From Pseudomonas sp. HAR-UPW-AIA-41 (GTDB lineage Bacteria; Pseudomonadota; Gammaproteobacteria; Pseudomonadales; Pseudomonadaceae), in contig NZ_NSLB01000002.1 of the NCBI RefSeq assembly GCF_002304225.1, positions 1 through 64,000 on the forward strand: a stretch of 64,000 nucleotides of DNA. Reading direction: 5' to 3'. Below, piece by piece: positions 1 through 64,000 of this stretch. Numbering within the stretch: position 1 is the stretch's first letter; each line of letters starts with the position of its first letter. The notes beneath the pieces are model-generated. The model searched no databases, was not told the DNA's origin, and saw only the letters and a program-made list of their open reading frames with translations. A program made the position numbers and the translations under genes.

Positions 1-402
1 CAGGCTCAGCAGCAACAGGCCCAGCGCCGCCAGGCCGCTGAGCCAGCGGCCGGCCGAGCCGAGCAGCAGCTCGCGGTGCAGATCACGCAGACCTTCCATC
101 AGGGCAGAGGGTTCATAGGGGCCGAGCACCGCACCGCTGGCCGGATCGACCCGCAGCACGCCGCTGTCCTCGGCCGTACTGAAGGCCACGCGCAGCTCGC
201 CACTGGGCGCGCGCTCGATGCGTTCGATACCCGGCACGGCGGCGGCAACCCGTTCGGCCACCAGCGCCACTCTGTCGGTGGTGGTCGGTGCCTGCAGCTG
301 TTCGGTCAGCTGGTTGCCGGCCAGTATCAGCCCGGTAGCGGCCGAGAGCAGAAGCAGCAGGCCCAGCGCGAGGCTGGCCAGCAGGTGAATACGCTGCGAC
401 AT
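1..402 (-). CDS. PepSY-domain membrane protein (partial, C-terminus outside window)
   Basis: Reverse-strand reading from the ATG at 402 gives an N-terminus with a hydrophobic segment at about residues 5-29, then a PepSY-like periplasmic region (about 40-105), and a second membrane segment that begins near residue 115 and runs off the window. The frame is open for all 134 visible codons. The start lies 10 bases after the stop of the upstream DUF2271 gene, so the two are co-transcribed. PepSY-associated TM proteins of this kind often sit beside DUF2271 and flavin- or iron-related redox genes. The exact function cannot be read from this fragment. Confidence 0.75.
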   Translation of the reverse strand, partial: MSQRIHLLASLALGLLLLLSAATGLILAGNQLTEQLQAPTTTDRVALVAERVAAAVPGIERIERAPSGELRVAFSTAEDSGVLRVDPASGAVLGPYEPSALMEGLRDLHRELLLGSAGRWLSGLAALGLLLLSL

Positions 403-412
403 GGCGCGGCCC

Positions 413-880
413 TCAGAGTTGATAGCCGAAGCGTTCGACATAGCCCTGATCGCCGCCCGAGGCTTCGCCAGGCTGCGCGGTCAGCGGCAGACGGATCTCG
501 GCGCGGTTGTCGCGCTTGTCCTCGACGGCGCTGTCGAGGCGGATCTCGTAGCCCGCGTCGATCAGCGCGTCTTCCAGCTCGACGGCCACTTCCAGCGTCT
601 CACCGCTGCCGACGCTGGCGCCGGTCAGGCCGTCGTATTCCGAGCGCTGATTGCCCGAGCGCACCCAGTCGCGCAGGTGTTTGTAGTACTTGGCCTTCTT
701 GCCGGACACCCAGAGGGTGCGCTGGTAATTACCCTGAGCATCGGTGACGTAGAAGGCCAGATAAGCCTCGTTGCCCCGGTACTCTTTGAGCGTGGTCTGC
801 AGGGTGATCTCGCGGGCCTGGGCAGCCAGGGGCAGCGCGGTGGCACCGGCGAGAGCGAAGGTAATGGCGGTCTTGTGCAT
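413..880 (-). CDS. DUF2271 family periplasmic protein
   Basis: 155-residue protein with a clear signal peptide (hydrophobic core about residues 4-17, cleavage expected after Ala-Gln-Ala near residue 22). The mature part is a small beta-rich domain typical of the DUF2271 family, with no catalytic motif. The ATG at 880 is chosen over an upstream start at 952 because a GGAGAGG ribosome site precedes it and the signal peptide begins exactly there. It is the first gene of an operon with the PepSY protein downstream. A TTAAG-N6-TTAAG box lies about 80 bases upstream. DUF2271 proteins are often found with PepSY and ApbE-type flavin genes; a role in periplasmic redox or metal stress is an inference. 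Confidence 0.8.
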   Translation of the reverse strand: MHKTAITFALAGATALPLAAQAREITLQTTLKEYRGNEAYLAFYVTDAQGNYQRTLWVSGKKAKYYKHLRDWVRSGNQRSEYDGLTGASVGSGETLEVAVELEDALIDAGYEIRLDSAVEDKRDNRAEIRLPLTAQPGEASGGDQGYVERFGYQL

Positions 881-956
881 GGCGAACCTCTCCAGAAGGA
901 ATGGTTCGACCTTAACCGGGCTGCCTGAAACCAGCCTGAACGGCCTGGGCAACGAG

Positions 957-973
957 CTTAAGACGGACTTAAG
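957..973. promoter_or_regulatory. Tandem CTTAAG repeat, BqsR/PmrA-type response-regulator box
   Basis: Two CTTAAG hexamers are separated by five bases (957-962 and 968-973). This equals TTAAG-N6-TTAAG, the form described for the Pseudomonas BqsR (CarR) response regulator, and also fits the related PmrA half-site layout. It sits about 80 bases upstream of the DUF2271 start. Regulation of that operon by a cation- or iron-sensing two-component system is inferred. Confidence 0.5.
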
Positions 974-1008
974 GCGCCTCTGCTAACCACACCTGAACTC
1001 GAATGCGC

Positions 1009-1653
1009 TCATGCCTCGTTCACTGAGGCAGGCTCCGAACCCGCGAATGACTGCAGTCTCAGACTCACAATGCGCTTGAATTCATTGAACAGTCTCTGCC
1101 CCTCCGGTTCTTCCAGCGAAAGAGCAATCCGCACTGTCATCCCTAACCCGTGGGACAGCAACAGCATGCTGTCATAAACCTCATCGGGGTCCGCTTTCGG
1201 AAAAAGCCCAGTAATTTTTCCCGCCAGGATGGCCGCATTTCTCCTGCTGTCCTCGGCATCCAGCTCTCGCAGATCCGGATTTGCCTGCAGGCCGGCCCAG
1301 AGTGTCGCCAGCGCAGGATCGCCACGGAACAGTTGGTACAGCCCGTCCAACCCTCGGTGGGTCTGAGCGATGAGGCTGTCGATATCGCTACTGGTATCGG
1401 CAAACGTCCGAATGAGCCCCCGGATTTGCTCGAAGTACCCCTCCATGATGGCAGCAAGGATGGCCTTCTTGTCGGGAAAGTACTGGTAGATCGAACTGAT
1501 GGGCACCCCGGCCTGGCGGGCGATTTCACGCATGCTGACGGCATCGTTGCCCCGTTCACCAATCAGGTCACGCGCAGCCCGAATGATGGTCTCGCACTTC
1601 TCGCGACTGCGGTCCTGGGACGGCTGCCTTCTTCTCTGGGGCTCGGTCATCAC
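1009..1653 (-). CDS. TetR family transcriptional regulator
   Basis: 214-residue repressor-like protein. Residues about 18-65 form a TetR helix-turn-helix, with the family pattern of a REIARQAG helix followed by SIYQYFPDK. The remaining helical domain is the variable ligand-binding part, and the ligand cannot be predicted. It is transcribed divergently from the SDR-decarboxylase-membrane protein operon starting at 1833, and the shared spacer carries a TGATCA palindrome cluster. Control of that operon and of itself is the likely job. The start could be at 1653 or three bases later at 1650. Confidence 0.88.
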   Translation of the reverse strand: MMTEPQRRRQPSQDRSREKCETIIRAARDLIGERGNDAVSMREIARQAGVPISSIYQYFPDKKAILAAIMEGYFEQIRGLIRTFADTSSDIDSLIAQTHRGLDGLYQLFRGDPALATLWAGLQANPDLRELDAEDSRRNAAILAGKITGLFPKADPDEVYDSMLLLSHGLGMTVRIALSLEEPEGQRLFNEFKRIVSLRLQSFAGSEPASVNEA

Positions 1654-1739
1654 GCTCGACTCCTTCCATCACATCAACGCGGCACGTGGCCTCAGAGCCC
1701 GACGCCATACCCGCCAAATTCGGCTTGACAAACAATACC

Positions 1740-1776
1740 TGATCAATGCTCATATATCAAAGCTGATCATTGATCA
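1740..1776. promoter_or_regulatory. Candidate TetR operator (inverted TGATCA repeats)
   Basis: TGATCAATG at 1740-1748 and its exact reverse complement CATTGATCA at 1768-1776 flank a 19-base spacer. A third TGATCA lies at 1764-1769. The array sits midway between the divergent TetR gene and the SDR gene, close to a TTGACA at 1725-1730. Binding by the neighbouring regulator is inferred. Confidence 0.5.
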
Positions 1777-1832
1777 CGTTTAGTCCTGGCCGCTCCCGGC
1801 CGGGCGTATTCGGCACCGTCGGAGAACTTACA

Positions 1833-2645
1833 GTGAGCGCAAAGAGAACAGCCCTGGTCACAGGCGCGGCCGGAGACATCGGCTTCGAAGTGGCCAAACG
1901 CCTGCATCGGCAGGGTTACAACCTGATCCTGACCGACGTGAACAGGGAGGGACTCGAACGGGTCACTGTCCTGCTGCCCGGCTCAAGGCACGTCGTGATC
2001 AATCTGGCAGACCGCGAGGCCTTGTCGGCATGGACGACAGAAATCCGAGACGACGGGAATCATCTTGAGGTGGCCTTTATCAACGCCGGCGTGATCGTTC
2101 CCGGCAATGTTCTGGACCTCAATGAAAGCCAGATCGACCTGCAAATGGAGGTCAACCTGAGAAGTGCGCTGATGCTGATCAAAGCCTGCGCACACAACAT
2201 GGTCACACATGGCTCAGGGCACATCGTGAGCACCGTTTCGATAGGCGGCATCCTGGCCCTGAAGGGCAGCGCCACCTATGCCGCCACCAAGTTCGGACTA
2301 CGGGGCTTCATGACGGGCTTACGCGACGAGCTGGCAGCGCTGAACGTGCATGTATCCGGCCTCTACCCCGCAGGCGTGGACACACAAATGCTGCGCTACG
2401 AGGCCTTGAACAACGGTTCGCCACTGAACTTCGTCAACACACCGCAAACCGTCAGCGCTGTTGCGGATGCCTTCGAGCAAGCCCTGAAAACCAAGCGGCT
2501 GGAAATCCATGTGCCGTATCTGGACGGACTGTTCGCACGCCTGCTCGCGTTCTTTCCGGGCGCTCTGCAGACGATTTATCCCCTGCTGGAGTACCTGGGC
2601 GAACGGGGAAGGAAAAACTACCTAGAGCGTCACGACCTGATCTGA
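1833..2645 (+). CDS. SDR family NAD(P)-dependent oxidoreductase
   Basis: 270-residue classical short-chain dehydrogenase. It has the nucleotide-binding TGAAGDIG motif at residues 10-17, an INAG motif near residue 90, a catalytic Ser in VSTVS near 140 and a YAATK active-site motif about 13 residues later. GTG at 1833 is preferred because GGAGAA lies six bases upstream. A TTG at 1770 in the same frame would overlap the candidate operator. It is first in an operon with a fold-type III decarboxylase and a small membrane protein. The substrate is unknown; the context suggests modification of an amino-acid-derived or amine product. Confidence 0.85.
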   Translation: MSAKRTALVTGAAGDIGFEVAKRLHRQGYNLILTDVNREGLERVTVLLPGSRHVVINLADREALSAWTTEIRDDGNHLEVAFINAGVIVPGNVLDLNESQIDLQMEVNLRSALMLIKACAHNMVTHGSGHIVSTVSIGGILALKGSATYAATKFGLRGFMTGLRDELAALNVHVSGLYPAGVDTQMLRYEALNNGSPLNFVNTPQTVSAVADAFEQALKTKRLEIHVPYLDGLFARLLAFFPGALQTIYPLLEYLGERGRKNYLERHDLI

Positions 2646-2684
2646 ACCCAGAGTCCCTCGCATTCATTCAAACAGGAGCACCTG

Positions 2685-4241
2685 ATGAATCGTCAAAAGT
2701 ACCCAGCCGACCAATGCCTCAGTGAGCGCAACGGCCACCTCTTCATCGAGGATTGCGACACGCTGAAACTGGTCGAAGACTTCGGCAGCCCGTTGTTCGT
2801 CGTGTCCGAGCAACAGTTGCGGAACAATTACCGGCAGTACAAACGCGCCTTCAGCCAACACTGGCCCAATGGCCAGGTGGACATCCTTCCCGCCAACAAA
2901 GCGAACTGGAATACAGCCGTGCGCACGATCCTGAGCCAGGAAGGCGCCGGCGCCGACATCTACTCCGAGGGCGAGTTGTACTCGGCACTGGCGTGCAACG
3001 TCAGGCGCGACCTGATTTCCGTCAACGGCGGTGGCAAATCCGACGACATGCTGCGCCGCTGTATCCAGGCGGGCGTGAGAATCACCGTCGAAGACCTCGA
3101 TGAACCAGAAAGAATCAACCGCATCGCCGCAACGTTGAACACATCGGCAAAAATCAGGTTCCGGGTGAAACCGGATTTCCCCAATCTTTGGAAGAAGACG
3201 GACTTTGCAGCGGAGTCCACCTCCATAGACATGGGGATTCAGCTCTATAAATCCGGTATTCCTGCCCAATATCTGGAAGAGCTGGGCAAGCAGGTGCTGC
3301 AGATGAAAAACGTCGAGCTGACAGGCCTGCATTTTCACGGCGGACGCCATCACAACAGTCTGTGGTACTGGCGCGGCTTGATGAAACGTTACGCACAGCT
3401 GGTCGTTCACCTCTGCCAGGCCTGGGGCGGTTATCAGCCGAAAGAACTCGACATCGGTGGCGGCTTCGCGACCGAACGAGATCCACACAGCAAACTCGGC
3501 ATCCGCGAAGACACCGTGCTGACCTGGTTCACTTACCCCCTTGAACTGGCTCTGTACAGTCTGTCCGTCAGCGCCCGTTACCGGGTCATGTCAGCCCTTA
3601 TCGAGAAAGCGCTGATAAAAATACCGGGCCGCAAACGAGCGCCGACGATCGAGGATTATGCCGAGGCGGCCGTCGGCACATTCAGGGACACCCTGATCCG
3701 CAGTGGTCTGGATATCAGCAATGTCCGGCTGCAGGTTGAACCGGGGCGTGGGTTTTACGGCAACACCGGCATTCATCTGTCCAGCGTCAGGAAATTCAAG
3801 CGACAGACCCAGCCCCTGCAAATGAACTGGGTACTGACCGACACCACCTATTTCTTCATGAGCGGCGGAGTGTACGAACACAATCTGCACGAGTTCTGTG
3901 TCGCGAACAAAGTCGATCAGCCCGCCAAGCATATTGCAGATGTCGTGGGGCAATCCTGTTATGCAGACCGCATCCTGCCTCTGGTGAAAGTGCCGGACAT
4001 TGCCGAGGGAGATGTGATCGCCTTTCTCGACATGGGCGCCTACCAGGAGGTCTCGGCCGCCAACTTCAACGCCCTTCCACGACCGGGAGTGGTGTTGGTG
4101 AATGGAGATCAGGCCGAGTGGATCAAATTGCCGGAAACCATCGAGGACGTGTACCGGCGTGACAGAATCCCTGAGCGCCTGCGACAGAATGATGGGCTAA
4201 ACCCCGTGACTCCGTTCAGCCAGGAGGCCCGTCATGCATGA
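2685..4241 (+). CDS. Fold-type III PLP-dependent decarboxylase (DAP/ornithine decarboxylase-like), long form
   Basis: 518-residue protein with the alanine racemase-like PLP barrel. The Schiff-base lysine lies in PANKANW near residue 70. HFHGG near 220, IGGGF near 255 and EPGRG near 365 fit the cofactor phosphate-binding elements, and a Cys in QSCYADRI near 435 matches the active-site Cys of meso-diaminopimelate decarboxylase. It is about 100 residues longer than LysA; the extra length is mainly a helical insertion around residues 270-345. It follows the SDR by 39 bases and overlaps the next gene by 8 bases. It is probably an amino-acid decarboxylase in a secondary pathway, not the housekeeping LysA. 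Exact substrate unknown. Confidence 0.8.
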   Translation: MNRQKYPADQCLSERNGHLFIEDCDTLKLVEDFGSPLFVVSEQQLRNNYRQYKRAFSQHWPNGQVDILPANKANWNTAVRTILSQEGAGADIYSEGELYSALACNVRRDLISVNGGGKSDDMLRRCIQAGVRITVEDLDEPERINRIAATLNTSAKIRFRVKPDFPNLWKKTDFAAESTSIDMGIQLYKSGIPAQYLEELGKQVLQMKNVELTGLHFHGGRHHNSLWYWRGLMKRYAQLVVHLCQAWGGYQPKELDIGGGFATERDPHSKLGIREDTVLTWFTYPLELALYSLSVSARYRVMSALIEKALIKIPGRKRAPTIEDYAEAAVGTFRDTLIRSGLDISNVRLQVEPGRGFYGNTGIHLSSVRKFKRQTQPLQMNWVLTDTTYFFMSGGVYEHNLHEFCVANKVDQPAKHIADVVGQSCYADRILPLVKVPDIAEGDVIAFLDMGAYQEVSAANFNALPRPGVVLVNGDQAEWIKLPETIEDVYRRDRIPERLRQNDGLNPVTPFSQEARHA

Positions 4242-4686
4242 GCAATTCTGGCGACCGGCGATGTACGTCAACCTCACAGTGGCGGTGACGCTGGTCCTTT
4301 TCTGGCTGGGCTTCTACACAGAGCTAATCTTCCCGGTGGAGGTGCTGGCAGAGCGCATACGTCATTTCGAAGGTTACTACGCCTGGGAAACCAGCTTCAC
4401 TGCGCCGGACCTGATTCTGGCAGCGGCGCTGTTCTGGTCGGCCGGCAGGTTACTGAGGAGCCCGAATCATGCGCTGGCACTGATCATCTTGAGCGCAAGT
4501 GCCGGGGCCATGATGTTCCTGGGGGTTCTCGATTTCACCTACGGAATCCGCCACGGAATGTATGCACTGGGGCACCCGTTTTCATGGATTCTCCTGGCCA
4601 TTGGCATCGGGCTGCCCATCTGGGGCGCCGCCAACATCGGGCTTGTATCCATGCGGCTGAAACAGGCGATAGCCAACGGAGAATGA
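4234..4686 (+). CDS. Small four-helix membrane protein
   Basis: 150-residue protein with about four hydrophobic segments (near residues 10-30, 56-68, 80-100 and 108-135). The ATG lies inside the end of the decarboxylase gene (8-base overlap), so it is translationally coupled to it. No motif allows a functional name. It closes the SDR-decarboxylase operon and could be a transporter subunit or membrane anchor, but that is speculation. Confidence 0.7.
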   Translation: MHEQFWRPAMYVNLTVAVTLVLFWLGFYTELIFPVEVLAERIRHFEGYYAWETSFTAPDLILAAALFWSAGRLLRSPNHALALIILSASAGAMMFLGVLDFTYGIRHGMYALGHPFSWILLAIGIGLPIWGAANIGLVSMRLKQAIANGE

Positions 4687-4809
4687 GAAACCCCGGCCTC
4701 GCCCTTGAAACATAGCTGCGACCGTTCCTCTCAAGCATCAGTCGCGGCACGCCTCAACATCGCGGACAGATGCGTTCGCATGGACGGAACTCGCGCGGCG
4801 GCTTACACG

Positions 4810-5790
4810 CTAACGAAAATAGCGCTCGCGCACCTCGTCCACCGCCGCCTCACGCAGCAGGGCGATGAACAGTTGCTCGACATCGGTCAGCAGCTGGTTC
4901 TCCGGGGTGACCAGATAAACCTCGTTGACCGGCAGCTCGTCGTAGGGCGGCAGCTGGAACAGCAGGTTCTGCGCCACATAGGGTTTGGCCCCCTCCACAG
5001 TCAGAGCGCCGAAGCCCAGGCCGGCGAGGATCAGCCGGCGGATTTCCTCCTCGTTGGGCGAGACCGCCACCAGCCGGCCCCAGAACTGCTGCTCGGCGCG
5101 CACGTTGTTCACCGCGCTGAGGCCTTCGCCTGGCTGGTCGCTCTCGAACGACACATAGGCCAGGCCGCGCAGGTCGGCGCTGGTCAGGTCCTTGCGGCCG
5201 AACAGCGGGTGCGTCGGACCGCAGTAGAAGGCCATCTGCTCGTAGCCGAGCAGGTCGAAGTGCAGACCGGTCTGGGCTGTTTTCTTGTTGCTGATGCCGA
5301 TGTGCAGACGGTCCTGCGCCACGGCGTCGACGATGTGCGCGCTGGGCTCGGAGCTGAGGCTGATCAGCACGTTGGGGTACTGCTGGTGAAAGCGCAGCAG
5401 CGCCGCATCAAACGGGCGGCAGCTCACATGGCTGGCCACCTGAATCTGCAGCTCGCCGAGCACCGCGCCGGCCTCACCGGCGAACTGCTCGGCCATCTGC
5501 TCCATGATGCTGCCGGCGGAGGACACGTACTCGTAGACCCGCAGGCCCTGCTCGGTGAGGGCGAACATGCCCTTGCGCCGCTGGATCAGACGCATGCCCA
5601 GGTGTTCTTCCAGACGCTTGAGCGCGTTGCTCACGCTCGGCTGGCTGAGCGACAGACGCCGCGCAGCGCCGGTGATGCTGCTTTCCTCGACGATGACGAG
5701 AAAGGTGTACAGCAGGTTCCAGTCCAGATTGCGCAGCAGGCGCTCGCGCGGTGACAGCATGATCGGCGTTTCTCCCAGGCAGGCCGTCAT
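4810..5790 (-). CDS. LysR family transcriptional regulator
   Basis: Up to 326 residues. The N-terminal winged helix is typical of LysR (AARRLSLSQPSVSNALKRLE, about residues 42-61), followed by a two-lobe effector domain. Two starts have ribosome sites: 5790 (AGGAG eight bases upstream) and 5760 (GGGAG). It lies downstream of, and on the same strand as, the decarboxylase at 5875-7323, and may control it or the convergent operon ending at 4686. Confidence 0.87.
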   Translation of the reverse strand: MTACLGETPIMLSPRERLLRNLDWNLLYTFLVIVEESSITGAARRLSLSQPSVSNALKRLEEHLGMRLIQRRKGMFALTEQGLRVYEYVSSAGSIMEQMAEQFAGEAGAVLGELQIQVASHVSCRPFDAALLRFHQQYPNVLISLSSEPSAHIVDAVAQDRLHIGISNKKTAQTGLHFDLLGYEQMAFYCGPTHPLFGRKDLTSADLRGLAYVSFESDQPGEGLSAVNNVRAEQQFWGRLVAVSPNEEEIRRLILAGLGFGALTVEGAKPYVAQNLLFQLPPYDELPVNEVYLVTPENQLLTDVEQLFIALLREAAVDEVRERYFR

Positions 5791-5874
5791 GGTGGCGGCT
5801 CCTGGCAGACCTTAGCATTGCCGCAGGCCTGAAAGGCAGCACAAGGCTGCCTCTCAGGCGACACGCCGTTGTAC

Positions 5875-7323
5875 TCAGTCGACATCATAGCTGAGCAGGT
5901 CGGCGTACTCGGCGCGGCGGCGGATCAGCCGGCTGCCCTGGCGTTGATCGACCAGCACGGCGGCGGCCGCCTGACGGCCGCAGTACTGGCTCATCATCTC
6001 CAGCGCGTAGGCGCCGACATCCAGCAGCGCGATCACGTCACCTTGCTCCGTGGCTGCCGGCAGCTCGCGCAGGTTGGGCTGGTGCACCAGCACCTGCTCC
6101 AGCACCGCGCGGTGCTCGGCCAGCAGCGGCTGCTCGGCGATCAGCTCGGCCACCGCGCCCTCGCCCTCGATGTCGTAATAGGTGTCGCTGCTGTCGCACA
6201 GAGGGCCGGCCATGCGGAACAGCGCCGTATCGCGGTCGTCGCTGCGCGAGGCGTTGAGCATGTGGAAGTACCAGCCGTTGTACAGGTCGAACAACACGCT
6301 GTAGCCGGCATCCAGGTAGAACACCGGGGTCTGGCGCGCCTTGTGCGCCTCGATGCGGGTCAGCAGGATGGCCGTGTCGCTGACCATGCTGCGCCCCGGC
6401 TCGACGATGATCTGGATCTCCTTGCCCAGTGCCTGGCTGATCGGGCGGATCAGTTGCTCGGCGAGCCGGGCGAAGTCGATGTCGGTGCGGTAGTTCTCGC
6501 GGTAGTGAGGCGCCACCGTGGCGAAGTTTTCCTCGGCGCTGCTGTAGTTCTTGGCAAAGCCGCCACCCAGGTTCACATGTTCCAGGGCATAGGGCAGGCG
6601 CTCGCTCACCTCGCGCACATAGTCGATGAGGAAGGCCGCCTCCGCCTGGTACACCGCGATATTGGTAATCTGGGTGCCGATATGGGCGTGAACGCCGACC
6701 ATCTTCACCGCATGCGGCCGGGCGAGGATGCGCTCGATGGCCTCGGCCTGCTCGTCGGCGGTCATGCCGAACTTGGAGCTGGAGGTGCCGGTCTGCCAGC
6801 CAGCGGCCGCGCCGCCACGGATCTCCGGGATGATGCGCAGCGCCACGCGGGCCTGGCGGCCCAGCTGGCCGGCCACCGTGATGATGCGGTCGAGCTCGGA
6901 CAAAGAATCAACGTTGATCGAGCCGATGCCGGCCTCGATCACCTCGCGCAGCTCCTGCACCTGCTTGGCCACGCCGTTGAACACCATTTCGTCCGGGGCG
7001 AAGCCGGCCACGCAGGCCTTGTGGAACTCGCCGCCGGAGTTGACTTCCAGGGCCAGGCCGCAGTCTTTGAACACCCGGAGTACAGCCAGGTTCGCGCAGG
7101 CCTTGCTGGCAAAGCAGACACGGGTGTTGGCGTGCTCGCGGCGGAAGTTCTCCAGGATGTCGCGGGCATTCTGGCGCAGGCGCGCCTCGGAATAGACGTA
7201 GAGCGGCGAGCCATATTGCTCGACCAGTTCGACGGCGCTCATGCCATCGATCAGCAGCTGGTTGTTGGCGCTGGTGAGGTGCGCACCACGCTTCCACGGG
7301 TGCAGGGAAACGACTGAAGTCAT
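5875..7323 (-). CDS. Fold-type III PLP-dependent decarboxylase (diaminopimelate decarboxylase-like)
   Basis: 482 residues. It shows the LysA hallmarks: PLP lysine in FASKACAN near residue 73, HAHIGTQ near 212, LGGGFAKNY near 250, EPGRS near 310 and the active-site Cys in GPLCDSSDTY near 375. It is longer than LysA and sits next to a polar amino-acid ABC transporter on the same strand, so it probably decarboxylates an imported amino acid instead of making lysine. A second, diverged enzyme of the same fold lies 1.6 kb away at 2685. The substrate cannot be told from sequence alone. Confidence 0.82.
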   Translation of the reverse strand: MTSVVSLHPWKRGAHLTSANNQLLIDGMSAVELVEQYGSPLYVYSEARLRQNARDILENFRREHANTRVCFASKACANLAVLRVFKDCGLALEVNSGGEFHKACVAGFAPDEMVFNGVAKQVQELREVIEAGIGSINVDSLSELDRIITVAGQLGRQARVALRIIPEIRGGAAAGWQTGTSSSKFGMTADEQAEAIERILARPHAVKMVGVHAHIGTQITNIAVYQAEAAFLIDYVREVSERLPYALEHVNLGGGFAKNYSSAEENFATVAPHYRENYRTDIDFARLAEQLIRPISQALGKEIQIIVEPGRSMVSDTAILLTRIEAHKARQTPVFYLDAGYSVLFDLYNGWYFHMLNASRSDDRDTALFRMAGPLCDSSDTYYDIEGEGAVAELIAEQPLLAEHRAVLEQVLVHQPNLRELPAATEQGDVIALLDVGAYALEMMSQYCGRQAAAAVLVDQRQGSRLIRRRAEYADLLSYDVD

Positions 7324-7356
7324 GTCGGAAACTCTAGGCAGTAATAAAAAGGGAAA

Positions 7357-8139
7357 TCAGTGCTGGGTAGCCAGCAGGCGTCGCAGGTTGGCCGACTGCG
7401 GATCGCCGAACAGCTGCTCGGGCGTGCCCTGCTCCTCGATGCGGCCCTGGTGCAGGTAGACCACGCGCGAGGACACCTCGCGGGCGAAGCGCATCTCGTG
7501 GGTGACCATGATCATGGTGCGGCCCTCCTCGCCCAGTTCACGGATCACCCGCAGCACCTCGCCGACCAGCTCGGGGTCGAGCGCCGAGGTGGGCTCGTCG
7601 AACAGCATCACCTCAGGGTCCATGGCCAGGGCGCGGGCGATGGCCACACGCTGCTTCTGCCCGCCGGACAGGCACTCAGGGTAGACGTGGCACTTCTCCA
7701 GCATGCCGACCCGCGCCAGCAGGCTGCGTGCCTTGGCCTCTACCTCCTCGCGAGGGCGACCGAGGACGATGCAGGGGCCCATCATCACGTTCTCCAGCAC
7801 GCTCATGTGCGGCCACAGGTTGAACGACTGGAACACCATGCCTAAGCGCGTGCGCACCCGCTCGATCTGCCGCTGGAAGCGCTTGGAGCGGTTACCGCGT
7901 GAGTCGGCGGCCAGTTCCAGTTCCTCGCCATGCACCCGCAGGGTGCCGCTGTCGGGGAACTCCAAGAGGTTCATGCAGCGCAGGAAGGTGCTCTTGCCCG
8001 AGCCGCTGGAGCCGATGATGCTGATCACCTCGTGCTTATGGGCGGTCAGCGACACGCCCTTGAGCACCTCGGTGCCGTCGTAGGACTTGTGCAGGTTCTC
8101 CACCTCCAGGGCGGCCTGCGGATGGTGCATGGTTGTCAT
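7357..8139 (-). CDS. Polar amino acid ABC transporter ATP-binding protein (HisP/ArtP type)
   Basis: 260-residue ATPase. Walker A is GSSGSGKST near residue 43; it also has the Q-loop Gln (FQSFNLWPH), the signature LSGGQKQR, Walker B VMLFDEPTSALD and switch His in VTHEMRFA. The ATG at 8139 overlaps the stop of the upstream permease (ATGA); longer readings to 8244 would only translate permease sequence. It energises import of a polar or basic amino acid with the two permeases and the binding protein at 9668. Confidence 0.9.
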   Translation of the reverse strand: MTTMHHPQAALEVENLHKSYDGTEVLKGVSLTAHKHEVISIIGSSGSGKSTFLRCMNLLEFPDSGTLRVHGEELELAADSRGNRSKRFQRQIERVRTRLGMVFQSFNLWPHMSVLENVMMGPCIVLGRPREEVEAKARSLLARVGMLEKCHVYPECLSGGQKQRVAIARALAMDPEVMLFDEPTSALDPELVGEVLRVIRELGEEGRTMIMVTHEMRFAREVSSRVVYLHQGRIEEQGTPEQLFGDPQSANLRRLLATQH

Positions 8140-8879
8140 GGGGCCACTCCTGTGGAAAGGCGGGTGAACAGACCGCGACGCTTGCCCGGCTGGGCGCTGC
8201 GGCAGTGCAGATGGCGGGTCAGGCAGTGCTCCAGGCGGCGCCACAGCAGCACGAAGAGCGTGGTCATCAGCAGGTAGAGCACGGCGGCCCAGAAGTACAC
8301 GGACAGGTCGAAGGTCTGCGAGAAGGCGCGGCGGGTCTGGCCCATCACGTCCAGCACGGTAATCACGCTGACCACCGCGCTACCCTTGAGCAGCAGGATG
8401 ATCTCGTTGCCCAGCGCCGGGAACGCGATGCGGTAGGCGTTGGGCAGGATGATCCGCCGGTACAGCTCGAACCGGCGCAGGCCCAGCGCCACACCCGCCT
8501 CGATCTGCCCGGTCGGCACCGCGCGCAGACCGCCGCGCAGGATTTCCACCTGGTAGGCGGTGGAATTGAGCACGAAGGTCAGCAGCGCGCAGTAGTACGG
8601 GTCGCGGAAGAACCACCACAGCCCCGCCTCGGTCAGCGGCACGCGGAACTGCCCCGAGCCGTAATAGACCAGAAACAGTTGCGCCAGCAGCGGCGTGCCG
8701 CGAAAGAACGACACGTACAGGCGCACCGGCCAGCGCCAGGCGGCGCTCGGGCTGCGCCGCAGCAGCGCCAGCGGCAGCGACAGGCAGCACGCCAGCACGG
8801 ACGCGATCAGGGTGATCTGCAGGGTCAGTCCGGCGCCGGACAGCAGTTGCCCGGAAAAACGCTCGAGGATGTCGATCAT
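8136..8879 (-). CDS. Polar amino acid ABC transporter permease (HisM type)
   Basis: 247-residue inner-membrane protein with about five hydrophobic helices. The EAA loop that contacts the ATPase is visible as EAGVALGLRRFELYRRIILP near residue 130. It overlaps the ATPase gene by four bases and its partner permease upstream by four bases, so all are translated as one coupled unit. It pairs with the HisQ-like subunit to form the heterodimeric channel. Confidence 0.9.
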   Translation of the reverse strand: MIDILERFSGQLLSGAGLTLQITLIASVLACCLSLPLALLRRSPSAAWRWPVRLYVSFFRGTPLLAQLFLVYYGSGQFRVPLTEAGLWWFFRDPYYCALLTFVLNSTAYQVEILRGGLRAVPTGQIEAGVALGLRRFELYRRIILPNAYRIAFPALGNEIILLLKGSAVVSVITVLDVMGQTRRAFSQTFDLSVYFWAAVLYLLMTTLFVLLWRRLEHCLTRHLHCRSAQPGKRRGLFTRLSTGVAP

Positions 8880-9601
8880 GCCGTGCGCCCCTCACGTTCG
8901 AAGCCGCGGTTGGCTCGCTGCTCCAGACGGGCCAGGCCCCACTCGCAGAGCAGGCAGATGGCCCAGTAGACCAGGCACACCACGGCGAAGAACAGGAAGG
9001 GCTTCTTGGTCACCCCCACCGCCACGTTGGCCATGCGCATCAGGTCATTCAGCGCGATCACCGACACCAGCGCGGTGTCCTTGATCAGGCTGATCCACAG
9101 GTTGCCCAGCCCCGGCAGCGCCAGACGAAGCAGCTGCGGCAGCTCGATCAGGCGGAAGATGGTCAGCCGGCGCACGCCGATGGCCTGGGCCGCCTCCAGC
9201 TGACCACGGTCCAGCGACTGCCAGGCGCCACGCCAGACCTCGCTGGAGTAGCCGGCGAACACCAGGCCCAGGGCGATCACCCCGGCCAGGAAGGGACTCA
9301 GCTCGAAGGACTCGGCCTCCGGGCTGAACCACTTGAGCAGGCTGTTCAGCGCCAGGCCCACGCCGTGGTAGATGATGAACAGGGTCAGCAATTCCGGCAG
9401 ACCGCGGATGGTGGTGCTGAAGCCCACCGACAGGCCGCGCCACAGCGGCCGCCGGCACAGGCCGAGTGCCGCCACGGCCAGGCCCAGGGCCAGGCCGACC
9501 GGCAGGCTGGCCGCCGCCAGCGCCAGGGTCACCCCCAGGCCGCGCAGCAACTCGTCACCCCAGCCGCCGCCGGTAAAACTCAGGTAGGAGAGCCACTCCA
9601 T
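8876..9601 (-). CDS. Polar amino acid ABC transporter permease (HisQ type)
   Basis: 241-residue membrane protein with the same architecture as its partner. The EAA loop is EAAQAIGVRRLTIFRLIELP near residue 138. A conserved RGLPELLTLFIIYHG segment near residue 67 is typical of histidine/arginine/ornithine permeases. It follows the binding-protein gene by 66 bases. Confidence 0.9.
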   Translation of the reverse strand: MEWLSYLSFTGGGWGDELLRGLGVTLALAAASLPVGLALGLAVAALGLCRRPLWRGLSVGFSTTIRGLPELLTLFIIYHGVGLALNSLLKWFSPEAESFELSPFLAGVIALGLVFAGYSSEVWRGAWQSLDRGQLEAAQAIGVRRLTIFRLIELPQLLRLALPGLGNLWISLIKDTALVSVIALNDLMRMANVAVGVTKKPFLFFAVVCLVYWAICLLCEWGLARLEQRANRGFEREGRTA

Positions 9602-9667
9602 AGAACAGCCTCTTCTCGATCAGAAGGAAGAACTATGCGAAGCCCGGGCCCCTGCGGGCCCGGTGCA

Positions 9668-10456
9668 TCACTTCTGCAGGGTCAGCAGGTTGACCGAGAA
9701 GTACTTGTCGTTGATGGCCTTGTAGGTGCCATCGGCGATGATCGCGGCCAGTGCCTGGTTGAGCTGCTCCCGCAGGGCGGCGTCTTCCTTGCGCAGGGCG
9801 ATGCCGACGCCCTCGCCCACGTACTTGGCCTCGCTGATCGGCGCACCGGCCAGCACGCAGCAGGCGCCGTCCTCGCTTTTACCTGTCCACTCCAGCATCG
9901 GGATCATGTCGCCGACCTGTGCATCAAGGCGGCCGGAGGCCAGGTCCAAGTTCACCGCATCCTGGGTCGGATACAGGCGCACGTCGGAGTCCGGGAACAT
10001 GGCCGAGAGGTAGTCGCCCTGGGTAGTGGAACCCTGTGCGCCGATGGTCTTGCCGGCCAGGCCCTTGGGCGAGAAGTCCTTCAGATCCGAATCCTTGGGC
10101 ACCACGAAGGTCATGGCCGACTTCTGGTAGGGGTCGGTGAAGGCGACCTTCTGCCGGCGCTCCTCGGTGATGAACATGGAGGCGATGATCAGGTCGTACT
10201 TGTCGGCCAGCAGTGCCGGGATGATGCCGTCCCAGTCCTGGGCAACGAACTCGCACTTGGCCTTCATCTGGGCGCACAGGGCGCGGCCGATCTCGATGTC
10301 GAAGCCGCCGAGCTGACCGTCGGCGGTGAAGAAGTTGAAGGGTGGGTAGGCACCTTCGGTGGCGATGCGCAGGCTTTGGCCTTCGCTGGCCAGCGCGGCG
10401 CCGGCCGGCAGGATGGCCGCGGCGGCCAGGATCAAGGAGCGCAGAGTCTTGTTCAT
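9668..10456 (-). CDS. Periplasmic amino acid-binding protein (ArgT/HisJ family)
   Basis: 262 residues with a signal peptide (cleavage near Ala-Leu-Ala-Ser, residue 23). The family-3 solute-binding fold is shown by the opening LRIATEGAYPPFNFF segment, GGFDIEIG, and the hinge motif MFITEERRQKVAFTDPY near residue 115. It is the first gene of the ABC transporter operon. A basic or polar amino acid ligand is likely from the family, and the adjacent decarboxylase suggests the ligand may be its substrate. Confidence 0.9.
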   Translation of the reverse strand: MNKTLRSLILAAAAILPAGAALASEGQSLRIATEGAYPPFNFFTADGQLGGFDIEIGRALCAQMKAKCEFVAQDWDGIIPALLADKYDLIIASMFITEERRQKVAFTDPYQKSAMTFVVPKDSDLKDFSPKGLAGKTIGAQGSTTQGDYLSAMFPDSDVRLYPTQDAVNLDLASGRLDAQVGDMIPMLEWTGKSEDGACCVLAGAPISEAKYVGEGVGIALRKEDAALREQLNQALAAIIADGTYKAINDKYFSVNLLTLQK

Positions 10457-10859
10457 TTTGTTGTCCTCTTGGGCAATGGATCGGTGAGGCCAGGGCTGCC
10501 CACTGACTGGCGGGTCAGGCCTGCTTGCGGGCTAGAATCGGCCGCCTTTTCGCATTACTCAAATGTATCTTTGAAATCCAATACATAGTCCAAAGCTATA
10601 TGAATGAGCGCAGCCAAAACGGCCCCAGCCGGGGGCAAACGGCCGCCAAGGTGACGTTATCGGTGCAGCAATGACCGGCTACCGCGAGCCCCCGCCAACC
10701 CGGCTGGAGCGCGCAGAACGGTGAGGCTATGCAAGAGAAAGACGGCGCCGGCTGACCCAGCACGGGGCATAGCCGGGAGAAAAACAGCCGTGTCCAGCTG
10801 ACGAAAAAAAACGGCTCACAGAGCCGTTTTCGGAGGTAAACGCCTGGACGGCGAGCCGA
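10457..10859. other. Intergenic region between transporter operon and MocR gene
   Basis: About 400 bases without a convincing gene. It holds the 5' region of the binding-protein operon, with AT-rich sequence near 10550-10610 that is the likely promoter zone, and the MocR terminator at 10808-10830. Small open frames here lack ribosome sites and Pseudomonas-like codon use. Confidence 0.6.
10808..10830 (-). terminator. Rho-independent terminator of the MocR gene
   Basis: A perfect 10-bp stem (10808-10817 with 10821-10830) has a three-base loop. Read on the minus strand it is followed by a run of U residues. It lies 30 bases beyond the MocR stop codon. Confidence 0.85.
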
Positions 10860-12299
10860 TCAGTGGCGGGCGTCCGCCTCGGCACACAGTTCACGGGCCA
10901 GACGGCCGATGGTCTGAATCGCCCGTTCCGCCTCACGGTTCCAAGGGATGCCGCAGGTCAGACGCAGGCAGTGGTTGAACTGCTCCGTGGTGCTGAAGGT
11001 CAGCCCCGGCGACACGCTGACGCCTTCGGCCAGGGCACGCAGGTGCAGCTCCTGGGTATTGACCCGCGCAGGCAGGCTGACCCAGAGGATGAAGCCGCCG
11101 GCCGGTCGGGTCATCTGCGTGCCTTCGGGGAAGTACTGCTGCACCGCCAGCTGATAGGCCGTGACGTTTTTGCGGTACTCCTGCCGGATATGCCGCAGGT
11201 GCCGGTCGTAACCGCCATTTTCCAGGTAAGCCGCAACGCCCATCTGGGTGACGCTGCAAGCCGAGTGGGTACTGAAAGTCTGCAGACGCTGCACCGCCTC
11301 CTGATAACGCCCGGCGATGATCCAGCCGATACGCACGCCCGGCGACAGGGTCTTGGAGAAGCTGGAGCAGTAGATCACCTGGCCATTGCGGTCATGGGCC
11401 TTGATGGCGCGGGCACCGTTGGGCTCGAACATCAGCTCGCCATAGATATCATCCTCGATCACGGCAAAGCCGAAATCCTCGGCCATGTTCAGCAACTGCT
11501 TCTGGCGCTCCTCGGGCATGGTCGCGCTGAGCGGGTTGGACAGCCGCCCGGCCGTCACCAGCGCCTTGATCGGCCACTGACTGGCAGCCAGCTGCAGCGC
11601 TTCCAGACTGATGCCGGTGTTCGGATCGCTGGGGATCTCGATGACCTTGAGGCCCAGCACATCGGCCAGCTGCAGCAGGCCGTAATAGGTGGGCGACTCT
11701 GTGGCGATCAGGTCGCCCGGCTGGGTCAGCACGCGCAGCGCCATGTGGATAGCCTCGACGCAGCCATGGGTGATCACCACCTCGCTGGGATCGACCACCA
11801 CGCCGGCATCGCGCATGCGAATCGCCACCTGACGCCGCAGCGGCTCGTAGCCGGGGCTGAACATGTAACTGAACGCCTGCGGGCTGTTGAAGCGGGTGAC
11901 CTTGGCGATCTGCTGATGCAGGGCACGCACCGGCAGGTAGGACACGTGCGGCACCGCCGCCCCCAGCGGGAAGATGCCTTCACGGCGCGTGGCACTCAGG
12001 ACTTCGCTGATGATGCTGCTGCGGGTGACGCAGGCGGGCTTCTCGACATGGGCAATGGCGGGCGTCGGCGCAGTCAGCGCGGCGGTCTGGTGCACGTAGT
12101 AGCCGGACTGCGGCCGGGCGCGGATCAGGCCCTGGTCCTCCAGATTGGCATAGGCCTGCAGCACCGTGGCATGACTGACACTCATCTGTACGCTCAGCTT
12201 GCGCACCGAGGGCACGCGCTCACCCGGCTGGTAGACACCGCGGCGGATATCCTCGGCCAGTTGCTGGGCGATGCGTTGGTAGAGCAACAGATTGGTCAT
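10860..12299 (-). CDS. MocR-type PLP-dependent transcriptional regulator (GntR + aminotransferase)
   Basis: 479 residues. The N-terminal GntR winged helix (about 10-75, with RRGVYQPGERVPSVRKLS) is joined to a fold-type I aminotransferase-like domain. The PLP lysine lies in SSFSKTLSPGVRIGWI near residue 310. Members of this class sense PLP or amino-acid adducts and control vitamin B6, GABA or amino-acid genes. It lies upstream of the ABC transporter/decarboxylase cluster on the same strand, separated by a terminator, and may regulate it. Confidence 0.88.
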   Translation of the reverse strand: MTNLLLYQRIAQQLAEDIRRGVYQPGERVPSVRKLSVQMSVSHATVLQAYANLEDQGLIRARPQSGYYVHQTAALTAPTPAIAHVEKPACVTRSSIISEVLSATRREGIFPLGAAVPHVSYLPVRALHQQIAKVTRFNSPQAFSYMFSPGYEPLRRQVAIRMRDAGVVVDPSEVVITHGCVEAIHMALRVLTQPGDLIATESPTYYGLLQLADVLGLKVIEIPSDPNTGISLEALQLAASQWPIKALVTAGRLSNPLSATMPEERQKQLLNMAEDFGFAVIEDDIYGELMFEPNGARAIKAHDRNGQVIYCSSFSKTLSPGVRIGWIIAGRYQEAVQRLQTFSTHSACSVTQMGVAAYLENGGYDRHLRHIRQEYRKNVTAYQLAVQQYFPEGTQMTRPAGGFILWVSLPARVNTQELHLRALAEGVSVSPGLTFSTTEQFNHCLRLTCGIPWNREAERAIQTIGRLARELCAEADARH

Positions 12300-12444
12300 A
12301 TTCGGGCTTCCTGCGTCACTGAACCGAAACAGTAGCGCAACACAGCGAAAAACAACCAGTACAGTTCATCAGGGAGTCGCCAGCACAGTCCGGCGCACGG
12401 CGCCTGTAGGCAAGCCGCGCCACGGCTGGCTATGATCAGTGCCC

Positions 12445-12846
12445 ATGAACTCGTCTCTGCCCATCCGCTCCCCCTGCCCGCCCGGCGCCTGCACCTGCGA
12501 CCGAGAGCAGTTGCTGCAGCTGCCCGGCGCAGCCTCGCGCATCCTGCTGCTGACGCGTCAGGAGGAAAAGCGCCTGCTGGAGCGTCTGGAAAACATCCAG
12601 AGCCTGGAGGATCTCGAGCACATGCAGCGGCGTCTGCATGAGCAACTGGGCATTCGCCTTGAGATAGCCCCCGGGCACAACGAAGTGCGCAGCATGCGCG
12701 GCATCGGTATTCATATCGATGACCTGCCGGGACTGTGCCGCAAGACCCGCCAGGCCATTCCGGCGGCCATCCGCCGGGGTCTGGAGAAGCACCCGGAAAT
12801 CGCCTACCGCCTGCTGGATGCCCACGACCTCTTTCGCGGGCTTTAA
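12445..12846 (+). CDS. Conserved hypothetical protein with N-terminal Cys cluster
   Basis: 133 residues from the ATG at 12445 (a GTG at 12439 is in the same frame). The N-terminus carries three close cysteines (CPPGACTC), followed by a mostly helical, charged protein ending in HPEIAYRLLDAHDLF. I recognise it only as a Pseudomonas-type conserved protein. The Cys pattern might bind a metal but is not a standard zinc finger. It stands alone and converges on the lptF-like operon across a shared terminator. Confidence 0.65.
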   Translation: MNSSLPIRSPCPPGACTCDREQLLQLPGAASRILLLTRQEEKRLLERLENIQSLEDLEHMQRRLHEQLGIRLEIAPGHNEVRSMRGIGIHIDDLPGLCRKTRQAIPAAIRRGLEKHPEIAYRLLDAHDLFRGL

Positions 12847-12859
12847 CCCCTGCAAACCA

Positions 12860-12884
12860 AAACCCCGGCCAGTGGCCGGGGTTT
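12860..12884. terminator. Bidirectional terminator
   Basis: An 11-bp GC-rich stem (12860-12870 with 12874-12884) has a three-base loop and A/T runs on both sides. It separates the convergent hypothetical gene and the OmpA lipoprotein operon. Confidence 0.8.
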
Positions 12885-12902
12885 ATCTTTCACGGCAAGC
12901 GC

Positions 12903-13703
12903 TCAGCGCTCCATGCCCAGCTTGCCATTGGCGTCAGAGAACACGATCTCGACCCGGCGGTTCTGGGCCCGGCCGCGACTGGAAGCGTTCTCCGCCAGCG
13001 GGTAGGCCTCCCCGAAGCCGCGCACACTGATGCGCTGCGGGTCGATCCCAAGATCAATCAGCACATCGGCCACCGATTGCGCCCGGTCCCTGGACAGCTG
13101 CAGGTTGAACGCCGCATCACCCTTGGTGTCGGTGTAGCCCTCGATACGCACCACCCGGCGCGGGTTGTTCTGCAGGAACTGCACGAGCTTGAGCACGGTG
13201 CGGTTGGCCGACGCCTTGAGATCAGCACGGCCGGTGTCGAACAGCACATCGCCCAGGGTCATCACCAGACCGCGATCGGTTTCGGCCGCCGCCAGGGCGA
13301 ACATCTGCTCGTCATCGCCGTTCCCGGCCACGCTGAGCAGCTTGCTCTCGCGCAGGGTCAGTTGCAGGCGCTCCAGCTCCAGTTGCTCACGCTGCAGACG
13401 CTCGGCATTGAGCGCCGCATCGGTGTGCTCGCGGGCAATCTGGCTATAGCGCTGGCTGAGGTAGGCATAGTGCTGCATGTCAGCATCGCCCCCCCAGTAG
13501 CTGGACAGACGATCGGCACGGGCCAGCGACTCGCCGGAGCGGATCACGTCCTTGGGCGCCACCCGCAGCACATCGTTGTCACTCTTGACCGCCAGGAAGG
13601 CCTGCTGCGCCTGCTCCAGGCTCTGACGATCTTCCGGCTTGGTCGCGCAGCCCTGCAGCAGTACCGGCAGGAGCAGGACAAGGGCGTTGGCGTAACGCAT
13701 CAC
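12903..13703 (-). CDS. lptF: OmpA-family outer-membrane lipoprotein (LptF-like)
   Basis: 266 residues. The signal peptide ends in a lipobox (LLQGC, Cys near residue 19). The middle is a helical region rich in Gln, Glu and Arg. The C-terminal OmpA peptidoglycan-binding domain (about 155-255) has the VLFDTGRADL opening, the EGYTDTKGD motif and NRRVEIVF near the end. Length and layout match Pseudomonas lipotoxin F, which anchors the outer membrane to peptidoglycan. It is the third gene of an operon with a DUF4398 lipoprotein and a binding protein, with a four-base overlap upstream. Confidence 0.75.
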   Translation of the reverse strand: MMRYANALVLLLPVLLQGCATKPEDRQSLEQAQQAFLAVKSDNDVLRVAPKDVIRSGESLARADRLSSYWGGDADMQHYAYLSQRYSQIAREHTDAALNAERLQREQLELERLQLTLRESKLLSVAGNGDDEQMFALAAAETDRGLVMTLGDVLFDTGRADLKASANRTVLKLVQFLQNNPRRVVRIEGYTDTKGDAAFNLQLSRDRAQSVADVLIDLGIDPQRISVRGFGEAYPLAENASSRGRAQNRRVEIVFSDANGKLGMER

Positions 13704-14053
13704 GGCAAGGTTCCCAGTTGTTGGCGCACCCGCTTGATGCGCATATTGATCTGTTTCAGTTCCTGCTCGCTCTTGGTCGTCAGCACCTTGGCCTCGGCCA
13801 GGCGTGCATCCAGCTCGGCCTGCTCGGCAAACTGACGGGCGCGTTTGTAGTCGGCTTCGCCCATGTTCTTCTGGGCCCGGGCAAACTTGGCCTCGGCCTG
13901 GCGCATTTCCTCCAGAGCCGGCGTGGCACCGACGGCTCGGGCCTGGGCCAGGGTCTGTTCGGTCAGGCGCATCTGTTCGATCGGCGCGGGGTCGCTGGCA
14001 CAGCCGCTGAGGGTGACAGCGAACAGGCCGAGAAGTAGACGATGGCGCATCAC
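13700..14053 (-). CDS. DUF4398 coiled-coil lipoprotein
   Basis: 117 residues with a lipoprotein signal peptide (lipobox LSGC near residue 18), then a single long charged helical stretch rich in Ala, Glu, Gln and Lys (about 25-115), as in the DUF4398 family. It overlaps the OmpA lipoprotein gene by four bases and the upstream binding-protein gene by four bases. Such proteins are routinely encoded just before an OmpA-like lipoprotein, suggesting they act together in the envelope. Start at 14053 or 14050. Confidence 0.8.
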   Translation of the reverse strand: MMRHRLLLGLFAVTLSGCASDPAPIEQMRLTEQTLAQARAVGATPALEEMRQAEAKFARAQKNMGEADYKRARQFAEQAELDARLAEAKVLTTKSEQELKQINMRIKRVRQQLGTLP

Positions 14054-14880
14054 AGCGGTTTTTCCTCTGCAGCTGGCGGCTCCACCGGAACCACCTGTTG
14101 TGCCTGCCAGCGGTCGATATTGCGCTGCAGGATGATTTCGGGGAGGTCGGTGTTCAGCAACTCGGTCATCTTCTGCGCCAGCTGGCCACGCAGACGCGCT
14201 TCATTGCATGCCGAATTGTGCGACAGCGTCAGGTACAGGCCCTCACTGGAAATCGGCGGTTCCAGGCTTTCCAGCTGCTCGAGCATGCCCAGCTGACGCG
14301 CCAGCGCCACACTGGGATAGCGCTCGTACAAGACATAATCGACACGACCGAGCAGCAGCATCTGCAGCGCCTGGGTCAGGCTCGGCAGCTGCTGGATCTG
14401 CAGCGACTGACCGGCAAACTGGTCGAACTCCTGACCAAAGCTGTTGTTCACCAGTGTCGCGCCTCGCTTGCCGACCAGATCGGCCCAGCCGCTGTAGGCA
14501 AATGACTTACCTCGTTGAGTCCAGACAACGCTGGGTGTCTCGTAGAAGGCCGGATGGATGTAGTCCATCACGCCAAGGCGCGGCACCGTCAGGAAAGCAC
14601 CGGCGAGCAGATCGACACGGCCGCTCCTGGCTTCTTCCTGAGCGCGGGCCCAGGTGCCGGTATGAATCACCTCGATCTTCAGCCCAAGCTCTTTGCCGAG
14701 ATGCTGCAGGAGTTCGGCATTGGCGCCGATCAGTTGGCCGGGGTTGGCAGGGTCACGCCACAGATATGGCGGATACTCCGGATTGCCGGTAGCCACCAAT
14801 TTCTCGCAGGCTGGCTCTGCATGCGCCGACACGTGCGCCAGCGCCAATAGCAACGACAACCACACTGCTTTAGTGCGCAT
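14050..14880 (-). CDS. Periplasmic solute-binding protein, family 3
   Basis: 276 residues with a signal peptide (cleavage near His-Ala-Glu, residue 21). The binding fold starts with a GNPEYPPYLW segment and contains GRVDLLAGAFLTVPR. No permease or ATPase gene accompanies it; it heads the DUF4398-OmpA operon. Orphan family-3 proteins of this kind often act in sensing or envelope functions and not transport. A Pro/Glu-rich tail ends the protein. Confidence 0.75.
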   Translation of the reverse strand: MRTKAVWLSLLLALAHVSAHAEPACEKLVATGNPEYPPYLWRDPANPGQLIGANAELLQHLGKELGLKIEVIHTGTWARAQEEARSGRVDLLAGAFLTVPRLGVMDYIHPAFYETPSVVWTQRGKSFAYSGWADLVGKRGATLVNNSFGQEFDQFAGQSLQIQQLPSLTQALQMLLLGRVDYVLYERYPSVALARQLGMLEQLESLEPPISSEGLYLTLSHNSACNEARLRGQLAQKMTELLNTDLPEIILQRNIDRWQAQQVVPVEPPAAEEKPL

Positions 14881-14990
14881 AGAAACTCTCAGCTGAACCT
14901 AAGATTGGGCAAACAGACAACACGCTATCGGCCAGCGCCGACATGCTAGTTTAGGCCACCCACTACAAGAAACGGAAATAAGGAGTGCGT

Positions 14991-15920
14991 GTGAAAAAAC
15001 TTCTACTGGTATTAGTGGTATTGCTCGCCACAGCAGGCGGTGTACTGACGCTGTCACCAACCACACTGCTGGCCACCGTACAGTTCGCAGAACGCCAGCT
15101 TGCAGGCCTGAGTCTGAAGAGCCAAAACGTCGGCGACCTGACTTACAGCTACTACGATGGAGGCCCGAATGACGCGCCGGTCATTGTGATGATCCACGGA
15201 TTCGGCGCCAACAAGGACAACTGGCTGCGTTTTGCTCGCCCACTCACCGCAGATTATCGTGTGATCGCCCTTGACCTACCCGGATTCGGCGACAGCAGCA
15301 AGCCTGCCAACATCAGCTACGACGTCGCCAGTCAGAGCGAGCGCGTACTGACACTGCTGGACGCACTAAAGATCAGTAAGTTCCACGTCATCGGCAACTC
15401 CATGGGCGGTCATATCAGTGCCCTGCTCGCCGCCCGCCACCCCGAACGGGTACTCAGTGCCGCACTGCTGGACAATGCCGGCGTGGAAGCTCCCAACAAG
15501 AGCGAGTTCTTCCGCCGCATTGAGCAGGGCGACGCCAACCCTCTGGTGGTCAGCAAACCGGAAGACTTCCAGCGCCTGCTGGATTTCGTTTTTGTCGAAG
15601 CGCCACCGATGCCAACTTCGCTTCAGGAGCACTTTGCCGCCCAGGCCATGGCCAACGCCGCTCACTACGAGCTGATCTTCGGCCATCTGCGTGAGCGCTA
15701 CGTCCCGCTGGAGCCGGAGCTACCAAAGATCACCGCGCCAGTGCTGCTGCTCTGGGGCGACAAGGACCGCGTGCTGGATGTATCGAGCATCGAGGTCATG
15801 AAACCTCTGCTGCAAAAGCCCAGCGTGGTGGTCATGAAGAACTGCGGTCATGTCCCAATGGTCGAGCGCCCAGAGGAAACCGCTGATCACTACCTGAGCT
15901 TTCTGAACCAGGCCAAATAA
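14991..15920 (+). CDS. Alpha/beta hydrolase with N-terminal membrane anchor (PlaF-like)
   Basis: About 309 residues. A single hydrophobic segment (residues 3-22) is followed by an alpha/beta-hydrolase domain with the oxyanion motif HGFGANKDNW, nucleophile elbow GNSMGG (Ser near 136), catalytic Asp in LLWGDKDRVLD and His in NCGHVPMVERP. GTG at 14991 is preferred because AAGGAG lies directly upstream at 14980-14985. The overall plan resembles the membrane-bound phospholipase A1 PlaF of Pseudomonas, but esterase or lipase activity on another ester cannot be excluded. Confidence 0.8.
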   Translation: MKKLLLVLVVLLATAGGVLTLSPTTLLATVQFAERQLAGLSLKSQNVGDLTYSYYDGGPNDAPVIVMIHGFGANKDNWLRFARPLTADYRVIALDLPGFGDSSKPANISYDVASQSERVLTLLDALKISKFHVIGNSMGGHISALLAARHPERVLSAALLDNAGVEAPNKSEFFRRIEQGDANPLVVSKPEDFQRLLDFVFVEAPPMPTSLQEHFAAQAMANAAHYELIFGHLRERYVPLEPELPKITAPVLLLWGDKDRVLDVSSIEVMKPLLQKPSVVVMKNCGHVPMVERPEETADHYLSFLNQAK

Positions 15921-15937
15921 CACCGATGCTGAATGAC

Positions 15938-15966
15938 AAAAGCCCGCTCGATGAGCGGGCTTTTTG
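15938..15966. terminator. Rho-independent terminator (bidirectional)
   Basis: A 12-bp stem (15938-15949 with 15953-15964) with a three-base loop and a T run lies between the convergent hydrolase and helicase genes. Confidence 0.85.
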
Positions 15967-15990
15967 TTTTAGCGCACAACCAAGTCGGTC

Positions 15991-17688
<1,698 letters not shown>

Positions 17689-17721
17689 GGGTAATGCCTC
17701 TTTTGCAACCGCAAAACCCAT

Positions 17722-18066
17722 GGACCAGCGCTGCGCCGCCGAAAGATCAATAGATCGCCCTGACAGCCTGGCAAGCAGATTTTGCGTATTCGCGTCTTTA
17801 TGGATGAAACGTTAAGGATAGTCCGCAGGGCGGACAAACAGCCGAAGCAGCGCTTCGCGAGATCACCTGAACGGGGGCCTGATAAGGCCGGCGCGCATCA
17901 TACAGGATTTTCCTGACCGTTGTGCGGGTTTTTCCCGGATAAGGGCAGATTCGGCCCAGCGGTTGCAAGGCAACGCCATACCGTTCATCAGAATGGCGAA
18001 TAGCTTGGACAAGCCATCCCCGCTCAGGCTATATCGGGGCTTTCCCCTCTGCCAAGGAACCCCAGG
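17722..18066. other. Divergent intergenic region, deaD / crotonase
   Basis: About 345 bases. It should hold the promoters of both divergent genes, and probably a long 5' untranslated region for the helicase, which is common in cold-shock helicase genes. No conserved RNA or gene was recognised. Confidence 0.5.
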
Positions 18067-18858
18067 ATGACCCAGAGTACTGCCGGCCGAGTTACCCGCG
18101 AACTGCGAGGCCATGTCCTGCTGCTCGGCCTCGACCGCGTGAGCAAGCGCAACGCCTTCGACCTCGACCTGCTCAATGAGCTGGCGCTGGCCTACGGTGA
18201 GCTGGAGCGCAACGACGAAGCGCGCGTGGCGCTGGTGTTTGCCCACGGCGAACACTTCACCGCCGGGCTGGACCTGACCCGCGTCGCCGATGCCTTCAAG
18301 TCCGGCTGGGCGCCACCGGAAGGCGGCTGCGACCCCTGGGGTGTGTTTGCCGGGCCGCGCACACGCAAGCCGGTGATAGTCGCCGCCCAGGGCTACTGCT
18401 ACACCATCGGCATCGAGCTGATGCTGGCCTCGGACATCAACCTGTGCGCCAGCAATACCCGCTTCGCGCAGATGGAAGTGCAGCGCGGCATTTTCCCCTT
18501 CGGTGGCGCCACCCTGCGCATGCACCAGAATGCCGGCTGGGGCAATGCCATGCGCTGGCTGCTCACCGGCGATGAGTTCGATGCCCATGAGGCCTACCGG
18601 ATGGGGCTGGTGCAGGAAGTCGTGGCCACCGAGGAACTGCTCCCCCGCGCCCTGTGGATTGCCGAGCGCATTGCCGCCCAGGCACCGCTGGGCGTGCAGG
18701 CCACCCTGGCCTCGGCACGCCAGGCCGTGCAACAGGGCGAAGCGGCTGCCGCTGCCGCCTTGCCACCAGTGATGCGCCAGCTGATGGCCAGCGAGGATGC
18801 CGCCGAGGGCGTGCGCGCCATGCTCGAGCGTCGTCCGGGCAACTTCCAGGGCCGCTGA
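18067..18858 (+). CDS. Enoyl-CoA hydratase/isomerase (crotonase) family protein
   Basis: 263 residues with the crotonase fold: the first oxyanion-loop element in GEHFTAGLDL (about 62-71) and the second around QGYCYTIGIELMLASD (about 110-125). The Glu of IELMLA and a Phe-Pro-rich loop after IFPFGG occupy the positions of hydratase catalytic residues, though the usual second Glu is not obvious. It is divergent from deaD. A role in acyl-CoA metabolism is expected; the substrate is unknown. Confidence 0.85.
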   Translation: MTQSTAGRVTRELRGHVLLLGLDRVSKRNAFDLDLLNELALAYGELERNDEARVALVFAHGEHFTAGLDLTRVADAFKSGWAPPEGGCDPWGVFAGPRTRKPVIVAAQGYCYTIGIELMLASDINLCASNTRFAQMEVQRGIFPFGGATLRMHQNAGWGNAMRWLLTGDEFDAHEAYRMGLVQEVVATEELLPRALWIAERIAAQAPLGVQATLASARQAVQQGEAAAAAALPPVMRQLMASEDAAEGVRAMLERRPGNFQGR

Positions 18859-18868
18859 GAGCGGTGTC

Positions 18869-18892
18869 GGGCGGGGCCACAAAGCCCCGCCC
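18869..18892. terminator. Hairpin between convergent genes
   Basis: A 9-bp GC-only stem (18869-18877 with 18884-18892) and a six-base loop lie between the crotonase gene and the convergent methyltransferase-like gene. There is no U tract, so termination efficiency is uncertain. Confidence 0.45.
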
Positions 18893-18908
18893 GCCGTAAC
18901 TCGGCCTG

Positions 18909-19673
18909 CTAGCTGGCCGGGCGCATCACGTCGATCAATCCATCCAGGCTGTAGCCAAGACGCGGCGCCAGTTGAGCCGCGCGCTGGCGCAGCCCGCCGA
19001 TATCCAGCTCCTGCTCAAGGGCAGCGGGAATCAGCAGGATGACGTTGCCGTCTTTCACCGGAATTTCCCAGTAGTGACGATGGAACAGGCCCCGCAGCAA
19101 TGCGGCGCCCAGCGGCTTGCCATCATCGGTACCCCACTGGTTGATCACCAGCCAACCATCGGGATTGAGCTTCTTCTGGCAGTCTTCGAGAAAGCGCCAG
19201 GCCAGATGACCTGAAGCCGGCCCGGTGTCGGTATACAGATCGAGGAACAGCACGTCGGTGCTTTCGGCGCTGCCCAGCAGCTCCAGGGCATCACCGATGC
19301 GAATGGTCAGGCGCGGATCATCGCTCAGGCCGAGAAACTCCATGGCCAGACGTGGCACATCCGGGCGCAGTTCGATGACTTCGACATCGTCCAGCTCCAG
19401 AAAACGCAGGCAGGCCTGGGTCAGGTTGCCGGCGCCCAGCCCGAGAAACAGCGCCGTCTCGGCCCGCTCGTGGCACAGCGCGCCGATCAGCATGGCGCGG
19501 GTGTAGTCGTACTCCAGCCAGCTCGGATCGGCCGTGAACACACAGCTCTGCTCCACCTCATCGCCGAACTCGAGGAAGCGGTACTCACCGATTTCCACCA
19601 CCCGCACACGCCCATAGGCGTCGTGCACCTCGGCCAGCAGATGTTCATCCTGTAGTTTTTCCGTCACCGGCAT
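18909..19673 (-). CDS. Spermidine synthase-like SAM-binding protein
   Basis: 254 residues from the ATG at 19673. It has a Rossmann methyltransferase/spermidine synthase core with LFLGLGAGNLTQ near residue 75, the acidic VEVIELRPDV that follows and DVLFLDLYTD near 145. A full-length polyamine synthase active site is not evident, so it is better called spermidine synthase-like. Longer in-frame readings to 19796 have no ribosome site. It stands alone, divergent from the SDR at 19841. Confidence 0.75.
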   Translation of the reverse strand: MPVTEKLQDEHLLAEVHDAYGRVRVVEIGEYRFLEFGDEVEQSCVFTADPSWLEYDYTRAMLIGALCHERAETALFLGLGAGNLTQACLRFLELDDVEVIELRPDVPRLAMEFLGLSDDPRLTIRIGDALELLGSAESTDVLFLDLYTDTGPASGHLAWRFLEDCQKKLNPDGWLVINQWGTDDGKPLGAALLRGLFHRHYWEIPVKDGNVILLIPAALEQELDIGGLRQRAAQLAPRLGYSLDGLIDVMRPAS

Positions 19674-19840
19674 CCCCAACTGACCATTCGTACCAACACC
19701 GCACGACCTCCGGCCGTCAATGTCATAGCCGGTGCCCGGGGGCACTCGCCGATAATATCCGGGCGGCAGCCTGCCGCAGGCGGAGCGCCAGCACAAGTTC
19801 CATTCGGCAATCCGTTGTCCCTCCAGTACGGATTTCAGCC

Positions 19841-20626
19841 ATGACCACCTGCCTCATCACAGGCGCCGCCAGCGGCCTCGGCTGGGCCCTGGCCCAGGCC
19901 TGCAACAGCCGCGGCATGCACCTGCTGCTCACCGATATCAATGCCGATCTGCTGGAACAGCGCCGCACCGAGCTGTCCAACGGCGCCACCGTGCACTCCC
20001 TGGCCGGCGATCTCTGCGAGCCGCACTTTCAGGCGGAGCTGATCAGCGTGTGCCACCAGCACTTTGGCGGCCTCGACTGGCTGGTCAACAATGCCGGCAT
20101 CACCCATCGCTCCCCGACCCTACGCACCCAGCCCGAGGTCTTCAGCAAAGTGATGGCGGTGGATTACCACGCCCCGCTGAACCTGACGCTGAGCGCCCTG
20201 CCCCTGCTGCAACGCAACCGTGGCCAGGTGATCTGCATCGGCTCCATGGCCGGCTGGATGCCGGTACTCGGCCGCGCCGGCTACTGTGCGGCCAAATCCG
20301 CACTGAGCCAGGCCTTCGAAGTGCTGCGCCTGGAGCTGGAGCGCCAGCACATCAGCCTGCTGATGGTTTACCCGAGCTTTCTCGACACCCCCATCGAGCG
20401 CAATGCCCTGGGCGGCGATGGCCGACCGGCCAGCCACGCCCGCTCCACCGTGGGTCAGGTACGCGGTGCCGACTGGATGGCCGCCGCGATCGTGCGCGCC
20501 GCAGAACAACGACGCCGGCGCCTGTTTCCGGACCGCGGCAGTCAGCTGGCCAGCGTGCTCTGGCGCATCGCACCCGACCTCTACCTGCGCCTGATGGCAC
20601 GGCGCTTTGCCGGTGAGCTGGACTGA
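19841..20626 (+). CDS. SDR family NAD(P)-dependent oxidoreductase
   Basis: 261-residue classical SDR with TGAASGLG at residues 7-14, NNAG near 86, a Ser in IGSMAG near 137 and YCAAK at about 150-154. The C-terminal tail is basic (REQRRRR-like and RLMARRF), typical of membrane-associated lipid-modifying SDRs. It has its own transcription unit, and the binding-protein gene follows at 20715. Substrate unknown. Confidence 0.85.
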   Translation: MTTCLITGAASGLGWALAQACNSRGMHLLLTDINADLLEQRRTELSNGATVHSLAGDLCEPHFQAELISVCHQHFGGLDWLVNNAGITHRSPTLRTQPEVFSKVMAVDYHAPLNLTLSALPLLQRNRGQVICIGSMAGWMPVLGRAGYCAAKSALSQAFEVLRLELERQHISLLMVYPSFLDTPIERNALGGDGRPASHARSTVGQVRGADWMAAAIVRAAEQRRRRLFPDRGSQLASVLWRIAPDLYLRLMARRFAGELD

Positions 20627-20714
20627 GGCTGCAACACTTTGCGGCAAACCTTGCTTGGCGTGCCACTGCACGCTGGGGCATGCTCAAGCCCCCACACCAA
20701 GCAAGGATTTGCCC

Positions 20715-21509
20715 ATGCTGCGTATGCGCTCATTGCTTCTGGCCGGCGCCTGCCTGTTTGCCGCTTCACTGACTCAGGCCGCGGACAACCCGGCCACGCC
20801 CAAACCGGCACTGGATAACAAGGTGATCCGCGTCGGTACAGCGGCCGACTACCCACCGCTTACCATGCAGAGCGAGGGTCAGGTACGCGGCATCGAGGCC
20901 GATCTGGCCGCCGAGCTGAGCAAGCGCACGGGCCACCAGTACCAGTTCAGGATCATCCCCTGGAGCGGGCTGTTCAACGCGGTCGAGCGCGGCGAAGTGG
21001 ACATGCTGATGTCCGGTATCAGCGTCACCGCCGAGCGCCAGGCCAGGGTCGACTTCACTCAGCCCTACTTCAAGATGGGCCAGATGGCGATCATCCGCAG
21101 CGCCGATGCCGCCCGCTTCGCCAGCCCGCTGCAGATTCTCCAGCCCGAAGTGCGTCTGGCCTATGTCGCCGACAGTACCGGCGCGGCCTTCGCCAAGAAA
21201 TTCGCCGGCATGACCACCCTCAAGGCCTTCAGCTCGGTGGAGCCGGCCCTGCAGGCATTGATGAAAGGCGAAGTCGACTGCGTGGTGCACGATGCCGTCA
21301 CCAGCTGGAATGTCGACAAGGATCGCCAGTACACCAGCCTGCTCAGCCTGCATCGCCCTCTGACCGATGAGAGCCTGGCCTGGGCTGTGAGCAAGCAGCA
21401 GCCAGCGCTGCGTCAGCTTCTGGATCAGGAGCTGGCCGCCATGCAGGCCGATGGCACCCTGCAGCGCATCATCAATCGCTGGCTGCCGGTGCGCACCACC
21501 CGCCAATAG
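20715..21509 (+). CDS. Periplasmic solute-binding protein, family 3
   Basis: 264 residues. A signal peptide ([15 protein letters not shown], cleavage near Thr-Gln-Ala-Ala at residue 19) precedes a family-3 binding domain with [24 protein letters not shown] and [19 protein letters not shown]. The ATG at 20715 is chosen because the signal peptide and an AAGGA site begin there; an upstream start at 20607 would add an implausible leader. No transporter genes adjoin it. It may be an orphan amino-acid or dehydratase-like (PheC) periplasmic protein, given its place before an aromatic-pathway gene. Confidence 0.75.
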
Positions 21510-21607
21510 GCCCGATTGGCTTTGGCAATGACCCCGGTCGTCCCGCTGCCACGGACGATCGGGTAACATGCGGCTCACTTTCCCTGATCCGTCGTATCGA
21601 GCCGTAC

Positions 21608-22954
21608 ATGAGCCAAACCTGGAGCCCCGAAAGCTGGAGAAGCAAACCGATCCAGCAGCAACCACAGTACCCCGACAGTGCCAAGCTGGCGCAGGTCGAG
21701 CAGACCCTGGCCGGCTATCCGCCGCTGGTGTTTGCCGGCGAAGCGCGCGAGCTGCGCCGCCAGTTTGCCGAGGTCACCCAGGGCCGTGCCTTCCTGCTGC
21801 AGGGCGGTGACTGCGCCGAGAGTTTTGCCGAGTTCAGTGCCGCGAAAATCCGCGACACCTTCAAGGTGCTGCTGCAGATGGCCATTGTCATGACCTTTGC
21901 CGCCGGCTGTCCGGTGGTGAAAGTCGGACGCATGGCCGGCCAGTTCGCCAAGCCCCGCTCGGCCAATGACGAAACCGTTGACGGCGTGACCCTGCCCGCC
22001 TACCGCGGCGACATCGTCAACGGCATCGGCTTTGACGCCGCCAGCCGCGTACCGGACCCGGAGCGCCTGCTGCAGGCCTACCACCAGTCCACCGCCAGCC
22101 TCAACCTGCTGCGCGCCTTCGCCCAGGGCGGCTTCGCCGACCTGCACCAGGTGCACCAGTGGAACCTGGACTTCATCGGCAACTCGGCCCTCGGCGAGAA
22201 GTACAGCCAGTTGGCCAACCGCATCGACGAAACCCTGGCCTTCATGCGCGCCTGCGGCATGGACGCCCAGCCGCAGGTACGCGAGACCAGTTTCTTCACC
22301 GCCCACGAGGCGCTGCTGCTGAACTACGAACAGGCCTTCGTGCGCCGCGACAGCCTCACCGGCCGCTGGTACGACTGCTCCGCGCACATGCTGTGGATCG
22401 GCGATCGCACCCGTCAGCTGGATGGCGCCCATATCGAATTCATGCGCGGTATCGAGAACCCCATCGGGGTCAAGGTCGGCCCGAGCATGGACCCGGACGA
22501 GCTGATCCGCCTGATCGACATTCTCAACCCGGACAACGATCCCGGCCGCCTCAACCTGATCGTGCGCATGGGCGCCGACAAGGTCGAGCAGCACTTCCCG
22601 CGCCTACTGCGCAAGGTCCGTGATGAAGGGCGTCAGGTGCTGTGGAGCAGCGACCCGATGCATGGCAACACCATCAAGGCGTCCAGCGGCTACAAGACCC
22701 GCGACTTCGCGCAGATCCTCACCGAGGTGAAGCAGTTCTTCCAGGTCCACCGCGCCGAAGGCACCGTGGCCGGCGGCATCCACATCGAGATGACCGGGCA
22801 GAACGTCACCGAGTGCATCGGCGGCGCCCGGCCGATCACCGAGGACGCCCTGTCGGACCGCTACCACACCCACTGCGACCCAAGGATGAACGCCGACCAG
22901 TCACTGGAGCTGGCCTTCCTGATCGCCGAAACCCTGAAACAGGCGCGCACCTGA
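21608..22954 (+). CDS. 3-deoxy-7-phosphoheptulonate synthase, class II
   Basis: 448 residues, the normal class II (plant/Mycobacterium-type) DAHP synthase length. Family landmarks include [11 protein letters not shown] near residue 64, the metal and phosphate-binding regions [42 protein letters not shown], and [10 protein letters not shown] near 348. It condenses phosphoenolpyruvate and erythrose 4-phosphate at the entry of the shikimate pathway. Pseudomonads also have class I enzymes; the class II form is often tied to secondary metabolism. A strong terminator follows. Confidence 0.93.
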
Positions 22955-22973
22955 GCCAGCCGCGTGCGATGCC

Positions 22974-22999
22974 AAGGGGAGCCTAACGGCTCCCTTTTT
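22974..22999 (+). terminator. Rho-independent terminator of the DAHP synthase gene
   Basis: A stem at 22977-22983 pairs with 22988-22994, with a four-base loop and a run of five T residues. Confidence 0.85.
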
Positions 23000-23028
23000 C
23001 CTGACCAGCAGAACCGGAGCCACCTGCC

Positions 23029-23559
23029 ATGTCGTTCACCCTGCAGCCCATGAATCCCGAAGCCTACCGCCGCGACACCCGGCGTATCGCGTTTATCGTC
23101 ATCGCGATTTTCGTGCTGCTGGCCATGCTGCTCTCCACCCTGGCCGTACAACTGTTCGGCGAGCCGGGCGGCGACAATTTCCGTTTCAACCTGGGTGGCG
23201 TGCTGCTGGGGCTGCTGCTGACCATCGCTCTGGTGCGCTTCAAACTCTGGTCACTGCCCTGGATGGCCCCGGCAGTGTATGGCTGGCGCCTCAAGCGCAG
23301 CCTGATGAGCATCACCAACGTCATGCACCATGTGACGGCGGGCGTTGCTGCGGAACATCCGGCCGCACTCAGACTGCTGCGTTTCTATCATCTGGGCGTG
23401 ACCCAGATGCACCAGCTGGACGGCAACTCCAGCGCCCTGAGCCAGATGGTGCGCGAGATTGACCAGCACAGGGCCAGACTCGAAGCCCTTGGTCTGCCCA
23501 CCGAGTTCGACACACTGGAACCCGAGTGGCTGGTGCAGGTGCGGCAGATCCCCGTGTAA
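23029..23559 (+). CDS. DUF3087 family membrane protein
   Basis: 176 residues with two predicted membrane helices near the N-terminus (about 21-42 and 54-70) and a helical cytoplasmic tail. The sequence fits the DUF3087 family of conserved pseudomonad inner-membrane proteins. It follows class II DAHP synthase after a terminator and stands alone. Function unknown. Confidence 0.75.
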   Translation: MSFTLQPMNPEAYRRDTRRIAFIVIAIFVLLAMLLSTLAVQLFGEPGGDNFRFNLGGVLLGLLLTIALVRFKLWSLPWMAPAVYGWRLKRSLMSITNVMHHVTAGVAAEHPAALRLLRFYHLGVTQMHQLDGNSSALSQMVREIDQHRARLEALGLPTEFDTLEPEWLVQVRQIPV

Positions 23560-23574
23560 TACGGGAGAACCAAA

Positions 23575-23602
23575 CAAAACGGGACCTGCGGGTCCCGTTT
23601 TG
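23575..23602. terminator. Bidirectional terminator
   Basis: A 12-bp stem (23575-23586 with 23591-23602) with a four-base loop lies between the convergent DUF3087 and TetR genes. Confidence 0.85.
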
Positions 23603-23607
23603 CGTTA

Positions 23608-24177
23608 TCAATCTGCCGTCGCGGGCAGCAATCGGTTGACCAGTGCCCGGCTGGCACCCAGCACCTGCCCCTGCACGTCCTCACGGGCCAGCATGCGCGC
23701 TACCACCAGGGCGCCGACGCACTGAGCCAGCAGCGCCCAGGCCAGCTCACTGTCGTCCAGAATCCCGGCCCAGGCCTGTTGAATCTGACACAGCCAGTGC
23801 TCGGCCTCCTCGCGCACTACGGGCTCGGCGCGGGCAACCTCCGCGCCCAGAGCCGGGATGGCGCAGCCTCCCTCGGGATTGCGCACATGGGCCAGGCTCA
23901 GGTAGCGCTCCAGACAACGCTCGAGCCGCTCGCGCCGGTCGCCATCGGCCTGACACAGCAAGGCAATCGGGCTGTGCGACAGCTCGCGGCGGACGATCTC
24001 AGTGAACAGATCACTCTTCGACGGGAAATGACTGTAAAAGGCGCCGCCAGTCAGACCGATGGCCTTCATCAAACCGTCGACGCCGGTGGTGGCGAAGCCG
24101 CCGGCCTTGGCCAGCGCGCCGCTGCTCTGCAGCAGCTTCTCGCGGGTCTGCTGCTTGTGTTCGGCCGAGTAGCGCAT
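23608..24177 (-). CDS. TetR family transcriptional regulator
   Basis: 189 residues from the ATG at 24177 (AGGAG upstream). The helix-turn-helix covers about residues 8-55 with GLMKAIGLTGGAFYSHFPSKSDL, close to the subgroup that controls NAD-dependent dehydrogenase or efflux genes. It is divergent from the SDR at 24276, with a nearly perfect palindrome between them, so autoregulation and control of the SDR/DsbA-like pair are likely. Confidence 0.88.
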   Translation of the reverse strand: MRYSAEHKQQTREKLLQSSGALAKAGGFATTGVDGLMKAIGLTGGAFYSHFPSKSDLFTEIVRRELSHSPIALLCQADGDRRERLERCLERYLSLAHVRNPEGGCAIPALGAEVARAEPVVREEAEHWLCQIQQAWAGILDDSELAWALLAQCVGALVVARMLAREDVQGQVLGASRALVNRLLPATAD

Positions 24178-24233
24178 GCCCTGTCCGCTCCTGACGCTTG
24201 ACGATACCGGCAGCATAGCATAGCGTTCGTTTA

Positions 24234-24250
24234 CCTAACGATCGTTTAGG
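24234..24250. promoter_or_regulatory. Palindromic operator between TetR and SDR genes
   Basis: A 17-base near-palindrome centred on CGATCG (CCTAACGATCGTTTAGG). A related half-site with GTTCGTTTACC lies just upstream at 24225-24235. Its position between divergent genes fits a TetR operator. Confidence 0.6.
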
Positions 24251-24275
24251 CAATTGTTCACCCAGAGAGCCTGCC

Positions 24276-25007
24276 ATGTCCGAATCCAACAAAGTCGTGC
24301 TGGTCATCGGTGCCGGCGACGCCACCGGCGGCGCCATCGCCAAACGCTTCGCCCGCGAGGGCTACATCGCCTGCGTCACCCGGCGCAGCGCCGACAAGCT
24401 CAAGCCGCTGGTGGACGAGATCATCGCCGCCGGCGGCCAGGCCCACGGTTTTGCCTCCGATGCGCGCAAGGAGGAGGAAGTTGCCGAACTGGTGGAAACC
24501 ATCGAGCGCGACATCGGCCCCATCGAAGCCTTCGTCTTCAACATCGGCGCCAATGTGCCCTGCAGCATCCTCGACGAAACCGCACGCAAGTACTTCAAGA
24601 TCTGGGAGATGGCCTGCTTTGCCGGCTTCCTCACCGCCCAGGCCGTTGCCCGGCGGATGGTCACGCGTCAGCGCGGCACCATCTTGTTCACCGGCGCTAC
24701 CGCAGGATTGCGTGGAGCAGCGGGTTTCGCCGCCTTCGCCGGGGCCAAGCACGGTATCCGCGCCCTGGCCCAGAGCATGGCGCGTGAGCTGGGGCCACGC
24801 GGCATCCATGTCGGCCATGTGGTGATCGACGGTGCCATCGACACCGCCTTCATCCGTGACACCTTCCCCGACATCTACGCGCGCAAGGACCATGACGGCA
24901 TCCTCGATCCCGCGCATATCGCCGACAACTACTGGCACCTGCACGCCCAGCCACGCGATGCCTGGACCTTTGAACTGGATCTGCGTCCCTGGCAGGAAAA
25001 ATGGTGA
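24276..25007 (+). CDS. Atypical SDR family oxidoreductase (catalytic Tyr replaced by Phe)
   Basis: 243 residues with an SDR Rossmann start altered to GAGDATGGAIA (about residues 12-22). NIGA replaces NNAG near 90. In the active-site helix FAAFAGAKHG replaces the usual YxxxK, so the catalytic Tyr is Phe while Lys is kept. This subgroup may be a reductase with a different mechanism or a non-catalytic binding protein. It is followed after 34 bases by a DsbA-like isomerase gene and controlled by the divergent TetR. Confidence 0.78.
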   Translation: MSESNKVVLVIGAGDATGGAIAKRFAREGYIACVTRRSADKLKPLVDEIIAAGGQAHGFASDARKEEEVAELVETIERDIGPIEAFVFNIGANVPCSILDETARKYFKIWEMACFAGFLTAQAVARRMVTRQRGTILFTGATAGLRGAAGFAAFAGAKHGIRALAQSMARELGPRGIHVGHVVIDGAIDTAFIRDTFPDIYARKDHDGILDPAHIADNYWHLHAQPRDAWTFELDLRPWQEKW

Positions 25008-25041
25008 GCCGCCCTTCCCCTTTCGCAACGGAGCAGCACCA

Positions 25042-25641
25042 ATGAGCAAGACCGTGGAATTCTTCTTCGACTTCGGCAGCCCGGCCAGCTACCTGGCCTG
25101 GACTCAGCTACCGGACCTGTGCGCCCGCCACGGCGCCGAGCTGCGCTTTCGCCCCATGCTGCTGGGCGGCGTATTCCAGGCCACCGGCAACGCCTCGCCG
25201 ATCAGCGTACCGGCCAAGGGCCGCTACACCCTGATCGACTTCCAGCGCTTCGCCCGCCGCTATGGCGTGGCCTTCTCGCTCAATCCGAACTTCCCGATCA
25301 ACACACTGACGCTGATGCGCGGCGCCTGCGCCTACCAGTTGCGCGCCCCCGGTCAGTTCGAGACCTATGTGAAGGCAATCTTCGAGGCACTCTGGACCCG
25401 GCAGCGCAACCTGGCCGACCCGGCCGTGGTGGCCGAAACACTGACCGAGGCCGGTCTGGATGCCCAGTCCTTCGCCGCCTGGGTGGCCGAGGACGAGGTC
25501 AAGGCCGCGCTCAAGGCAGCCACCGAGGAAGCTGTCCAGCGCGGTGTGTTCGGTGCGCCGACCTGCTTCGTCGGCGGCGAGATGTTCTTCGGCCAGGACC
25601 GCCTGGACTTCGTCGACGAGGCGTTGGCCCAGGCCGACTGA
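25042..25641 (+). CDS. DsbA-like 2-hydroxychromene-2-carboxylate isomerase family protein
   Basis: 199 residues. EFFFDFGSPASYLAW (residues 6-20) is the glutathione-binding opening of kappa-class GST / HCCA isomerases, with Ser in the place of the DsbA Cys. GVFGAPTCFVGGEMFFGQDRLDFV near residue 168 is the family's conserved C-terminal motif. It probably performs a glutathione-dependent isomerisation in aromatic or xenobiotic breakdown with the SDR upstream. ATG 25042 is preferred; longer frames run through the SDR. Confidence 0.85.
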   Translation: MSKTVEFFFDFGSPASYLAWTQLPDLCARHGAELRFRPMLLGGVFQATGNASPISVPAKGRYTLIDFQRFARRYGVAFSLNPNFPINTLTLMRGACAYQLRAPGQFETYVKAIFEALWTRQRNLADPAVVAETLTEAGLDAQSFAAWVAEDEVKAALKAATEEAVQRGVFGAPTCFVGGEMFFGQDRLDFVDEALAQAD

Positions 25642-25659
25642 TCACCAGTCCGCGGAATG

Positions 25660-25687
25660 CAAAACGGGGCCTGCGGGCCCCGTTTTG
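25660..25687. terminator. Rho-independent terminator
   Basis: A perfect stem of CAAAACGGGGCC with its complement (25660-25671 and 25676-25687) and a four-base loop lies 19 bases after the DsbA-like gene stop. Confidence 0.85.
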
Positions 25688-25715
25688 TTTCAGGCAAAGA
25701 ACATAGAACCTGCCT

Positions 25716-25835
25716 GTGATCTCGCGAGCTAGAGCCAGACAAGGCGAAAACAGCCGAGGAAGCGGAGTTTACGAGTTGTAAATGAGCATTCCGAGGCTGT
25801 TTTCAACGCTGTATGGCCGACGCGCAGCAGATCAC
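25716..25835. repeat. MITE-like non-coding repeat with terminal inverted repeats
   Basis: About 120 bases bounded by GTGATCT at 25716-25722 and its inverted copy AGATCAC at 25829-25835. Inside, a long imperfect hairpin starts with GAAAACAGCC and ends with its complement GGCTGTTTTC, with an inner TTTAC/GTAAA stem. The sequence has the look of short interspersed elements seen in pseudomonads. It abuts the stop of the cytochrome fusion gene and could form its 3' end. Copy number outside this window is unknown. Confidence 0.6.
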
Positions 25836-25836
25836 C

Positions 25837-27381
25837 TTATTGGTTCTGGTTAAGCGCCTGATCGTGGAAAATTCCGTGGTTATCCACGCCCAGCATGAAC
25901 TTGGCCACAGCCAGGCGTTCGGCTTCTGACAGGTAGTCCTGCGCCGGCATGGCCGGGTAGTCCTCGCGTTTCTTCACCGGTTTGGCGATGTACTCGGCGA
26001 TGCCCTGCGGATTGTCCATGTACAGCGCCTGGATGATCTCTACCGGCGGCCCGATCATGCGCGTGCCATAAGCGTGGCAACCGGTACACACGCCGAAGTA
26101 GGTCAGTTTGCCCTTGTCCAGCTCGGTGATTTCGCGCGGCGGCACCGGCTCGGGCAGCAGACGGGTCACCACATCGGCCGTGGTGGAGAAACCACAGGTG
26201 CCGTAGTCCTTGAGGCCGACCGTGATGTACTGGTCGCGGTTAAGGATGCAGCTTTCGCGGCTGGTGCCGACGTTGACGATATCCACGTTGCCGCTGGTGA
26301 GCGTGGCCACCTTGAGTGCCTTGATCTCGTCGATCGGCTCATGACCATTGCCGTACATCAGGTTGTTGAGGATGGCCACCTTGTCCGACTTCGGGTCGGT
26401 TTCCGGGTCGCGGGTGATGTTCGGGAAGCTGTCGTGGTCGGTGATGATGATCGCGGCATTCTTGTTGCCGGAGATGATGTTGTTCTCCAGGGTCACCTCG
26501 TCGGCGGCCATGATCACCACGCCGGTGCCGGACGGTACGCCGGAGACCATGGAGCCCGGCGCGCCGAAGTTCACATGGTTGTTATTGGTGATGAAGTTGT
26601 TGCGGATGATCAGGTCGTAGGTGGTCTTGATCGGCAGCCCCGGAGTGATGAAGGTCAGGATGCCGCCGGCGTTGTCGTACACCAGGTTGTTCTCGATCAC
26701 GCCATGCCGGGAGTTCTCGAACTCGATGCCGGCGACGCTGGCGTACACCTCGTTGTTGTTGACGTGAACGTTGTCGCTCATGCCCACGTAGATCGCCGCG
26801 TCCTCGATACCGCTGACGATGTTGTTGCTGATCAGACCGTTCTTGCCCAGCTGCGGGAAGATGCCGTACACGCCGGTGTCGACGATGCGGTTGTTGCGGA
26901 TCAGGAAGTTGTTGCCCGCCTGCCCCATGATCGCATTGCCCTTGTAGTGGGTGATCAGCAGGTTCTCGACGGTGATGTTGTTGCCCGAGTAGAGGATGGC
27001 GTCGTTGAGCTTGCGCTCGCCCTCCATGGTCGGCCACTGACCGTTCTCGATCACGCCGGTGATCAGGATGTCATCCTTGTCGATGTACACGGTTTCCTTG
27101 TAGGTGCCTGGGAACACACGGATCACGTCACCCGGCTTGGCGGCGCGCACGGCGGCCTGAATGGAATCACCGGCCTTGACCTCGATGACCTGGCCCTTGC
27201 CGCTGGCCCCCACGCTCTTGGCCAGCGAACCGACCGCAGCGGTCTTGTTGTCCGACTTGGCGTAGCGGTCGGCGCCGCCGACGATGGTGGCGCTGTTATC
27301 GCCGCCCAGCTGCGTTCCCAGGAAAACGCCGCCTCCCAACAAGGCCGCGGCAATCGCCACGCTCAACAGTTTCTTGGCCAT
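25837..27381 (-). CDS. Right-handed beta-helix protein fused to cytochrome c
   Basis: 514 residues. An N-terminal signal or anchor segment (about 4-25) is followed by a parallel beta-helix with many Asn-rich NNxI turns (about 65-350, NosD/pectate-lyase-like), and a C-terminal cytochrome c domain with CTGCH at 432-436 and a likely axial Met at 478. The protein should be periplasmic or membrane-tethered and bind one haem c. It sits two bases after a MauG-type peroxidase gene and downstream of a c4-type cytochrome gene, so the three probably form one electron-transfer system. Substrate unknown; the beta-helix suggests a polysaccharide or protein ligand. Confidence 0.8.
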   Translation of the reverse strand: MAKKLLSVAIAAALLGGGVFLGTQLGGDNSATIVGGADRYAKSDNKTAAVGSLAKSVGASGKGQVIEVKAGDSIQAAVRAAKPGDVIRVFPGTYKETVYIDKDDILITGVIENGQWPTMEGERKLNDAILYSGNNITVENLLITHYKGNAIMGQAGNNFLIRNNRIVDTGVYGIFPQLGKNGLISNNIVSGIEDAAIYVGMSDNVHVNNNEVYASVAGIEFENSRHGVIENNLVYDNAGGILTFITPGLPIKTTYDLIIRNNFITNNNHVNFGAPGSMVSGVPSGTGVVIMAADEVTLENNIISGNKNAAIIITDHDSFPNITRDPETDPKSDKVAILNNLMYGNGHEPIDEIKALKVATLTSGNVDIVNVGTSRESCILNRDQYITVGLKDYGTCGFSTTADVVTRLLPEPVPPREITELDKGKLTYFGVCTGCHAYGTRMIGPPVEIIQALYMDNPQGIAEYIAKPVKKREDYPAMPAQDYLSEAERLAVAKFMLGVDNHGIFHDQALNQNQ

Positions 27382-27382
27382 T

Positions 27383-28590
27383 TTATTCTCCGGTTGGTTC
27401 GTTCTTGTTATGAGTGGTCGAAGCGATCCGTGCCTGCAAGGCCGGTGGAACCCGGCCGACCGGCGCCAGCCCGGAAGGGACCTGCGCCGGAATGGCCGGA
27501 GTGAAAGATTCGTCGGTCAGGGCACGCATGAAGTCCACCAGGCGGTCGAGCTCATGCTCGGCGAGCTTGGGCTCCCAGATATGCCAGTGCAACTGGACTC
27601 GCCCCTTCTCTTCCTCGGGCAGCGCATGACCGCGGCCCTTGGTGTAGAACTCGGCGGCATCGCGCAGGTTATCGAAGGTCCCCGAGTGCATGTACGGCGC
27701 AGTCTGCGCCACGTTACGCAGCGACGGCACCTTGAAGCCGCCGCGCCAGTCCGGGTTATTGAACGGCACCTGGGCGCCCGGATCGAACGGTCGGCCATCC
27801 GGCTCGGGCACGCCGATCACGGCGATCTGCTGGTTGGTGAACAGCGGTGGCGTATGGCATTCCGAGCAGCGCGCCACGAACGAGCGGTACACGTTGAAGC
27901 CTTCCAGCTCCCGGGCATTCAGCGCATCGGGCGAGCCGTGGGCGTAGCGGTCGTAGGGGCTGTTGAGCGAGATGAGCGAGGTCTGGAAGGCCGCCAGGGC
28001 CAGATACAGCTGATCCAGCGTCACCACGTCCTGCTTCGGGTACGCCTCGGCAAACAGCCGGCGATACTCGGTGCTGGCGTTCAGTCGCTCAAGCAGCAGC
28101 TCGGGGCTCGCCGCCATTTCCACCGGCGAAAACAGCGGGCCGGTCATCTGCTCTTCCAGTGAGCCGGCATGGGCATCCCAGAAGAACCGGGTGAGAAAGG
28201 CCATGTTCCACAGGCTGGGCGCCGCGCGCAGGTTTTCCGCGCCATTGGCGCCGATGCTGCGCTTCAGGCCATCGGCAAAGCCCAGTTTGGGATGATGGCA
28301 GCTGGCGCAGGACTGGGTCTGGTCGCCCGACAGCACCGGATCGAAGAACAGGTGCCGTCCCAGATCGATCTGCTGCGGACTGAAACCATCGCGATGAGCC
28401 GGTAGCGCGGTCTGCAGACCACCGACGCCTCGCTCGTAGAGCGAGTCGTACTGATCGTAACGGGTGTGCAGCTTGCAGGTGTTTTCCGTCGTGGTCTCGA
28501 AGCCGGCCGGGCAGACATCGGCCAGCTGGATAGCGCCTGCGCCCAGCCCAGCAGCGGCCAGCTCAGCAGCGCAAGGCACAACCGGCGCAT
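27383..28590 (-). CDS. Di-haem cytochrome c peroxidase (MauG family), signal-peptide frame interrupted
   Basis: The main frame (from about 28535 down to 27383) encodes a MauG/CcpA-type protein with two haem sites (CASCH and CSECH), FDPVLSGDQTQSCASC, and the PYMHSGTFDNL motif of the second domain. The expected start is the ATG at 28590, which overlaps the TGA of the upstream cytochrome gene (ATGA) and encodes a good signal peptide (MRRLCLALLSWPLLGWAQA). That frame differs from the main frame by one base: a G seems to be missing near 28533-28538. As written, the only in-frame starts (from 28579) give a protein with no export signal. This is either a true frameshift or a sequencing error. Confidence 0.8.
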
Positions 28591-29216
28591 CACTTGGCGC
28601 TCAGGCTGTTGAGGTGAGCAAGGATATCGACCAGTTCGTCTTCATTGACGGTGCCGGCCATCAGCTTCATCTGCTTGCCGAAGCGGTCGGCCGCATCGTA
28701 GCCGCGCAGGCCGCTGCGGAAATGTTCGACCTGGGTCTTCAGGTAGGCATCGCCCACGGCGGTCAGGCGCGGCGCACTGAACGCCGGGTTGCCCTCGCCC
28801 TGCCCGCCATGACAGGCACCACACTTGGACTGGTAGAGCTTGCTGCCCTGGGCCGCATCGCCCTCAACGCTGGCCGCCACCTGGGGCAGCGGCAGACTGG
28901 CAAGGTAGGCCGCCACATCCGCCACCGCGGCGTCATCGGCGAGCGACTTGGCCATCGGAGCCATCTGCGCACCACCGGCGTCGCCGGCCTTGGCCCCACG
29001 CTGGCCACCACGGAACTGTGCCAACTGGCGCTGCAGGTAATCGGCCTGCTGGCCGGCCAGCGCAGGAGCCTTCAGCGCCGGATTGCCCTCGGCCTTGGCG
29101 CCGTGACAGGCCACGCAGGTGGCGGCGAAGAGTTTCTCGCCAGCCGCCGCATCGGCAGCCACGGCAAACGGAGTGAACAGCAGGGAGAGGGTCAGGCAGA
29201 CAATCGGGGCTTTCAT
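28590..29216 (-). CDS. Di-haem cytochrome c4-like protein
   Basis: 208 residues with a signal peptide cleaved near residue 21. There are two tandem cytochrome c domains, the first with CVACH at 34-38 and the second with CGACH near residue 130, each followed by the family pattern GNPAxxAPxL and a distal Met. The length matches periplasmic cytochrome c4. It probably supplies or takes electrons for the MauG-type peroxidase and the beta-helix cytochrome encoded downstream; the ATGA overlap shows coupling. Confidence 0.88.
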   Translation of the reverse strand: MKAPIVCLTLSLLFTPFAVAADAAAGEKLFAATCVACHGAKAEGNPALKAPALAGQQADYLQRQLAQFRGGQRGAKAGDAGGAQMAPMAKSLADDAAVADVAAYLASLPLPQVAASVEGDAAQGSKLYQSKCGACHGGQGEGNPAFSAPRLTAVGDAYLKTQVEHFRSGLRGYDAADRFGKQMKLMAGTVNEDELVDILAHLNSLSAK

Positions 29217-29301
29217 GCAGGCATCACCAGGTACTTTCTCGTTATGCCTGAAGAATATCTGGCACTATCGTACCAATCAAGCCCCTGAATGCAGTTTCTG
29301 C

Positions 29302-29532
29302 CTAGTCCTGACGCGGCTCGTCCCAGAACGGCCGATCGCTTTCCTGCCAGGCATCGGCCCGCGACAGACCGATGTCCTTCAGCGCCGCATCCGAGAGCGC
29401 CGCCAGCTGCCGGCGCTGCTCGGCCAACTGCCACCAGCGGCGCACCTGGTGCCAGGCCCTGCGCCACAAGGGCGCGACCTGTGCCTTGTCCAGACTCCCT
29501 ACCTGTACGAAACCTTGCTGCCTGCTGTTCAT
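29302..29532 (-). CDS. DUF1127 domain small protein
   Basis: 76 residues. The Trp/Arg-rich centre leads to the DUF1127 (YjiS-like) core QLAALSDAALKDIGLSRADAW. ATG 29532 is preferred because AGGAGG lies eight bases upstream; a second ATG at 29538 is too close to that site. DUF1127 proteins are small, basic and often RNA-associated or stress-linked. It is divergent from the LysR at 29629, which may control it. Confidence 0.8.
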   Translation of the reverse strand: MNSRQQGFVQVGSLDKAQVAPLWRRAWHQVRRWWQLAEQRRQLAALSDAALKDIGLSRADAWQESDRPFWDEPRQD

Positions 29533-29628
29533 CGCCATGCCCTCCTGCGGGTATGGCGCCAGTCTCGTCACGGCGTTAGCATCAATCCAACGAATGTTTG
29601 TTATGCCACCCATCTCCGGAATTGATAC

Positions 29629-30480
29629 ATGAGCCACCCCAGCATCGACAGCGAGCTGCTGCGCAGCTTCGTGGCCATCGCCGACCACGGCAGCTTCACC
29701 CGCGCCGCCAACGTGGTGAACCGCACCCAGTCGGCGGTCAGCATGCAGATGAAGCGCCTGGAAGAGGATGTGCTCAAGCGCCCGCTGTTCGAGCGCGAGG
29801 GCCGCAATGTGCAGCTGACGGCCGAAGGCCAGCTGCTGCTGGGCTATGCGCGGCGCATCCTAAAGCTGCAGGGCGAAGTGTTCACCAGCCTGCGCCAGCC
29901 GCACATGGTCGGCGCCGTGCGCATTGGCACCCCGGACGATTACGTGATGCGTTTTCTGCCGGGCATCCTCGCCAGTTTTTCCCAGGCCTACCCGCTGGTG
30001 CAGGTGGAGGTGCACTGCGAGCCGTCCTACCAGTTGCTGCAGCGTCAGGACCTGGACCTCTCGATCGTCACCCGGCAGCCGGGCGACGAGATCGGCCAGT
30101 TGCTGCGTCAGGAGCGCTTTGTCTGGGCTCAGGCGCGCGGCCAGGACCTGTACGAGCGCAACCCGCTGCCGCTGGCGATGTTCAGCGCCGGCTGTTTCTG
30201 CCGCGCCTGGGCCTGCAATGCCCTGGACGCCCACGAGCGCGCCTATCGCATTGCCTACACCAGCCCCAGCCTGTCGGCGCTGATGGCTGTGGTCAGCGCG
30301 GGACTGGCCATCACCGCGCAGCTGGAGAGCATCATCACCCCGGATCTGGAGATCCTCGACAACCGTCACGGCCTGCCCGACCTGCCGGCCACCAGCATCG
30401 TCCTGCTGCGCAACCCGGCCAGCCAGTCTCCGGTCACCGAAACCCTGGCCGAGCAGATCGTCGAGGGGTTCAGGCTATAA
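29629..30480 (+). CDS. LysR family transcriptional regulator
   Basis: 283 residues with the LysR helix-turn-helix (FTRAANVVNRTQSAVSMQMK, about residues 23-42) and an effector domain opening GAVRIGTPDDYVMRFLP. It overlaps the 3' end of the convergent TauE/SafE gene by 11 bases. Its divergent neighbour is the DUF1127 gene. The inducer cannot be inferred. Confidence 0.88.
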   Translation: MSHPSIDSELLRSFVAIADHGSFTRAANVVNRTQSAVSMQMKRLEEDVLKRPLFEREGRNVQLTAEGQLLLGYARRILKLQGEVFTSLRQPHMVGAVRIGTPDDYVMRFLPGILASFSQAYPLVQVEVHCEPSYQLLQRQDLDLSIVTRQPGDEIGQLLRQERFVWAQARGQDLYERNPLPLAMFSAGCFCRAWACNALDAHERAYRIAYTSPSLSALMAVVSAGLAITAQLESIITPDLEILDNRHGLPDLPATSIVLLRNPASQSPVTETLAEQIVEGFRL

Positions 30481-31225
30481 CGGCCAGGCCCACCGCACAG
30501 ACCAGCAGGAAGCCGCAAAACAACTGGCGCAGCAGACGATCGGGCAAGGCATGGGCCAGCTTCACACCCCAGCTGATGCTGAGCAGGCCGCCGATGGCCA
30601 GCGGAATGCCCATGCTCCAGCTGACTTCGTCATGCGCCGCATAGGTCGCCAGCGTCACCGCCGTGGCCGGCAGCGCCAGGGACAGCGACAGCCCCTGGGC
30701 AATGACCTGGGAAACACCAAAGATCGCGGTCAGGCTCGGCGTCGCCAGCACCGCGCTGCCCACGGCAAACAACCCGCCCAGCAGACCGGACAAGCCGCCC
30801 AGCACGCCCAGCCAGGGCCAGGGATAGCGCAGGCCCTGACCAGCAGCCGGCAAGGGCCGGTACAAACGCCACAGATTGAACAGCGCCAGCGCCAGAAGAA
30901 AGCCGACAAAGGCATAACGCATGCTGCGGGCATCCACCTGCAGCGCCAGCAGTGACGCCAGCCAGGCGCTGAGCAGCCCGGAGAGTCCCAGCGCCAGCGC
31001 ATGCCGCAGGTCGATGGGGTTGTGCTGGTGATAGCGCCACAAGGCCAGCAGCACATTGGGCACCACCATGACGAGAGCCGTGCCCTGCGCCAGCTGCTGA
31101 TCCAGACCGAACAGGATACCCAGCGCCGGAATGGCAATCAGCCCGCCGCCAATGCCAAACAGGCCGCCCACCGTACCGAGCAGCGCGCCCAGCAACACAT
31201 GCACCCCAGCACTGATCAGATCCAT
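30470..31225 (-). CDS. TauE/SafE family sulfite/anion exporter
   Basis: 251 residues, highly hydrophobic with about eight membrane helices. It shows the repeated glycine-rich motif of the family (GTVGGLFGIGGGLIAIP near residue 16 and LSGLLGGLFAVGSAVLATP near 147). ATG 31225 is chosen over 31375 because the first helix starts there. The family exports sulfite, sulfoacetate or related organic anions; the substrate here is unknown. It lies downstream of efp, behind a terminator. Confidence 0.85.
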   Translation of the reverse strand: MDLISAGVHVLLGALLGTVGGLFGIGGGLIAIPALGILFGLDQQLAQGTALVMVVPNVLLALWRYHQHNPIDLRHALALGLSGLLSAWLASLLALQVDARSMRYAFVGFLLALALFNLWRLYRPLPAAGQGLRYPWPWLGVLGGLSGLLGGLFAVGSAVLATPSLTAIFGVSQVIAQGLSLSLALPATAVTLATYAAHDEVSWSMGIPLAIGGLLSISWGVKLAHALPDRLLRQLFCGFLLVCAVGLAVIA

Positions 31226-31240
31226 TGCTCTCTCGCCAGA

Positions 31241-31268
31241 AAAACAAAGCCCGGCGCTAGGCCGGGCT
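31241..31268 (-). terminator. Terminator of efp
   Basis: An 8-bp stem (31248-31255 with 31261-31268) and five-base loop, followed on the minus strand by a U-rich tract, lies 19 bases beyond the efp stop. Confidence 0.75.
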
Positions 31269-31286
31269 CTGGAGACACGCGGTGAC

Positions 31287-31862
31287 TTAGGCCTGCGGAG
31301 CCTGAGTACGGCCCTTGTAGGAACCGTCGCGGGTGTCGATTTCGATCCAGTCGTCGATGTTGCAGAAGTCTGCAACCTTGACTTCGGTGCCGTTGGCCAG
31401 CTTGGCCGGCTTCATCACTTTACCGGAGGTGTCGCCACGGGCGGAGTTCTCGGTGTAGGTGATCTGACGCACGATGGTGGTCGGCAGGTCAACGGAGATC
31501 ACTTTGCCTTCGAAGAACACGGCTTCGCAGACGTCGGTCATGCCTTCTTCGATGAACGGCAGAACGCTTTCCAGGTCTTCGGCGCGCAGCTCATAGGAGT
31601 TGTACTCCGTGTCCATGAACACGTAGTCCTCACCGTTGATGTAGGACAGAGTCACTTCCTTGCGCTCAAGGATCACCGGCTCCATCTTGTCGTCGGCCTT
31701 GTACACGGTCTCGGTCTTGGAGCCGTTGATCAGGTTCTTCAGCTTCATCTTGACGATGGCGCTGTTACGACCGGACTTGGTGAATTCAGCTTTCTGGATG
31801 AGCCAAGGATGACCGTCGATCAGAGCGACGCTGTTGGCCTTCATTTCTTGTGCGGTTTTCAT
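31287..31862 (-). CDS. efp: Elongation factor P
   Basis: 191 residues with the three beta-barrel domains of EF-P. The tip of domain I reads KSGRNSAI with Arg at position 32, the residue rhamnosylated by EarP in pseudomonads, instead of the Lys used by the EpmA system. EF-P relieves ribosome stalling at polyproline stretches. The earP gene is immediately upstream on the same strand, so enzyme and target are encoded together. Confidence 0.97.
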
Positions 31863-31898
31863 ACGAAATATCCGGGATATAGATGGAGGTACGAATTT

Positions 31899-33047
31899 CT
31901 AGGCCGCGCATGATAGCGAATTTCGGTAAAACAGCGCCAGAGCCGCTGCAAGATCAGGATAAGCGGCCTGGCGGGCGCTCCACCGGCGGGCGTGCTCGGC
32001 CAGTTCCGCCCAGCACGGCTGCAGCGACTGCCAGGCGAGTCCCATGCCCTGCCCGGCATTCCAGGCACGCCACAAGCCGCTCAGGGCCAAGGCTGCCGGC
32101 TCACTCAGCCCCTCGACATAGAGCTGCAGGAACGCATCCAGCTTCTCCCAGTGCGCTCCCTCCTCCTGCTGGTAGATGTGCCACAGCAATGGCCGCGCAG
32201 CCCACTGGGCGCGAACGAAAGAGTCCTCGCCGCGCACCGCATTGAAATCGCAGCACCACAGCAACCGGTCGTAATCGGCCTGCGGCATGAAGGACAACAA
32301 TTGCACCTGCAGGCGACCGCGCGGCCAGACCTGTCCGGGCTGCATTGCCGTCACACCCAGCCAGTCCTGCAACTGCGCCTGAATACGCCCCTGAGGCACC
32401 AGCAACTGCACTGCTTCGTCACCTCCGGCCATGGCCTCCAGCCATTCGGCGAGGCCGGCATTCTCGTAGGCAAACAGGGAAACCAGCCGCGCACCTGCCA
32501 ATGGCCTGACGCCCAGGCGCTCTAGAAAGGCTGTACGCGCGGCCACGTCGGCCTGCAGCGCATCACGGCGCGCCAGCAGATCGCCCTCGCGCAACAAGCC
32601 GCCGGTCCCTTCGGTAAAGCCGGGAAAGAAGAAGAACTTGCGCAGACCGCAAGGCTGCGGCGACGGCAAGGCGTGACAGCCCGCCACCCAGTCCTCGGCG
32701 CTGAGGTATTCCAGATTCAGCCACAGCGGCGGACGCGGCTGGGCTGCCATGGCAGCAATGAAAGTAGCCGGCAGTTCACAGGCAAAGGCCTCGATGACGA
32801 CCTCTCCCGGTTCCACACCGGACACCGACTCAGCCGTCCAGGCGCGAACCTCAACGCCCTCCAGCCACTGCTGCGCGGCTGTCAGCGAAGTTGCCGGAGA
32901 CAGTGGCTGCAACGCACGCAGATCATCCACCCACAAGCGCACCGCCACGCTCTGTTCGGCCGCCAGCTGGCGGGCCAGACGCAAGGTCACGCCGATATCG
33001 CCGTAGTTGTCCACCACCGCGCAGAAGATGTCCCACTGCCCCGCCAT
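31899..33047 (-). CDS. earP: EF-P arginine-32 rhamnosyltransferase EarP
   Basis: 382 residues from the ATG at 33047. It opens with WDIFCAVVDNYGDIGVTLRLARQL, the EarP donor/acceptor signature whose Asp residues are catalytic, and has YLSAEDWVAGCHALPSPQPCGLRKFFFFPGF near 120 and a late NAVRGEDSFVRAQWA element that binds TDP-rhamnose. It is a GT-B inverting enzyme that transfers rhamnose from dTDP-beta-L-rhamnose to EF-P Arg32. The efp gene lies 36 bases downstream. Confidence 0.95.
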   Translation of the reverse strand: MAGQWDIFCAVVDNYGDIGVTLRLARQLAAEQSVAVRLWVDDLRALQPLSPATSLTAAQQWLEGVEVRAWTAESVSGVEPGEVVIEAFACELPATFIAAMAAQPRPPLWLNLEYLSAEDWVAGCHALPSPQPCGLRKFFFFPGFTEGTGGLLREGDLLARRDALQADVAARTAFLERLGVRPLAGARLVSLFAYENAGLAEWLEAMAGGDEAVQLLVPQGRIQAQLQDWLGVTAMQPGQVWPRGRLQVQLLSFMPQADYDRLLWCCDFNAVRGEDSFVRAQWAARPLLWHIYQQEEGAHWEKLDAFLQLYVEGLSEPAALALSGLWRAWNAGQGMGLAWQSLQPCWAELAEHARRWSARQAAYPDLAAALALFYRNSLSCAA

Positions 33048-33185
33048 AACCTGCTCTCGCCACTCGTTGAGCAGCGATTGTGCACCAGCCCGAGTAATCC
33101 CGCAGTGCGGATTGGCGCAGTCCCTTGCGCATAACAGTGGCAAGCCCCTACTGATGCGGGCCCTGCCACTGTCATTTCGCTCAGA

Positions 33186-34019
33186 TCATGGGCGCTCGCC
33201 TGCCGCCAGACGCTCTTCGATACGCTCAATCACGGTCGGCAGCTCGGCGATGCTGTCGATCACATAATGGGCGCCAGCCTGATAGAGCTTCTCGGCAGCC
33301 GGCAACCGGCGTGCTTTTCGCTCGCCCTCACTCAGCGCCTGCCACTGCGCATGGGTCAGACCCACCTCGTTGCCAGAGGCAGACAAACCCACCGTCCACA
33401 TACCGGCGGCAAGCCCTTCGGCGATGCCTGGCACGGTGTCGTCAACCTTCACGCAGGCCGCCACATCGCTGATGCCCAAGCGCACCACATTCTCCAGCGC
33501 CATCCAGGGTCCCGGTCTGCCGCCGGCCGGCAGGTCGTCGGCAGCCACCGTGCAGTCCGGCTGATAGCCCGCAGCAGCGGCAATTGGCAGCAGACGATCC
33601 ATCACTTGACGCGGATAGCCCGAACAGGTGCCAACTTTCAGCCCACGTGAGCGCAACTGCGCAATGCACTCGAGCGCCCCTGGAATCAGCGCCGAGTACT
33701 GCCCTACCCGCTCCAGCTGCAGCGGCATGAAGCGGGCATAAAGTGCGTCGACATCCTCGGTCTGCATGGCACGGCCAAAACGCGCCTGCCAGCGTGCCGC
33801 CACCGTCGGCAGCCGGCCGAGGGCCTGAATGTGATCCCACTTGGCCAGGCCCATGGGCACGCGCGCCTCCTCCATCGTCACTTCGATGTCGAAGCCGGCG
33901 AAGGCATCGATCAGCACCTGCGTCGGTGCGAAGGAACCAAAGTCGACGACGGTGCCTGCCCAGTCGAGGATAACGGCCTGCAGAGGGCCACAGTAACGTC
34001 GCTGATAGCGGTAGCTCAT
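33186..34019 (-). CDS. phnX: Phosphonoacetaldehyde hydrolase
   Basis: 277 residues of the HAD superfamily. The nucleophile Asp is in [18 protein letters not shown] near residue 19. The cap-domain Schiff-base lysine is in [14 protein letters not shown] near 59, and the acid/base motifs include [14 protein letters not shown]. It cleaves phosphonoacetaldehyde to acetaldehyde and phosphate, the second step of 2-aminoethylphosphonate breakdown. It overlaps phnW by four bases. Confidence 0.95.
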
Positions 34020-35137
34020 GCGTGATGCTCCGATGAGTGTTCCAGATAACCCAGTTCCCTGAGAGCGCCTTCCAGCGCAGCCAGGGCCTGGTCGATTTCG
34101 GCAAGATCCAGCGCCCCGATGCAGCCGACGCGGAAGGTTTCCACGCGGGTCAGCTTGCCGGGATAAAGGATGCAGCCACGCTCACGTACCGCGTGGTAAA
34201 GGTCGGTAAAGCGATAGGCCGGATGTGCCGGGGCATGCACGGTGAGGATGATCGGCGCCTGTACCGCATCATCCAGGTATAACTTCAGCCCCAAGCGGTC
34301 GAAGCCGCGCATCAGTCGCTCGCAGTTGGCGCGATAGCGCGCCAGCCGCGCGGGCTGGCCGCCTTCAGCCTGATACTGATCCAGTGCACTGCGCAGGGCT
34401 GCCACCACATGGGTCGGCGGGGTGTAGCGCCACTGCCCGGTACGCTGCAGGTAGGCGTGCTGGTCAAAGAGGTCCAGCGACAGCGAGTGGCTGTTGCCCT
34501 GACTACGCGCCAGAGCTTGACGCTCAACCAGCACAAAGCCCATACCCGGCACCCCCTCCAGGCACTTGTTGGCGGAGGACACCAACGCCGCAAAGCGCAG
34601 CTGCCGGGCATCAACCGGCAAGGCGCCGAAACCGCTCATGCTGTCGATAATCAGCTCGCGACCGGCAGCGGCCACCACCTCGGCGATCTGCTGCAGCGGA
34701 TTGAGAAGCCCCGTGCTGGTTTCACAGTGAATCAGCCCGACATGGCTGCACTGAGGATGCTCGGCCAGGCAGGCCGCCAGTCGCGCCGGGCAGACCGGCT
34801 CATTGTCGGCGAACGCCAGACGCACCACCCGCCGCCCCATCACTTCCACCAGTTGCGCCATGCGCTCGCCATAGGCGCCGTTGACCAGCACCAGAAGACA
34901 GCCATCGCGAGGCAACAAAGTGCCGATGGCGGCCTCCACAACAAAGGTGCCCGAGCCCTGCAGGGGCACGCAGACATGACTGTCCTGGGCATGGGCAATC
35001 TTCAACAGATCCGCGCAAACACTGGCGGTCAGTTCATTGAAGGCGCCATCCCAACTGCCCCAATCGCGTAGCATCGCGGTCTTGGTGATCAGGTTGGTGG
35101 TGAGTGGGCCCGGGGTCAGTAACAAAGGGTCACGCAT
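34016..35137 (-). CDS. phnW: 2-aminoethylphosphonate--pyruvate transaminase
   Basis: 373 residues, fold-type I aminotransferase. It starts [11 protein letters not shown]; the phosphonate-binding loop is around [13 protein letters not shown] and the PLP lysine is in [12 protein letters not shown] near residue 191. It converts 2-aminoethylphosphonate and pyruvate to phosphonoacetaldehyde and alanine, feeding PhnX. ATG 35137 is used because homologous proteins start [11 protein letters not shown]; it lies 8 bases inside the upstream HAD gene, so translation is coupled. Confidence 0.95.
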
Positions 35138-35828
35138 GAGCAGTCTCCTGCAAGGCCGTCGGATGAAGACGTAAGTGGCGGCACTTCCAGCCGGCACGCA
35201 GCGCCTCGTCCGTCAGCCGTGGATTGGGATTGGTTGGACGCGGGTCGCTGGCCCAGCGCAGCAGCGGCAGGTCGTTGTGCGAATCGCTGTAGAAGTAGCT
35301 GCGCTCGGCGCAGGCGCCCCGCTCGGCCAGCCAGCGTTCAACGCAGGTCACCTTGCCTTCGGCGTAGGTCATCAGCCCCTCGCTGGCCCCGGTGAAGCGG
35401 CCCTCCTTGCGGCCACAGGGCACGCCATAAACGTGCGTGAATCCCAGCGCACGGCCGAGGGGCTCGACCAGGAACTCCTCGCTGGCGGAGATCAGCAACA
35501 ACTCGTGGCCGGCGCTGCGATGAGCGGCGATCAGCTCCCGGCCTTCCTCGTAGACCCGCGGCAGCAGGCTGTCATGGAGCAGCTGTTCGACCGCCGCCGA
35601 GACCTCGGCCACCGGCCTACCGGCCAGCGGGGCCAGGGTCAACTGCAGGTAGGCCGCCATATCCAGCCCACGCTCGTGGTAATCGGCCATCAGCTTCGTG
35701 TGCTGGGCACGAAACTCGGCGGAATCGACCCAGCCCAGTTGCTGCATGCGCTCACTCCAGAGTGCCGAGCAGTCACCGGCAAGCAAGGTGTGATCAAGGT
35801 CGAAGATGGCCAGTGTCAGTTTTTCCAT
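35130..35828 (-). CDS. HAD-IB family phosphatase (SerB-like) in the phosphonate operon
   Basis: 232 residues with the HAD motifs AIFDLDHTLLAGD (residues 7-19), LLISASEEF near 112 and YFYSDSHNDLPLL near 178, of the subfamily that includes phosphoserine phosphatase. It is the first gene of the phnW-phnX operon, overlapping phnW. It may dephosphorylate a phosphonate-pathway side product, but this is inferred from position only. Confidence 0.82.
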   Translation of the reverse strand: MEKLTLAIFDLDHTLLAGDCSALWSERMQQLGWVDSAEFRAQHTKLMADYHERGLDMAAYLQLTLAPLAGRPVAEVSAAVEQLLHDSLLPRVYEEGRELIAAHRSAGHELLLISASEEFLVEPLGRALGFTHVYGVPCGRKEGRFTGASEGLMTYAEGKVTCVERWLAERGACAERSYFYSDSHNDLPLLRWASDPRPTNPNPRLTDEALRAGWKCRHLRLHPTALQETAHA

Positions 35829-35998
35829 GGGGGTGTCATCCGGGGTGATCTAGACCCGGCGCAGTATCGGGAGCTGATCCCGATCCGCACAGACAGCCGT
35901 CCTTGCCACATGCCCCAGCTTTTCTAATAACACGTCATCTGATCGTCATATCCCTCGCATTAACTTGGCCGCGGCTCGCTCCAGAACAGGTATAAGTT

Positions 35999-36910
35999 GT
36001 GGCCAGTCTTCCTCCCCTCAACTCCTTGCGCGCCTTCGAGGCCTCGGCCCGGCTGGGCAGCTTCACCCGCGCAGCAGAAGAACTGAACGTCACTCAGGCG
36101 GCCGTCAGCCAACAGGTCAAGCTGCTGGAACAGCATCTGGGCAACACCCTCTTCATCCGCGAGGCCAAGGGCCTGCGTCTGACCGAATCCGGACGCAGTT
36201 ATCTGCCGGCCCTGACCCAGGCTTTCCATACCTTGCGCAGCAGCACCGAGGAACTCTTCGGCGAGCGCGGCCGCACCCAGTTAAGCGTGCGCGCCTCTAA
36301 CTCCTTCGCCGAACACTTCCTGGCACCACGCCTGCACCGCTTTCTGGCTGACTACCCGCGCTTTCGCGTGCGACTCAGCTCCTCGCCCTGGACGGCATTC
36401 GAGGAGCATCACAACGTCGATGTCGAGATCTGTAATGGCTATGGAGACTGGAGCAACCGACAGGTCGAGCGCCTGACCACCGAGCACTGGCTGGTAGTCA
36501 GCAGCCCAGACACCATCGAGCGACGCGGTATGCCGGAATCCGCCCGGGCCCTGCTGGAATGGCCGTTGATGAGCGTGCTCGGCTACCGGGAAGGCTGGAG
36601 CGACTGGCTGGCCTGTCAGAAGGTCGAAGCACTGGCGCCACCACCCTGCATGGAGTTCGACACCACCACCCTTGCCTTGCAGGCTGTCCGGCATGCCGAC
36701 GGCGCACTGCTGACCCGCAGCTTCCTGGCCGCCGATGCACTGCAGCGCGGCGAACTGGTGCAGATACACCCTGGCACGCTGGCGACTCGCGGCGGTCACT
36801 ATCTGGTCTGCCAGCGCGGCGACCAGCGCCCCAAGGTGCTGGCCTTCTGCGACTGGCTGCGGCGCGAGCTGCGGGCACAGCAACTGGGGCTCGGGCGCAA
36901 TCTGGTCTAG
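35999..36910 (+). CDS. LysR (GcvA-like) regulator of the aminoethylphosphonate locus
   Basis: 303 residues from a GTG start at 35999. The helix-turn-helix is FTRAAEELNVTQAAVSQQVK, about residues 22-41; the effector domain follows with LSVRASNSFAEHFLAPRL. It is divergent from the HAD-phnW-phnX operon and upstream of the transporter operon, which makes it the likely regulator of both. Confidence 0.88.
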   Translation: MASLPPLNSLRAFEASARLGSFTRAAEELNVTQAAVSQQVKLLEQHLGNTLFIREAKGLRLTESGRSYLPALTQAFHTLRSSTEELFGERGRTQLSVRASNSFAEHFLAPRLHRFLADYPRFRVRLSSSPWTAFEEHHNVDVEICNGYGDWSNRQVERLTTEHWLVVSSPDTIERRGMPESARALLEWPLMSVLGYREGWSDWLACQKVEALAPPPCMEFDTTTLALQAVRHADGALLTRSFLAADALQRGELVQIHPGTLATRGGHYLVCQRGDQRPKVLAFCDWLRRELRAQQLGLGRNLV

Positions 36911-37074
36911 CCCAAGAAAGGATCATCTTGCGCATTAGAAGATCTAGGCCATTTCGCCGCATGCAGTCACAAAGGCGCAATCGAGCCCTCCTAGGATCCT
37001 CTGGCATCGGCAGCCCAAGTGCATTAGCGCGGGTTATGGCGCCGAGCATCAACCCCCGTCGTTAGGAGAGTCCT

Positions 37075-38097
37075 GTGAAGCCCCTCAAGCCGTTGCGTCA
37101 CCTGCTGGCCACCCTGGTGGCAGCCACCTCGCTCAATGCCATGGCCGCCACCGAGCTGACGGTTTATACCGCGCTCGAACCGGAAGACCTGAAGAAGTAT
37201 GCCGACCGCTTCAACGAGGACCATCCCGACGTCCAGATCAAGTGGGTGCGCGACTCCACCGGCGTGATCACTGCCCGCCTGCTGGCCGAGAAGAATAATC
37301 CGCAGGCCGATGCCATCTGGGGCCTGGCAGCCACCAGCCTGAAGCTGCTGCAACAACAAGGCATGCTCGAAGCTTACGCCCCTAAAGGTGTAGAAAAGCT
37401 CAATCCGCTGTACCGCGACAGCGGCAATCCGCCCCAGTGGATCGGCATGGACGCCTGGATGGCGGCCATCTGCTTCAACACCGTGGAAGCCGAGAAGCAC
37501 AAGCTGCCGCTGCCCACTAGCTGGCAGGACCTGACCAAGCCGGTCTACAAAGGTCACGTGGTCATGCCGCACCCGGCGTCTTCCGGCACCGGCTATCTGG
37601 ACGTATCCGCCTGGCTGCAGACCTTCGGTGAAGAGAAAGGCTGGGGCTACATGGACGCCCTGCACCAGAACATCAAGAGCTACACCCACTCCGGTTCCAA
37701 GCCTTGCAAGATGGCCGCCAGTGGCGAAGCGCCGATCGGCATCTCCTTCGCCTACCGTGGCGCCAAGGAAAAGGCCGCCGGCGCCCCGCTGGAGCTGGTC
37801 TTCCCCAGCGAAGGGCTGGGCTGGGAAATGGAAGCAGCCGCCATCATCAAGGGCAGTGACAAGCTCCAGGCAAGTCAGCAACTGATGGACTGGGCCGCCA
37901 GCGAGAAGGCCAACCGCATGTACAACGAGGCCTACGGCATCGTCGCCATGCCGGGCATCGCCAAGCCGGTGGAACACTTCCCCAAAGAGCCGGAAAAACT
38001 GCTGATCAAGAACGACTTCGACTGGGCGGCGGAGAACCGTGACCGCATCCTGACCGAATGGCAGAAGCGCTACGAGTCCAAGGCCGAAGCGCAATAA
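37075..38097 (+). CDS. 2-aminoethylphosphonate ABC transporter substrate-binding protein
   Basis: 340 residues from a GTG start (GGAGAG upstream). A signal peptide ends near residue 23; the mature part is an iron-type (family 1) binding protein with LTVYTALEPEDLKKYADRF and MPHPASSGTGYLDVSAW. This subgroup is characteristic of aminoethylphosphonate transporters encoded next to phnW. It delivers the phosphonate to the double permease at 39310. Confidence 0.9.
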   Translation: MKPLKPLRHLLATLVAATSLNAMAATELTVYTALEPEDLKKYADRFNEDHPDVQIKWVRDSTGVITARLLAEKNNPQADAIWGLAATSLKLLQQQGMLEAYAPKGVEKLNPLYRDSGNPPQWIGMDAWMAAICFNTVEAEKHKLPLPTSWQDLTKPVYKGHVVMPHPASSGTGYLDVSAWLQTFGEEKGWGYMDALHQNIKSYTHSGSKPCKMAASGEAPIGISFAYRGAKEKAAGAPLELVFPSEGLGWEMEAAAIIKGSDKLQASQQLMDWAASEKANRMYNEAYGIVAMPGIAKPVEHFPKEPEKLLIKNDFDWAAENRDRILTEWQKRYESKAEAQ

Positions 38098-38113
38098 ACG
38101 AGTGTCGGCAACA

Positions 38114-38168
38114 CCCCTCGCCCCGTGGCGCGCAAGCGCCGCGGTGGCCCGAGGGGCTTGTTGTTTTT
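38114..38168 (+). terminator. Intercistronic hairpin after the binding-protein gene
   Basis: The CCCCTCG/CGAGGGG arms (38114-38120 and 38150-38156) enclose a second GGCGC-loop-GCGCC hairpin and are followed by a T-rich stretch. It may be a partial terminator or an mRNA-stabilising hairpin that raises binding-protein over ATPase levels. Confidence 0.6.
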
Positions 38169-38200
38169 GCCCACCCGGCTACCTGATGAGGAAAACCCGC

Positions 38201-39271
38201 ATGCATTCGCAAACCGGCAGCCGCCTGCAACTGCAAGGCATCCACAAGCAGTTCGAGCACTTCAGCGCTCTGCGCGATATCAATCTGGATATTCAGCCCG
38301 GCGAACTGGTGTGTTTTCTGGGCCCGTCCGGCTGCGGCAAGACCACCTTGCTGCGCATCATCGCCGGCCTGGAAACCCAGACAGCCGGGCGTCTGCTGCA
38401 GGGCGAAAACGACATTTCCAACCTGCCGCCCCGGCAACGGGACTTCGGCATCGTTTTCCAGTCCTACGCGCTCTTTCCCAATCTGAGCGTGCACGACAAC
38501 ATTGCCTTTGGCCTGCGCAGCCAGCGCCTGCCCAAGGCAAAAATCCAGGCGCGCGTGGACGAACTGCTGGACCTGATCGGTCTGCGTGAACAGGCGCGCA
38601 AGTACCCGGCTCAGCTCTCCGGTGGCCAGCAACAGCGCGTGGCGCTGGCCCGCGCACTGGCCCCGGCCCCCGGCCTGCTGCTGCTTGATGAACCCTTGTC
38701 GGCGCTCGATGCCCGTGTGCGCAGTCACCTGCGCCGGGAAATCCGCCGCCTCCAGCAGCAACTGGGCGTCACCACCATTCTGGTGACTCACGACCAGGAG
38801 GAAGCCCTGACCATGGCCGATCGCGTGGTGGTGATGAACCACGGCGTGATCGAACAGGTCGGCACCCCGCAGGAAATCTACCGCCGCCCGGCCAGCCCGT
38901 TCGTGGCCGAGTTCATCGGTGCCATGAACTTCGTCGAATCCGAACAGGTGGACTTCGGCAAGCTGCGCGTCGGCAACCAGTTGCTGGACCTGCCGGCGAG
39001 CTTCGAACCCGGCGACTCCGCGCGCCTGCAGCTGGCCTTCCGCCCCGAGGAAGTGCAACTGCTGCCCTGTGACGCACAGGGCATACCAGCCTTTGTCGAA
39101 CAACTCGACTTTCTCGGCACCTTCATGCGCACCCGTATTCGCGTCGATGGCCTCGCCACTGCGCTGACGGTGGATGTCGACCCACGCACCGCACGCCTGC
39201 TGGAACTGCACCTTGGTCAGAGCCTCTGCGTTCGCCTGCCCACCGAGCATCTGTCTTGCTTCGCCGCCTGA
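38201..39271 (+). CDS. 2-aminoethylphosphonate ABC transporter ATP-binding protein
   Basis: 356 residues from the ATG at 38201 (GAGGAAA upstream). Walker A GPSGCGKTTLL (about 43), Q-loop FQSYALFPN, signature LSGGQQQRVALARAL, Walker B LLLLDEPLSALDARV, and a C-terminal TOBE-type regulatory domain after residue 240. It belongs to the PotA/FbpC-like class used by phosphonate importers with family-1 binding proteins. Confidence 0.9.
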   Translation: MHSQTGSRLQLQGIHKQFEHFSALRDINLDIQPGELVCFLGPSGCGKTTLLRIIAGLETQTAGRLLQGENDISNLPPRQRDFGIVFQSYALFPNLSVHDNIAFGLRSQRLPKAKIQARVDELLDLIGLREQARKYPAQLSGGQQQRVALARALAPAPGLLLLDEPLSALDARVRSHLRREIRRLQQQLGVTTILVTHDQEEALTMADRVVVMNHGVIEQVGTPQEIYRRPASPFVAEFIGAMNFVESEQVDFGKLRVGNQLLDLPASFEPGDSARLQLAFRPEEVQLLPCDAQGIPAFVEQLDFLGTFMRTRIRVDGLATALTVDVDPRTARLLELHLGQSLCVRLPTEHLSCFAA

Positions 39272-39309
39272 GCCCTGCAGGGGCCCTGCTGCCCCAGGTA
39301 CCCAACACC

Positions 39310-41004
39310 ATGTTTGCTGCTGTATTACGCCGTACTCCTATCCAGGCAACCTCCTGGGAACGCCCGCTGCTCAGACTTTGCTTCGGCATCACCCTGAGCC
39401 TGCTGCTGCTTTTGCTCCCGGCCCCACTGTTAAGCCTGCTGCTGCGCAGCCTGGAGAATGCCCAGGGTGAGTTCGTCGGCCTAGCCAACTTCATCCACTA
39501 CTTCAACAGCGGCGCGCTGCAGCGCTCGCTCGGCAACTCCCTGTGGGTAGCCACCCTGTCGACGCTGATCGTGGTCTCACTGGCATTCGCCGCCGCCTGG
39601 GCGCTGACCCGCACCCGCCTGCCAATGCGTGGCTGGCTGCGCGCCGCACTGCTGCTGCCGATCCTCGCGCCATCGCTGCTGCCGGCACTGAGCCTGATCT
39701 ACCTGTTCGGTGAGCAGGGCGTGCTGAAACACTGGCTGGCCGGGCACTCCATCTACGGCCCACTGGGCATCGTCATGGGCTCGTGCTTCTGGACCTTTCC
39801 CCACGCCCTGATGATCCTTGTCACCGCACTGTCCCAGGCCGATGCCAGGCACTATGAAGCCGCCGAGGTACTGCGCGCCTCGACGCTGCGCACCTTCCTC
39901 TGCGTGACGCTACCCAATGCCCGCTACGGGCTGGTCAGCGCGGCCTTCGTGGTTTTCACCCTGGTGTTCACTGATTTCGGTGTGCCCAAGGTCATCGGCG
40001 GCAGCTACGACGTACTGGCCACCGACATCTATAAGCAGGTTATCGGCCAGCAGCGCTTCGAGATGGGTGCCGTGGTCAGTGTTCTGCTGTTGCTGCCCGC
40101 GCTTCTCGCCTTCCTTGCCGATCGCTGGGTGCAGCGCCGACAGGCCGCCACCATCACCGCCCGTGCCGTGCCCTACCAGCCCAAACCCAATCGCCTGCGC
40201 GATAGCTGGGGCGCGCTGCTGCTGAGTGCGCCGGTGCTGTTCATCCTTGGGGTCATCGCCATGGCGGTGTATGCCTCGCTGGTGCAGTACTGGCCGTACA
40301 ACCTGACCCTCACCCTCAACAGCTACCAGTTCGACCGCCTGCTGGGCGACGGCTGGGGCAGCTACCTCAACTCCCTGCGCCTGGCCGCCCTGACCATGCT
40401 GGCCGGCACCGCCCTGTGCTTCGTGAATGCCTGGTTCAGCCAGCGCACACCGCAGCCCGGCGCTCTGCGCGGGCTGTTCCAGCTCTGCAGCCTGCTACCG
40501 CTTGCGGTTCCGGGCATGACGCTGGGGCTGGGCTACATCTTTTTCTTCAACCACCCGGAGAACCCGCTCAACGGTTTGTACGGCGGCATGACGATTCTTG
40601 TGCTGTGCACCCTGGTGCATTTCTACTCGGTGCCGCACCTGAATCTGGTGACCGCCTTCAAGCAACTCGATGGTGAATTCGAAGCGGTGGGCGAGTCACT
40701 GCGTGCTTCGCGCGTACAAATTCTGCTGCGTGTCACCCTGCCACTGAGCCTGCCGGCACTACTGGATGTGGCGCTGTACTTCTTCGTCAACGCCATGACC
40801 ACCGTCTCGGCAGTCGTCTTCCTCTACGGGCCGGAAACCAGCCTGGCCGCCATCAGCGTGCTGAATCTGGACGACGCCGGACAAACCGCCGGGGCTGCGG
40901 CCATGGCAGTGTGCATCCTGCTTACCTGTGCGGCAGCCAAACTGCTGCACGGATTGCTCTCTGCCCTGCTGGCGCGCCGCCAGCAACACTGGCGCGGGCG
41001 CTGA
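39310..41004 (+). CDS. 2-aminoethylphosphonate ABC transporter permease, two-domain fusion
   Basis: 564 residues, about twice a normal permease, with about 12 membrane helices in two homologous halves. Each half carries an EAA loop: YEAAEVLRASTLRTFLCVTLP near residue 183 and FEAVGESLRASRVQILLRVTLP near 460. One polypeptide can therefore form the whole channel. This is the layout known for aminoethylphosphonate and iron-type importers. ATG 39310 fits the first helix. The EamA-like gene starts nine bases after its stop. Confidence 0.9.
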   Translation: MFAAVLRRTPIQATSWERPLLRLCFGITLSLLLLLLPAPLLSLLLRSLENAQGEFVGLANFIHYFNSGALQRSLGNSLWVATLSTLIVVSLAFAAAWALTRTRLPMRGWLRAALLLPILAPSLLPALSLIYLFGEQGVLKHWLAGHSIYGPLGIVMGSCFWTFPHALMILVTALSQADARHYEAAEVLRASTLRTFLCVTLPNARYGLVSAAFVVFTLVFTDFGVPKVIGGSYDVLATDIYKQVIGQQRFEMGAVVSVLLLLPALLAFLADRWVQRRQAATITARAVPYQPKPNRLRDSWGALLLSAPVLFILGVIAMAVYASLVQYWPYNLTLTLNSYQFDRLLGDGWGSYLNSLRLAALTMLAGTALCFVNAWFSQRTPQPGALRGLFQLCSLLPLAVPGMTLGLGYIFFFNHPENPLNGLYGGMTILVLCTLVHFYSVPHLNLVTAFKQLDGEFEAVGESLRASRVQILLRVTLPLSLPALLDVALYFFVNAMTTVSAVVFLYGPETSLAAISVLNLDDAGQTAGAAAMAVCILLTCAAAKLLHGLLSALLARRQQHWRGR

Positions 41005-41013
41005 GACGCAACC

Positions 41014-41916
41014 ATGAGCGCCTTCACCCTGCTGCTGGTGTTGCTGTCGGCCATCGCCCATGCGGCCTGGAATCTGGCCGGCAAAAAGGCCAATCCCAAC
41101 ATCGGCTACTTCTGGCTGGCCAGCCTGTGGGGCTTCATCATCGGCTTACCGCTGGTGCTGCCCTTTACCGGCGACCTGCTGTTGGCACTGCCGGTGTCCA
41201 TCTGGGGCTGGCTGCTAGCCACGGGCCTGTGCCAGGCGCTCTATCTGTGGGGACTGGCCGAAGCTTACCGGCGCGGTGAACTCTCCGCGCTCTACCCGCT
41301 GATCCGCAGCTCGCCCCTGCTCCTGCTGCTGCTCGGCAGTCTGCTGCTGGAAAGCCATACACGCATCAGCACGGCGGCCATGCTCGGCATAGTGCTCATC
41401 GTGGCCGGCTGCTTTTTTCTGCCGATGCAGCACTTTCGCGACCTGCGCCTCAGTCACTACTGCAACGCCGCCACCCTCTTCGCCCTGCTGGCCGCCACGG
41501 CAACCGCCGGCTATTCACTGATCGACGACATCGCCACACGCGCCATGCGCGAGTTGCCCCTGACGCCCTCCAGCGCCAGCGTTGCCATGCTCTACGTAGT
41601 GCTACAGGCCGGCACTGCCACCCTCTGGCTGGGGCTGGCGCTGCTACTGCCCGGCGTGCGCCATGCCTGGCGACGACAGCCGCCAATGCTGGCCAGCAGC
41701 CTGTTCACCGGCATCATGATGCTGCTGACCTACGCCCTGGTGGTCTGGGCCATGGCTTTCGCCAGTGACGTCAGCTACGTCGTGGCGTTCCGCCAGATCA
41801 GCATCCCCATCGGCGTGGGGCTGGGCATCCTCTGGCTGGGCGAGCGCCTGACCCTGCCCAAGATTGTGGGGGTGGGGATTGTGATCAGCGGACTGGTGCT
41901 GGTGGTATTGAACTGA
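41014..41916 (+). CDS. EamA-family membrane protein associated with phosphonate use
   Basis: 300 residues with about ten membrane helices in two EamA repeats (drug/metabolite transporter superfamily). The opening AIAHAAWNLAGKKANPN and closing LPKIVGVGIVISGLVLV are typical. A phosphonate-utilisation subgroup of this family is known next to phnW clusters. It may export a pathway product or act as a second carrier. It is the last gene of the operon; the cassette array begins 284 bases downstream. Confidence 0.82.
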   Translation: MSAFTLLLVLLSAIAHAAWNLAGKKANPNIGYFWLASLWGFIIGLPLVLPFTGDLLLALPVSIWGWLLATGLCQALYLWGLAEAYRRGELSALYPLIRSSPLLLLLLGSLLLESHTRISTAAMLGIVLIVAGCFFLPMQHFRDLRLSHYCNAATLFALLAATATAGYSLIDDIATRAMRELPLTPSSASVAMLYVVLQAGTATLWLGLALLLPGVRHAWRRQPPMLASSLFTGIMMLLTYALVVWAMAFASDVSYVVAFRQISIPIGVGLGILWLGERLTLPKIVGVGIVISGLVLVVLN

Positions 41917-42159
41917 AAGCCTGATCTTTCAGGCCCAAAGGAGTAGCCCTGAATATCAGTTGCCGCCGCTTCAGCACACTTCAGATACCAACCTTTCCAT
42001 GGATTGCCTGTAGCTTTGTTCACAGGCTAACCTCGGCTAAAAGCTAGCTCCGGCTGGCAAAAGGACTTGCCTGGTTGGTGTATAGCATTCTGGCGTAAAC
42101 GCCATACCCTCCCCGCAATAGAGCGGACAGCCTCCAGCAGCAAGAGAACGTTATCCACC

Positions 42160-42183
42160 AATGGTGCGTTTAAACGCACCATT
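42160..42183. repeat. 24-bp perfect palindrome at the proximal edge of the cassette array
   Basis: The sequence is its own reverse complement over 24 bases, centred on TTTAAA, and extends with one bulge to CACCA on the left and TTGGTG on the right. It lies just upstream of the first cassette boundary at 42199/42200. It could be a terminator hairpin, a decayed att site or a protein-binding site; no T run follows. Confidence 0.6.
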
Positions 42184-42198
42184 TGGTGTCTACTTATA

Positions 42199-42205
42199 GT
42201 TATAC
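42199..42205 (+). other. Proximal integron core site (GTTATAC), start of cassette 1
   Basis: GTTATAC fits the GTTRRRY core at which integron integrases cut after the G. Cassette 1 would begin at 42200. Its partner, the first seven bases of attC 1, is GCATAAC, matching the complement with one mismatch. No integrase gene lies upstream, so this is an attI-like or end core site only. Confidence 0.5.
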
Positions 42206-42216
42206 GCTGGAGCCAC

Positions 42217-42450
42217 ATGGACGAACTATTCAGCCCGATACTCCGCTTCCTAGCCTACGTAGTAAGCGAACTACTCCTAGGAACCTTCTTCTACGCGATT
42301 GGCTGGCCTTTTGTAAAAGCTGCCACGCTTGGGAAATATCCAATGCGCGAATGGCTAAGCGGATCAAAGAATGAAGCTTATGTATGCTGCGTAGGAATCC
42401 TCGTGTTCTCTATTTCATTAATGGCCGTCTTGGGCCAGTTCAGCGCATAA
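42217..42450 (+). CDS. Cassette 1: small two-helix membrane protein
   Basis: 77 residues with two hydrophobic segments (about 9-32 and 52-70) separated by a short loop containing GKYPMREWLSGSKNE. The ATG lies 17 bases after the cassette boundary, and the stop codon falls inside the first bases of attC 1, both usual for cassettes. No family recognised. As the first cassette it may be read from outside promoters. Confidence 0.65.
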   Translation: MDELFSPILRFLAYVVSELLLGTFFYAIGWPFVKAATLGKYPMREWLSGSKNEAYVCCVGILVFSISLMAVLGQFSA

Positions 42451-42533
42451 CAATGCGCTCAACTGCCGCTCACTTCGTTCGCTGGACTCGCAAAAGCTGC
42501 GCTTTTGCTCGCCCGTTAGCTTAATCGTTAGGC
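42445..42533 (+). repeat. attC 1 (class A, 89 bp)
   Basis: Opens GCATAAC, closes GTTAGGC; central hairpin arms CAAAAGC/GCTTTTG. Cut expected after 42527. Confidence 0.9.
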
Positions 42534-42538
42534 CCTAT

Positions 42539-42994
42539 ATGGCTCGCATAGCAAAGAAACCAGGCGACCTGCTGATTCTTCCCCTATCTACACAAGGGAC
42601 ACATGCGTACTGCCAATGGTTACCAGATGGTACTGCCCGCTTCTTTCTTGCCGCCTGCACTACAGAGCTGAAAGCAGACGAAATCGTTGCTCTTCCAGTT
42701 GCATTTAGGGTCCTTGTATTTAACGACACACCAAATCGCTATAACTGGGCAAAGGTAGGAAAATCAGATATCCCTGCGTCATGCATAAACCCACAGCTCT
42801 ATGCCAAAAAGGATGCTATTACTGGAAAGTTAAGCATCTACAGCGAGGGCAACGAAAAACCAGCCACCCCCGATGAGGTAAAAGGTCTAGAAAGCATGGC
42901 TGTCTGGGCCCACCCTCACATTGTCGAAAGACTGGAAGCCCAGCTTGAGGGTAAGGAATCGATGTTTCTACGCAGCATTAGTGTGTTGGCCTAA
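42539..42994 (+). CDS. Cassette 2: Imm26-like putative immunity protein
   Basis: 151 residues, soluble. The plan GDLLILPLSTQGTHAYCQWLPDGTARFF, then VVFRV-like strand AFRVLVFND, a Trp-containing NWAKVGKSDIP, and a C-terminal VKGLESMAVWAHPHIVERLEAQL is close to the Imm26 immunity family of polymorphic toxin systems. No toxin gene is adjacent. The match is by eye and moderate. Such orphan immunity proteins could protect against toxins delivered by competitors. Confidence 0.6.
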   Translation: MARIAKKPGDLLILPLSTQGTHAYCQWLPDGTARFFLAACTTELKADEIVALPVAFRVLVFNDTPNRYNWAKVGKSDIPASCINPQLYAKKDAITGKLSIYSEGNEKPATPDEVKGLESMAVWAHPHIVERLEAQLEGKESMFLRSISVLA

Positions 42995-43077
42995 CAATGC
43001 GCTCAACTGTCGCTCACTTCGTTCGCTGGACGTCCAAAAGCTGCACTTTTGGCCGCCCGTTAGCTTAATCGTTATGT
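42989..43077 (+). repeat. attC 2 (class A, 89 bp)
   Basis: Opens GCCTAAC, the exact complement of the GTTAGGC core that opens cassette 2; closes GTTATGT. Confidence 0.9.
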
Positions 43078-43092
43078 GCCAAAGGAAGGCCT

Positions 43093-43323
43093 ATGTCGTC
43101 CCCAAAAGACAGAGTTGTAGTGGCAAGCGATGTAAGCTCGCGGGATGGTATTGGTGTCGAAATTTACAGAGACAACGACTTAATCATGGAGCTATTTCGT
43201 GACGACACAGAAAGAACTCGCACAATCACTGTATTTAAAGAGTCAATCTCGCTGGAACTCATGGAAGAATCCATTCAAATTTTCAAAAAAGAAATTCCAT
43301 GGGCTTTTAGTGATCCAGTGTAA
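43093..43323 (+). CDS. Cassette 3: 76-residue conserved protein, paralogue of cassette 14
   Basis: Small acidic beta-rich protein (VVVASDVSSRDGIGVEIY, then ELFRDDTERTRTITVF) ending in a helix (SLELMEESIQIFKKEIPW). It shares nearly four fifths of its residues with cassette 14 (47836-48069), while many third codon positions differ, which shows purifying selection on a real protein. AAGGAAGG lies just upstream of the ATG. No named family recognised; size and composition would suit an immunity or antitoxin protein. Confidence 0.75.
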   Translation: MSSPKDRVVVASDVSSRDGIGVEIYRDNDLIMELFRDDTERTRTITVFKESISLELMEESIQIFKKEIPWAFSDPV

Positions 43324-43328
43324 TTGGC

Positions 43329-43405
43329 GCATAACAATGCGCTCAAATCGTTCGCTTTGCTCACTGGGACCGGCTAAAGCCGGCCCCTTAGCTTAATCGT
43401 TAGAG
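43329..43405 (+). repeat. attC 3 (class A short, 77 bp)
   Basis: Opens GCATAAC, closes GTTAGAG; central hairpin CCGGC-TAAA-GCCGG. Confidence 0.88.
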
Positions 43406-43771
43406 CACTGTTATTTCTGGGTTGGTGCAAGCAATGGAAATGCGCATGTATCCGCTATCAGTTCTGCCACTCCGTGCAGGGTTAAGCTCTGCTCCGTGCA
43501 GCTCGCACTTTCCCCCGGCCATCCGGCGCTTCATTCGTCAGCCGCAGCAGCCTTGTGCCGGCATTGCTTCTACAGTTCACCCGGCAACGCCCGGCGGGCA
43601 ATCGGCTTCAAGTTCGTTGCCAACCTGCTGCGCACGTCTCGGCTTCAATCTGAGCCGCTCAGCACCATTGCGTTCAACCTGGCCACAGCGTCTAACTATT
43701 GGTTCAAGGTCGCTCGCTTCACTCACTTGGACGTCCGTAAGCTGCGCTTACGGCCGCCCCTTAACCAAACG
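43400..43771. repeat. Cassette 4: apparently non-coding cassette, near-copy of cassette 7
   Basis: 372-bp unit almost identical to 44760-45131. Open frames exist (for example from 43422) but they run through the attC. Most differences between the two copies change the amino acid, and there is no ribosome site, so coding is unlikely. It may carry a promoter or a small RNA. It ends in a class B attC. Confidence 0.7.
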
Positions 43772-43777
43772 TTATGC
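43690..43777 (+). repeat. attC 4 (class B, 88 bp)
   Basis: Opens GTCTAAC, closes GTTATGC; hairpin arms CCGTAAGC/GCTTACGG differ from all class A sites. Confidence 0.88.
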
Positions 43778-43790
43778 ACACTAGGACGTT

Positions 43791-44216
43791 ATGATCTACG
43801 TTATCGAAAAGGACTTTGATCGCCAGTTGGAATTGCTCGTATTTCTAGCGAGCATAGGAAATTATTCGTTCTGTGGCTGGCTATATCCTGAGTCAAAAAT
43901 CTCGACCTACTCCGGACATTCCATAACATCAAATCCCAAAAGCCTAATCCCTGTTACAACCTACGGGGACGATCACAAGCCAAAATGCACAGAAACAATA
44001 TCAGCAACAAAAAACAGCATCATTGAATTCTGTGCAAGTAAAGCAGCAATTAAACAACACTTCGATTGCCTGGCAATGTATAAGCCCGGTGAAAATTCTT
44101 GGTCTGTAGCAACTATCGGCCATGAGGGTATTGGCCTAGTAAAGGATGATAATCTGCTGATTAAAATCACTGATGCCGGGTTTGTTGCTTCGTTACAGGC
44201 TCCAGAATGGTGGTAG
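43791..44216 (+). CDS. Cassette 5: hypothetical protein
   Basis: 141 residues, soluble, mixed alpha/beta (MIYVIEKDFDRQLELLVFLASIGNYSF opening; SWSVATIGHEGIGLVKDDNLL late). No signal peptide or membrane helix and no recognised family. The start is 19 bases from the cassette boundary. Codon use is AT-rich compared with the flanking chromosome. Confidence 0.65.
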   Translation: MIYVIEKDFDRQLELLVFLASIGNYSFCGWLYPESKISTYSGHSITSNPKSLIPVTTYGDDHKPKCTETISATKNSIIEFCASKAAIKQHFDCLAMYKPGENSWSVATIGHEGIGLVKDDNLLIKITDAGFVASLQAPEWW

Positions 44217-44217
44217 C

Positions 44218-44305
44218 GCATAACAACTGGTTCAAGTCGCTCGCTTCGCTCACTTCGGACGTCCAAAAGCTACGCTTTTGGCCGCCCCTTAACCAAACGT
44301 TAGAA
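44218..44305 (+). repeat. attC 5 (class B, 88 bp)
   Basis: Opens GCATAAC, exact complement of the GTTATGC opening cassette 5; closes GTTAGAA. Confidence 0.9.
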
Positions 44306-44319
44306 ACCACAAGAAATTT

Positions 44320-44682
44320 ATGCGCAGCCTTGAAGAAATACTTCGTGCAGTCGATTCGGTTCCGGACTATTACGGCCACAAGGCTACGTCTGTTAACTAC
44401 AAGAGCGGCTGGGGAGATACGCCGCTTCACATTGTCAGCTGCTGGGGTGACTGCGAAGCTATAAAAATTCTTATTGAAGCTGGCGCAGATATAAATGCAC
44501 GGGGAGAAACAGGCTTTACTCCTTTGCATTGTGCAACAGAGCAAAATCGCATTGAGGCAGTAGCGCTGCTCCTATCGCTTGGCGCGGAAATCGTGCAAGA
44601 CTCAAACGGCCACACACCCCTTGAGTTAGCCGATTTATTGGAGCGGAAAGAAATAATCAAAATCCTGAGTGGTGGTATCTAA
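44320..44682 (+). CDS. Cassette 6: ankyrin-repeat protein
   Basis: 120 residues. Two clear ankyrin repeats (GDTPLHIVSCWGDCEAIKIL, then TGFTPLHCATEQNRIEAVALL) and a third partial one (NGHTPLELADLLERKEIIKIL) follow an N-terminal helix. Ankyrin proteins act by protein binding; single-domain forms near toxin or secretion systems often serve as immunity or inhibitor proteins. The partner is unknown. Confidence 0.85.
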   Translation: MRSLEEILRAVDSVPDYYGHKATSVNYKSGWGDTPLHIVSCWGDCEAIKILIEAGADINARGETGFTPLHCATEQNRIEAVALLLSLGAEIVQDSNGHTPLELADLLERKEIIKILSGGI

Positions 44683-44765
44683 CAATGCGCTCAACTGCCG
44701 CTCACTTCGTTCGCTGGACGTCCAAAAGCTGCGCTTTTGTCCGCCCGTTAGCTTAATCGTTAGAG
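44677..44765 (+). repeat. attC 6 (class A, 89 bp)
   Basis: Opens ATCTAAC, closes GTTAGAG. The same GTTAGAG follows attC 3, so both copies of the non-coding cassette begin identically. Confidence 0.9.
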
Positions 44766-45131
44766 CACTGTTATTTCTGGGTTGGTGCAAGCAATGGAAA
44801 TGCGCATGTATCCGCTATCAGTTCAGCCACTCCGTGCTGGGGCAAGTTCTGCCCCGTGCGGCACGCACTTTCCCCCGGCCATCCGGCGTTTCATTCGTCA
44901 GCCGCAGCAGTCTTGTGCCGGCATTGCTTTTACAGTTCACCCGGCAACGCCCGACGGGCAATCGGCTTCAAGCTTGTTGCCAACCTGCTGCGCACGTCTC
45001 GGCTTCAATCCGAGCCGCTCAGTACCATTGCGTGCAACCTGGCCACAGCGTCTAACTATTGGTTCAATGTCGCTCGCTTCGCTCACTTGGACGTCCGTAA
45101 GCTGCGCTTACGGCCGCCCCTTAACCAAACG
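44760..45131. repeat. Cassette 7: second copy of the non-coding cassette
   Basis: 372 bp, differing from cassette 4 by roughly twenty scattered substitutions over the unit and no obvious indels. Two reading frames stay open in both copies but with a high share of amino-acid-changing differences. Its attC (class B) is the same type as that of cassette 4, so the whole cassette was duplicated and not merely its site. Confidence 0.7.
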
Positions 45132-45137
45132 TTGTGC
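45050..45137 (+). repeat. attC 7 (class B, 88 bp)
   Basis: Opens GTCTAAC, closes GTTGTGC. Confidence 0.88.
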
Positions 45138-45179
45138 GTCACTTTATTGAATCGTCGTATTTAGTTCTGGAAGAAAGTC

Positions 45180-45446
45180 ATGGAAGCATCTTCGGTCGCA
45201 TTCTACATAGGAGCACTGCTAGGCCTTCTATACGTCGGCATGGGCTTAGCAGCGCTTTTCAGCGTTCCTACCGACAAGAAGCATCTAATCTCATCCAGCC
45301 TTCCAACTTTCTTCTTTTGGTGGCCATTTTATAAAAGCATGTTCGACGAGAGTTCTAGTAAGCTAAGGATGCTAGGCGCTATCGCACTAGTTCTTCTAAT
45401 CTTGTCTTACGCGTCCTCTGCGGCGCTAAAATCTGTTGGGTGCTGA
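45180..45446 (+). CDS. Cassette 8: small membrane protein
   Basis: 88 residues with hydrophobic segments near 7-28, 43-50 and 64-82 and a central FFFWWPFYKS motif. Probably two or three membrane passes. No recognised family. The start lies 48 bases into the cassette with GGAAGAAAG upstream. Confidence 0.65.
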   Translation: MEASSVAFYIGALLGLLYVGMGLAALFSVPTDKKHLISSSLPTFFFWWPFYKSMFDESSSKLRMLGAIALVLLILSYASSAALKSVGC

Positions 45447-45452
45447 GTGCAC

Positions 45453-45541
45453 GCACAACAATGCGCTCAACTATCGCTCACTTCGTTCGCTGGACGTCCA
45501 AAAGCTGCGCTTTTGGCCGCCCGTTAGCTTAATCGTTAGGC
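45453..45541 (+). repeat. attC 8 (class A, 89 bp)
   Basis: Opens GCACAAC, exact complement of the unusual GTTGTGC that opens cassette 8; closes GTTAGGC. Strong evidence for a genuine cassette. Confidence 0.92.
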
Positions 45542-45548
45542 AATCAAA

Positions 45549-45890
45549 ATGAGCTTCGACATCATCGTCATCAAACCAGCGGATTCTTCAATAACTGATC
45601 TAACCGAAGTTGAAGAAACCACACCACTTGGCAGCGCTGATGCAGTTGCAGAAAAGTTCAACTCAATATTCCCAGGCTGCCTAGAAGACGGGTTCGTTTC
45701 TGGCGCTAATTACTCAGTCGAAATTTCGCTATCTGGCGGCCCTGTTGAGTCAGCACACTTAACGCTACATTTTGGTCCATCTTGGAGCAATCAAGCTGAA
45801 AATTATTTTATGCAGCAACTCACAAGCATTTGCAGTTCTACCGACTGGGTAGCATTTGCAGTTTCAGACAACGCACGCATAGCACCGTGA
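45549..45890 (+). CDS. Cassette 9: hypothetical protein
   Basis: 113 residues, acidic, soluble. MSFDIIVIKPADSS opening, a strand-rich middle (YSVEISLSGGPVESAHLTLHFG) and a C-terminal SSTDWVAFAVSDN. It has the size and composition of small immunity-type proteins but I cannot assign a family. The start is 13 bases after the cassette boundary. Confidence 0.65.
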   Translation: MSFDIIVIKPADSSITDLTEVEETTPLGSADAVAEKFNSIFPGCLEDGFVSGANYSVEISLSGGPVESAHLTLHFGPSWSNQAENYFMQQLTSICSSTDWVAFAVSDNARIAP

Positions 45891-45894
45891 GGCT

Positions 45895-45983
45895 GCCTAA
45901 CAATGCGCTCAACTGCCGCTCACTTCGTTCGCTGGACGTCCAAAAGCTGCGCTTTTGGCCGCCCGTTAGCTTAATCGTTAGAA
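45895..45983 (+). repeat. attC 9 (class A, 89 bp)
   Basis: Opens GCCTAAC, exact complement of the opening core of cassette 9; closes GTTAGAA. Confidence 0.9.
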
Positions 45984-45989
45984 GGCACC

Positions 45990-46202
45990 ATGGCTGCGTA
46001 CTACACGCCAGAAATCGAGCACAAAACTACCGCGCTAATTCAGCGACACTTTCATGTGCCCGAAGAACGTGCTCAGCGCTTAGCAGTCGCCGCACTTAAC
46101 GGTATTGAATCACACGGCCTCAATCCAAATAACTGGGACACAGTTGTTGACACGGTCAAGGTCGTGGTTGCTTCATGGATAAAGAGCGGTTATCTACTGT
46201 GA
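45990..46202 (+). CDS. Cassette 10: 70-residue hypothetical protein
   Basis: Small soluble helical protein (YYTPEIEHKTTALIQRHFHVPEERAQRL, then NWDTVVDTVKVVVASW). No signal peptide and no family recognised. It occupies one of the shortest cassettes (about 300 bp in all), with the start 12 bases after the boundary. Confidence 0.6.
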   Translation: MAAYYTPEIEHKTTALIQRHFHVPEERAQRLAVAALNGIESHGLNPNNWDTVVDTVKVVVASWIKSGYLL

Positions 46203-46209
46203 AGCTGCC

Positions 46210-46286
46210 TTCTAACAATGCGCTCAAAGCGCTCACTCCGTTCGCTGGGACCGGCTAAAGCCGGCCCCTTAGCTTAATCGTTAGGG
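46210..46286 (+). repeat. attC 10 (class A short, 77 bp)
   Basis: Opens TTCTAAC, exact complement of GTTAGAA opening cassette 10; closes GTTAGGG. Confidence 0.9.
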
Positions 46287-46293
46287 GTTGCAT

Positions 46294-46770
46294 ATGAGAA
46301 TCACAACAATAGCACCCGGATTTATATTTTTATTTGCCTGCACCACATCTTATGCAGCGCCCAGCAAGTGCTACACCATAACAGATAGACTGCAAGACTT
46401 CAGCGCGACTGAAGAGACGTGGGGCGAGGCAACATCTTTCTTAAAAATTATAAATATCGAAAAAGAAAAAATTGAATTTGAGCTTAAGCAATACGGTGCA
46501 AATTTCCATACTTGCGGATTACCAGGTTTTGCCTTCAAACAAGCTGACGGAACCTTTGTATTCAAAGACGAAAAGGAATATTGGCCTAGGGCGTGGGAGC
46601 TGCATGGAATTTCCCAGAGCAATAAAATCTGCGAGATCCATTTTGGCTTTACTGAAAACAGAGTTTCGATAACCACTGTAAATTCATGCCATAGCTTTTG
46701 CGGCGCAAGAGCCTCCATAGGAGGCTCGCTAAATAAATCTGAAAACTGCGACCAGTACAGCCTCCCCTAA
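46294..46770 (+). CDS. Cassette 11: secreted Cys-rich hypothetical protein
   Basis: 158 residues from the ATG at 46294; the cassette core itself (GTTAGGGG) supplies the ribosome site. The signal peptide is cleaved near Ser-Tyr-Ala-Ala (residue 21). The mature protein has several cysteines (CYT, HTC, KICE, NSCHSFCGA, NCDQ) that could pair in the periplasm. The C-terminal NRVSITTVNSCHSFCGARASIGG is distinctive. Family not recognised; periplasmic immunity or inhibitor function is possible. Confidence 0.7.
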   Translation: MRITTIAPGFIFLFACTTSYAAPSKCYTITDRLQDFSATEETWGEATSFLKIINIEKEKIEFELKQYGANFHTCGLPGFAFKQADGTFVFKDEKEYWPRAWELHGISQSNKICEIHFGFTENRVSITTVNSCHSFCGARASIGGSLNKSENCDQYSLP

Positions 46771-46853
46771 CAATGCGCTCAACTGTCGCTCACTCCGTTC
46801 GCTGGACAGCCAAAAGCTTCGCTTTTGTCTGCCCGTTAGCTTAATCGTTAGAG
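46765..46853 (+). repeat. attC 11 (class A, 89 bp)
   Basis: Opens CCCTAAC, exact complement of GTTAGGG opening cassette 11; closes GTTAGAG. It overlaps the stop codon of the gene. Confidence 0.92.
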
Positions 46854-46860
46854 GCAAAGC

Positions 46861-47325
46861 GTGAAAATTAAGTGGCTGGCCTTACCGCTAATCGCGGTCA
46901 TAGTAGCTGTAGCAAGTCTATACGCCTTTGCTCACACTCTGCCTAACCTTGTTCTTCCTCTGAGGTCAGTTAATGCATTTGCCTCTTCTGATGGTGGCTC
47001 AGTCACAATTGAGATTGAAGATGCCGCTGGTAATCAATTTTACTTCGGAATTGAAGGCAGCCTAGACACACCGCGCGAAGTGTTCCCGTCCTTTTACGCA
47101 CGCCCAATCTTCGGAATACCTCTAATCATCAAGCCCAAAGTTGGCAGCCTTGAAGAACGCGAGCTTGCAGATTTCGCAAAAAATCTAGCAACGTCCAACC
47201 TCACCACAAAAGCATTGAGCAAGGTTACGGCTAACGAGCTAGGCGGGCTTTCAAAAGAAGAATTCAAATACGCCGTCATCTATTCCATATACACCACTCT
47301 CAGTGAGCGCCATGCCTCTAACTAG
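46861..47325 (+). CDS. Cassette 12: membrane-anchored hypothetical protein
   Basis: 154 residues from a GTG start. One N-terminal hydrophobic segment (about 5-25) anchors a soluble domain with SVTIEIEDAAGNQFYFGIEGSLD and a helical C-terminus. The GAGG of the cassette core and the following bases form the ribosome site. Its last codons lie inside the attC. No family recognised. Confidence 0.65.
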   Translation: MKIKWLALPLIAVIVAVASLYAFAHTLPNLVLPLRSVNAFASSDGGSVTIEIEDAAGNQFYFGIEGSLDTPREVFPSFYARPIFGIPLIIKPKVGSLEERELADFAKNLATSNLTTKALSKVTANELGGLSKEEFKYAVIYSIYTTLSERHASN

Positions 47326-47402
47326 TGGTTCAAGCCGCTCGCTTCGCTCACTCGGGACGTTCAAAAGCTACGCTTTTGCCGCCCCTTAACCAAACGTTAG
47401 GC
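47316..47402 (+). repeat. attC 12 (class B, 87 bp)
   Basis: Opens CTCTAAC, exact complement of GTTAGAG opening cassette 12; closes GTTAGGC. Confidence 0.9.
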
Positions 47403-47409
47403 CTCACAC

Positions 47410-47739
47410 ATGTCGAACCCCATTGATGTCCAGACTGATATTCTTTCTAAAATTTCAGAGTATCTCTATGACAGCGCCCCCTCAGAGTTTGAAGAGGCAA
47501 CCTGCACTTTTGAATACGATTGTGAAGATGATGGCAGCTGGTCAGTTGGATCTAAATTTTCATATACAGACAACGGAATAATTTTCAGTGATTACCTCAA
47601 TGACGAAGGTGGCAAGCTTACAGATCTCGTCGCCAAACTTCATGAAGTAATGCATTCACACACAGGTGGCAAGTGGAGCGCGTTTACTATTTCCGTTAAG
47701 AACGGCGGCCCCGCAAACGTTAAATTCAAGTATGAATGA
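47410..47739 (+). CDS. Cassette 13: YezG/DUF600-like putative immunity protein
   Basis: 109 residues, strongly acidic. The order helix (ILSKISEYLYDSAP), strand (CTFEYDCEDDGSWSVGSKFSY), helix (LTDLVAKLHEVM) and strand (KWSAFTISVKNGGPANVKFKYE) matches the YezG-type immunity family that neutralises YeeF-like nuclease toxins. No toxin is adjacent. Assignment is by eye and moderate. Confidence 0.65.
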   Translation: MSNPIDVQTDILSKISEYLYDSAPSEFEEATCTFEYDCEDDGSWSVGSKFSYTDNGIIFSDYLNDEGGKLTDLVAKLHEVMHSHTGGKWSAFTISVKNGGPANVKFKYE

Positions 47740-47744
47740 ATACG

Positions 47745-47820
47745 GCCTAACAACTGGTTCAAATCGCTCGCTCCGCTCGCTGGGACGGGCTAAAGCCCGC
47801 CCCTTAACCAAACGTTATGT
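47745..47820 (+). repeat. attC 13 (class B short, 76 bp)
   Basis: Opens GCCTAAC, exact complement of the core of cassette 13; closes GTTATGT; hairpin GGGC-TAAA-GCCC. Confidence 0.9.
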
Positions 47821-47835
47821 GCCAAAGGAAGGTCT

Positions 47836-48069
47836 ATGTCGCTCCCCAAAGACAGAGTTGTAGTCGCAAGCGATGTAAATCCTCGAGATGGGATCGGTGT
47901 TGAAATCTACAGAAACGACGAACTGGTCGTTGAAATTTTTAGGGACGATACGGACAGAACTCGGACAGTAACAGTATTCAAAGAATCAATTTCACTTGAG
48001 CTAATGGAGGAATCCATTCAGATATTCAAGAAAGAGATTCCTTGGGACTTCATTGAATACGAGGAATAG
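47836..48069 (+). CDS. Cassette 14: 77-residue conserved protein, paralogue of cassette 3
   Basis: Same fold and almost the same C-terminal helix as cassette 3 (TVFKESISLELMEESIQIF shared exactly). The N-terminal strand differs (NPRDGIGVEIYRNDELVVEIF). Nucleotide differences are concentrated at silent positions. Both paralogues are preceded by the same GTTATGTGCCAAAGGAAGG leader but end in different residues. Function unknown. Confidence 0.75.
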   Translation: MSLPKDRVVVASDVNPRDGIGVEIYRNDELVVEIFRDDTDRTRTVTVFKESISLELMEESIQIFKKEIPWDFIEYEE

Positions 48070-48071
48070 GC

Positions 48072-48160
48072 ACATAACAATGCGCTCAACTACCGCTCAC
48101 TTCGTTCGCGGGACGTCCAAAAGCTACGCTTTTGGCCGCCCGTTAGCTTAATCGTTATGT
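48072..48160 (+). repeat. attC 14 (class A, 89 bp)
   Basis: Opens ACATAAC, exact complement of GTTATGT opening cassette 14; closes GTTATGT. Confidence 0.9.
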
Positions 48161-48170
48161 GCAAACACAC

Positions 48171-48497
48171 ATGAAAGAGCTCATTGCAAGCCTGAAGGTT
48201 ATTGGAATAACTCCTGATGGAGAGCGGATCGATATCATTGCCGAAATCGGCAAGCCGTTCCCAGTTGAAGGCCAAGAAGACATTGATGAGTGGGCATGCC
48301 CAGTGTCACTTAAGCCGCTATACAAACGGCTGCATAACGCTCACGGAAGTGGCTCATTGCAAGCACTCTGCCTAGCGACAAGCCTTGCTTTGAATTTACT
48401 GCAAGGCTTTATCGAAAAAGGCGGAAGGCTAGTTCATGAGGACGGAACCGATTTTCCTCTTGAAGCTTATTCCTTTGGCCTCGCAAAAGGCACATAA
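48171..48497 (+). CDS. Cassette 15: hypothetical protein
   Basis: 108 residues from the ATG at 48171. A strand-rich N-terminus (GITPDGERIDIIAEIGKPF) leads to ACPVSLKPLYKRLHNAHGSGSLQALCLATSLALNLLQGFI, a layout reminiscent of small DUF6968-like proteins in which the central domain carries CPV and LQAL motifs. The assignment is tentative. Soluble, no signal peptide. Confidence 0.6.
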   Translation: MKELIASLKVIGITPDGERIDIIAEIGKPFPVEGQEDIDEWACPVSLKPLYKRLHNAHGSGSLQALCLATSLALNLLQGFIEKGGRLVHEDGTDFPLEAYSFGLAKGT

Positions 48498-48580
48498 CAA
48501 TGTGCTCAACTATCGCTCACTTCGTTCGCTGGACAGCCAAAAGCTGCGCTTTTGTCTGCCCGTTAGCTTAATCGTTAGAT
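48492..48580 (+). repeat. attC 15 (class A, 89 bp)
   Basis: Opens ACATAAC, exact complement of the core of cassette 15; closes GTTAGAT. Confidence 0.9.
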
Positions 48581-48606
48581 GCAGTTTCAAAAATCACGGA
48601 ACCATC

Positions 48607-48909
48607 ATGGCATTCGACATGTATCACGGTAGCGAGAAAGCATGCATAGAAACGCATGAAGAGTCGCTATTCGTTCCTGTTAACGAAAATCCGAAATACC
48701 TATGCCTAGGCTGGCTTTTGGCAGAACTCTATAACTCCCCCAGGATTCCACCAGAAAAATCGAATATTATTGTTCATGAGCTTATTGCGTTGCGAGAGGA
48801 GCTTCTTGGCACAGAGCTAAGCTATGTAACAAGAACCATTGACAGAATCATGCCTTTCTTCAGCAAAGCATACATACTCAAAGCTGAGATAAAGTGCGTA
48901 AGCGATTGA
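48607..48909 (+). CDS. Cassette 16: hypothetical protein
   Basis: 100 residues, helical and soluble, with a GWLLAELYNSPRIPPEKSNIIVHELIALREELL core. A longer in-frame reading from 48436 only translates the preceding attC and is rejected. The ATG at 48607 lies 32 bases into the cassette. Small helical proteins of this style are common in cassettes; no family assigned. Confidence 0.62.
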   Translation: MAFDMYHGSEKACIETHEESLFVPVNENPKYLCLGWLLAELYNSPRIPPEKSNIIVHELIALREELLGTELSYVTRTIDRIMPFFSKAYILKAEIKCVSD

Positions 48910-48923
48910 GGCTCGTGCCATGC

Positions 48924-48999
48924 ATCTAACAAGTGGTTCAAATCGCTCGCTTCGCTCACTGGGACGGGCTAAAGCCCGCCCCTTAACCAAACGTTAAAC
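48924..48999 (+). repeat. attC 16 (class B short, 76 bp)
   Basis: Opens ATCTAAC, exact complement of GTTAGAT opening cassette 16; closes GTTAAAC. Confidence 0.9.
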
Positions 49000-49015
49000 A
49001 TTAGAGGAAAACTCC

Positions 49016-49345
49016 ATGCGGCTTGTCTTAACTTTGATTCTAATAACACTTTCGCTCATATCAAATGCTGCTCCAATTAAAGGGGCAGGAGCCGGAAGCT
49101 GTGGTGAGTGGGTAGAAGAGCGGCGAGAAAATACATATCACGCCACACTGCATTGGATCCAAGGCTTCTTGAGCGCTTACAACGCGTATGTTTATTCTGG
49201 AACAAATCCTGACGGTGTATTTGGTGGCGCAGACTATAAGGCAATTGCCGTCTGGATGGATAACTATTGTCAGAAAAACCCTTTAAGCACCCCATATACA
49301 GGTGCCGAACTTCTTATCAAAGAGCTGGAAGCCCAGTACAACTAA
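49016..49345 (+). CDS. Cassette 17: secreted small protein
   Basis: 109 residues with a signal peptide cleaved near Ser-Asn-Ala-Ala (residue 18). The mature part holds GSCGEWVEERRENTYHATLHWIQGFLSAYNAYV and a second Cys in MDNYCQKNP, giving a likely disulfide. The pattern of Cys, WIQGFLSAYN and late Cys is seen in small periplasmic HdeA- or Rap1a-like proteins, but I cannot assign it firmly. GAGGAAA is the ribosome site. Confidence 0.7.
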   Translation: MRLVLTLILITLSLISNAAPIKGAGAGSCGEWVEERRENTYHATLHWIQGFLSAYNAYVYSGTNPDGVFGGADYKAIAVWMDNYCQKNPLSTPYTGAELLIKELEAQYN

Positions 49346-49346
49346 C

Positions 49347-49435
49347 GTCTAACAATGCGCTCAATTATCGCTCACTCCGTTCGCTGGACAGCCAAAAGCT
49401 GCGCTTTTGGCCGCCCGTTAGCTTAATCGTTAGGC
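49347..49435 (+). repeat. attC 17 (class A, 89 bp)
   Basis: Opens GTCTAAC (one mismatch from the complement of GTTAAAC), closes GTTAGGC. Confidence 0.88.
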
Positions 49436-49444
49436 GTTACCAAA

Positions 49445-49774
49445 ATTAAAAATTTATTCTGCTCTATTTTTATAATCATCCTAATGGGTTGCGCGCCATC
49501 TCACGGTGTATGGAGTCGTGGCCTTGACGCTATGGTCGGTACAAAATTCAACGGTCACATATATCAAGATTGCCACAGTGGTTGTGGTGACTCTTACTGG
49601 TCACCATCAAATAAAAATGAAGAATTTGACAAAGTTATTCCTCAGGGAAACGACAAGCGCTACTACATTACATGGGAGAGAGCATGTAAGTACTCCGTTT
49701 TAGTTTCCGAACCCGGCATAATTAAGTCTTGGCGATACGAAACGAATGAAGTTAATAGCTGCTATGTTTATTAA
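49445..49774 (+). CDS. Cassette 18: small lipoprotein with non-standard start
   Basis: Frame open from the cassette boundary. Read from the ATT at 49445 it gives a lipoprotein signal peptide (KNLFCSIFIIILMGC, lipobox LMGC), then a mature region of about 94 residues with HSGCGDSYWSPS and ACKYSVLV. The only ATG in frame (49484) sits at the lipobox Met, right before the Cys, and would delete the export signal. Either ATT is used as a rare start, or the start codon has been lost and the gene is silent. Family not recognised. Confidence 0.55.
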   Translation: MKNLFCSIFIIILMGCAPSHGVWSRGLDAMVGTKFNGHIYQDCHSGCGDSYWSPSNKNEEFDKVIPQGNDKRYYITWERACKYSVLVSEPGIIKSWRYETNEVNSCYVY

Positions 49775-49822
49775 TTTGCGATCAACAAGCAGCTATAAAA
49801 ATTTATCACTAATGGTGCCGTC

Positions 49823-49898
49823 GCCTAACAAGCGGTTCAAATCGTTCGCCGCGCTCTCTGGGACGGACAGAGCCCGCCCCTTAACCTAAACGTTAGGC
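49823..49898 (+). repeat. attC 18 (class B short, 76 bp)
   Basis: Opens GCCTAAC, exact complement of the core of cassette 18; closes GTTAGGC. Contains small differences (CCTAAACGTTAGG) from other class B sites. Confidence 0.85.
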
Positions 49899-49908
49899 AG
49901 AAACAGTT

Positions 49909-50676
49909 ATGAAGAACCTACAAACCCTGAAATTACTTGCGGGCATTGGAGTCCTACTTACCTTTCTGTCTTGGCTCTTTGATAAGTCAGCATGGTTTTC
50001 TTCCGTCCTTCTAAATATCGGCTCCGGTATCGTGACGTCAGTTGTGCTCATATATGCATATGATCTATTAATTGAAAGGCAGCAAGAAAAGCTTCGAAAA
50101 GACAAACAGCGTCGAGCAATTTCAAATCAAAAAATCACACTACGACAACATTACAGGGTTTTGCTTGACTGCTACAGAAGCGCTTACGCTGGCGCAGAAC
50201 CAGCAGAGTTCAAAGATATAAATTCATTTCTCGGCGCTCGCTACGAAGAAACATTTGCCGCACTAAATATTTATGCACCCTCACCAGCAAACTCAATGGG
50301 CACCACTCCATACTATAAATATATAGAAGACTCGTTTATACAGCTATCCAGCTCTCTCCACTTAATGCTGGCCGCATCTGGAGACAATCTAGATCAAGAG
50401 TTGTTCGCTGCAGTGGATAACCTACTAAACTCCGAGTTCATGAGGGTTTGCCAATCCCTCAGCGCAATATGCACCTTCACAATCCCCGGCTTCGGCAACG
50501 TACCCAGCCAGCTCATCACGGGAATGGGAGATCAAGTAAGAGACTACTGTATAAAATTCTGTCAGTTAATAAACGCCTTCGAGAAGGTTGAGCCCCAAGG
50601 CCTGAGAGAGTACAGAAAAGAAGATTGGCAGAATTTAATTTTACCTATTGGGCACGCTCGCGTAGCAAGCGCCTAA
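49909..50676 (+). CDS. Cassette 19: two-helix membrane protein with large cytosolic domain
   Basis: 255 residues. Two membrane helices at about 8-25 and 31-51 are followed by a basic helix (ERQQEKLRKDKQRR) and a mostly helical cytosolic domain of about 185 residues with no recognised motif. Two N-terminal helices plus a cytosolic helical domain is an architecture used by several membrane effectors of phage-defence systems, but also by many unrelated proteins. It precedes the nuclease-like cassettes. Confidence 0.7.
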   Translation: MKNLQTLKLLAGIGVLLTFLSWLFDKSAWFSSVLLNIGSGIVTSVVLIYAYDLLIERQQEKLRKDKQRRAISNQKITLRQHYRVLLDCYRSAYAGAEPAEFKDINSFLGARYEETFAALNIYAPSPANSMGTTPYYKYIEDSFIQLSSSLHLMLAASGDNLDQELFAAVDNLLNSEFMRVCQSLSAICTFTIPGFGNVPSQLITGMGDQVRDYCIKFCQLINAFEKVEPQGLREYRKEDWQNLILPIGHARVASA

Positions 50677-50746
50677 CAAGTGGTTCAAATCGCTCGCTCC
50701 GCTCGCTGGGACGGGCTAAAGCCCGCCCCTTAACCAAACGTTATGT
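50671..50746 (+). repeat. attC 19 (class B short, 76 bp)
   Basis: Opens GCCTAAC, exact complement of the core of cassette 19 and providing its TAA stop; closes GTTATGT. Confidence 0.9.
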
Positions 50747-50765
50747 GCCAAAAGGGAAAATCACG

Positions 50766-51314
50766 ATGCCTATTGATCCTGGCAAAGTAGAGCAATTGTT
50801 AGATAAAGCTCTCGAAGTATTCTTCCGTGCGGAGTCAGATAATATTGCCCTGGGCACTAACGAGAGAAATCTCTGCGGGCGCTTAGCTATCCATCTCAAT
50901 AATTTGCTTCCGGAGTTTGCTCTAGAAAGATATTACGCAGACACCGAGTACAACAGAAAACAAGATGGTCGCGTTAAAACAATTCTTGACCATCAGCACG
51001 TTATAGTAACCATCAACTGCGACCTCATACTTCACTCAAGAGGTGAGCTTGTGGCAGAGGATAATCTCATTGCCTTTGAGGTTAAGAAATCCACACGACC
51101 GAATCACGAAAAAGAGGACGATAGGAACAGACTTCGGGCGATGACTAAGGCCAGCTACGACGATGTTTGGTCAGCAGATGGTATCGCTCACCCAGAGCAT
51201 GTTTGCGGGTATCTCATTGGCGCATTCGTTGAGTTAGATGTAAGGTCACGCACATATCTCGTAGAGAAGTACGCTCACGGAAATATTGCTAGCTCTACCA
51301 ATGGCCATTTTTAA
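50766..51314 (+). CDS. Cassette 20: PD-(D/E)XK nuclease-like protein
   Basis: 182 residues from the ATG at 50766. An N-terminal helix with ERNLCGRLAIHLNNLLP contains an early Glu. CDLILHSRG near residue 90 supplies the Asp, and NLIAFEVKKSTRP near 104 supplies the E-x-K motif, the order expected for the PD-(D/E)XK nuclease core. A C-terminal tail (DVRSRTYLVEKYAHG) follows. It could be a small restriction-like or repair nuclease. The attC after it has a mutated cut site, so it is probably fused for mobility to cassette 21. Confidence 0.65.
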   Translation: MPIDPGKVEQLLDKALEVFFRAESDNIALGTNERNLCGRLAIHLNNLLPEFALERYYADTEYNRKQDGRVKTILDHQHVIVTINCDLILHSRGELVAEDNLIAFEVKKSTRPNHEKEDDRNRLRAMTKASYDDVWSADGIAHPEHVCGYLIGAFVELDVRSRTYLVEKYAHGNIASSTNGHF

Positions 51315-51330
51315 GCTACCAAGTAATGGC

Positions 51331-51419
51331 ACATAACAATGCGCTCAACTATCGCTCACTTCGTTCGCTGGACAGCCAAAAGCTACGCTTTTGTCTGCCC
51401 GTTAGCTTAATCTTTATAT
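51331..51419 (+). repeat. attC 20 (class A, 89 bp) with mutated cut site
   Basis: Opens ACATAAC, exact complement of the core of cassette 20. It closes TTTATAT instead of GTTATAT: the G before the cut is T. The next attC opens ATATAAC, which shows that the ancestral core was GTTATAT. Confidence 0.9.
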
Positions 51420-51437
51420 TCGCAGAGATATCATGCA

Positions 51438-52298
51438 ATGTCTGATGGAAAAGATTACGAAAAATTCGTAAAAGACCTCCAGCAAGCACTTTTGGATTCA
51501 GAGAAATTCTCCGAGCAAAAGAACATTGAAATCGAGGCAAATAAGAAAATAATTGATAATTTCGGAATTGAGCGCGAATTCGACCTGTACTGGGAGTACG
51601 AGCTGGCTGGCGTCACGTACAAAACAGTAATTGAATGCAAAGATTACGCCTCGCGCGTCTCAATTGAAAAAATTGATGCCCTTATTGGAAAAACACGCGA
51701 CATACCAGACTTAAAGCCAGTATTTGCCACCAAAACCGGCTACCAAAGTGGCGCAGAGGCAAAGGCAAAAGCTAACCGCATAGACCTTCTAATTGTTCGC
51801 AAGCAACGCGACGACGACTGGGAAGACAAGGACGGAAATCCATTAGTTAGAGAAATTAACATTGAAATGCAGATTCTGCCCTGCCCAAGAATAACAAACT
51901 TTCGACCTCGCATAGACGGAAATTGGGCAAAAGAAAATACAAATCTAGACCCAAGCACTAAATTAATTTCGTCCGGCATGAATAATGAAATATTCATTGA
52001 AGACGTTGCAAATAATGACACTTATTCACTATATGACTTGGCATATAGACTAGATTCAAAAGCCAATGGAGAATACGGCGATTTAAGCCACACAGAGACC
52101 TTTCAAGAAGCGTACTTCCTCAACAATGGGCTAAGACTAAAAATGCTTTCATATGAGGTTGATTTTTTCCGGCAAAAACCAATCATCAACCCCATCAATA
52201 TTGACTTCTCAAAAGAGTTGGTCGGCGTAATTGAGTATCTTCATAAGGGTTCCTCAACGGCAATCTTTAAGGACAGAATCATTAAAGATTGGAAGTAA
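51438..52298 (+). CDS. Cassette 21: Mrr-like restriction endonuclease-fold protein
   Basis: 286 residues. The first 120 residues form a restriction-endonuclease fold: helix DYEKFVKDLQQALL, then REFDLYWEYEL (Asp), KTVIECKDYASRVS (E-x-K, about 71-84) and KPVFATKTGYQSGAEAKAKA, as in Mrr/type IV enzymes. The C-terminal half is of unknown fold and may recognise modified or foreign DNA. No methylase is encoded nearby, which fits a modification-dependent or abortive enzyme. Confidence 0.75.
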   Translation: MSDGKDYEKFVKDLQQALLDSEKFSEQKNIEIEANKKIIDNFGIEREFDLYWEYELAGVTYKTVIECKDYASRVSIEKIDALIGKTRDIPDLKPVFATKTGYQSGAEAKAKANRIDLLIVRKQRDDDWEDKDGNPLVREINIEMQILPCPRITNFRPRIDGNWAKENTNLDPSTKLISSGMNNEIFIEDVANNDTYSLYDLAYRLDSKANGEYGDLSHTETFQEAYFLNNGLRLKMLSYEVDFFRQKPIINPINIDFSKELVGVIEYLHKGSSTAIFKDRIIKDWK

Positions 52299-52299
52299 A

Positions 52300-52387
52300 A
52301 TATAACAATGCGCTCAACACCGTTCGCTTCGCTCACTGGACTCGCAAAAGCTGCGCCTTTGCTCGCCTGTTAGCTTAATCGTTAGAA
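52300..52387 (+). repeat. attC 21 (class A, 88 bp)
   Basis: Opens ATATAAC, closes GTTAGAA. The central hairpin has a mismatch (CGCCTTTGC in place of CGCTTTTGC). Confidence 0.87.
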
Positions 52388-52402
52388 ACCAAAGATGGAC
52401 AG

Positions 52403-52681
52403 GTGTCAGTCCCTAAAACGCAAGCAATGACAGTGACAGTCAACGTAGAAGCTGGAGAGCCAATTGAGGTTGCGCTGCGCAAGCTCAATAAAAAGGTAAA
52501 GCATGAAACGGATCGCCGCTGGCACAAGCGAAGATTCGGTTATTACGAGAAGCCATCAGCATTGAAGCGCAAGGCAAAGAAGATGAAAGAGCTTTCAATA
52601 CAGTCAGGTGGTAGGTTGTGGTTGAAAATTGGACTTAAAGAGCAATTCTCTAAAAATGGCAGCTCAGCCGCAGGGCGCTAG
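52403..52681 (+). CDS. Cassette 22: ribosomal protein bS21-like protein
   Basis: 92 residues from GTG 52403 (ATG 52427 is an alternative). Residues about 11-66 follow the bS21 pattern: a short strand (VNVEAGEPIEVALRKLNKKV), then a basic helix with RRFGYYEKPSALKRKAKKMKEL, matching the bS21 consensus of EPFDVALRRFKR, RREFYEKPT and RKRAK. A C-terminal extension of about 25 residues (SGGRLWLKIGLKEQF) is not normal for bS21. bS21 helps mRNA binding on the 30S subunit. A mobile cassette copy could change translation initiation in its host. Confidence 0.75.
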   Translation: MSVPKTQAMTVTVNVEAGEPIEVALRKLNKKVKHETDRRWHKRRFGYYEKPSALKRKAKKMKELSIQSGGRLWLKIGLKEQFSKNGSSAAGR

Positions 52682-52694
52682 TCGTGCAATTGTT

Positions 52695-52783
52695 TCCTAA
52701 CAATGCGCTCAACTATCGCTCACTTCGTTCGCTGGACGTCCAAAAGCTGCGCTTTTGGCCGCCCGTTAGCTTAATCGTTATGC
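52695..52783 (+). repeat. attC 22 (class A, 89 bp)
   Basis: Opens TCCTAAC, one base from the expected TTCTAAC; closes GTTATGC. Confidence 0.88.
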
Positions 52784-52822
52784 ACCAAACACACAGCCCT
52801 TCACGACAAAAAGATAAATTTG

Positions 52823-53683
52823 ATGAGTGCGACTAAAATAGACAGCCTCTCTTCTCTGCTAGACCTGATATCTGCAACAAAGAAATCAGGCCATAGCTTG
52901 TATTTTAGAGGACAAAAGAAAAGGTACGATACCGTTAAGCCATCAATTGATAGAAATGGCTACTTAAAAAACGAAGATGTACTTTTTAAAGAATTCATAA
53001 TAAGAAACCCCGATGAGTTCAAAGGACAGAGGTCGACCTTTGAAATACTCACAAAAATGCAACACTATGGATTGCCAACTCGCCTTCTGGATATAACAAC
53101 AAATCCATTGGTCGCATTGTTTTTTGCAGTCGAGTCTGACAAAGAAACTGATGCAGAGGCTGGTGATTTTATAGTTTTTTCAATACCAGACAAATTCGTT
53201 AAGTATTACGACTCAGATACGGTGAGCGTAGTTGCAAATGTTGCAAGAAGGCCTTATGGCGAACTGGATGTCAGCAAAATATCTAGAAAAATATCCGAGG
53301 GCGAAGAAAAGAAGAAATGGATAAAAAGATTTAACGACCACGCTCACATCCAATATTTATTGCACGAAATAAAAGACGAAAAACCGTATTTTTCTCACGC
53401 CATAGAGAAAGATCACCTTCAGTCAATATGGTGTGTAAAGCCACTTCTTAACAACAGAAGAATAATAAAACAAGACGGCGCTTTCCTTTTATTTGGAATC
53501 GACGAAACAAAGAAGAAGCTTGCCAATTACAAGAAAGAGGAGTTTGAGCCAATCAGATTCGCGGTCGAAAACAAACAAAAACTCAGGGAGCAACTTGAGT
53601 TACTGGGGTTTTCAAGGGATAAGATTTATCCGGAAATGGATACGACTGCAGACTACCTCAAAGAAAGATACAAAAACGCATAA
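52823..53683 (+). CDS. Cassette 23: FRG domain protein
   Basis: 286 residues. The N-terminal FRG domain (about 8-115) shows the signature: SLYFRGQKKRYDTVKPSI with the Phe-Arg-Gly triplet, then EILTKMQHYGLPTRLLDITTNPLVALFFAVE. The C-terminal half is charged and AT-rich. FRG proteins occur in phage-defence and toxin contexts, where the domain is often predicted to modify nucleotides or RNA; its activity here is unproven. A start at 52820 (TTG) is also possible. Confidence 0.85.
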   Translation: MSATKIDSLSSLLDLISATKKSGHSLYFRGQKKRYDTVKPSIDRNGYLKNEDVLFKEFIIRNPDEFKGQRSTFEILTKMQHYGLPTRLLDITTNPLVALFFAVESDKETDAEAGDFIVFSIPDKFVKYYDSDTVSVVANVARRPYGELDVSKISRKISEGEEKKKWIKRFNDHAHIQYLLHEIKDEKPYFSHAIEKDHLQSIWCVKPLLNNRRIIKQDGAFLLFGIDETKKKLANYKKEEFEPIRFAVENKQKLREQLELLGFSRDKIYPEMDTTADYLKERYKNA

Positions 53684-53776
53684 CCATTCCGTCGAGAGGG
53701 ACCGCCCACAAGCTGCGCTTGTGGGTTCCCTTCGCGGCTTCGCCGCTACGGCGGCTCCTCACGTCAAACATTAGGC
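53678..53776 (+). repeat. attC 23 (class C, 99 bp) with mutated cut site
   Basis: Opens GCATAAC, exact complement of GTTATGC opening cassette 23. It closes ATTAGGC, with A in place of the invariant G. The middle is a different, longer hairpin region (CCCACAAGC/GCTTGTGGG, then GGCGGCTCCTCACGTC). Confidence 0.78.
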
Positions 53777-53789
53777 GCTTAGGAGACAT

Positions 53790-54323
53790 ATGCGCGGAAT
53801 TCTTCTGTTCATTTCAATGCTGATAATGGGATCTGGATCGATGGCCAAGGAAGTCGAGAAATCTGAAGCAGAAATGGTTGCCAGCCTTCGACAGATGGCC
53901 CTTTCGCTGAAGCCAAGCGACATTGGTATTTCCGCAGCAACGTTCCCGCATGAGGTGTGGGGCGTCCTAATGGAAACGGGCTATGACAGCGGAGCATTCA
54001 CTTTGGTGGTTCTGGCCGACGGAACCGTCAGTATCTACTTCAGTACAGGCGGCGGAATTATCGGTGCTGGTGAGCATGAAAGCGTCAGGCAGCCAGCAGG
54101 CTCCTTCATTGGCCTGGCTAACCGCTATGTGTATGTGGCTAAGCCTTCAACAGCACAGCCGCTACCACCAGACGGTCTGACTACCTTCTACTTTCTAACC
54201 AATAGCGGCATTCGCTCATACTCAGCAAAAGAAGTTGACCTCGGCGAAGGGCGCGAAAAGCTCTCAGAGCTTTTTCATGCAGGCCATGCCGTAATTGCTG
54301 AGGTTCGTAAAAACCAGCAATAA
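53790..54323 (+). CDS. Cassette 24: exported hypothetical protein
   Basis: 177 residues. A hydrophobic N-terminus (MRGILLFISMLIMGSGSMA, possible signal peptide) precedes a domain with KPSDIGISAATFPHEVWGVLMETGYDSGAFTLVVLADGTVSIYFSTGGGIIGAGEHESVR. Its last part, RYVYVAKPSTAQPLPPDGLTTFYFLTNSG, looks like a repeated beta structure. It resembles small DUF families with immunity-like size, but I cannot name one. GC content is higher than in most cassettes. Confidence 0.65.
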   Translation: MRGILLFISMLIMGSGSMAKEVEKSEAEMVASLRQMALSLKPSDIGISAATFPHEVWGVLMETGYDSGAFTLVVLADGTVSIYFSTGGGIIGAGEHESVRQPAGSFIGLANRYVYVAKPSTAQPLPPDGLTTFYFLTNSGIRSYSAKEVDLGEGREKLSELFHAGHAVIAEVRKNQQ

Positions 54324-54325
54324 GC

Positions 54326-54402
54326 GCATAACAATTGGTTCAAGCCGTTCGCTTCGCTCACTCGGGACCGGCTAAAGCCCGCCCCTTAACCAAACGGTAG
54401 CC
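54326..54402 (+). repeat. attC 24 (class B short, 77 bp) with altered core
   Basis: Opens GCATAAC; closes GGTAGCC where GTTAGCC is expected (second base changed). Confidence 0.82.
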
Positions 54403-54407
54403 ATCTC

Positions 54408-55169
54408 ATGTCACCACTTGCAGCGTTTGGAATAATCGCCGCTTCGACTGCCGCATTGGCTTTGGCGGTGGTTCTTGTGCGCTTCAATCGCAAACGGCTG
54501 TTCGTTGCGCGTTGCGCTGCAACGCTTACACCAGAGCAACTCGAGTGCATCTATTCGCTTGTCGAGCAAACCGGTACTACCGCCGCCAACGGCTATGTCT
54601 TGGCTCGCACAAACAAGACGACCACCGAAACAAGGTGCCTTGTACCAATTCCAAAGGAACTGTCACAGTTTCCCTGGGCCGGGAGAGTCGTCGAGGCCAC
54701 GGTATCCAACACAGTCGAACTCCAGTTCGTTGAGGCCACAGCCTTCGAGCCTTCTCTCTTGGGTCATGTGTATCGCCCGGTGCAAGTCCCTCGCCATGAA
54801 ACGAAGAGTTTGACCAAACAAAGAAACACGTTCTCACCAGAACGGTACGTTGCCAGCAGTGAAGAGTTGTCTGTGGCTTTGAGCACCGCATGCCCTGAGT
54901 ACCCAACCGAACTGCTGTGCTACCTCTTGTGCGTCGGCAGGGCGAGCTTCGAGTTCGACCCCATCGATCAAGCTCGCATCGGTACTAGTCCGGCATGGGT
55001 CCAGGATCCTGAGCACCAGACTTGCGATGAGTGCCGAAAAAGAATGCATCTCGTCCTGCAACTGCCCGGCACGCTCATTAGCAAGAAGGCCTTCCACAGG
55101 GGAACGTTCTACCTCTTCGGCTGCGTCACGCATCCAGACCGAACCAAGACTCTCGGGCAGTTCACGTGA
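54408..55169 (+). CDS. Cassette 25: membrane-anchored hypothetical protein with CxxC
   Basis: 253 residues. An N-terminal membrane helix (about 5-25) is followed by a cytosolic domain of unknown fold with a late CDECRKRM metal-binding-like pair near residue 207. GC content is nearer to the chromosome than other cassettes. Its attC is truncated, so this last cassette is probably immobile. Family not recognised. Confidence 0.65.
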   Translation: MSPLAAFGIIAASTAALALAVVLVRFNRKRLFVARCAATLTPEQLECIYSLVEQTGTTAANGYVLARTNKTTTETRCLVPIPKELSQFPWAGRVVEATVSNTVELQFVEATAFEPSLLGHVYRPVQVPRHETKSLTKQRNTFSPERYVASSEELSVALSTACPEYPTELLCYLLCVGRASFEFDPIDQARIGTSPAWVQDPEHQTCDECRKRMHLVLQLPGTLISKKAFHRGTFYLFGCVTHPDRTKTLGQFT

Positions 55170-55172
55170 AGA

Positions 55173-55234
55173 CGGCTAAACCTTCCATCGAGAGGGACGC
55201 CCAAGGGGCTAGCGCCTCATGTACAACGTCAGGC
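55173..55234 (+). repeat. attC 25 (degenerate, 62 bp)
   Basis: Opens GGCTAAA(C), related to class C by CCTTCCATCGAGAGGGACGCCC. The hairpin is shortened and it closes CAACGTCAGGC instead of a GTTRRRY core. Marks the distal end of the array. Confidence 0.65.
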
Positions 55235-55310
55235 CACTTATGAAAACCACCTCATTCAGGGGCTGATGAAGGCGCCTTGCGACTCGCCACGCCACCAAAA
55301 CCCGGAAACG

Positions 55311-55339
55311 AAAAAGCCCAGCGCTAGGCTGGGCTTTTT
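55311..55339 (-). terminator. Terminator of the tRNA-Ser gene
   Basis: Stem 55315-55322 with 55328-55335, flanked by A5 and T5 runs, so it can act in both directions. It lies nine bases beyond the 3' end of tRNA-Ser. Confidence 0.85.
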
Positions 55340-55347
55340 CTAAGGTC

Positions 55348-55437
55348 TGGCGGTGAAGAAGGGATTCGAACCCTTGATACGGTTTCCCGTATACACACTT
55401 TCCAGGCGTGCTCCTTCAACCGCTCGGACACTTCACC
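55348..55437 (-). tRNA. tRNA-Ser (anticodon GGA)
   Basis: 90 bases including an encoded CCA. The acceptor stem is GGTGAAG/CTTCACC; the anticodon loop is CTGGAAA with anticodon GGA. A long variable arm (GTATACGGG-AAACCGTATC region) is typical of serine tRNAs, and the T loop is GGTTCGAATCC. The gene's 3' end faces the cassette array, 113 bases from its distal limit. Confidence 0.97.
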
Positions 55438-55661
55438 GGATCTCGCTGGGCTTGCACCCCGCCGAGGCGCGCTAAATTATCCGAACAGTCCGCCCTTGGC
55501 AACCTCTTTTTGCAGTTTTTTCATGTGCTTACCCTGCCAGCGCGGGGTCGTGTACAGCTGTTCACGCGACCAGCTGGTCAGCCTCAAGGCTTGTCCTCCG
55601 CCATCAGGCTGAGTAAGGTCTGCCGACCTTTCGGCATCGGCCGCAACCTAGGAACACAGAT

Positions 55662-56351
55662 ATGAGCGACCTGATCAGCTATCAACTCGAAGACGGCATT
55701 GCCACCCTGACTATCAGCAACGGCAAGGTCAACGCCATTTCCCCGGACGTGATCGCCTCCTTCAATGCCGCCCTGGACCAGGCCGAAGCCGATCGCGCCA
55801 TCGTCATCATCACCGGCCAGCCGGGCATTCTCTCCGGTGGCTACGACCTCAAGGTAATGACCTCAGGCCCGCAGAACGCCATCAATCTGGTGGCTGCCGG
55901 TTCCACGCTGGCGCGCCGCATGCTGTCGCACCCCTACCCGATCATCGTGGCCTGCTCCGGCCATGCCGTGGCCAAGGGCGCCTTCATTCTGCTCTCTGCC
56001 GACTACCGCGTCGGCGTCGAAGGCCCGTTCAACATCGGCCTCAATGAAGTGCTAATCGGCATGACCATGCACCACGTCGGCATCGAACTGGCCCGTGACC
56101 GTCTGCGCAAGAACTTCTTCAACCGTTCGGTAATCAACGGCGAAATGTTCAACCCGCAGCAAGCGCTGGAAGCCGGCTTCCTGGATGCGGTTGTGGCGCC
56201 CGATGAGCTGATGAACGCGGCCAAGGCCATGGCCACGCAGATGAAGAAGGTCAACATGACCGCGCACAAGAACACCAAGCTGAAAACCCGCAAGGCCTTC
56301 CTGGAAACCCTGGATGCTGCCATCGAGCTGGACAAGCAGCACCTGGGCTAA
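55662..56351 (+). CDS. Crotonase/enoyl-CoA hydratase family protein
   Basis: 229 residues, shorter than a standard hydratase. The crotonase fold has the first oxyanion element GILSGGYDL near residue 57 and the second around CSGHAVAKGAFILLSADYRVG near 102. The usual two catalytic Glu residues are not evident at the standard places. It is followed by a terminator and a hotdog thioesterase gene. Activity on an acyl-CoA is likely but unspecified. Confidence 0.85.
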   Translation: MSDLISYQLEDGIATLTISNGKVNAISPDVIASFNAALDQAEADRAIVIITGQPGILSGGYDLKVMTSGPQNAINLVAAGSTLARRMLSHPYPIIVACSGHAVAKGAFILLSADYRVGVEGPFNIGLNEVLIGMTMHHVGIELARDRLRKNFFNRSVINGEMFNPQQALEAGFLDAVVAPDELMNAAKAMATQMKKVNMTAHKNTKLKTRKAFLETLDAAIELDKQHLG

Positions 56352-56366
56352 GCCCAAGCGGCCCCG

Positions 56367-56394
56367 AAAGCCCGGCCCAGCGCCGGGCTTTTTA
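56367..56394 (+). terminator. Rho-independent terminator
   Basis: Stem AAAGCCCGGC (56367-56376) pairs with 56382-56391, with a five-base loop and T run, 15 bases after the crotonase gene. Confidence 0.85.
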
Positions 56395-56456
56395 TTGCCT
56401 GACCGTTAGCCCGCCGCAGTACACTGCGCCTCCGCTTAGATCACCCGAGGTTTGCC

Positions 56457-56897
56457 ATGGCCCGCCTAGACCTGCACTTTGCCGATGAGCTGTTTTGCTA
56501 CCAGACCCATCTCACCGTGCGTATCACCGACATCAACGCTGCCAACCACCTGGCCAACGATTCGATGATCTCGATGATTTCCGAAGCGCGGGCGCGCTTT
56601 CTGTTCGAAATGGGCGTGGAAGAAACCAGCGAGGATGGCATCGGCATCATCGTCACCGACCTCGCCACCACCTATAAGGCCGAAGCCCACGCCCGCGACC
56701 AGTTGCTGTTTGAGGTCGGGGTAATGGACCTGAACAAGTACGGCGGCGACATCATCTTCCGCATCACCCGCCCCGCTGACGGCAGGCTGATCGCACTGGC
56801 CAAATCCGGCTTCGTGTTCTTTGACTACCGTGCCTCCAGGGTCGTGCCGATGGCCGAGTCGTTCAGCATCAAGTTTCCTCAGGCCAATCGGCTGTAA
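56457..56897 (+). CDS. Hotdog-fold acyl-CoA thioesterase
   Basis: 146 residues. VRITDINAANHLANDSMISMISEARARFLFEMG (about 21-53) is the active-site Asp/His helix of 4HBT-type thioesterases, followed by the strand DLATTYKAEAHARDQLLFEVGV. It hydrolyses acyl-CoA thioesters; chain length cannot be predicted. It is a single gene with no partner. Confidence 0.85.
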   Translation: MARLDLHFADELFCYQTHLTVRITDINAANHLANDSMISMISEARARFLFEMGVEETSEDGIGIIVTDLATTYKAEAHARDQLLFEVGVMDLNKYGGDIIFRITRPADGRLIALAKSGFVFFDYRASRVVPMAESFSIKFPQANRL

Positions 56898-57010
56898 TTG
56901 CGCACCAAGAACGCGCGCACGAGCAGCACAACGCTCCAGATTGCAGCCAGCCTGGGTCTGCTCAGGCCACAAAAAGCCCCAGAACAGTGCTAGGGAGTAT
57001 ATTGGCAAAG

Positions 57011-57027
57011 TTGGCCCGGCACTTGCT
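57011..57027 (+). promoter_or_regulatory. Sigma-54 (RpoN) promoter
   Basis: TTGGCCCGGCACTTGCT has the invariant GG and GC spaced by ten bases and matches the consensus TTGGCACG-N4-TTGCT except one base. NtrC-dependent activation under nitrogen limitation is inferred. Confidence 0.8.
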
Positions 57028-57041
57028 AAAGCCCTTTTGAC

Positions 57042-57125
57042 GGCAGCCAATGATGGTTGCCCCATACGGCAAAGGCGTCGCATTCAACCGGTCGGTCAGG
57101 TACCGCGTTGAGGCGGCGCCTTTTT
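57042..57125 (+). promoter_or_regulatory. NasT/ANTAR-type antiterminator RNA and leader terminator
   Basis: Hairpin 1: GGCAGCC (57042-57048), hexaloop AATGAT, GGTTGCC (57055-57061). Hairpin 2: CGGC, hexaloop AAAGGC (57071-57076), GTCG. Both loops have A at position 1 and G at position 4, the ANTAR recognition pattern. Hairpin 2 excludes the terminator formed by 57071-57081 with 57113-57123 and a T run. Confidence 0.75.
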
Positions 57126-57309
57126 CGTTTCTGCTCCGTTGTCGGGGCCGGCATGCCGACTGTGATCCAGCGGCGCGTTTGACTCTTTGCTCCTTGATGG
57201 CCTTGGCCATCCGCGGCGGGCCATAAGCCCACTGCTTCCCTCGCCGCCGGCCTTCCACGCTGTGCCGGCTGGCGGGGGCTCTTTTAATCACTGCCGATTG
57301 AGGTGAGAG

Positions 57310-58521
57310 ATGAATACAAGTTTCTGGAAAGCCGGCCACGCACCGACGCTGTTCGCCGCCTTTCTCTACTTCGACCTGAGCTTCATGGTCTGGTACGTGC
57401 TCGGCCCGCTGGGCGTTCAGATTGCGGCAGACCTGCAGCTGTCTACCCAGCAGCGCTCGCTGATGGTCGCCACGCCGATCCTCGCTGGCGCCGTGCTGCG
57501 CTTCCTCCTCGGCATCCTCGCCGACCGTACTTCACCGAAGACTGCCGGCCTGTTCGGTCAGGTGGTGGTCATCGCCGCGCTGGCCGTAGCCTGGCTGCAT
57601 GGCATCCACAGTTATGAGCAGGCACTGTTGCTGGGTCTGTTCCTGGGCTTCGCCGGCGCCTCCTTTGCCGTCGCCCTGCCGTTGGCTTCCCAGTGGTATC
57701 CGCCGCAGCACCAGGGCAAGGCCATGGGCATCGCCGGTGCCGGGAACTCCGGCACTGTGCTGGCCGCCCTGTTCGCCCCGGGCCTGGCCGCAGCCTTCGG
57801 CTGGAACAATGTGTTCGGTCTGGCGCTGATTCCGCTGGTACTGACCCTGCTGATCTTCGCTGGCGTAGCCAAGAACGCCCCCACCCGCCCGGCGCCCAAA
57901 GCTCTGGCCGACTACCTGAAAGCCCTGGGCGATCAGGACAGCTGGTGGTTCATGTTCTTCTACAGCGTCACCTTCGGCGGCTTCCTCGGTCTGGCCAGCG
58001 CCCTGCCCGGCTACTTCCACGACCAGTACGGCTTCGACGCGGTCAAGGCCGGTTACTACACCGCCGCCTGCGTCTTCGCCGGCAGCCTGATGCGCCCGCT
58101 GGGCGGTGCCCTGGCCGACCGTATCGGCGGCATCCGTGCCCTGCTGGTGATGTACACCGTGGCTTCGCTGTCGATCGCCGTGGTCGGCCTTAATCTCTCC
58201 AGTGCCACCGCCGCTCTGGGCCTGTTCGTAGTTGCCATGCTCTGCCTGGGCGCGGGCAACGGCTCGGTGTTCCAGTTGGTGCCACAGCGCTTCCATCGCG
58301 AGATCGGTGTAATGACCGGTCTGATCGGCATGGCCGGCGGCATCGGCGGCTTCTGCCTGGCCGCTGGCCTGGGCGCGATCAAGCAGTCCACCGGCGACTA
58401 CCAGTTGGGCCTGTGGCTGTTCGCCAGCCTCGGCCTGCTGGCCTGGGTCGGCCTGCTCAGCGTCAAGAGCCGCTGGCGCACCACCTGGGGCAGCGCAGCC
58501 ATGACTGCCGCACGCGTCTGA
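57310..58521 (+). CDS. Nitrate/nitrite MFS transporter (NasA/NarK type)
   Basis: 403 residues with about 12 membrane helices. The nitrate signatures are visible in both halves: GIAGAGNSGTVLAALF near residue 141 and CLGAGNGSVFQLVPQ near 313. Single-domain NarK proteins encoded next to nirBD import nitrate or nitrite for assimilation. It lies upstream of a PP2C/kinase gene and nirBD and has its own sigma-54/antitermination leader. Confidence 0.92.
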   Translation: MNTSFWKAGHAPTLFAAFLYFDLSFMVWYVLGPLGVQIAADLQLSTQQRSLMVATPILAGAVLRFLLGILADRTSPKTAGLFGQVVVIAALAVAWLHGIHSYEQALLLGLFLGFAGASFAVALPLASQWYPPQHQGKAMGIAGAGNSGTVLAALFAPGLAAAFGWNNVFGLALIPLVLTLLIFAGVAKNAPTRPAPKALADYLKALGDQDSWWFMFFYSVTFGGFLGLASALPGYFHDQYGFDAVKAGYYTAACVFAGSLMRPLGGALADRIGGIRALLVMYTVASLSIAVVGLNLSSATAALGLFVVAMLCLGAGNGSVFQLVPQRFHREIGVMTGLIGMAGGIGGFCLAAGLGAIKQSTGDYQLGLWLFASLGLLAWVGLLSVKSRWRTTWGSAAMTAARV

Positions 58522-58547
58522 TACCGGGTTAAGCTCCCACCCACCCA

Positions 58548-58572
58548 CAAAGCCCGGCCCTGCCGGGCTTTG
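58548..58572 (+). terminator. Hairpin after the nitrate transporter gene
   Basis: CAAAGCCCGGC (58548-58558) pairs with GCCGGGCTTTG (58562-58572). The following T run is short, so partial read-through into the kinase gene is possible. Confidence 0.7.
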
Positions 58573-58591
58573 TCCATTGAACGGAACCCCC

Positions 58592-60262
58592 ATGAGCCTG
58601 CAACTGACCTTTGCCCAAGCCAGCGCCATCGGCCCGCGCAGCGAAAATCAGGATGCCCTGCGGGCAGTCACCCCGGCGCCGGCGCTGGCGGTCAGCAAGG
58701 GCAGTCTGTTCGCTCTGGCCGACGGCGTCAGCCAATGCGCCGACGGTGGCCTGGCAGCCCGCGCCACCCTGCAGGCACTGGCTCTGGACTACTACGCCAC
58801 GCCGGAAACCTGGCCGGTGGCCCAGGCCCTGGATCGCCTGCTGGTGGCGCAGAACCGCTGGCTGCAGGCCAATGGCGGCGGCCAGCCGCTGCTGACCACC
58901 CTCACCGCCCTGGTTCTGCGCGGGCGGCGCTATACCCTGGCGCATGTTGGCGACTGCCGTGCCTACCGATTTAACCACGGCAGCCTGGAACTGCTCAGCG
59001 AAGACCACGTCTGGGAACAACCGGGCATGCAGCATGTGCTCAAGCGCGCCATGGGGCTGGACCAGCATCTGGTGGTGGATTACAGCGAAGGCGAGCTGCA
59101 GGCCGGCGAACTCTTCCTGCTACTCAGCGATGGCGTCTGGGCCGCACTGGGCGACGACCGTATCCGTGGCATCCTGCGCGACGAGCCCGAGCCGCAGGCT
59201 GCGGTCAACGCTCTGGTGCACGCCGCGCACCTGGCCGGCAGCCAGGACAACGCCAGCGCCCTGATGGTGCGCGTCGACAGCCTGCCGGAGAACAACCTCG
59301 GCGACACCCTGGCCCACCTGCGCGACTGGCCGCTGCCACCACGCCTGCGAGCGGGTCAGTCGTTCGAGGGCTGGCAGATCGAGGGCGTGCTGGCCGAATC
59401 GCGCCAGTCGCTGCTCTACAAGGTCCGTGACGAACAGGGCCAGCCCTGGCTGCTGAAAACCCTCCCCGCCAGCCGCGCCGACGAGCCGGATGCCGCACAA
59501 AGCCTGCTGCTGGAGGAATGGTTCCTGCGCCGCGTGGCCGGCCGGCATTTCCCCGAGCTGCATGCCCTGCCGCAGCGCCAGCACCTGTATTACGTGCAGC
59601 GCGAATATGCCGGGCAGACCCTGGCAGAGCTGCTCAAACAGAACGGCCCGCTGCCACTGGGGCAATGGCAGCAGCTGGCCAGCCGCCTGCTGCGCGGACT
59701 CGGCATGCTACACCGGCGCAACATCCTGCACCGCGATATCAAGCCGGAAAACCTGCATCTGGGCTGCGACGGTGAGCTGCGCCTGCTCGACTTCGGTCTG
59801 GCCTACTGCCCGGGGCTGAGCAGCGACCACGACCACCAGCTGCCCGGCACCCCCAGCTATCTGGCACCGGAGAGTTTCCAGGGTGCCGCGCCCGACGCCC
59901 GTCAGGACCTCTATGCCGCCGGCGTAACCCTGTACCGGTTGCTCTGTGGCCACTACCCCTACGGCGAGATAGAACCTTTCCAGCACCCGCGTTTCGGCCA
60001 GCCCACGCCACTCAGTCGCTACCGGCCGGATGTGCCGACCTGGCTGGAAGAGCTGCTGAACTGCGCGGTGGCCAGCGACCCTGCCCAACGCTTCGAGACC
60101 GCCGAGCAATGGCTGCTGCAGCTTGAGCAGGCCGAGCGCCAGCCCCTGTCGCTGCGTCCCCGACCGCTGCTGGAGCGCGAACCGCTGAAGGTCTGGCGCA
60201 CCCTGGCCCTGGGCTCGCTGCTGCTTAATCTGCTGCTGGTGATCGTTCTGCTCAAGGGCTGA
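58592..60262 (+). CDS. Bifunctional PP2C phosphatase / Ser-Thr protein kinase
   Basis: 556 residues. N-terminal PP2C domain (about 1-235) with SENQDAL, LADGVSQCADGG, AHVGDCRAYRF, LLSDGVW and SQDNASALM metal-binding motifs. C-terminal Hanks kinase (about 258-525) with HRDIKPENLHL (Asp 382), LDFGLA near 400 and GTPSYLAPE. One membrane helix at the very end (about 534-553). The position between the nitrate transporter and nirBD is conserved in P. aeruginosa. It may tune nitrate uptake or reduction by phosphorylation; targets are unknown. Confidence 0.9.
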   Translation: MSLQLTFAQASAIGPRSENQDALRAVTPAPALAVSKGSLFALADGVSQCADGGLAARATLQALALDYYATPETWPVAQALDRLLVAQNRWLQANGGGQPLLTTLTALVLRGRRYTLAHVGDCRAYRFNHGSLELLSEDHVWEQPGMQHVLKRAMGLDQHLVVDYSEGELQAGELFLLLSDGVWAALGDDRIRGILRDEPEPQAAVNALVHAAHLAGSQDNASALMVRVDSLPENNLGDTLAHLRDWPLPPRLRAGQSFEGWQIEGVLAESRQSLLYKVRDEQGQPWLLKTLPASRADEPDAAQSLLLEEWFLRRVAGRHFPELHALPQRQHLYYVQREYAGQTLAELLKQNGPLPLGQWQQLASRLLRGLGMLHRRNILHRDIKPENLHLGCDGELRLLDFGLAYCPGLSSDHDHQLPGTPSYLAPESFQGAAPDARQDLYAAGVTLYRLLCGHYPYGEIEPFQHPRFGQPTPLSRYRPDVPTWLEELLNCAVASDPAQRFETAEQWLLQLEQAERQPLSLRPRPLLEREPLKVWRTLALGSLLLNLLLVIVLLKG

Positions 60263-60366
60263 AGCAGCACCAGCCTGGTGCGCAAAGCCTCAATCGAGTG
60301 CAACTTACCTCCGCAAGGTGCCACGCGGCACTGAACAAGCCCAGCAATGGCGCGGCACACGACAAC

Positions 60367-60383
60367 TTGGCACGCCATCTGCT
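60367..60383 (+). promoter_or_regulatory. Sigma-54 (RpoN) promoter of nirBD
   Basis: TTGGCACGCCATCTGCT keeps GG-N10-GC and matches the full -24 consensus, with one mismatch in the -12 element. Confidence 0.82.
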
Positions 60384-60411
60384 TAATGACCAGCAACACA
60401 CATAGCGCACG

Positions 60412-60496
60412 GTCTTTCAACGGTGAAAGACGGGCGGCCCGGCTGAACGGGATCAGGACAAAGGCGTCCTCGCATAACTGCGGGACGCCTTTTTTG
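60412..60496 (+). promoter_or_regulatory. NasT/ANTAR-type antiterminator RNA and leader terminator of nirBD
   Basis: Hairpin 1: GTCTTTC (60412-60418), hexaloop AACGGT, GAAAGAC (60425-60431). Hairpin 2: AGGAC (60455-60459), hexaloop AAAGGC, GTCCT (60466-60470). Both loops have A1 and G4. Hairpin 2 is incompatible with the 10-bp terminator formed by 60460-60469 and 60483-60492, which is followed by a T run. NasT binding would free transcription into nirB. Confidence 0.82.
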
Positions 60497-60536
60497 TTTC
60501 CCGGAAAAACTCGGCACAGGTGATTGGAGAAAACCC

Positions 60537-62993
60537 ATGAAGAAGCTCAAGCTGGTGATGGTCGGTAACGGGATGGCCGGGGTACGCACCCTGGAAGAGC
60601 TGCTCAAGCTCGCCCCCGACCTGTATGACATCACCGTTTTCGGTGCCGAGCCGCATCCGAACTACAACCGCATCCTGCTCTCGCCGGTGCTGGCCGGCGA
60701 GCAGACCTTCGAGGAAATCGTCCTCAACGACCTCGCCTGGTACCAGGACAACGGCATCGACCTGCGTCTGGGACGCAAGGTCGTGGATATCGACCGGCGC
60801 AAGCGCGTGGTCATCGCCGATGACGGCAGCAGCGCCGAATACGACCGCCTGCTCATCGCCACCGGCTCCAATCCCTTCATCCTGCCGGTACCGGGCAACA
60901 AGCTCGAGGGCGTGATCGGCTACCGCGATATCGCCGACACCGAAATGATGATGGCCACCGCCAAGACCCACAGCCACGCAGTGGTCATCGGTGGCGGCCT
61001 GCTCGGTCTGGAAGCGGCCAACGGCCTGAAGATGCGCGGCATGGACGTGACCGTGGTGCACCTGGCCGACTGGCTGCTGGAACGCCAGCTGGACAAGACC
61101 GCCGGCAAGCTGCTGCAGAGCGCGCTGGAAGCGCGTGGCATCAAGTTCCGCCTGAACACCGTGACCGACGAGCTGATGGACAACGGCGATGGCCGCGTAT
61201 GCGCCGTGCAGTTCAAGGATGGCGACGTGATCCCCGCCGACCTGGTGGTGATGGCCGCCGGTATCCGCCCCAATACCGAACTGGCGGAGAAAGCCGGTAT
61301 TCCGTGCAACCGCGGCATCCTGGTCAACGACACCATGCAGACCTACGACCCGCGCGTGTACTCCATCGGCGAGTGCGCCAACCACCGCGGCATCGCCTAC
61401 GGTCTGGTCGCTCCGCTGTTCGAGCAGGCCAAGGTCTGCGCCAACCACCTGGCCCAGCTCGGCTTCGCCCGCTATCAGGGCTCGGTCACCTCGACCAAGC
61501 TCAAGGTCACCGGCATCGATCTGTTCTCCGCCGGTGACTTCATGGGCGGCGAAGGCACCGAGACCATCACCCTCTCCGACCCCATCGGCGGCGTGTACAA
61601 GAAGCTGGTGATCAAGAACGACATCCTGGTCGGTGGCTGCCTGTATGGCGACACCGCCGATGGCGGCTGGTATTTCCGGCAGATCAAGGAAAACGCCAAC
61701 ATCAGCGAGATCCGCGACCACCTGATGTTCGGTGAAAGCGCCCTTGGCGACGTCGGCCACCAGGGCCAGAGCAGCGCCGCCAACATGCCCGACAGCATGG
61801 AAGTCTGCGGTTGCAACGGCGTGTGCAAGGGCACCATCGTCAAGGCCATTCAGGAGAACGGCCTGTTCAGCGTCGATGACGTGAAAAAGCACACTAAGGC
61901 GGCCAGCTCCTGCGGCTCCTGTGCCGGTCTGGTCGAGCAGATCCTGATCAGCACCGTCGGCGGCGCCGCCGATGTGAAGCCGAAGAGCGAAAAAGCCGTG
62001 TGCGGCTGCACCGAGCTGAACCACGGTCAGGTGCGCAAGCTGATCCGCGAGAAGCACCTGACCAACCTCAGGCAGACCATGAGCGAGCTTGGCTGGACCA
62101 GCCCGGATGGCTGCGCCACCTGCCGCCCGGCGCTGAACTACTACCTGATTTCCACCTGGCCGGGCGAGGCCAAGGACGACCCGCAGTCGCGCCTGATCAA
62201 CGAACGCGCCCACGCCAACATCCAGAAGGACGGCACCTACTCGGTGGTGCCGCGCATGTGGGGCGGCGTGACCAACCCGTCCGAGCTGCGCCGCATTGCC
62301 GACGTGGCCGACAAGTACAACGTGCCGATGGTCAAGGTTACCGGTGGCCAGCGTATCGACCTGCTGGGCATCAAGAAGGAAGACCTGCCGGGCGTGTGGA
62401 AGGATCTGGACATGCCTTCCGGACACGCCTACGGCAAGTCCATCCGTACCGTGAAGACCTGCGTGGGCAGCGAGTTCTGCCGCTTCGGCACGCAGAACTC
62501 CACCCAGTTGGGCATCGACCTAGAGCACGACCTGTTCAACATGTGGTCGCCGCACAAGGTCAAGCTGGCCGTCTCCGGCTGCCCGCGCAACTGCGCCGAG
62601 GCCGGCATCAAGGACGTCGGCATCATCGGCGTGGACTCGGGCTTCGAGATGTACATCGGCGGTAACGGCGGCATCAAGACCGAGGTGGCTGAGTTCTTCG
62701 TCAAGGTGAAAACCGCCGAGGAAGTACGCGAATACAACGCCGCCTTCCTCCAGCTGTACCGCGAGGAAGCCTTCTACCTGGAGCGCACCGTGCACTACAT
62801 GCAGCGCGTCGGCATGGACCACATCAAGAAGGCCGTGCTGGAAGACGAAGCCAACCGCAAGGCCCTGGCTGCCCGCCTGCAATACGCCCTGTCGTTCGAG
62901 CAGGACCCGTGGAAAGAACGCATCGAAACCCCGGTGCTGAAGAAAGAATTCGACCGCATTCCGGTTGTTGCCGTCGAGGAGGCCGCTGTATGA
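60537..62993 (+). CDS. nirB: Assimilatory nitrite reductase (NADH), large subunit
   Basis: 818 residues. N-terminal FAD/NAD Rossmann domains (GNGMAGVRTLEELL at the start; GGGLLGLEAANGL near 152), a BFD-like [2Fe-2S] region with CGCNGVCKGT and SCGSCAGL (about 423-465) and a second Cys cluster, then the sirohaem reductase domain with the 4Fe-4S/sirohaem cysteines C642, C648, C682 and C686 in CVGSEFC and CPRNC. It reduces nitrite to ammonium with NADH in the cytoplasm. It overlaps nirD by four bases. Confidence 0.97.
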   Translation: MKKLKLVMVGNGMAGVRTLEELLKLAPDLYDITVFGAEPHPNYNRILLSPVLAGEQTFEEIVLNDLAWYQDNGIDLRLGRKVVDIDRRKRVVIADDGSSAEYDRLLIATGSNPFILPVPGNKLEGVIGYRDIADTEMMMATAKTHSHAVVIGGGLLGLEAANGLKMRGMDVTVVHLADWLLERQLDKTAGKLLQSALEARGIKFRLNTVTDELMDNGDGRVCAVQFKDGDVIPADLVVMAAGIRPNTELAEKAGIPCNRGILVNDTMQTYDPRVYSIGECANHRGIAYGLVAPLFEQAKVCANHLAQLGFARYQGSVTSTKLKVTGIDLFSAGDFMGGEGTETITLSDPIGGVYKKLVIKNDILVGGCLYGDTADGGWYFRQIKENANISEIRDHLMFGESALGDVGHQGQSSAANMPDSMEVCGCNGVCKGTIVKAIQENGLFSVDDVKKHTKAASSCGSCAGLVEQILISTVGGAADVKPKSEKAVCGCTELNHGQVRKLIREKHLTNLRQTMSELGWTSPDGCATCRPALNYYLISTWPGEAKDDPQSRLINERAHANIQKDGTYSVVPRMWGGVTNPSELRRIADVADKYNVPMVKVTGGQRIDLLGIKKEDLPGVWKDLDMPSGHAYGKSIRTVKTCVGSEFCRFGTQNSTQLGIDLEHDLFNMWSPHKVKLAVSGCPRNCAEAGIKDVGIIGVDSGFEMYIGGNGGIKTEVAEFFVKVKTAEEVREYNAAFLQLYREEAFYLERTVHYMQRVGMDHIKKAVLEDEANRKALAARLQYALSFEQDPWKERIETPVLKKEFDRIPVVAVEEAAV

Positions 62994-63316
62994 ACTGGCT
63001 GGATATCTGTGCCCTGGAAGAGATCAATGTATTGGGCTCCCGAATTGTCAGCGGGCCTAAAGGCGACATCGCGCTTTTCAGGACTTCCGCTGATGAGGTA
63101 TTCGCGCTCGACGACCGCTGCCCGCACAAGGGCGGGCCGCTGTCCCAGGGGCTGATCTATGGCAAGCGTGTGGCCTGCCCGCTGCACAACTGGCAGATCG
63201 ATCTGGAAAGCGGCGAAGCGCTGGCACCTGACGTCGGCTGCTCGCACAAGTACCCGGTAAAGGTGGAAGGCGGCCGCGTGCTGCTGGCCCTCAAGACCCT
63301 CAGCGACTGCGCGTAA
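62990..63316 (+). CDS. nirD: Nitrite reductase small subunit (Rieske-type)
   Basis: 108 residues. Rieske-like fold with CPHKGGPLSQG near residue 42 and CPLHNWQIDL near 62, both keeping the Cys/His pairs; in many NirD proteins these ligands are lost, so this one may bind a [2Fe-2S] cluster. It works with NirB in nitrite reduction. The ATG overlaps the nirB stop (ATGA). Confidence 0.95.
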   Translation: MNWLDICALEEINVLGSRIVSGPKGDIALFRTSADEVFALDDRCPHKGGPLSQGLIYGKRVACPLHNWQIDLESGEALAPDVGCSHKYPVKVEGGRVLLALKTLSDCA

Positions 63317-63416
63317 CGCGGCCAGGGCGTGCAGTGCTGCTGCACTCCCGATTTATGTAAGCGCCACCCGCAATCCGAAGCGATGTGAGGTGGCGGTCTT
63401 CGACAGGAAGCGGGCC

Positions 63417-64000
63417 ATGACAACCCCAGCCACGACTCAAGTCACAGCGTCGACCTGCTGCTATTGCGGCGTAGGTTGTGGCGTTTTGATTGAACATGAC
63501 GGCGCTAGGATTCTCGGAGTCTGTGGTGACCCTGAACATCCGGCCAACTACGGCAAGCTGTGCAGCAAGGGCTCGACCCTGCACCTGACCGGCGACCTCG
63601 ATGCCCGTGCGCTCTACCCCGAACTACGCCTTGGCAAACAACTGGCCCGTGCACGCACCGACTGGGACAGCGCGCTCGACCATGCCGCCAGCGTGTTTGC
63701 CGAGACCATTCGCGAACATGGCCCGGACAGCGTGGCCTTCTACATCTCCGGCCAGTTGCTGACCGAGGACTACTACGCCTTCAACAAGCTGGCACGGGCG
63801 CTGGTCGGTACCAACAATATCGACAGCAACTCGCGCCTGTGTATGAGTTCTGCCGTGGTCGGCTACAAGCGCAGCCTGGGCGCCGATGCACCGCCGTGCA
63901 ACTACGAGGACATCGAGCTCAGTGACTGCCTGCTGATCGCAGGCTCCAACATGGCCTACGCCCACCCGGTGCTGTTCCGCCGCCTGGAAGAAGCCAAGGC
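63417..64000 (+). CDS. Assimilatory nitrate reductase, molybdopterin catalytic subunit (partial)
   Basis: The first 194 residues are visible; the gene runs off the window. An N-terminal [4Fe-4S] motif CCYCGVGCGV (residues 14-23) plus the fourth Cys in GKLCSKG near 48 begins the molybdopterin oxidoreductase domain, with FYISGQLLTEDYYAFNKLARALVGTNNIDSNSRLCMSSA following. It reduces nitrate to nitrite in the cytoplasm, feeding NirBD. It lies 100 bases after nirD in the same transcription unit. Confidence 0.93.
   Translation, partial: MTTPATTQVTASTCCYCGVGCGVLIEHDGARILGVCGDPEHPANYGKLCSKGSTLHLTGDLDARALYPELRLGKQLARARTDWDSALDHAASVFAETIREHGPDSVAFYISGQLLTEDYYAFNKLARALVGTNNIDSNSRLCMSSAVVGYKRSLGADAPPCNYEDIELSDCLLIAGSNMAYAHPVLFRRLEEAK

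Follow-up and report, generated by a model that had tools for sequence, protein, structure and literature searches.

Can the change of one base in a recombination site tie two gene cassettes together, and does such a tie mean that the two genes have become a functional unit? The question is raised by an array of gene cassettes in the stretch of DNA analysed here (the window), which covers the initial 64 kb of a contig of 614 kb in a draft genome of 3.72 Mb and 58 contigs. The array counts 24 attC sites, which run in one direction from 42445 to 54402 with small genes in between. The sequence-only reading of the window had proposed that a changed base at the end of attC20, the 20th of these sites counted from the left, locked two nuclease cassettes together, a possible step from an array to a fixed defence operon.

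The cassette array and its changed junction

No tyrosine-recombinase gene was matched in the 64-kb window. An integron integrase is present on contig C11 of the same genome (full-length, 334 aa; TIGR02249, 479 bits), where 11 like attCs adjoin it. A 62-bp stretch of the window (42141-42202) is 95% identical to the C11 stretch between intI and the first cassette and, since this copy precedes cassette 1, the window array seems to own an attI-like start; one integrase may serve two attI sites. A cluster of attCs with neither an integrase gene nor an attI of its own is known as a CALIN. The window has no tyrosine-recombinase match, but its array would differ from a CALIN if the stretch before cassette 1 works as an attI.

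Between cassette 10 (window 45970-46283) and the first C11 cassette next to intI (8139-7827 of the C11 stretch L026), 314 nt align at 98.7% identity, which suggests recent cassette movement between the two arrays. Two 300-nt stretches (43383-43682 and 44743-45042), which share 94% identity and span the greater part of cassettes 4 and 7, represent a duplicated cassette. The protein of cassette 22 (52403-52681) matches ribosomal protein bS21 (NCBIfam S21p, 40.7 bits), and a close relative of this cassette was seen by eye in the array of another genome (locus L086, genome G133); a gene cassette that carries a copy of a ribosomal protein seems out of the ordinary. The product of cassette 23 (52820-53683) has an FRG domain and gave a match to PDC-S15, a candidate defence family (E 4.4e-99). 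The final attC of the C11 array (L026 2549-2627) has the core TTCAGAA and a changed inverse core, and is the only other T-first site found in the genome. The Rfam family Pseudomonas sRNA P11 was also matched within the window.

The features of the locus, in window coordinates, are the following.

42141..42202, + strand: attI-like stretch before cassette 1, with no adjoining intI; called attI-like by position only
50671..50746, + strand: attC19, with intact core GTTATGT at 50740; left edge of the block formed by cassettes 20 and 21
50741..51413, + strand: cassette 20 including attC20, with its limits set according to the G|TT rule for gene cassettes; last base changed
50766..51314, + strand: cassette 20 gene, 182 aa, PD-(D/E)XK-like, weak PADLOC match to PD-Lambda-3_A
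51331..51419, + strand: attC20, 89 nt, with inverse core ACATAAC (51331-51337) and core TTTATAT (51413-51419)
51413..51413, + strand: T replacing the conserved G at the recombination point; the first core base is G in 22 of the 24 attCs of the array
51414..52381, + strand: cassette 21 including attC21; the match in the same-genus genome G060 starts at exactly base 51414
51438..52298, + strand: cassette 21 gene, 286 aa, Mrr-like restriction endonuclease domain
52300..52387, + strand: attC21, with intact core GTTAGAA at 52381; right edge of the block formed by cassettes 20 and 21
53678..53776, + strand: attC23, which lacks the G; core ATTAGGC at 53770
54326..54402, + strand: attC24, final site of the array; core GGTAGCC at 54396

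The reported end of attC20 was borne out: TTTATAT closes the site at 51413-51419, immediately preceded by AGCTTAATC, and this assembly does have a T at 51413. GTT is kept in 21 of the 24 attCs, with attC20 (TTT), attC23 (ATTAGGC) and attC24 (GGTAGCC) as the exceptions. Apart from the T, attC20 is complete, and it is 85% identical over 94 nt to the reference attC copy at 42990. Against the consensus RYYYAAC...GTTRRRY, its inverse core ACATAAC fits and TTTATAT fails, which places the site outside the formal definition; judged from its sequence, attC20 is an attC by descent that has lost one defining base. The two outer sites had been taken as usable boundaries, and the cores of attC19 (GTTATGT, 50740) and attC21 (GTTAGAA, 52381) are indeed intact.

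In an integrated array, the upstream cassette includes the base that precedes TT. Base 51413 is therefore assigned to cassette 20, which it closes, and in the hairpin it pairs with C51337, within the ACATAAC of attC20 itself. The sequence-only reading had taken the ATATAAC of attC21 as proof that the ancestral base was G. The ancestral G stands, because it follows from attC20's own AAC together with the family consensus, but the proof was rejected, since it paired the wrong base: the C of attC21's ATATAAC would pair with G52381 in the cassette-21 circle. The G is present in G060 at the junction before the cassette-21 homologue (ACCAAACGTTATATTCGCA). In both cassettes, the start is complementary to the inverse core of the cassette's own attC (GTTATGT/ACATAAC in cassette 20, TTATAT/ATATAAC in cassette 21). 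Minimum-free-energy folds of the attC bottom strands gave mixed structures and were uninformative on the effect of the base.

The T might also be a sequencing or assembly error, given a draft genome of 58 contigs and repeated attCs of about 89 bp that are hard to assemble, but we regard this as highly improbable. The 35 attCs found in the genome (24 in the window, 11 on C11) comprise 31 with GTT and one each with TTC, TTT, ATT and GGT; none of the others begins with TTTA, so a mix-up of attC copies during assembly does not readily account for the T. A second changed core in the array (53770) and like changes in other genomes likewise argue against an error.

The expected effect of the lost G

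The G had been called required for recombination. This wording was too strong in view of the title of Frumerie 2010, which speaks of relaxed requirements; the study reportedly found that two partner sites need to agree in their first base, whether or not it is G. Under this rule, attC20 would not be dead but mismatched with G-type sites, to which 32 of the genome's 35 detected attCs belong, and the lock would be plausible and perhaps a relative one. The relaxed requirements of that title would also suit the view that there is no lock, and that attC20 recombines well enough because integrases tolerate triplet changes. We consider this view rather unlikely, the matching rule asking for equal first bases where nearly all sites found in the genome begin with G.

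A paper that cites Frumerie words the matter differently and describes the GTT triplet as absolutely conserved (PMC10609294). When AAC was changed to AAA on the bottom strand of one attI1, the bottom strand became unreactive, and the overall rate of attI1-AAA in direct orientation was unchanged (PMC4792948). The constant rates would favour a tolerant integrase, but the authors credit them to the top strand of the double-stranded attI, whereas for attC sites they report recombination in the structured form only; the same source, with reference to Frumerie 2010, states that the cleavage triplet gives the microhomology needed in strand transfer (PMC4792948). The attI1-AAA variant carries the same base change at the same position as attC20, but it is an engineered, double-stranded attI1 studied with IntI1 and not a natural folded attC. 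IntI1 is further described as needing little sequence identity and as acting on secondary sites, which again speaks for tolerance, but against it the same source names 5'-GNT-3' as the motif that IntI1 targets conserve, with only the second base lax (PMC10127599). According to a passage of PMC2727003, G/C never occurs in the L box of attI sites, which prevents exchange there. No report of a lock by a point mutation in the core appeared among the papers listed by the literature searches, a negative that carries little weight.

In the course of events that we propose, the last base of attC20 changed from G to T after cassettes 20 and 21 were already adjacent. The folded bottom-strand triplet would then be AAA instead of AAC, and exchange with the G-type sites of both arrays would be much rarer because the AAA triplet has no matching base. 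Recombination between attC19 and attC21 would be unaffected and would release a two-gene circle. An arrival of the T together with the cassette was rejected by inference: the matching rule would bar a T-type circle from a G-type site, and a change in place is therefore simpler.

Fused cassettes are already known, and they are the closest known kind. In fused cassettes of class 1 integrons (blaGES-1/aacA4), the middle site is out of use and the pair moves by its outer sites (PMC4670013; PMC8876359). Fused cassettes with a truncated middle attC are described as being excised as one (PMC4670013), and both papers liken fused pairs to operons. In those cases some or all of the middle attC is gone and circle PCR supports movement of the block, whereas attC20 is complete except for the change of its last base, and movement of its block would be a prediction. 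The block of cassettes 20 and 21 has two complete ORFs and intact outer cores, with a middle site that is presumably out of use. With the hairpin kept and one base changed, the result could be a composite cassette with a PD-lambda-3A-like and an Mrr-like nuclease, still mobile by way of attC19 and attC21, or, more boldly and provided that partners have to agree in their first base, T- and A-type attCs could form private compatibility classes that split an array into blocks; we think this unlikely.

The two genes and their relatives elsewhere

The window had been read as carrying two nuclease genes here, and both proteins are nuclease-like, that of gene 20 by its PADLOC match and structural model and that of gene 21 by its Mrr_cat match, which makes "two nucleases" a fair reading of what is predicted. 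The gene 20 protein matches PADLOC PD-Lambda-3_A (PDLC03986) weakly (E 2.1e-7, 29 bits, residues 12-126), and the same family is matched by 8 of the 9 aligned members of the cassette-20 family, gene 20 included. It had no match in Pfam, and PADLOC found no other part of PD-Lambda-3 in cassettes 19, 21, 23 and 24 and the frame after attC24. The top VIA-align rows for its AlphaFold model (pLDDT 84.3, pTM 0.82) were 3ijm, 1wdj, 3ot2, 6okh and DrdV (Z 8.1-9.4), several of them titled restriction-endonuclease-like or nuclease, with the unrelated Rep15 close below (Z 7.6). Foldseek gave no match for the model at E up to 0.001 (best E 3e-3), and a search of solved structures with the gene 20 sequence returned nothing credible. 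In the D..ExK motif of the family, D86 and E105 are invariant (9/9), and K107 is kept in 7 of 9 members and replaced by A in the same-genus genomes G135 and G183. PD-lambda-3 is listed among the systems with a PD-(D/E)XK nuclease (PMC10952713) and has been described as an abortive infection system (PMC13190303).

The gene 21 protein matches Pfam Mrr_cat with 22.5 bits against a cut-off of 21, as do all nine aligned members of its family, itself included. The residues D49, E66, C67 and K68 of the D..ECK motif are invariant in 9/9. Solved structures searched with its sequence gave one weak match, which lies outside the Mrr part, and PADLOC gave no match at E 0.01.

The expectation that both genes might be found as a unit elsewhere was disappointed among the loci compared: outside the window, none of the 9 loci with a cassette-20 relative and the 21 places with a cassette-21 relative holds both, in a comparison in which many loci had about 1.5 kb of flank and some lay at contig ends, which left aside four genomes and 9 of 11 plasmid records, and for which the genome collections held one genome per species. 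Within these limits, the pair was not seen outside the window in plasmids, viral contigs, genus genomes, genome contigs or the loci compared. Among 398 same-genus genomes, this one included, cassette 20 was matched in 4 and cassette 21 in 24, and one scan of genome contigs with cassette 20 gave 6 relatives. A search of plasmids with the cassette-20 protein gave no match, that with the cassette-21 protein gave 11 records, all below 60% identity (two were examined as loci), and that by DNA gave 19 records, none of which covers 80% of the query. In viral contigs, peptide patterns of cassette 20 were not found, and the 21 exact matches to the 16-base changed junction showed no attC context by eye. 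The changed junction was seen only in this array.

Both families are also found as cassettes in their own right, in different company. The gene-21 homologue of G060 (94% aa identity; dN/dS 0.06 by a simple count) is a cassette of its own behind a different cassette, with GTTATATTC intact. A 55% relative of gene 21 in Salinivibrio lies between attC-like sites with GTTATATTTT in front, and a 58% relative of cassette 20 in Pelomonas lies between two attC-like sites with the G intact and other neighbours; no attC was seen by eye beside the remaining cassette-20 relatives. When the G060 locus (L025, about 4860-5815) is compared with 51414-52381, the gene has about 90% DNA identity and the attC bodies behind it are by eye of different types, which suggests an exchange of attC bodies behind gene 21.

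It might nevertheless be supposed that the mutation fixed two nucleases in one composite cassette for defence, on which selection now acts as a whole, an array-to-operon step. Both proteins are nuclease-like, the cassette-20 family resembles PD-Lambda-3_A, a component of a defence system, the nearby cassette 23 strongly matches the candidate defence family PDC-S15, and attC19 and attC21 are both intact. We judge this quite improbable: the comparison above yielded no locus with both relatives, each family is found separately with other neighbours, the Mrr-like protein is without a PADLOC match at E 0.01, and the frequency of lost-G junctions in the window (see below) does not significantly exceed that outside. 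The step from array to fixed defence operon that had been proposed is without comparative support, because no locus compared holds both genes and each family is separate elsewhere. In the material examined, genes 20 and 21 show no shared history, and nothing found supports selection for a two-nuclease operon.

Lost-G junctions as probable wear in cassette arrays

The frequency of lost-G junctions was determined with a blastn census, for which the window's 24 attCs served as queries; these were cut just before the core, so the first base was unable to bias the census, which recovers sites with a recognisable body and misses those with a strongly changed one. The 44 sources consisted of the window and 43 further stretches, which were drawn from 22 of the 31 genomes with a DNA match (the other 9 were left out), and 38 sources, from 22 genomes, had sites. 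GTT is present in 235 of the 254 sites that the census yielded; in 10 the G is gone and TT remains (8 ATT, 2 TTT), 6 have the G without TT, and 3 are more worn. A junction was counted as internal if a further detected attC followed within 3.5 kb downstream on the same strand, which placed the three most worn sites outside the count. The G was missing at 8 of 216 internal junctions, with 2/23 in the window and 6/193 outside, where the 193 include the 11-site array of C11 but not its last site (TTC), which is not internal; the fraction in the window is nominally above that outside, although not significantly (Fisher p=0.20).

These frequencies do not bear out the view of the attC20 change as a special event; to judge by the cores counted, loss of the G is a recurring kind of wear in cassette arrays. 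Worn attCs in other arrays of the genus have also lost the G with TT kept, but five of the six outside junctions changed from G to A, unlike attC20, and one (L087, TTTATAA) from G to T like attC20. Four of the six are followed within 3.5 kb by an inverse core that matches over 7 bases, in three cases that of the next detected attC. Other locked pairs of this sort therefore seem to exist, although a 7-base match within this distance could arise by chance. The eight proteins of these four pairs outside the window gave no nuclease match in Pfam; one matched DUF2513, and one was YezG-like below the cut-off. By the same reasoning cassettes 23 and 24 would also be locked, because attC23 lacks its G as well, and two further worn cores (53770 and 54396) lie downstream of attC20 in the same array.

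We consider it probable that the change in attC20 is a point mutation acquired in place, which probably makes recombination with G-type partners less frequent and so couples two otherwise separate cassettes by ordinary wear and not as a functional pair. The present coupling of genes 20 and 21 is probably temporary and due to chance and to wear in the distal array; we infer such chance decay from the frequency of the lost-G junctions.

The coupling of genes 20 and 21 bears no sign of function. If the lock holds, the change at attC20 would be the smallest step towards a partly fixed array, a single base with the hairpin left intact. Outside the window, the G is missing at about 3% (6/193) of the internal junctions found, and comparisons of cassette arrays could therefore show whether pairs persist longer across a lost G than other pairs do.
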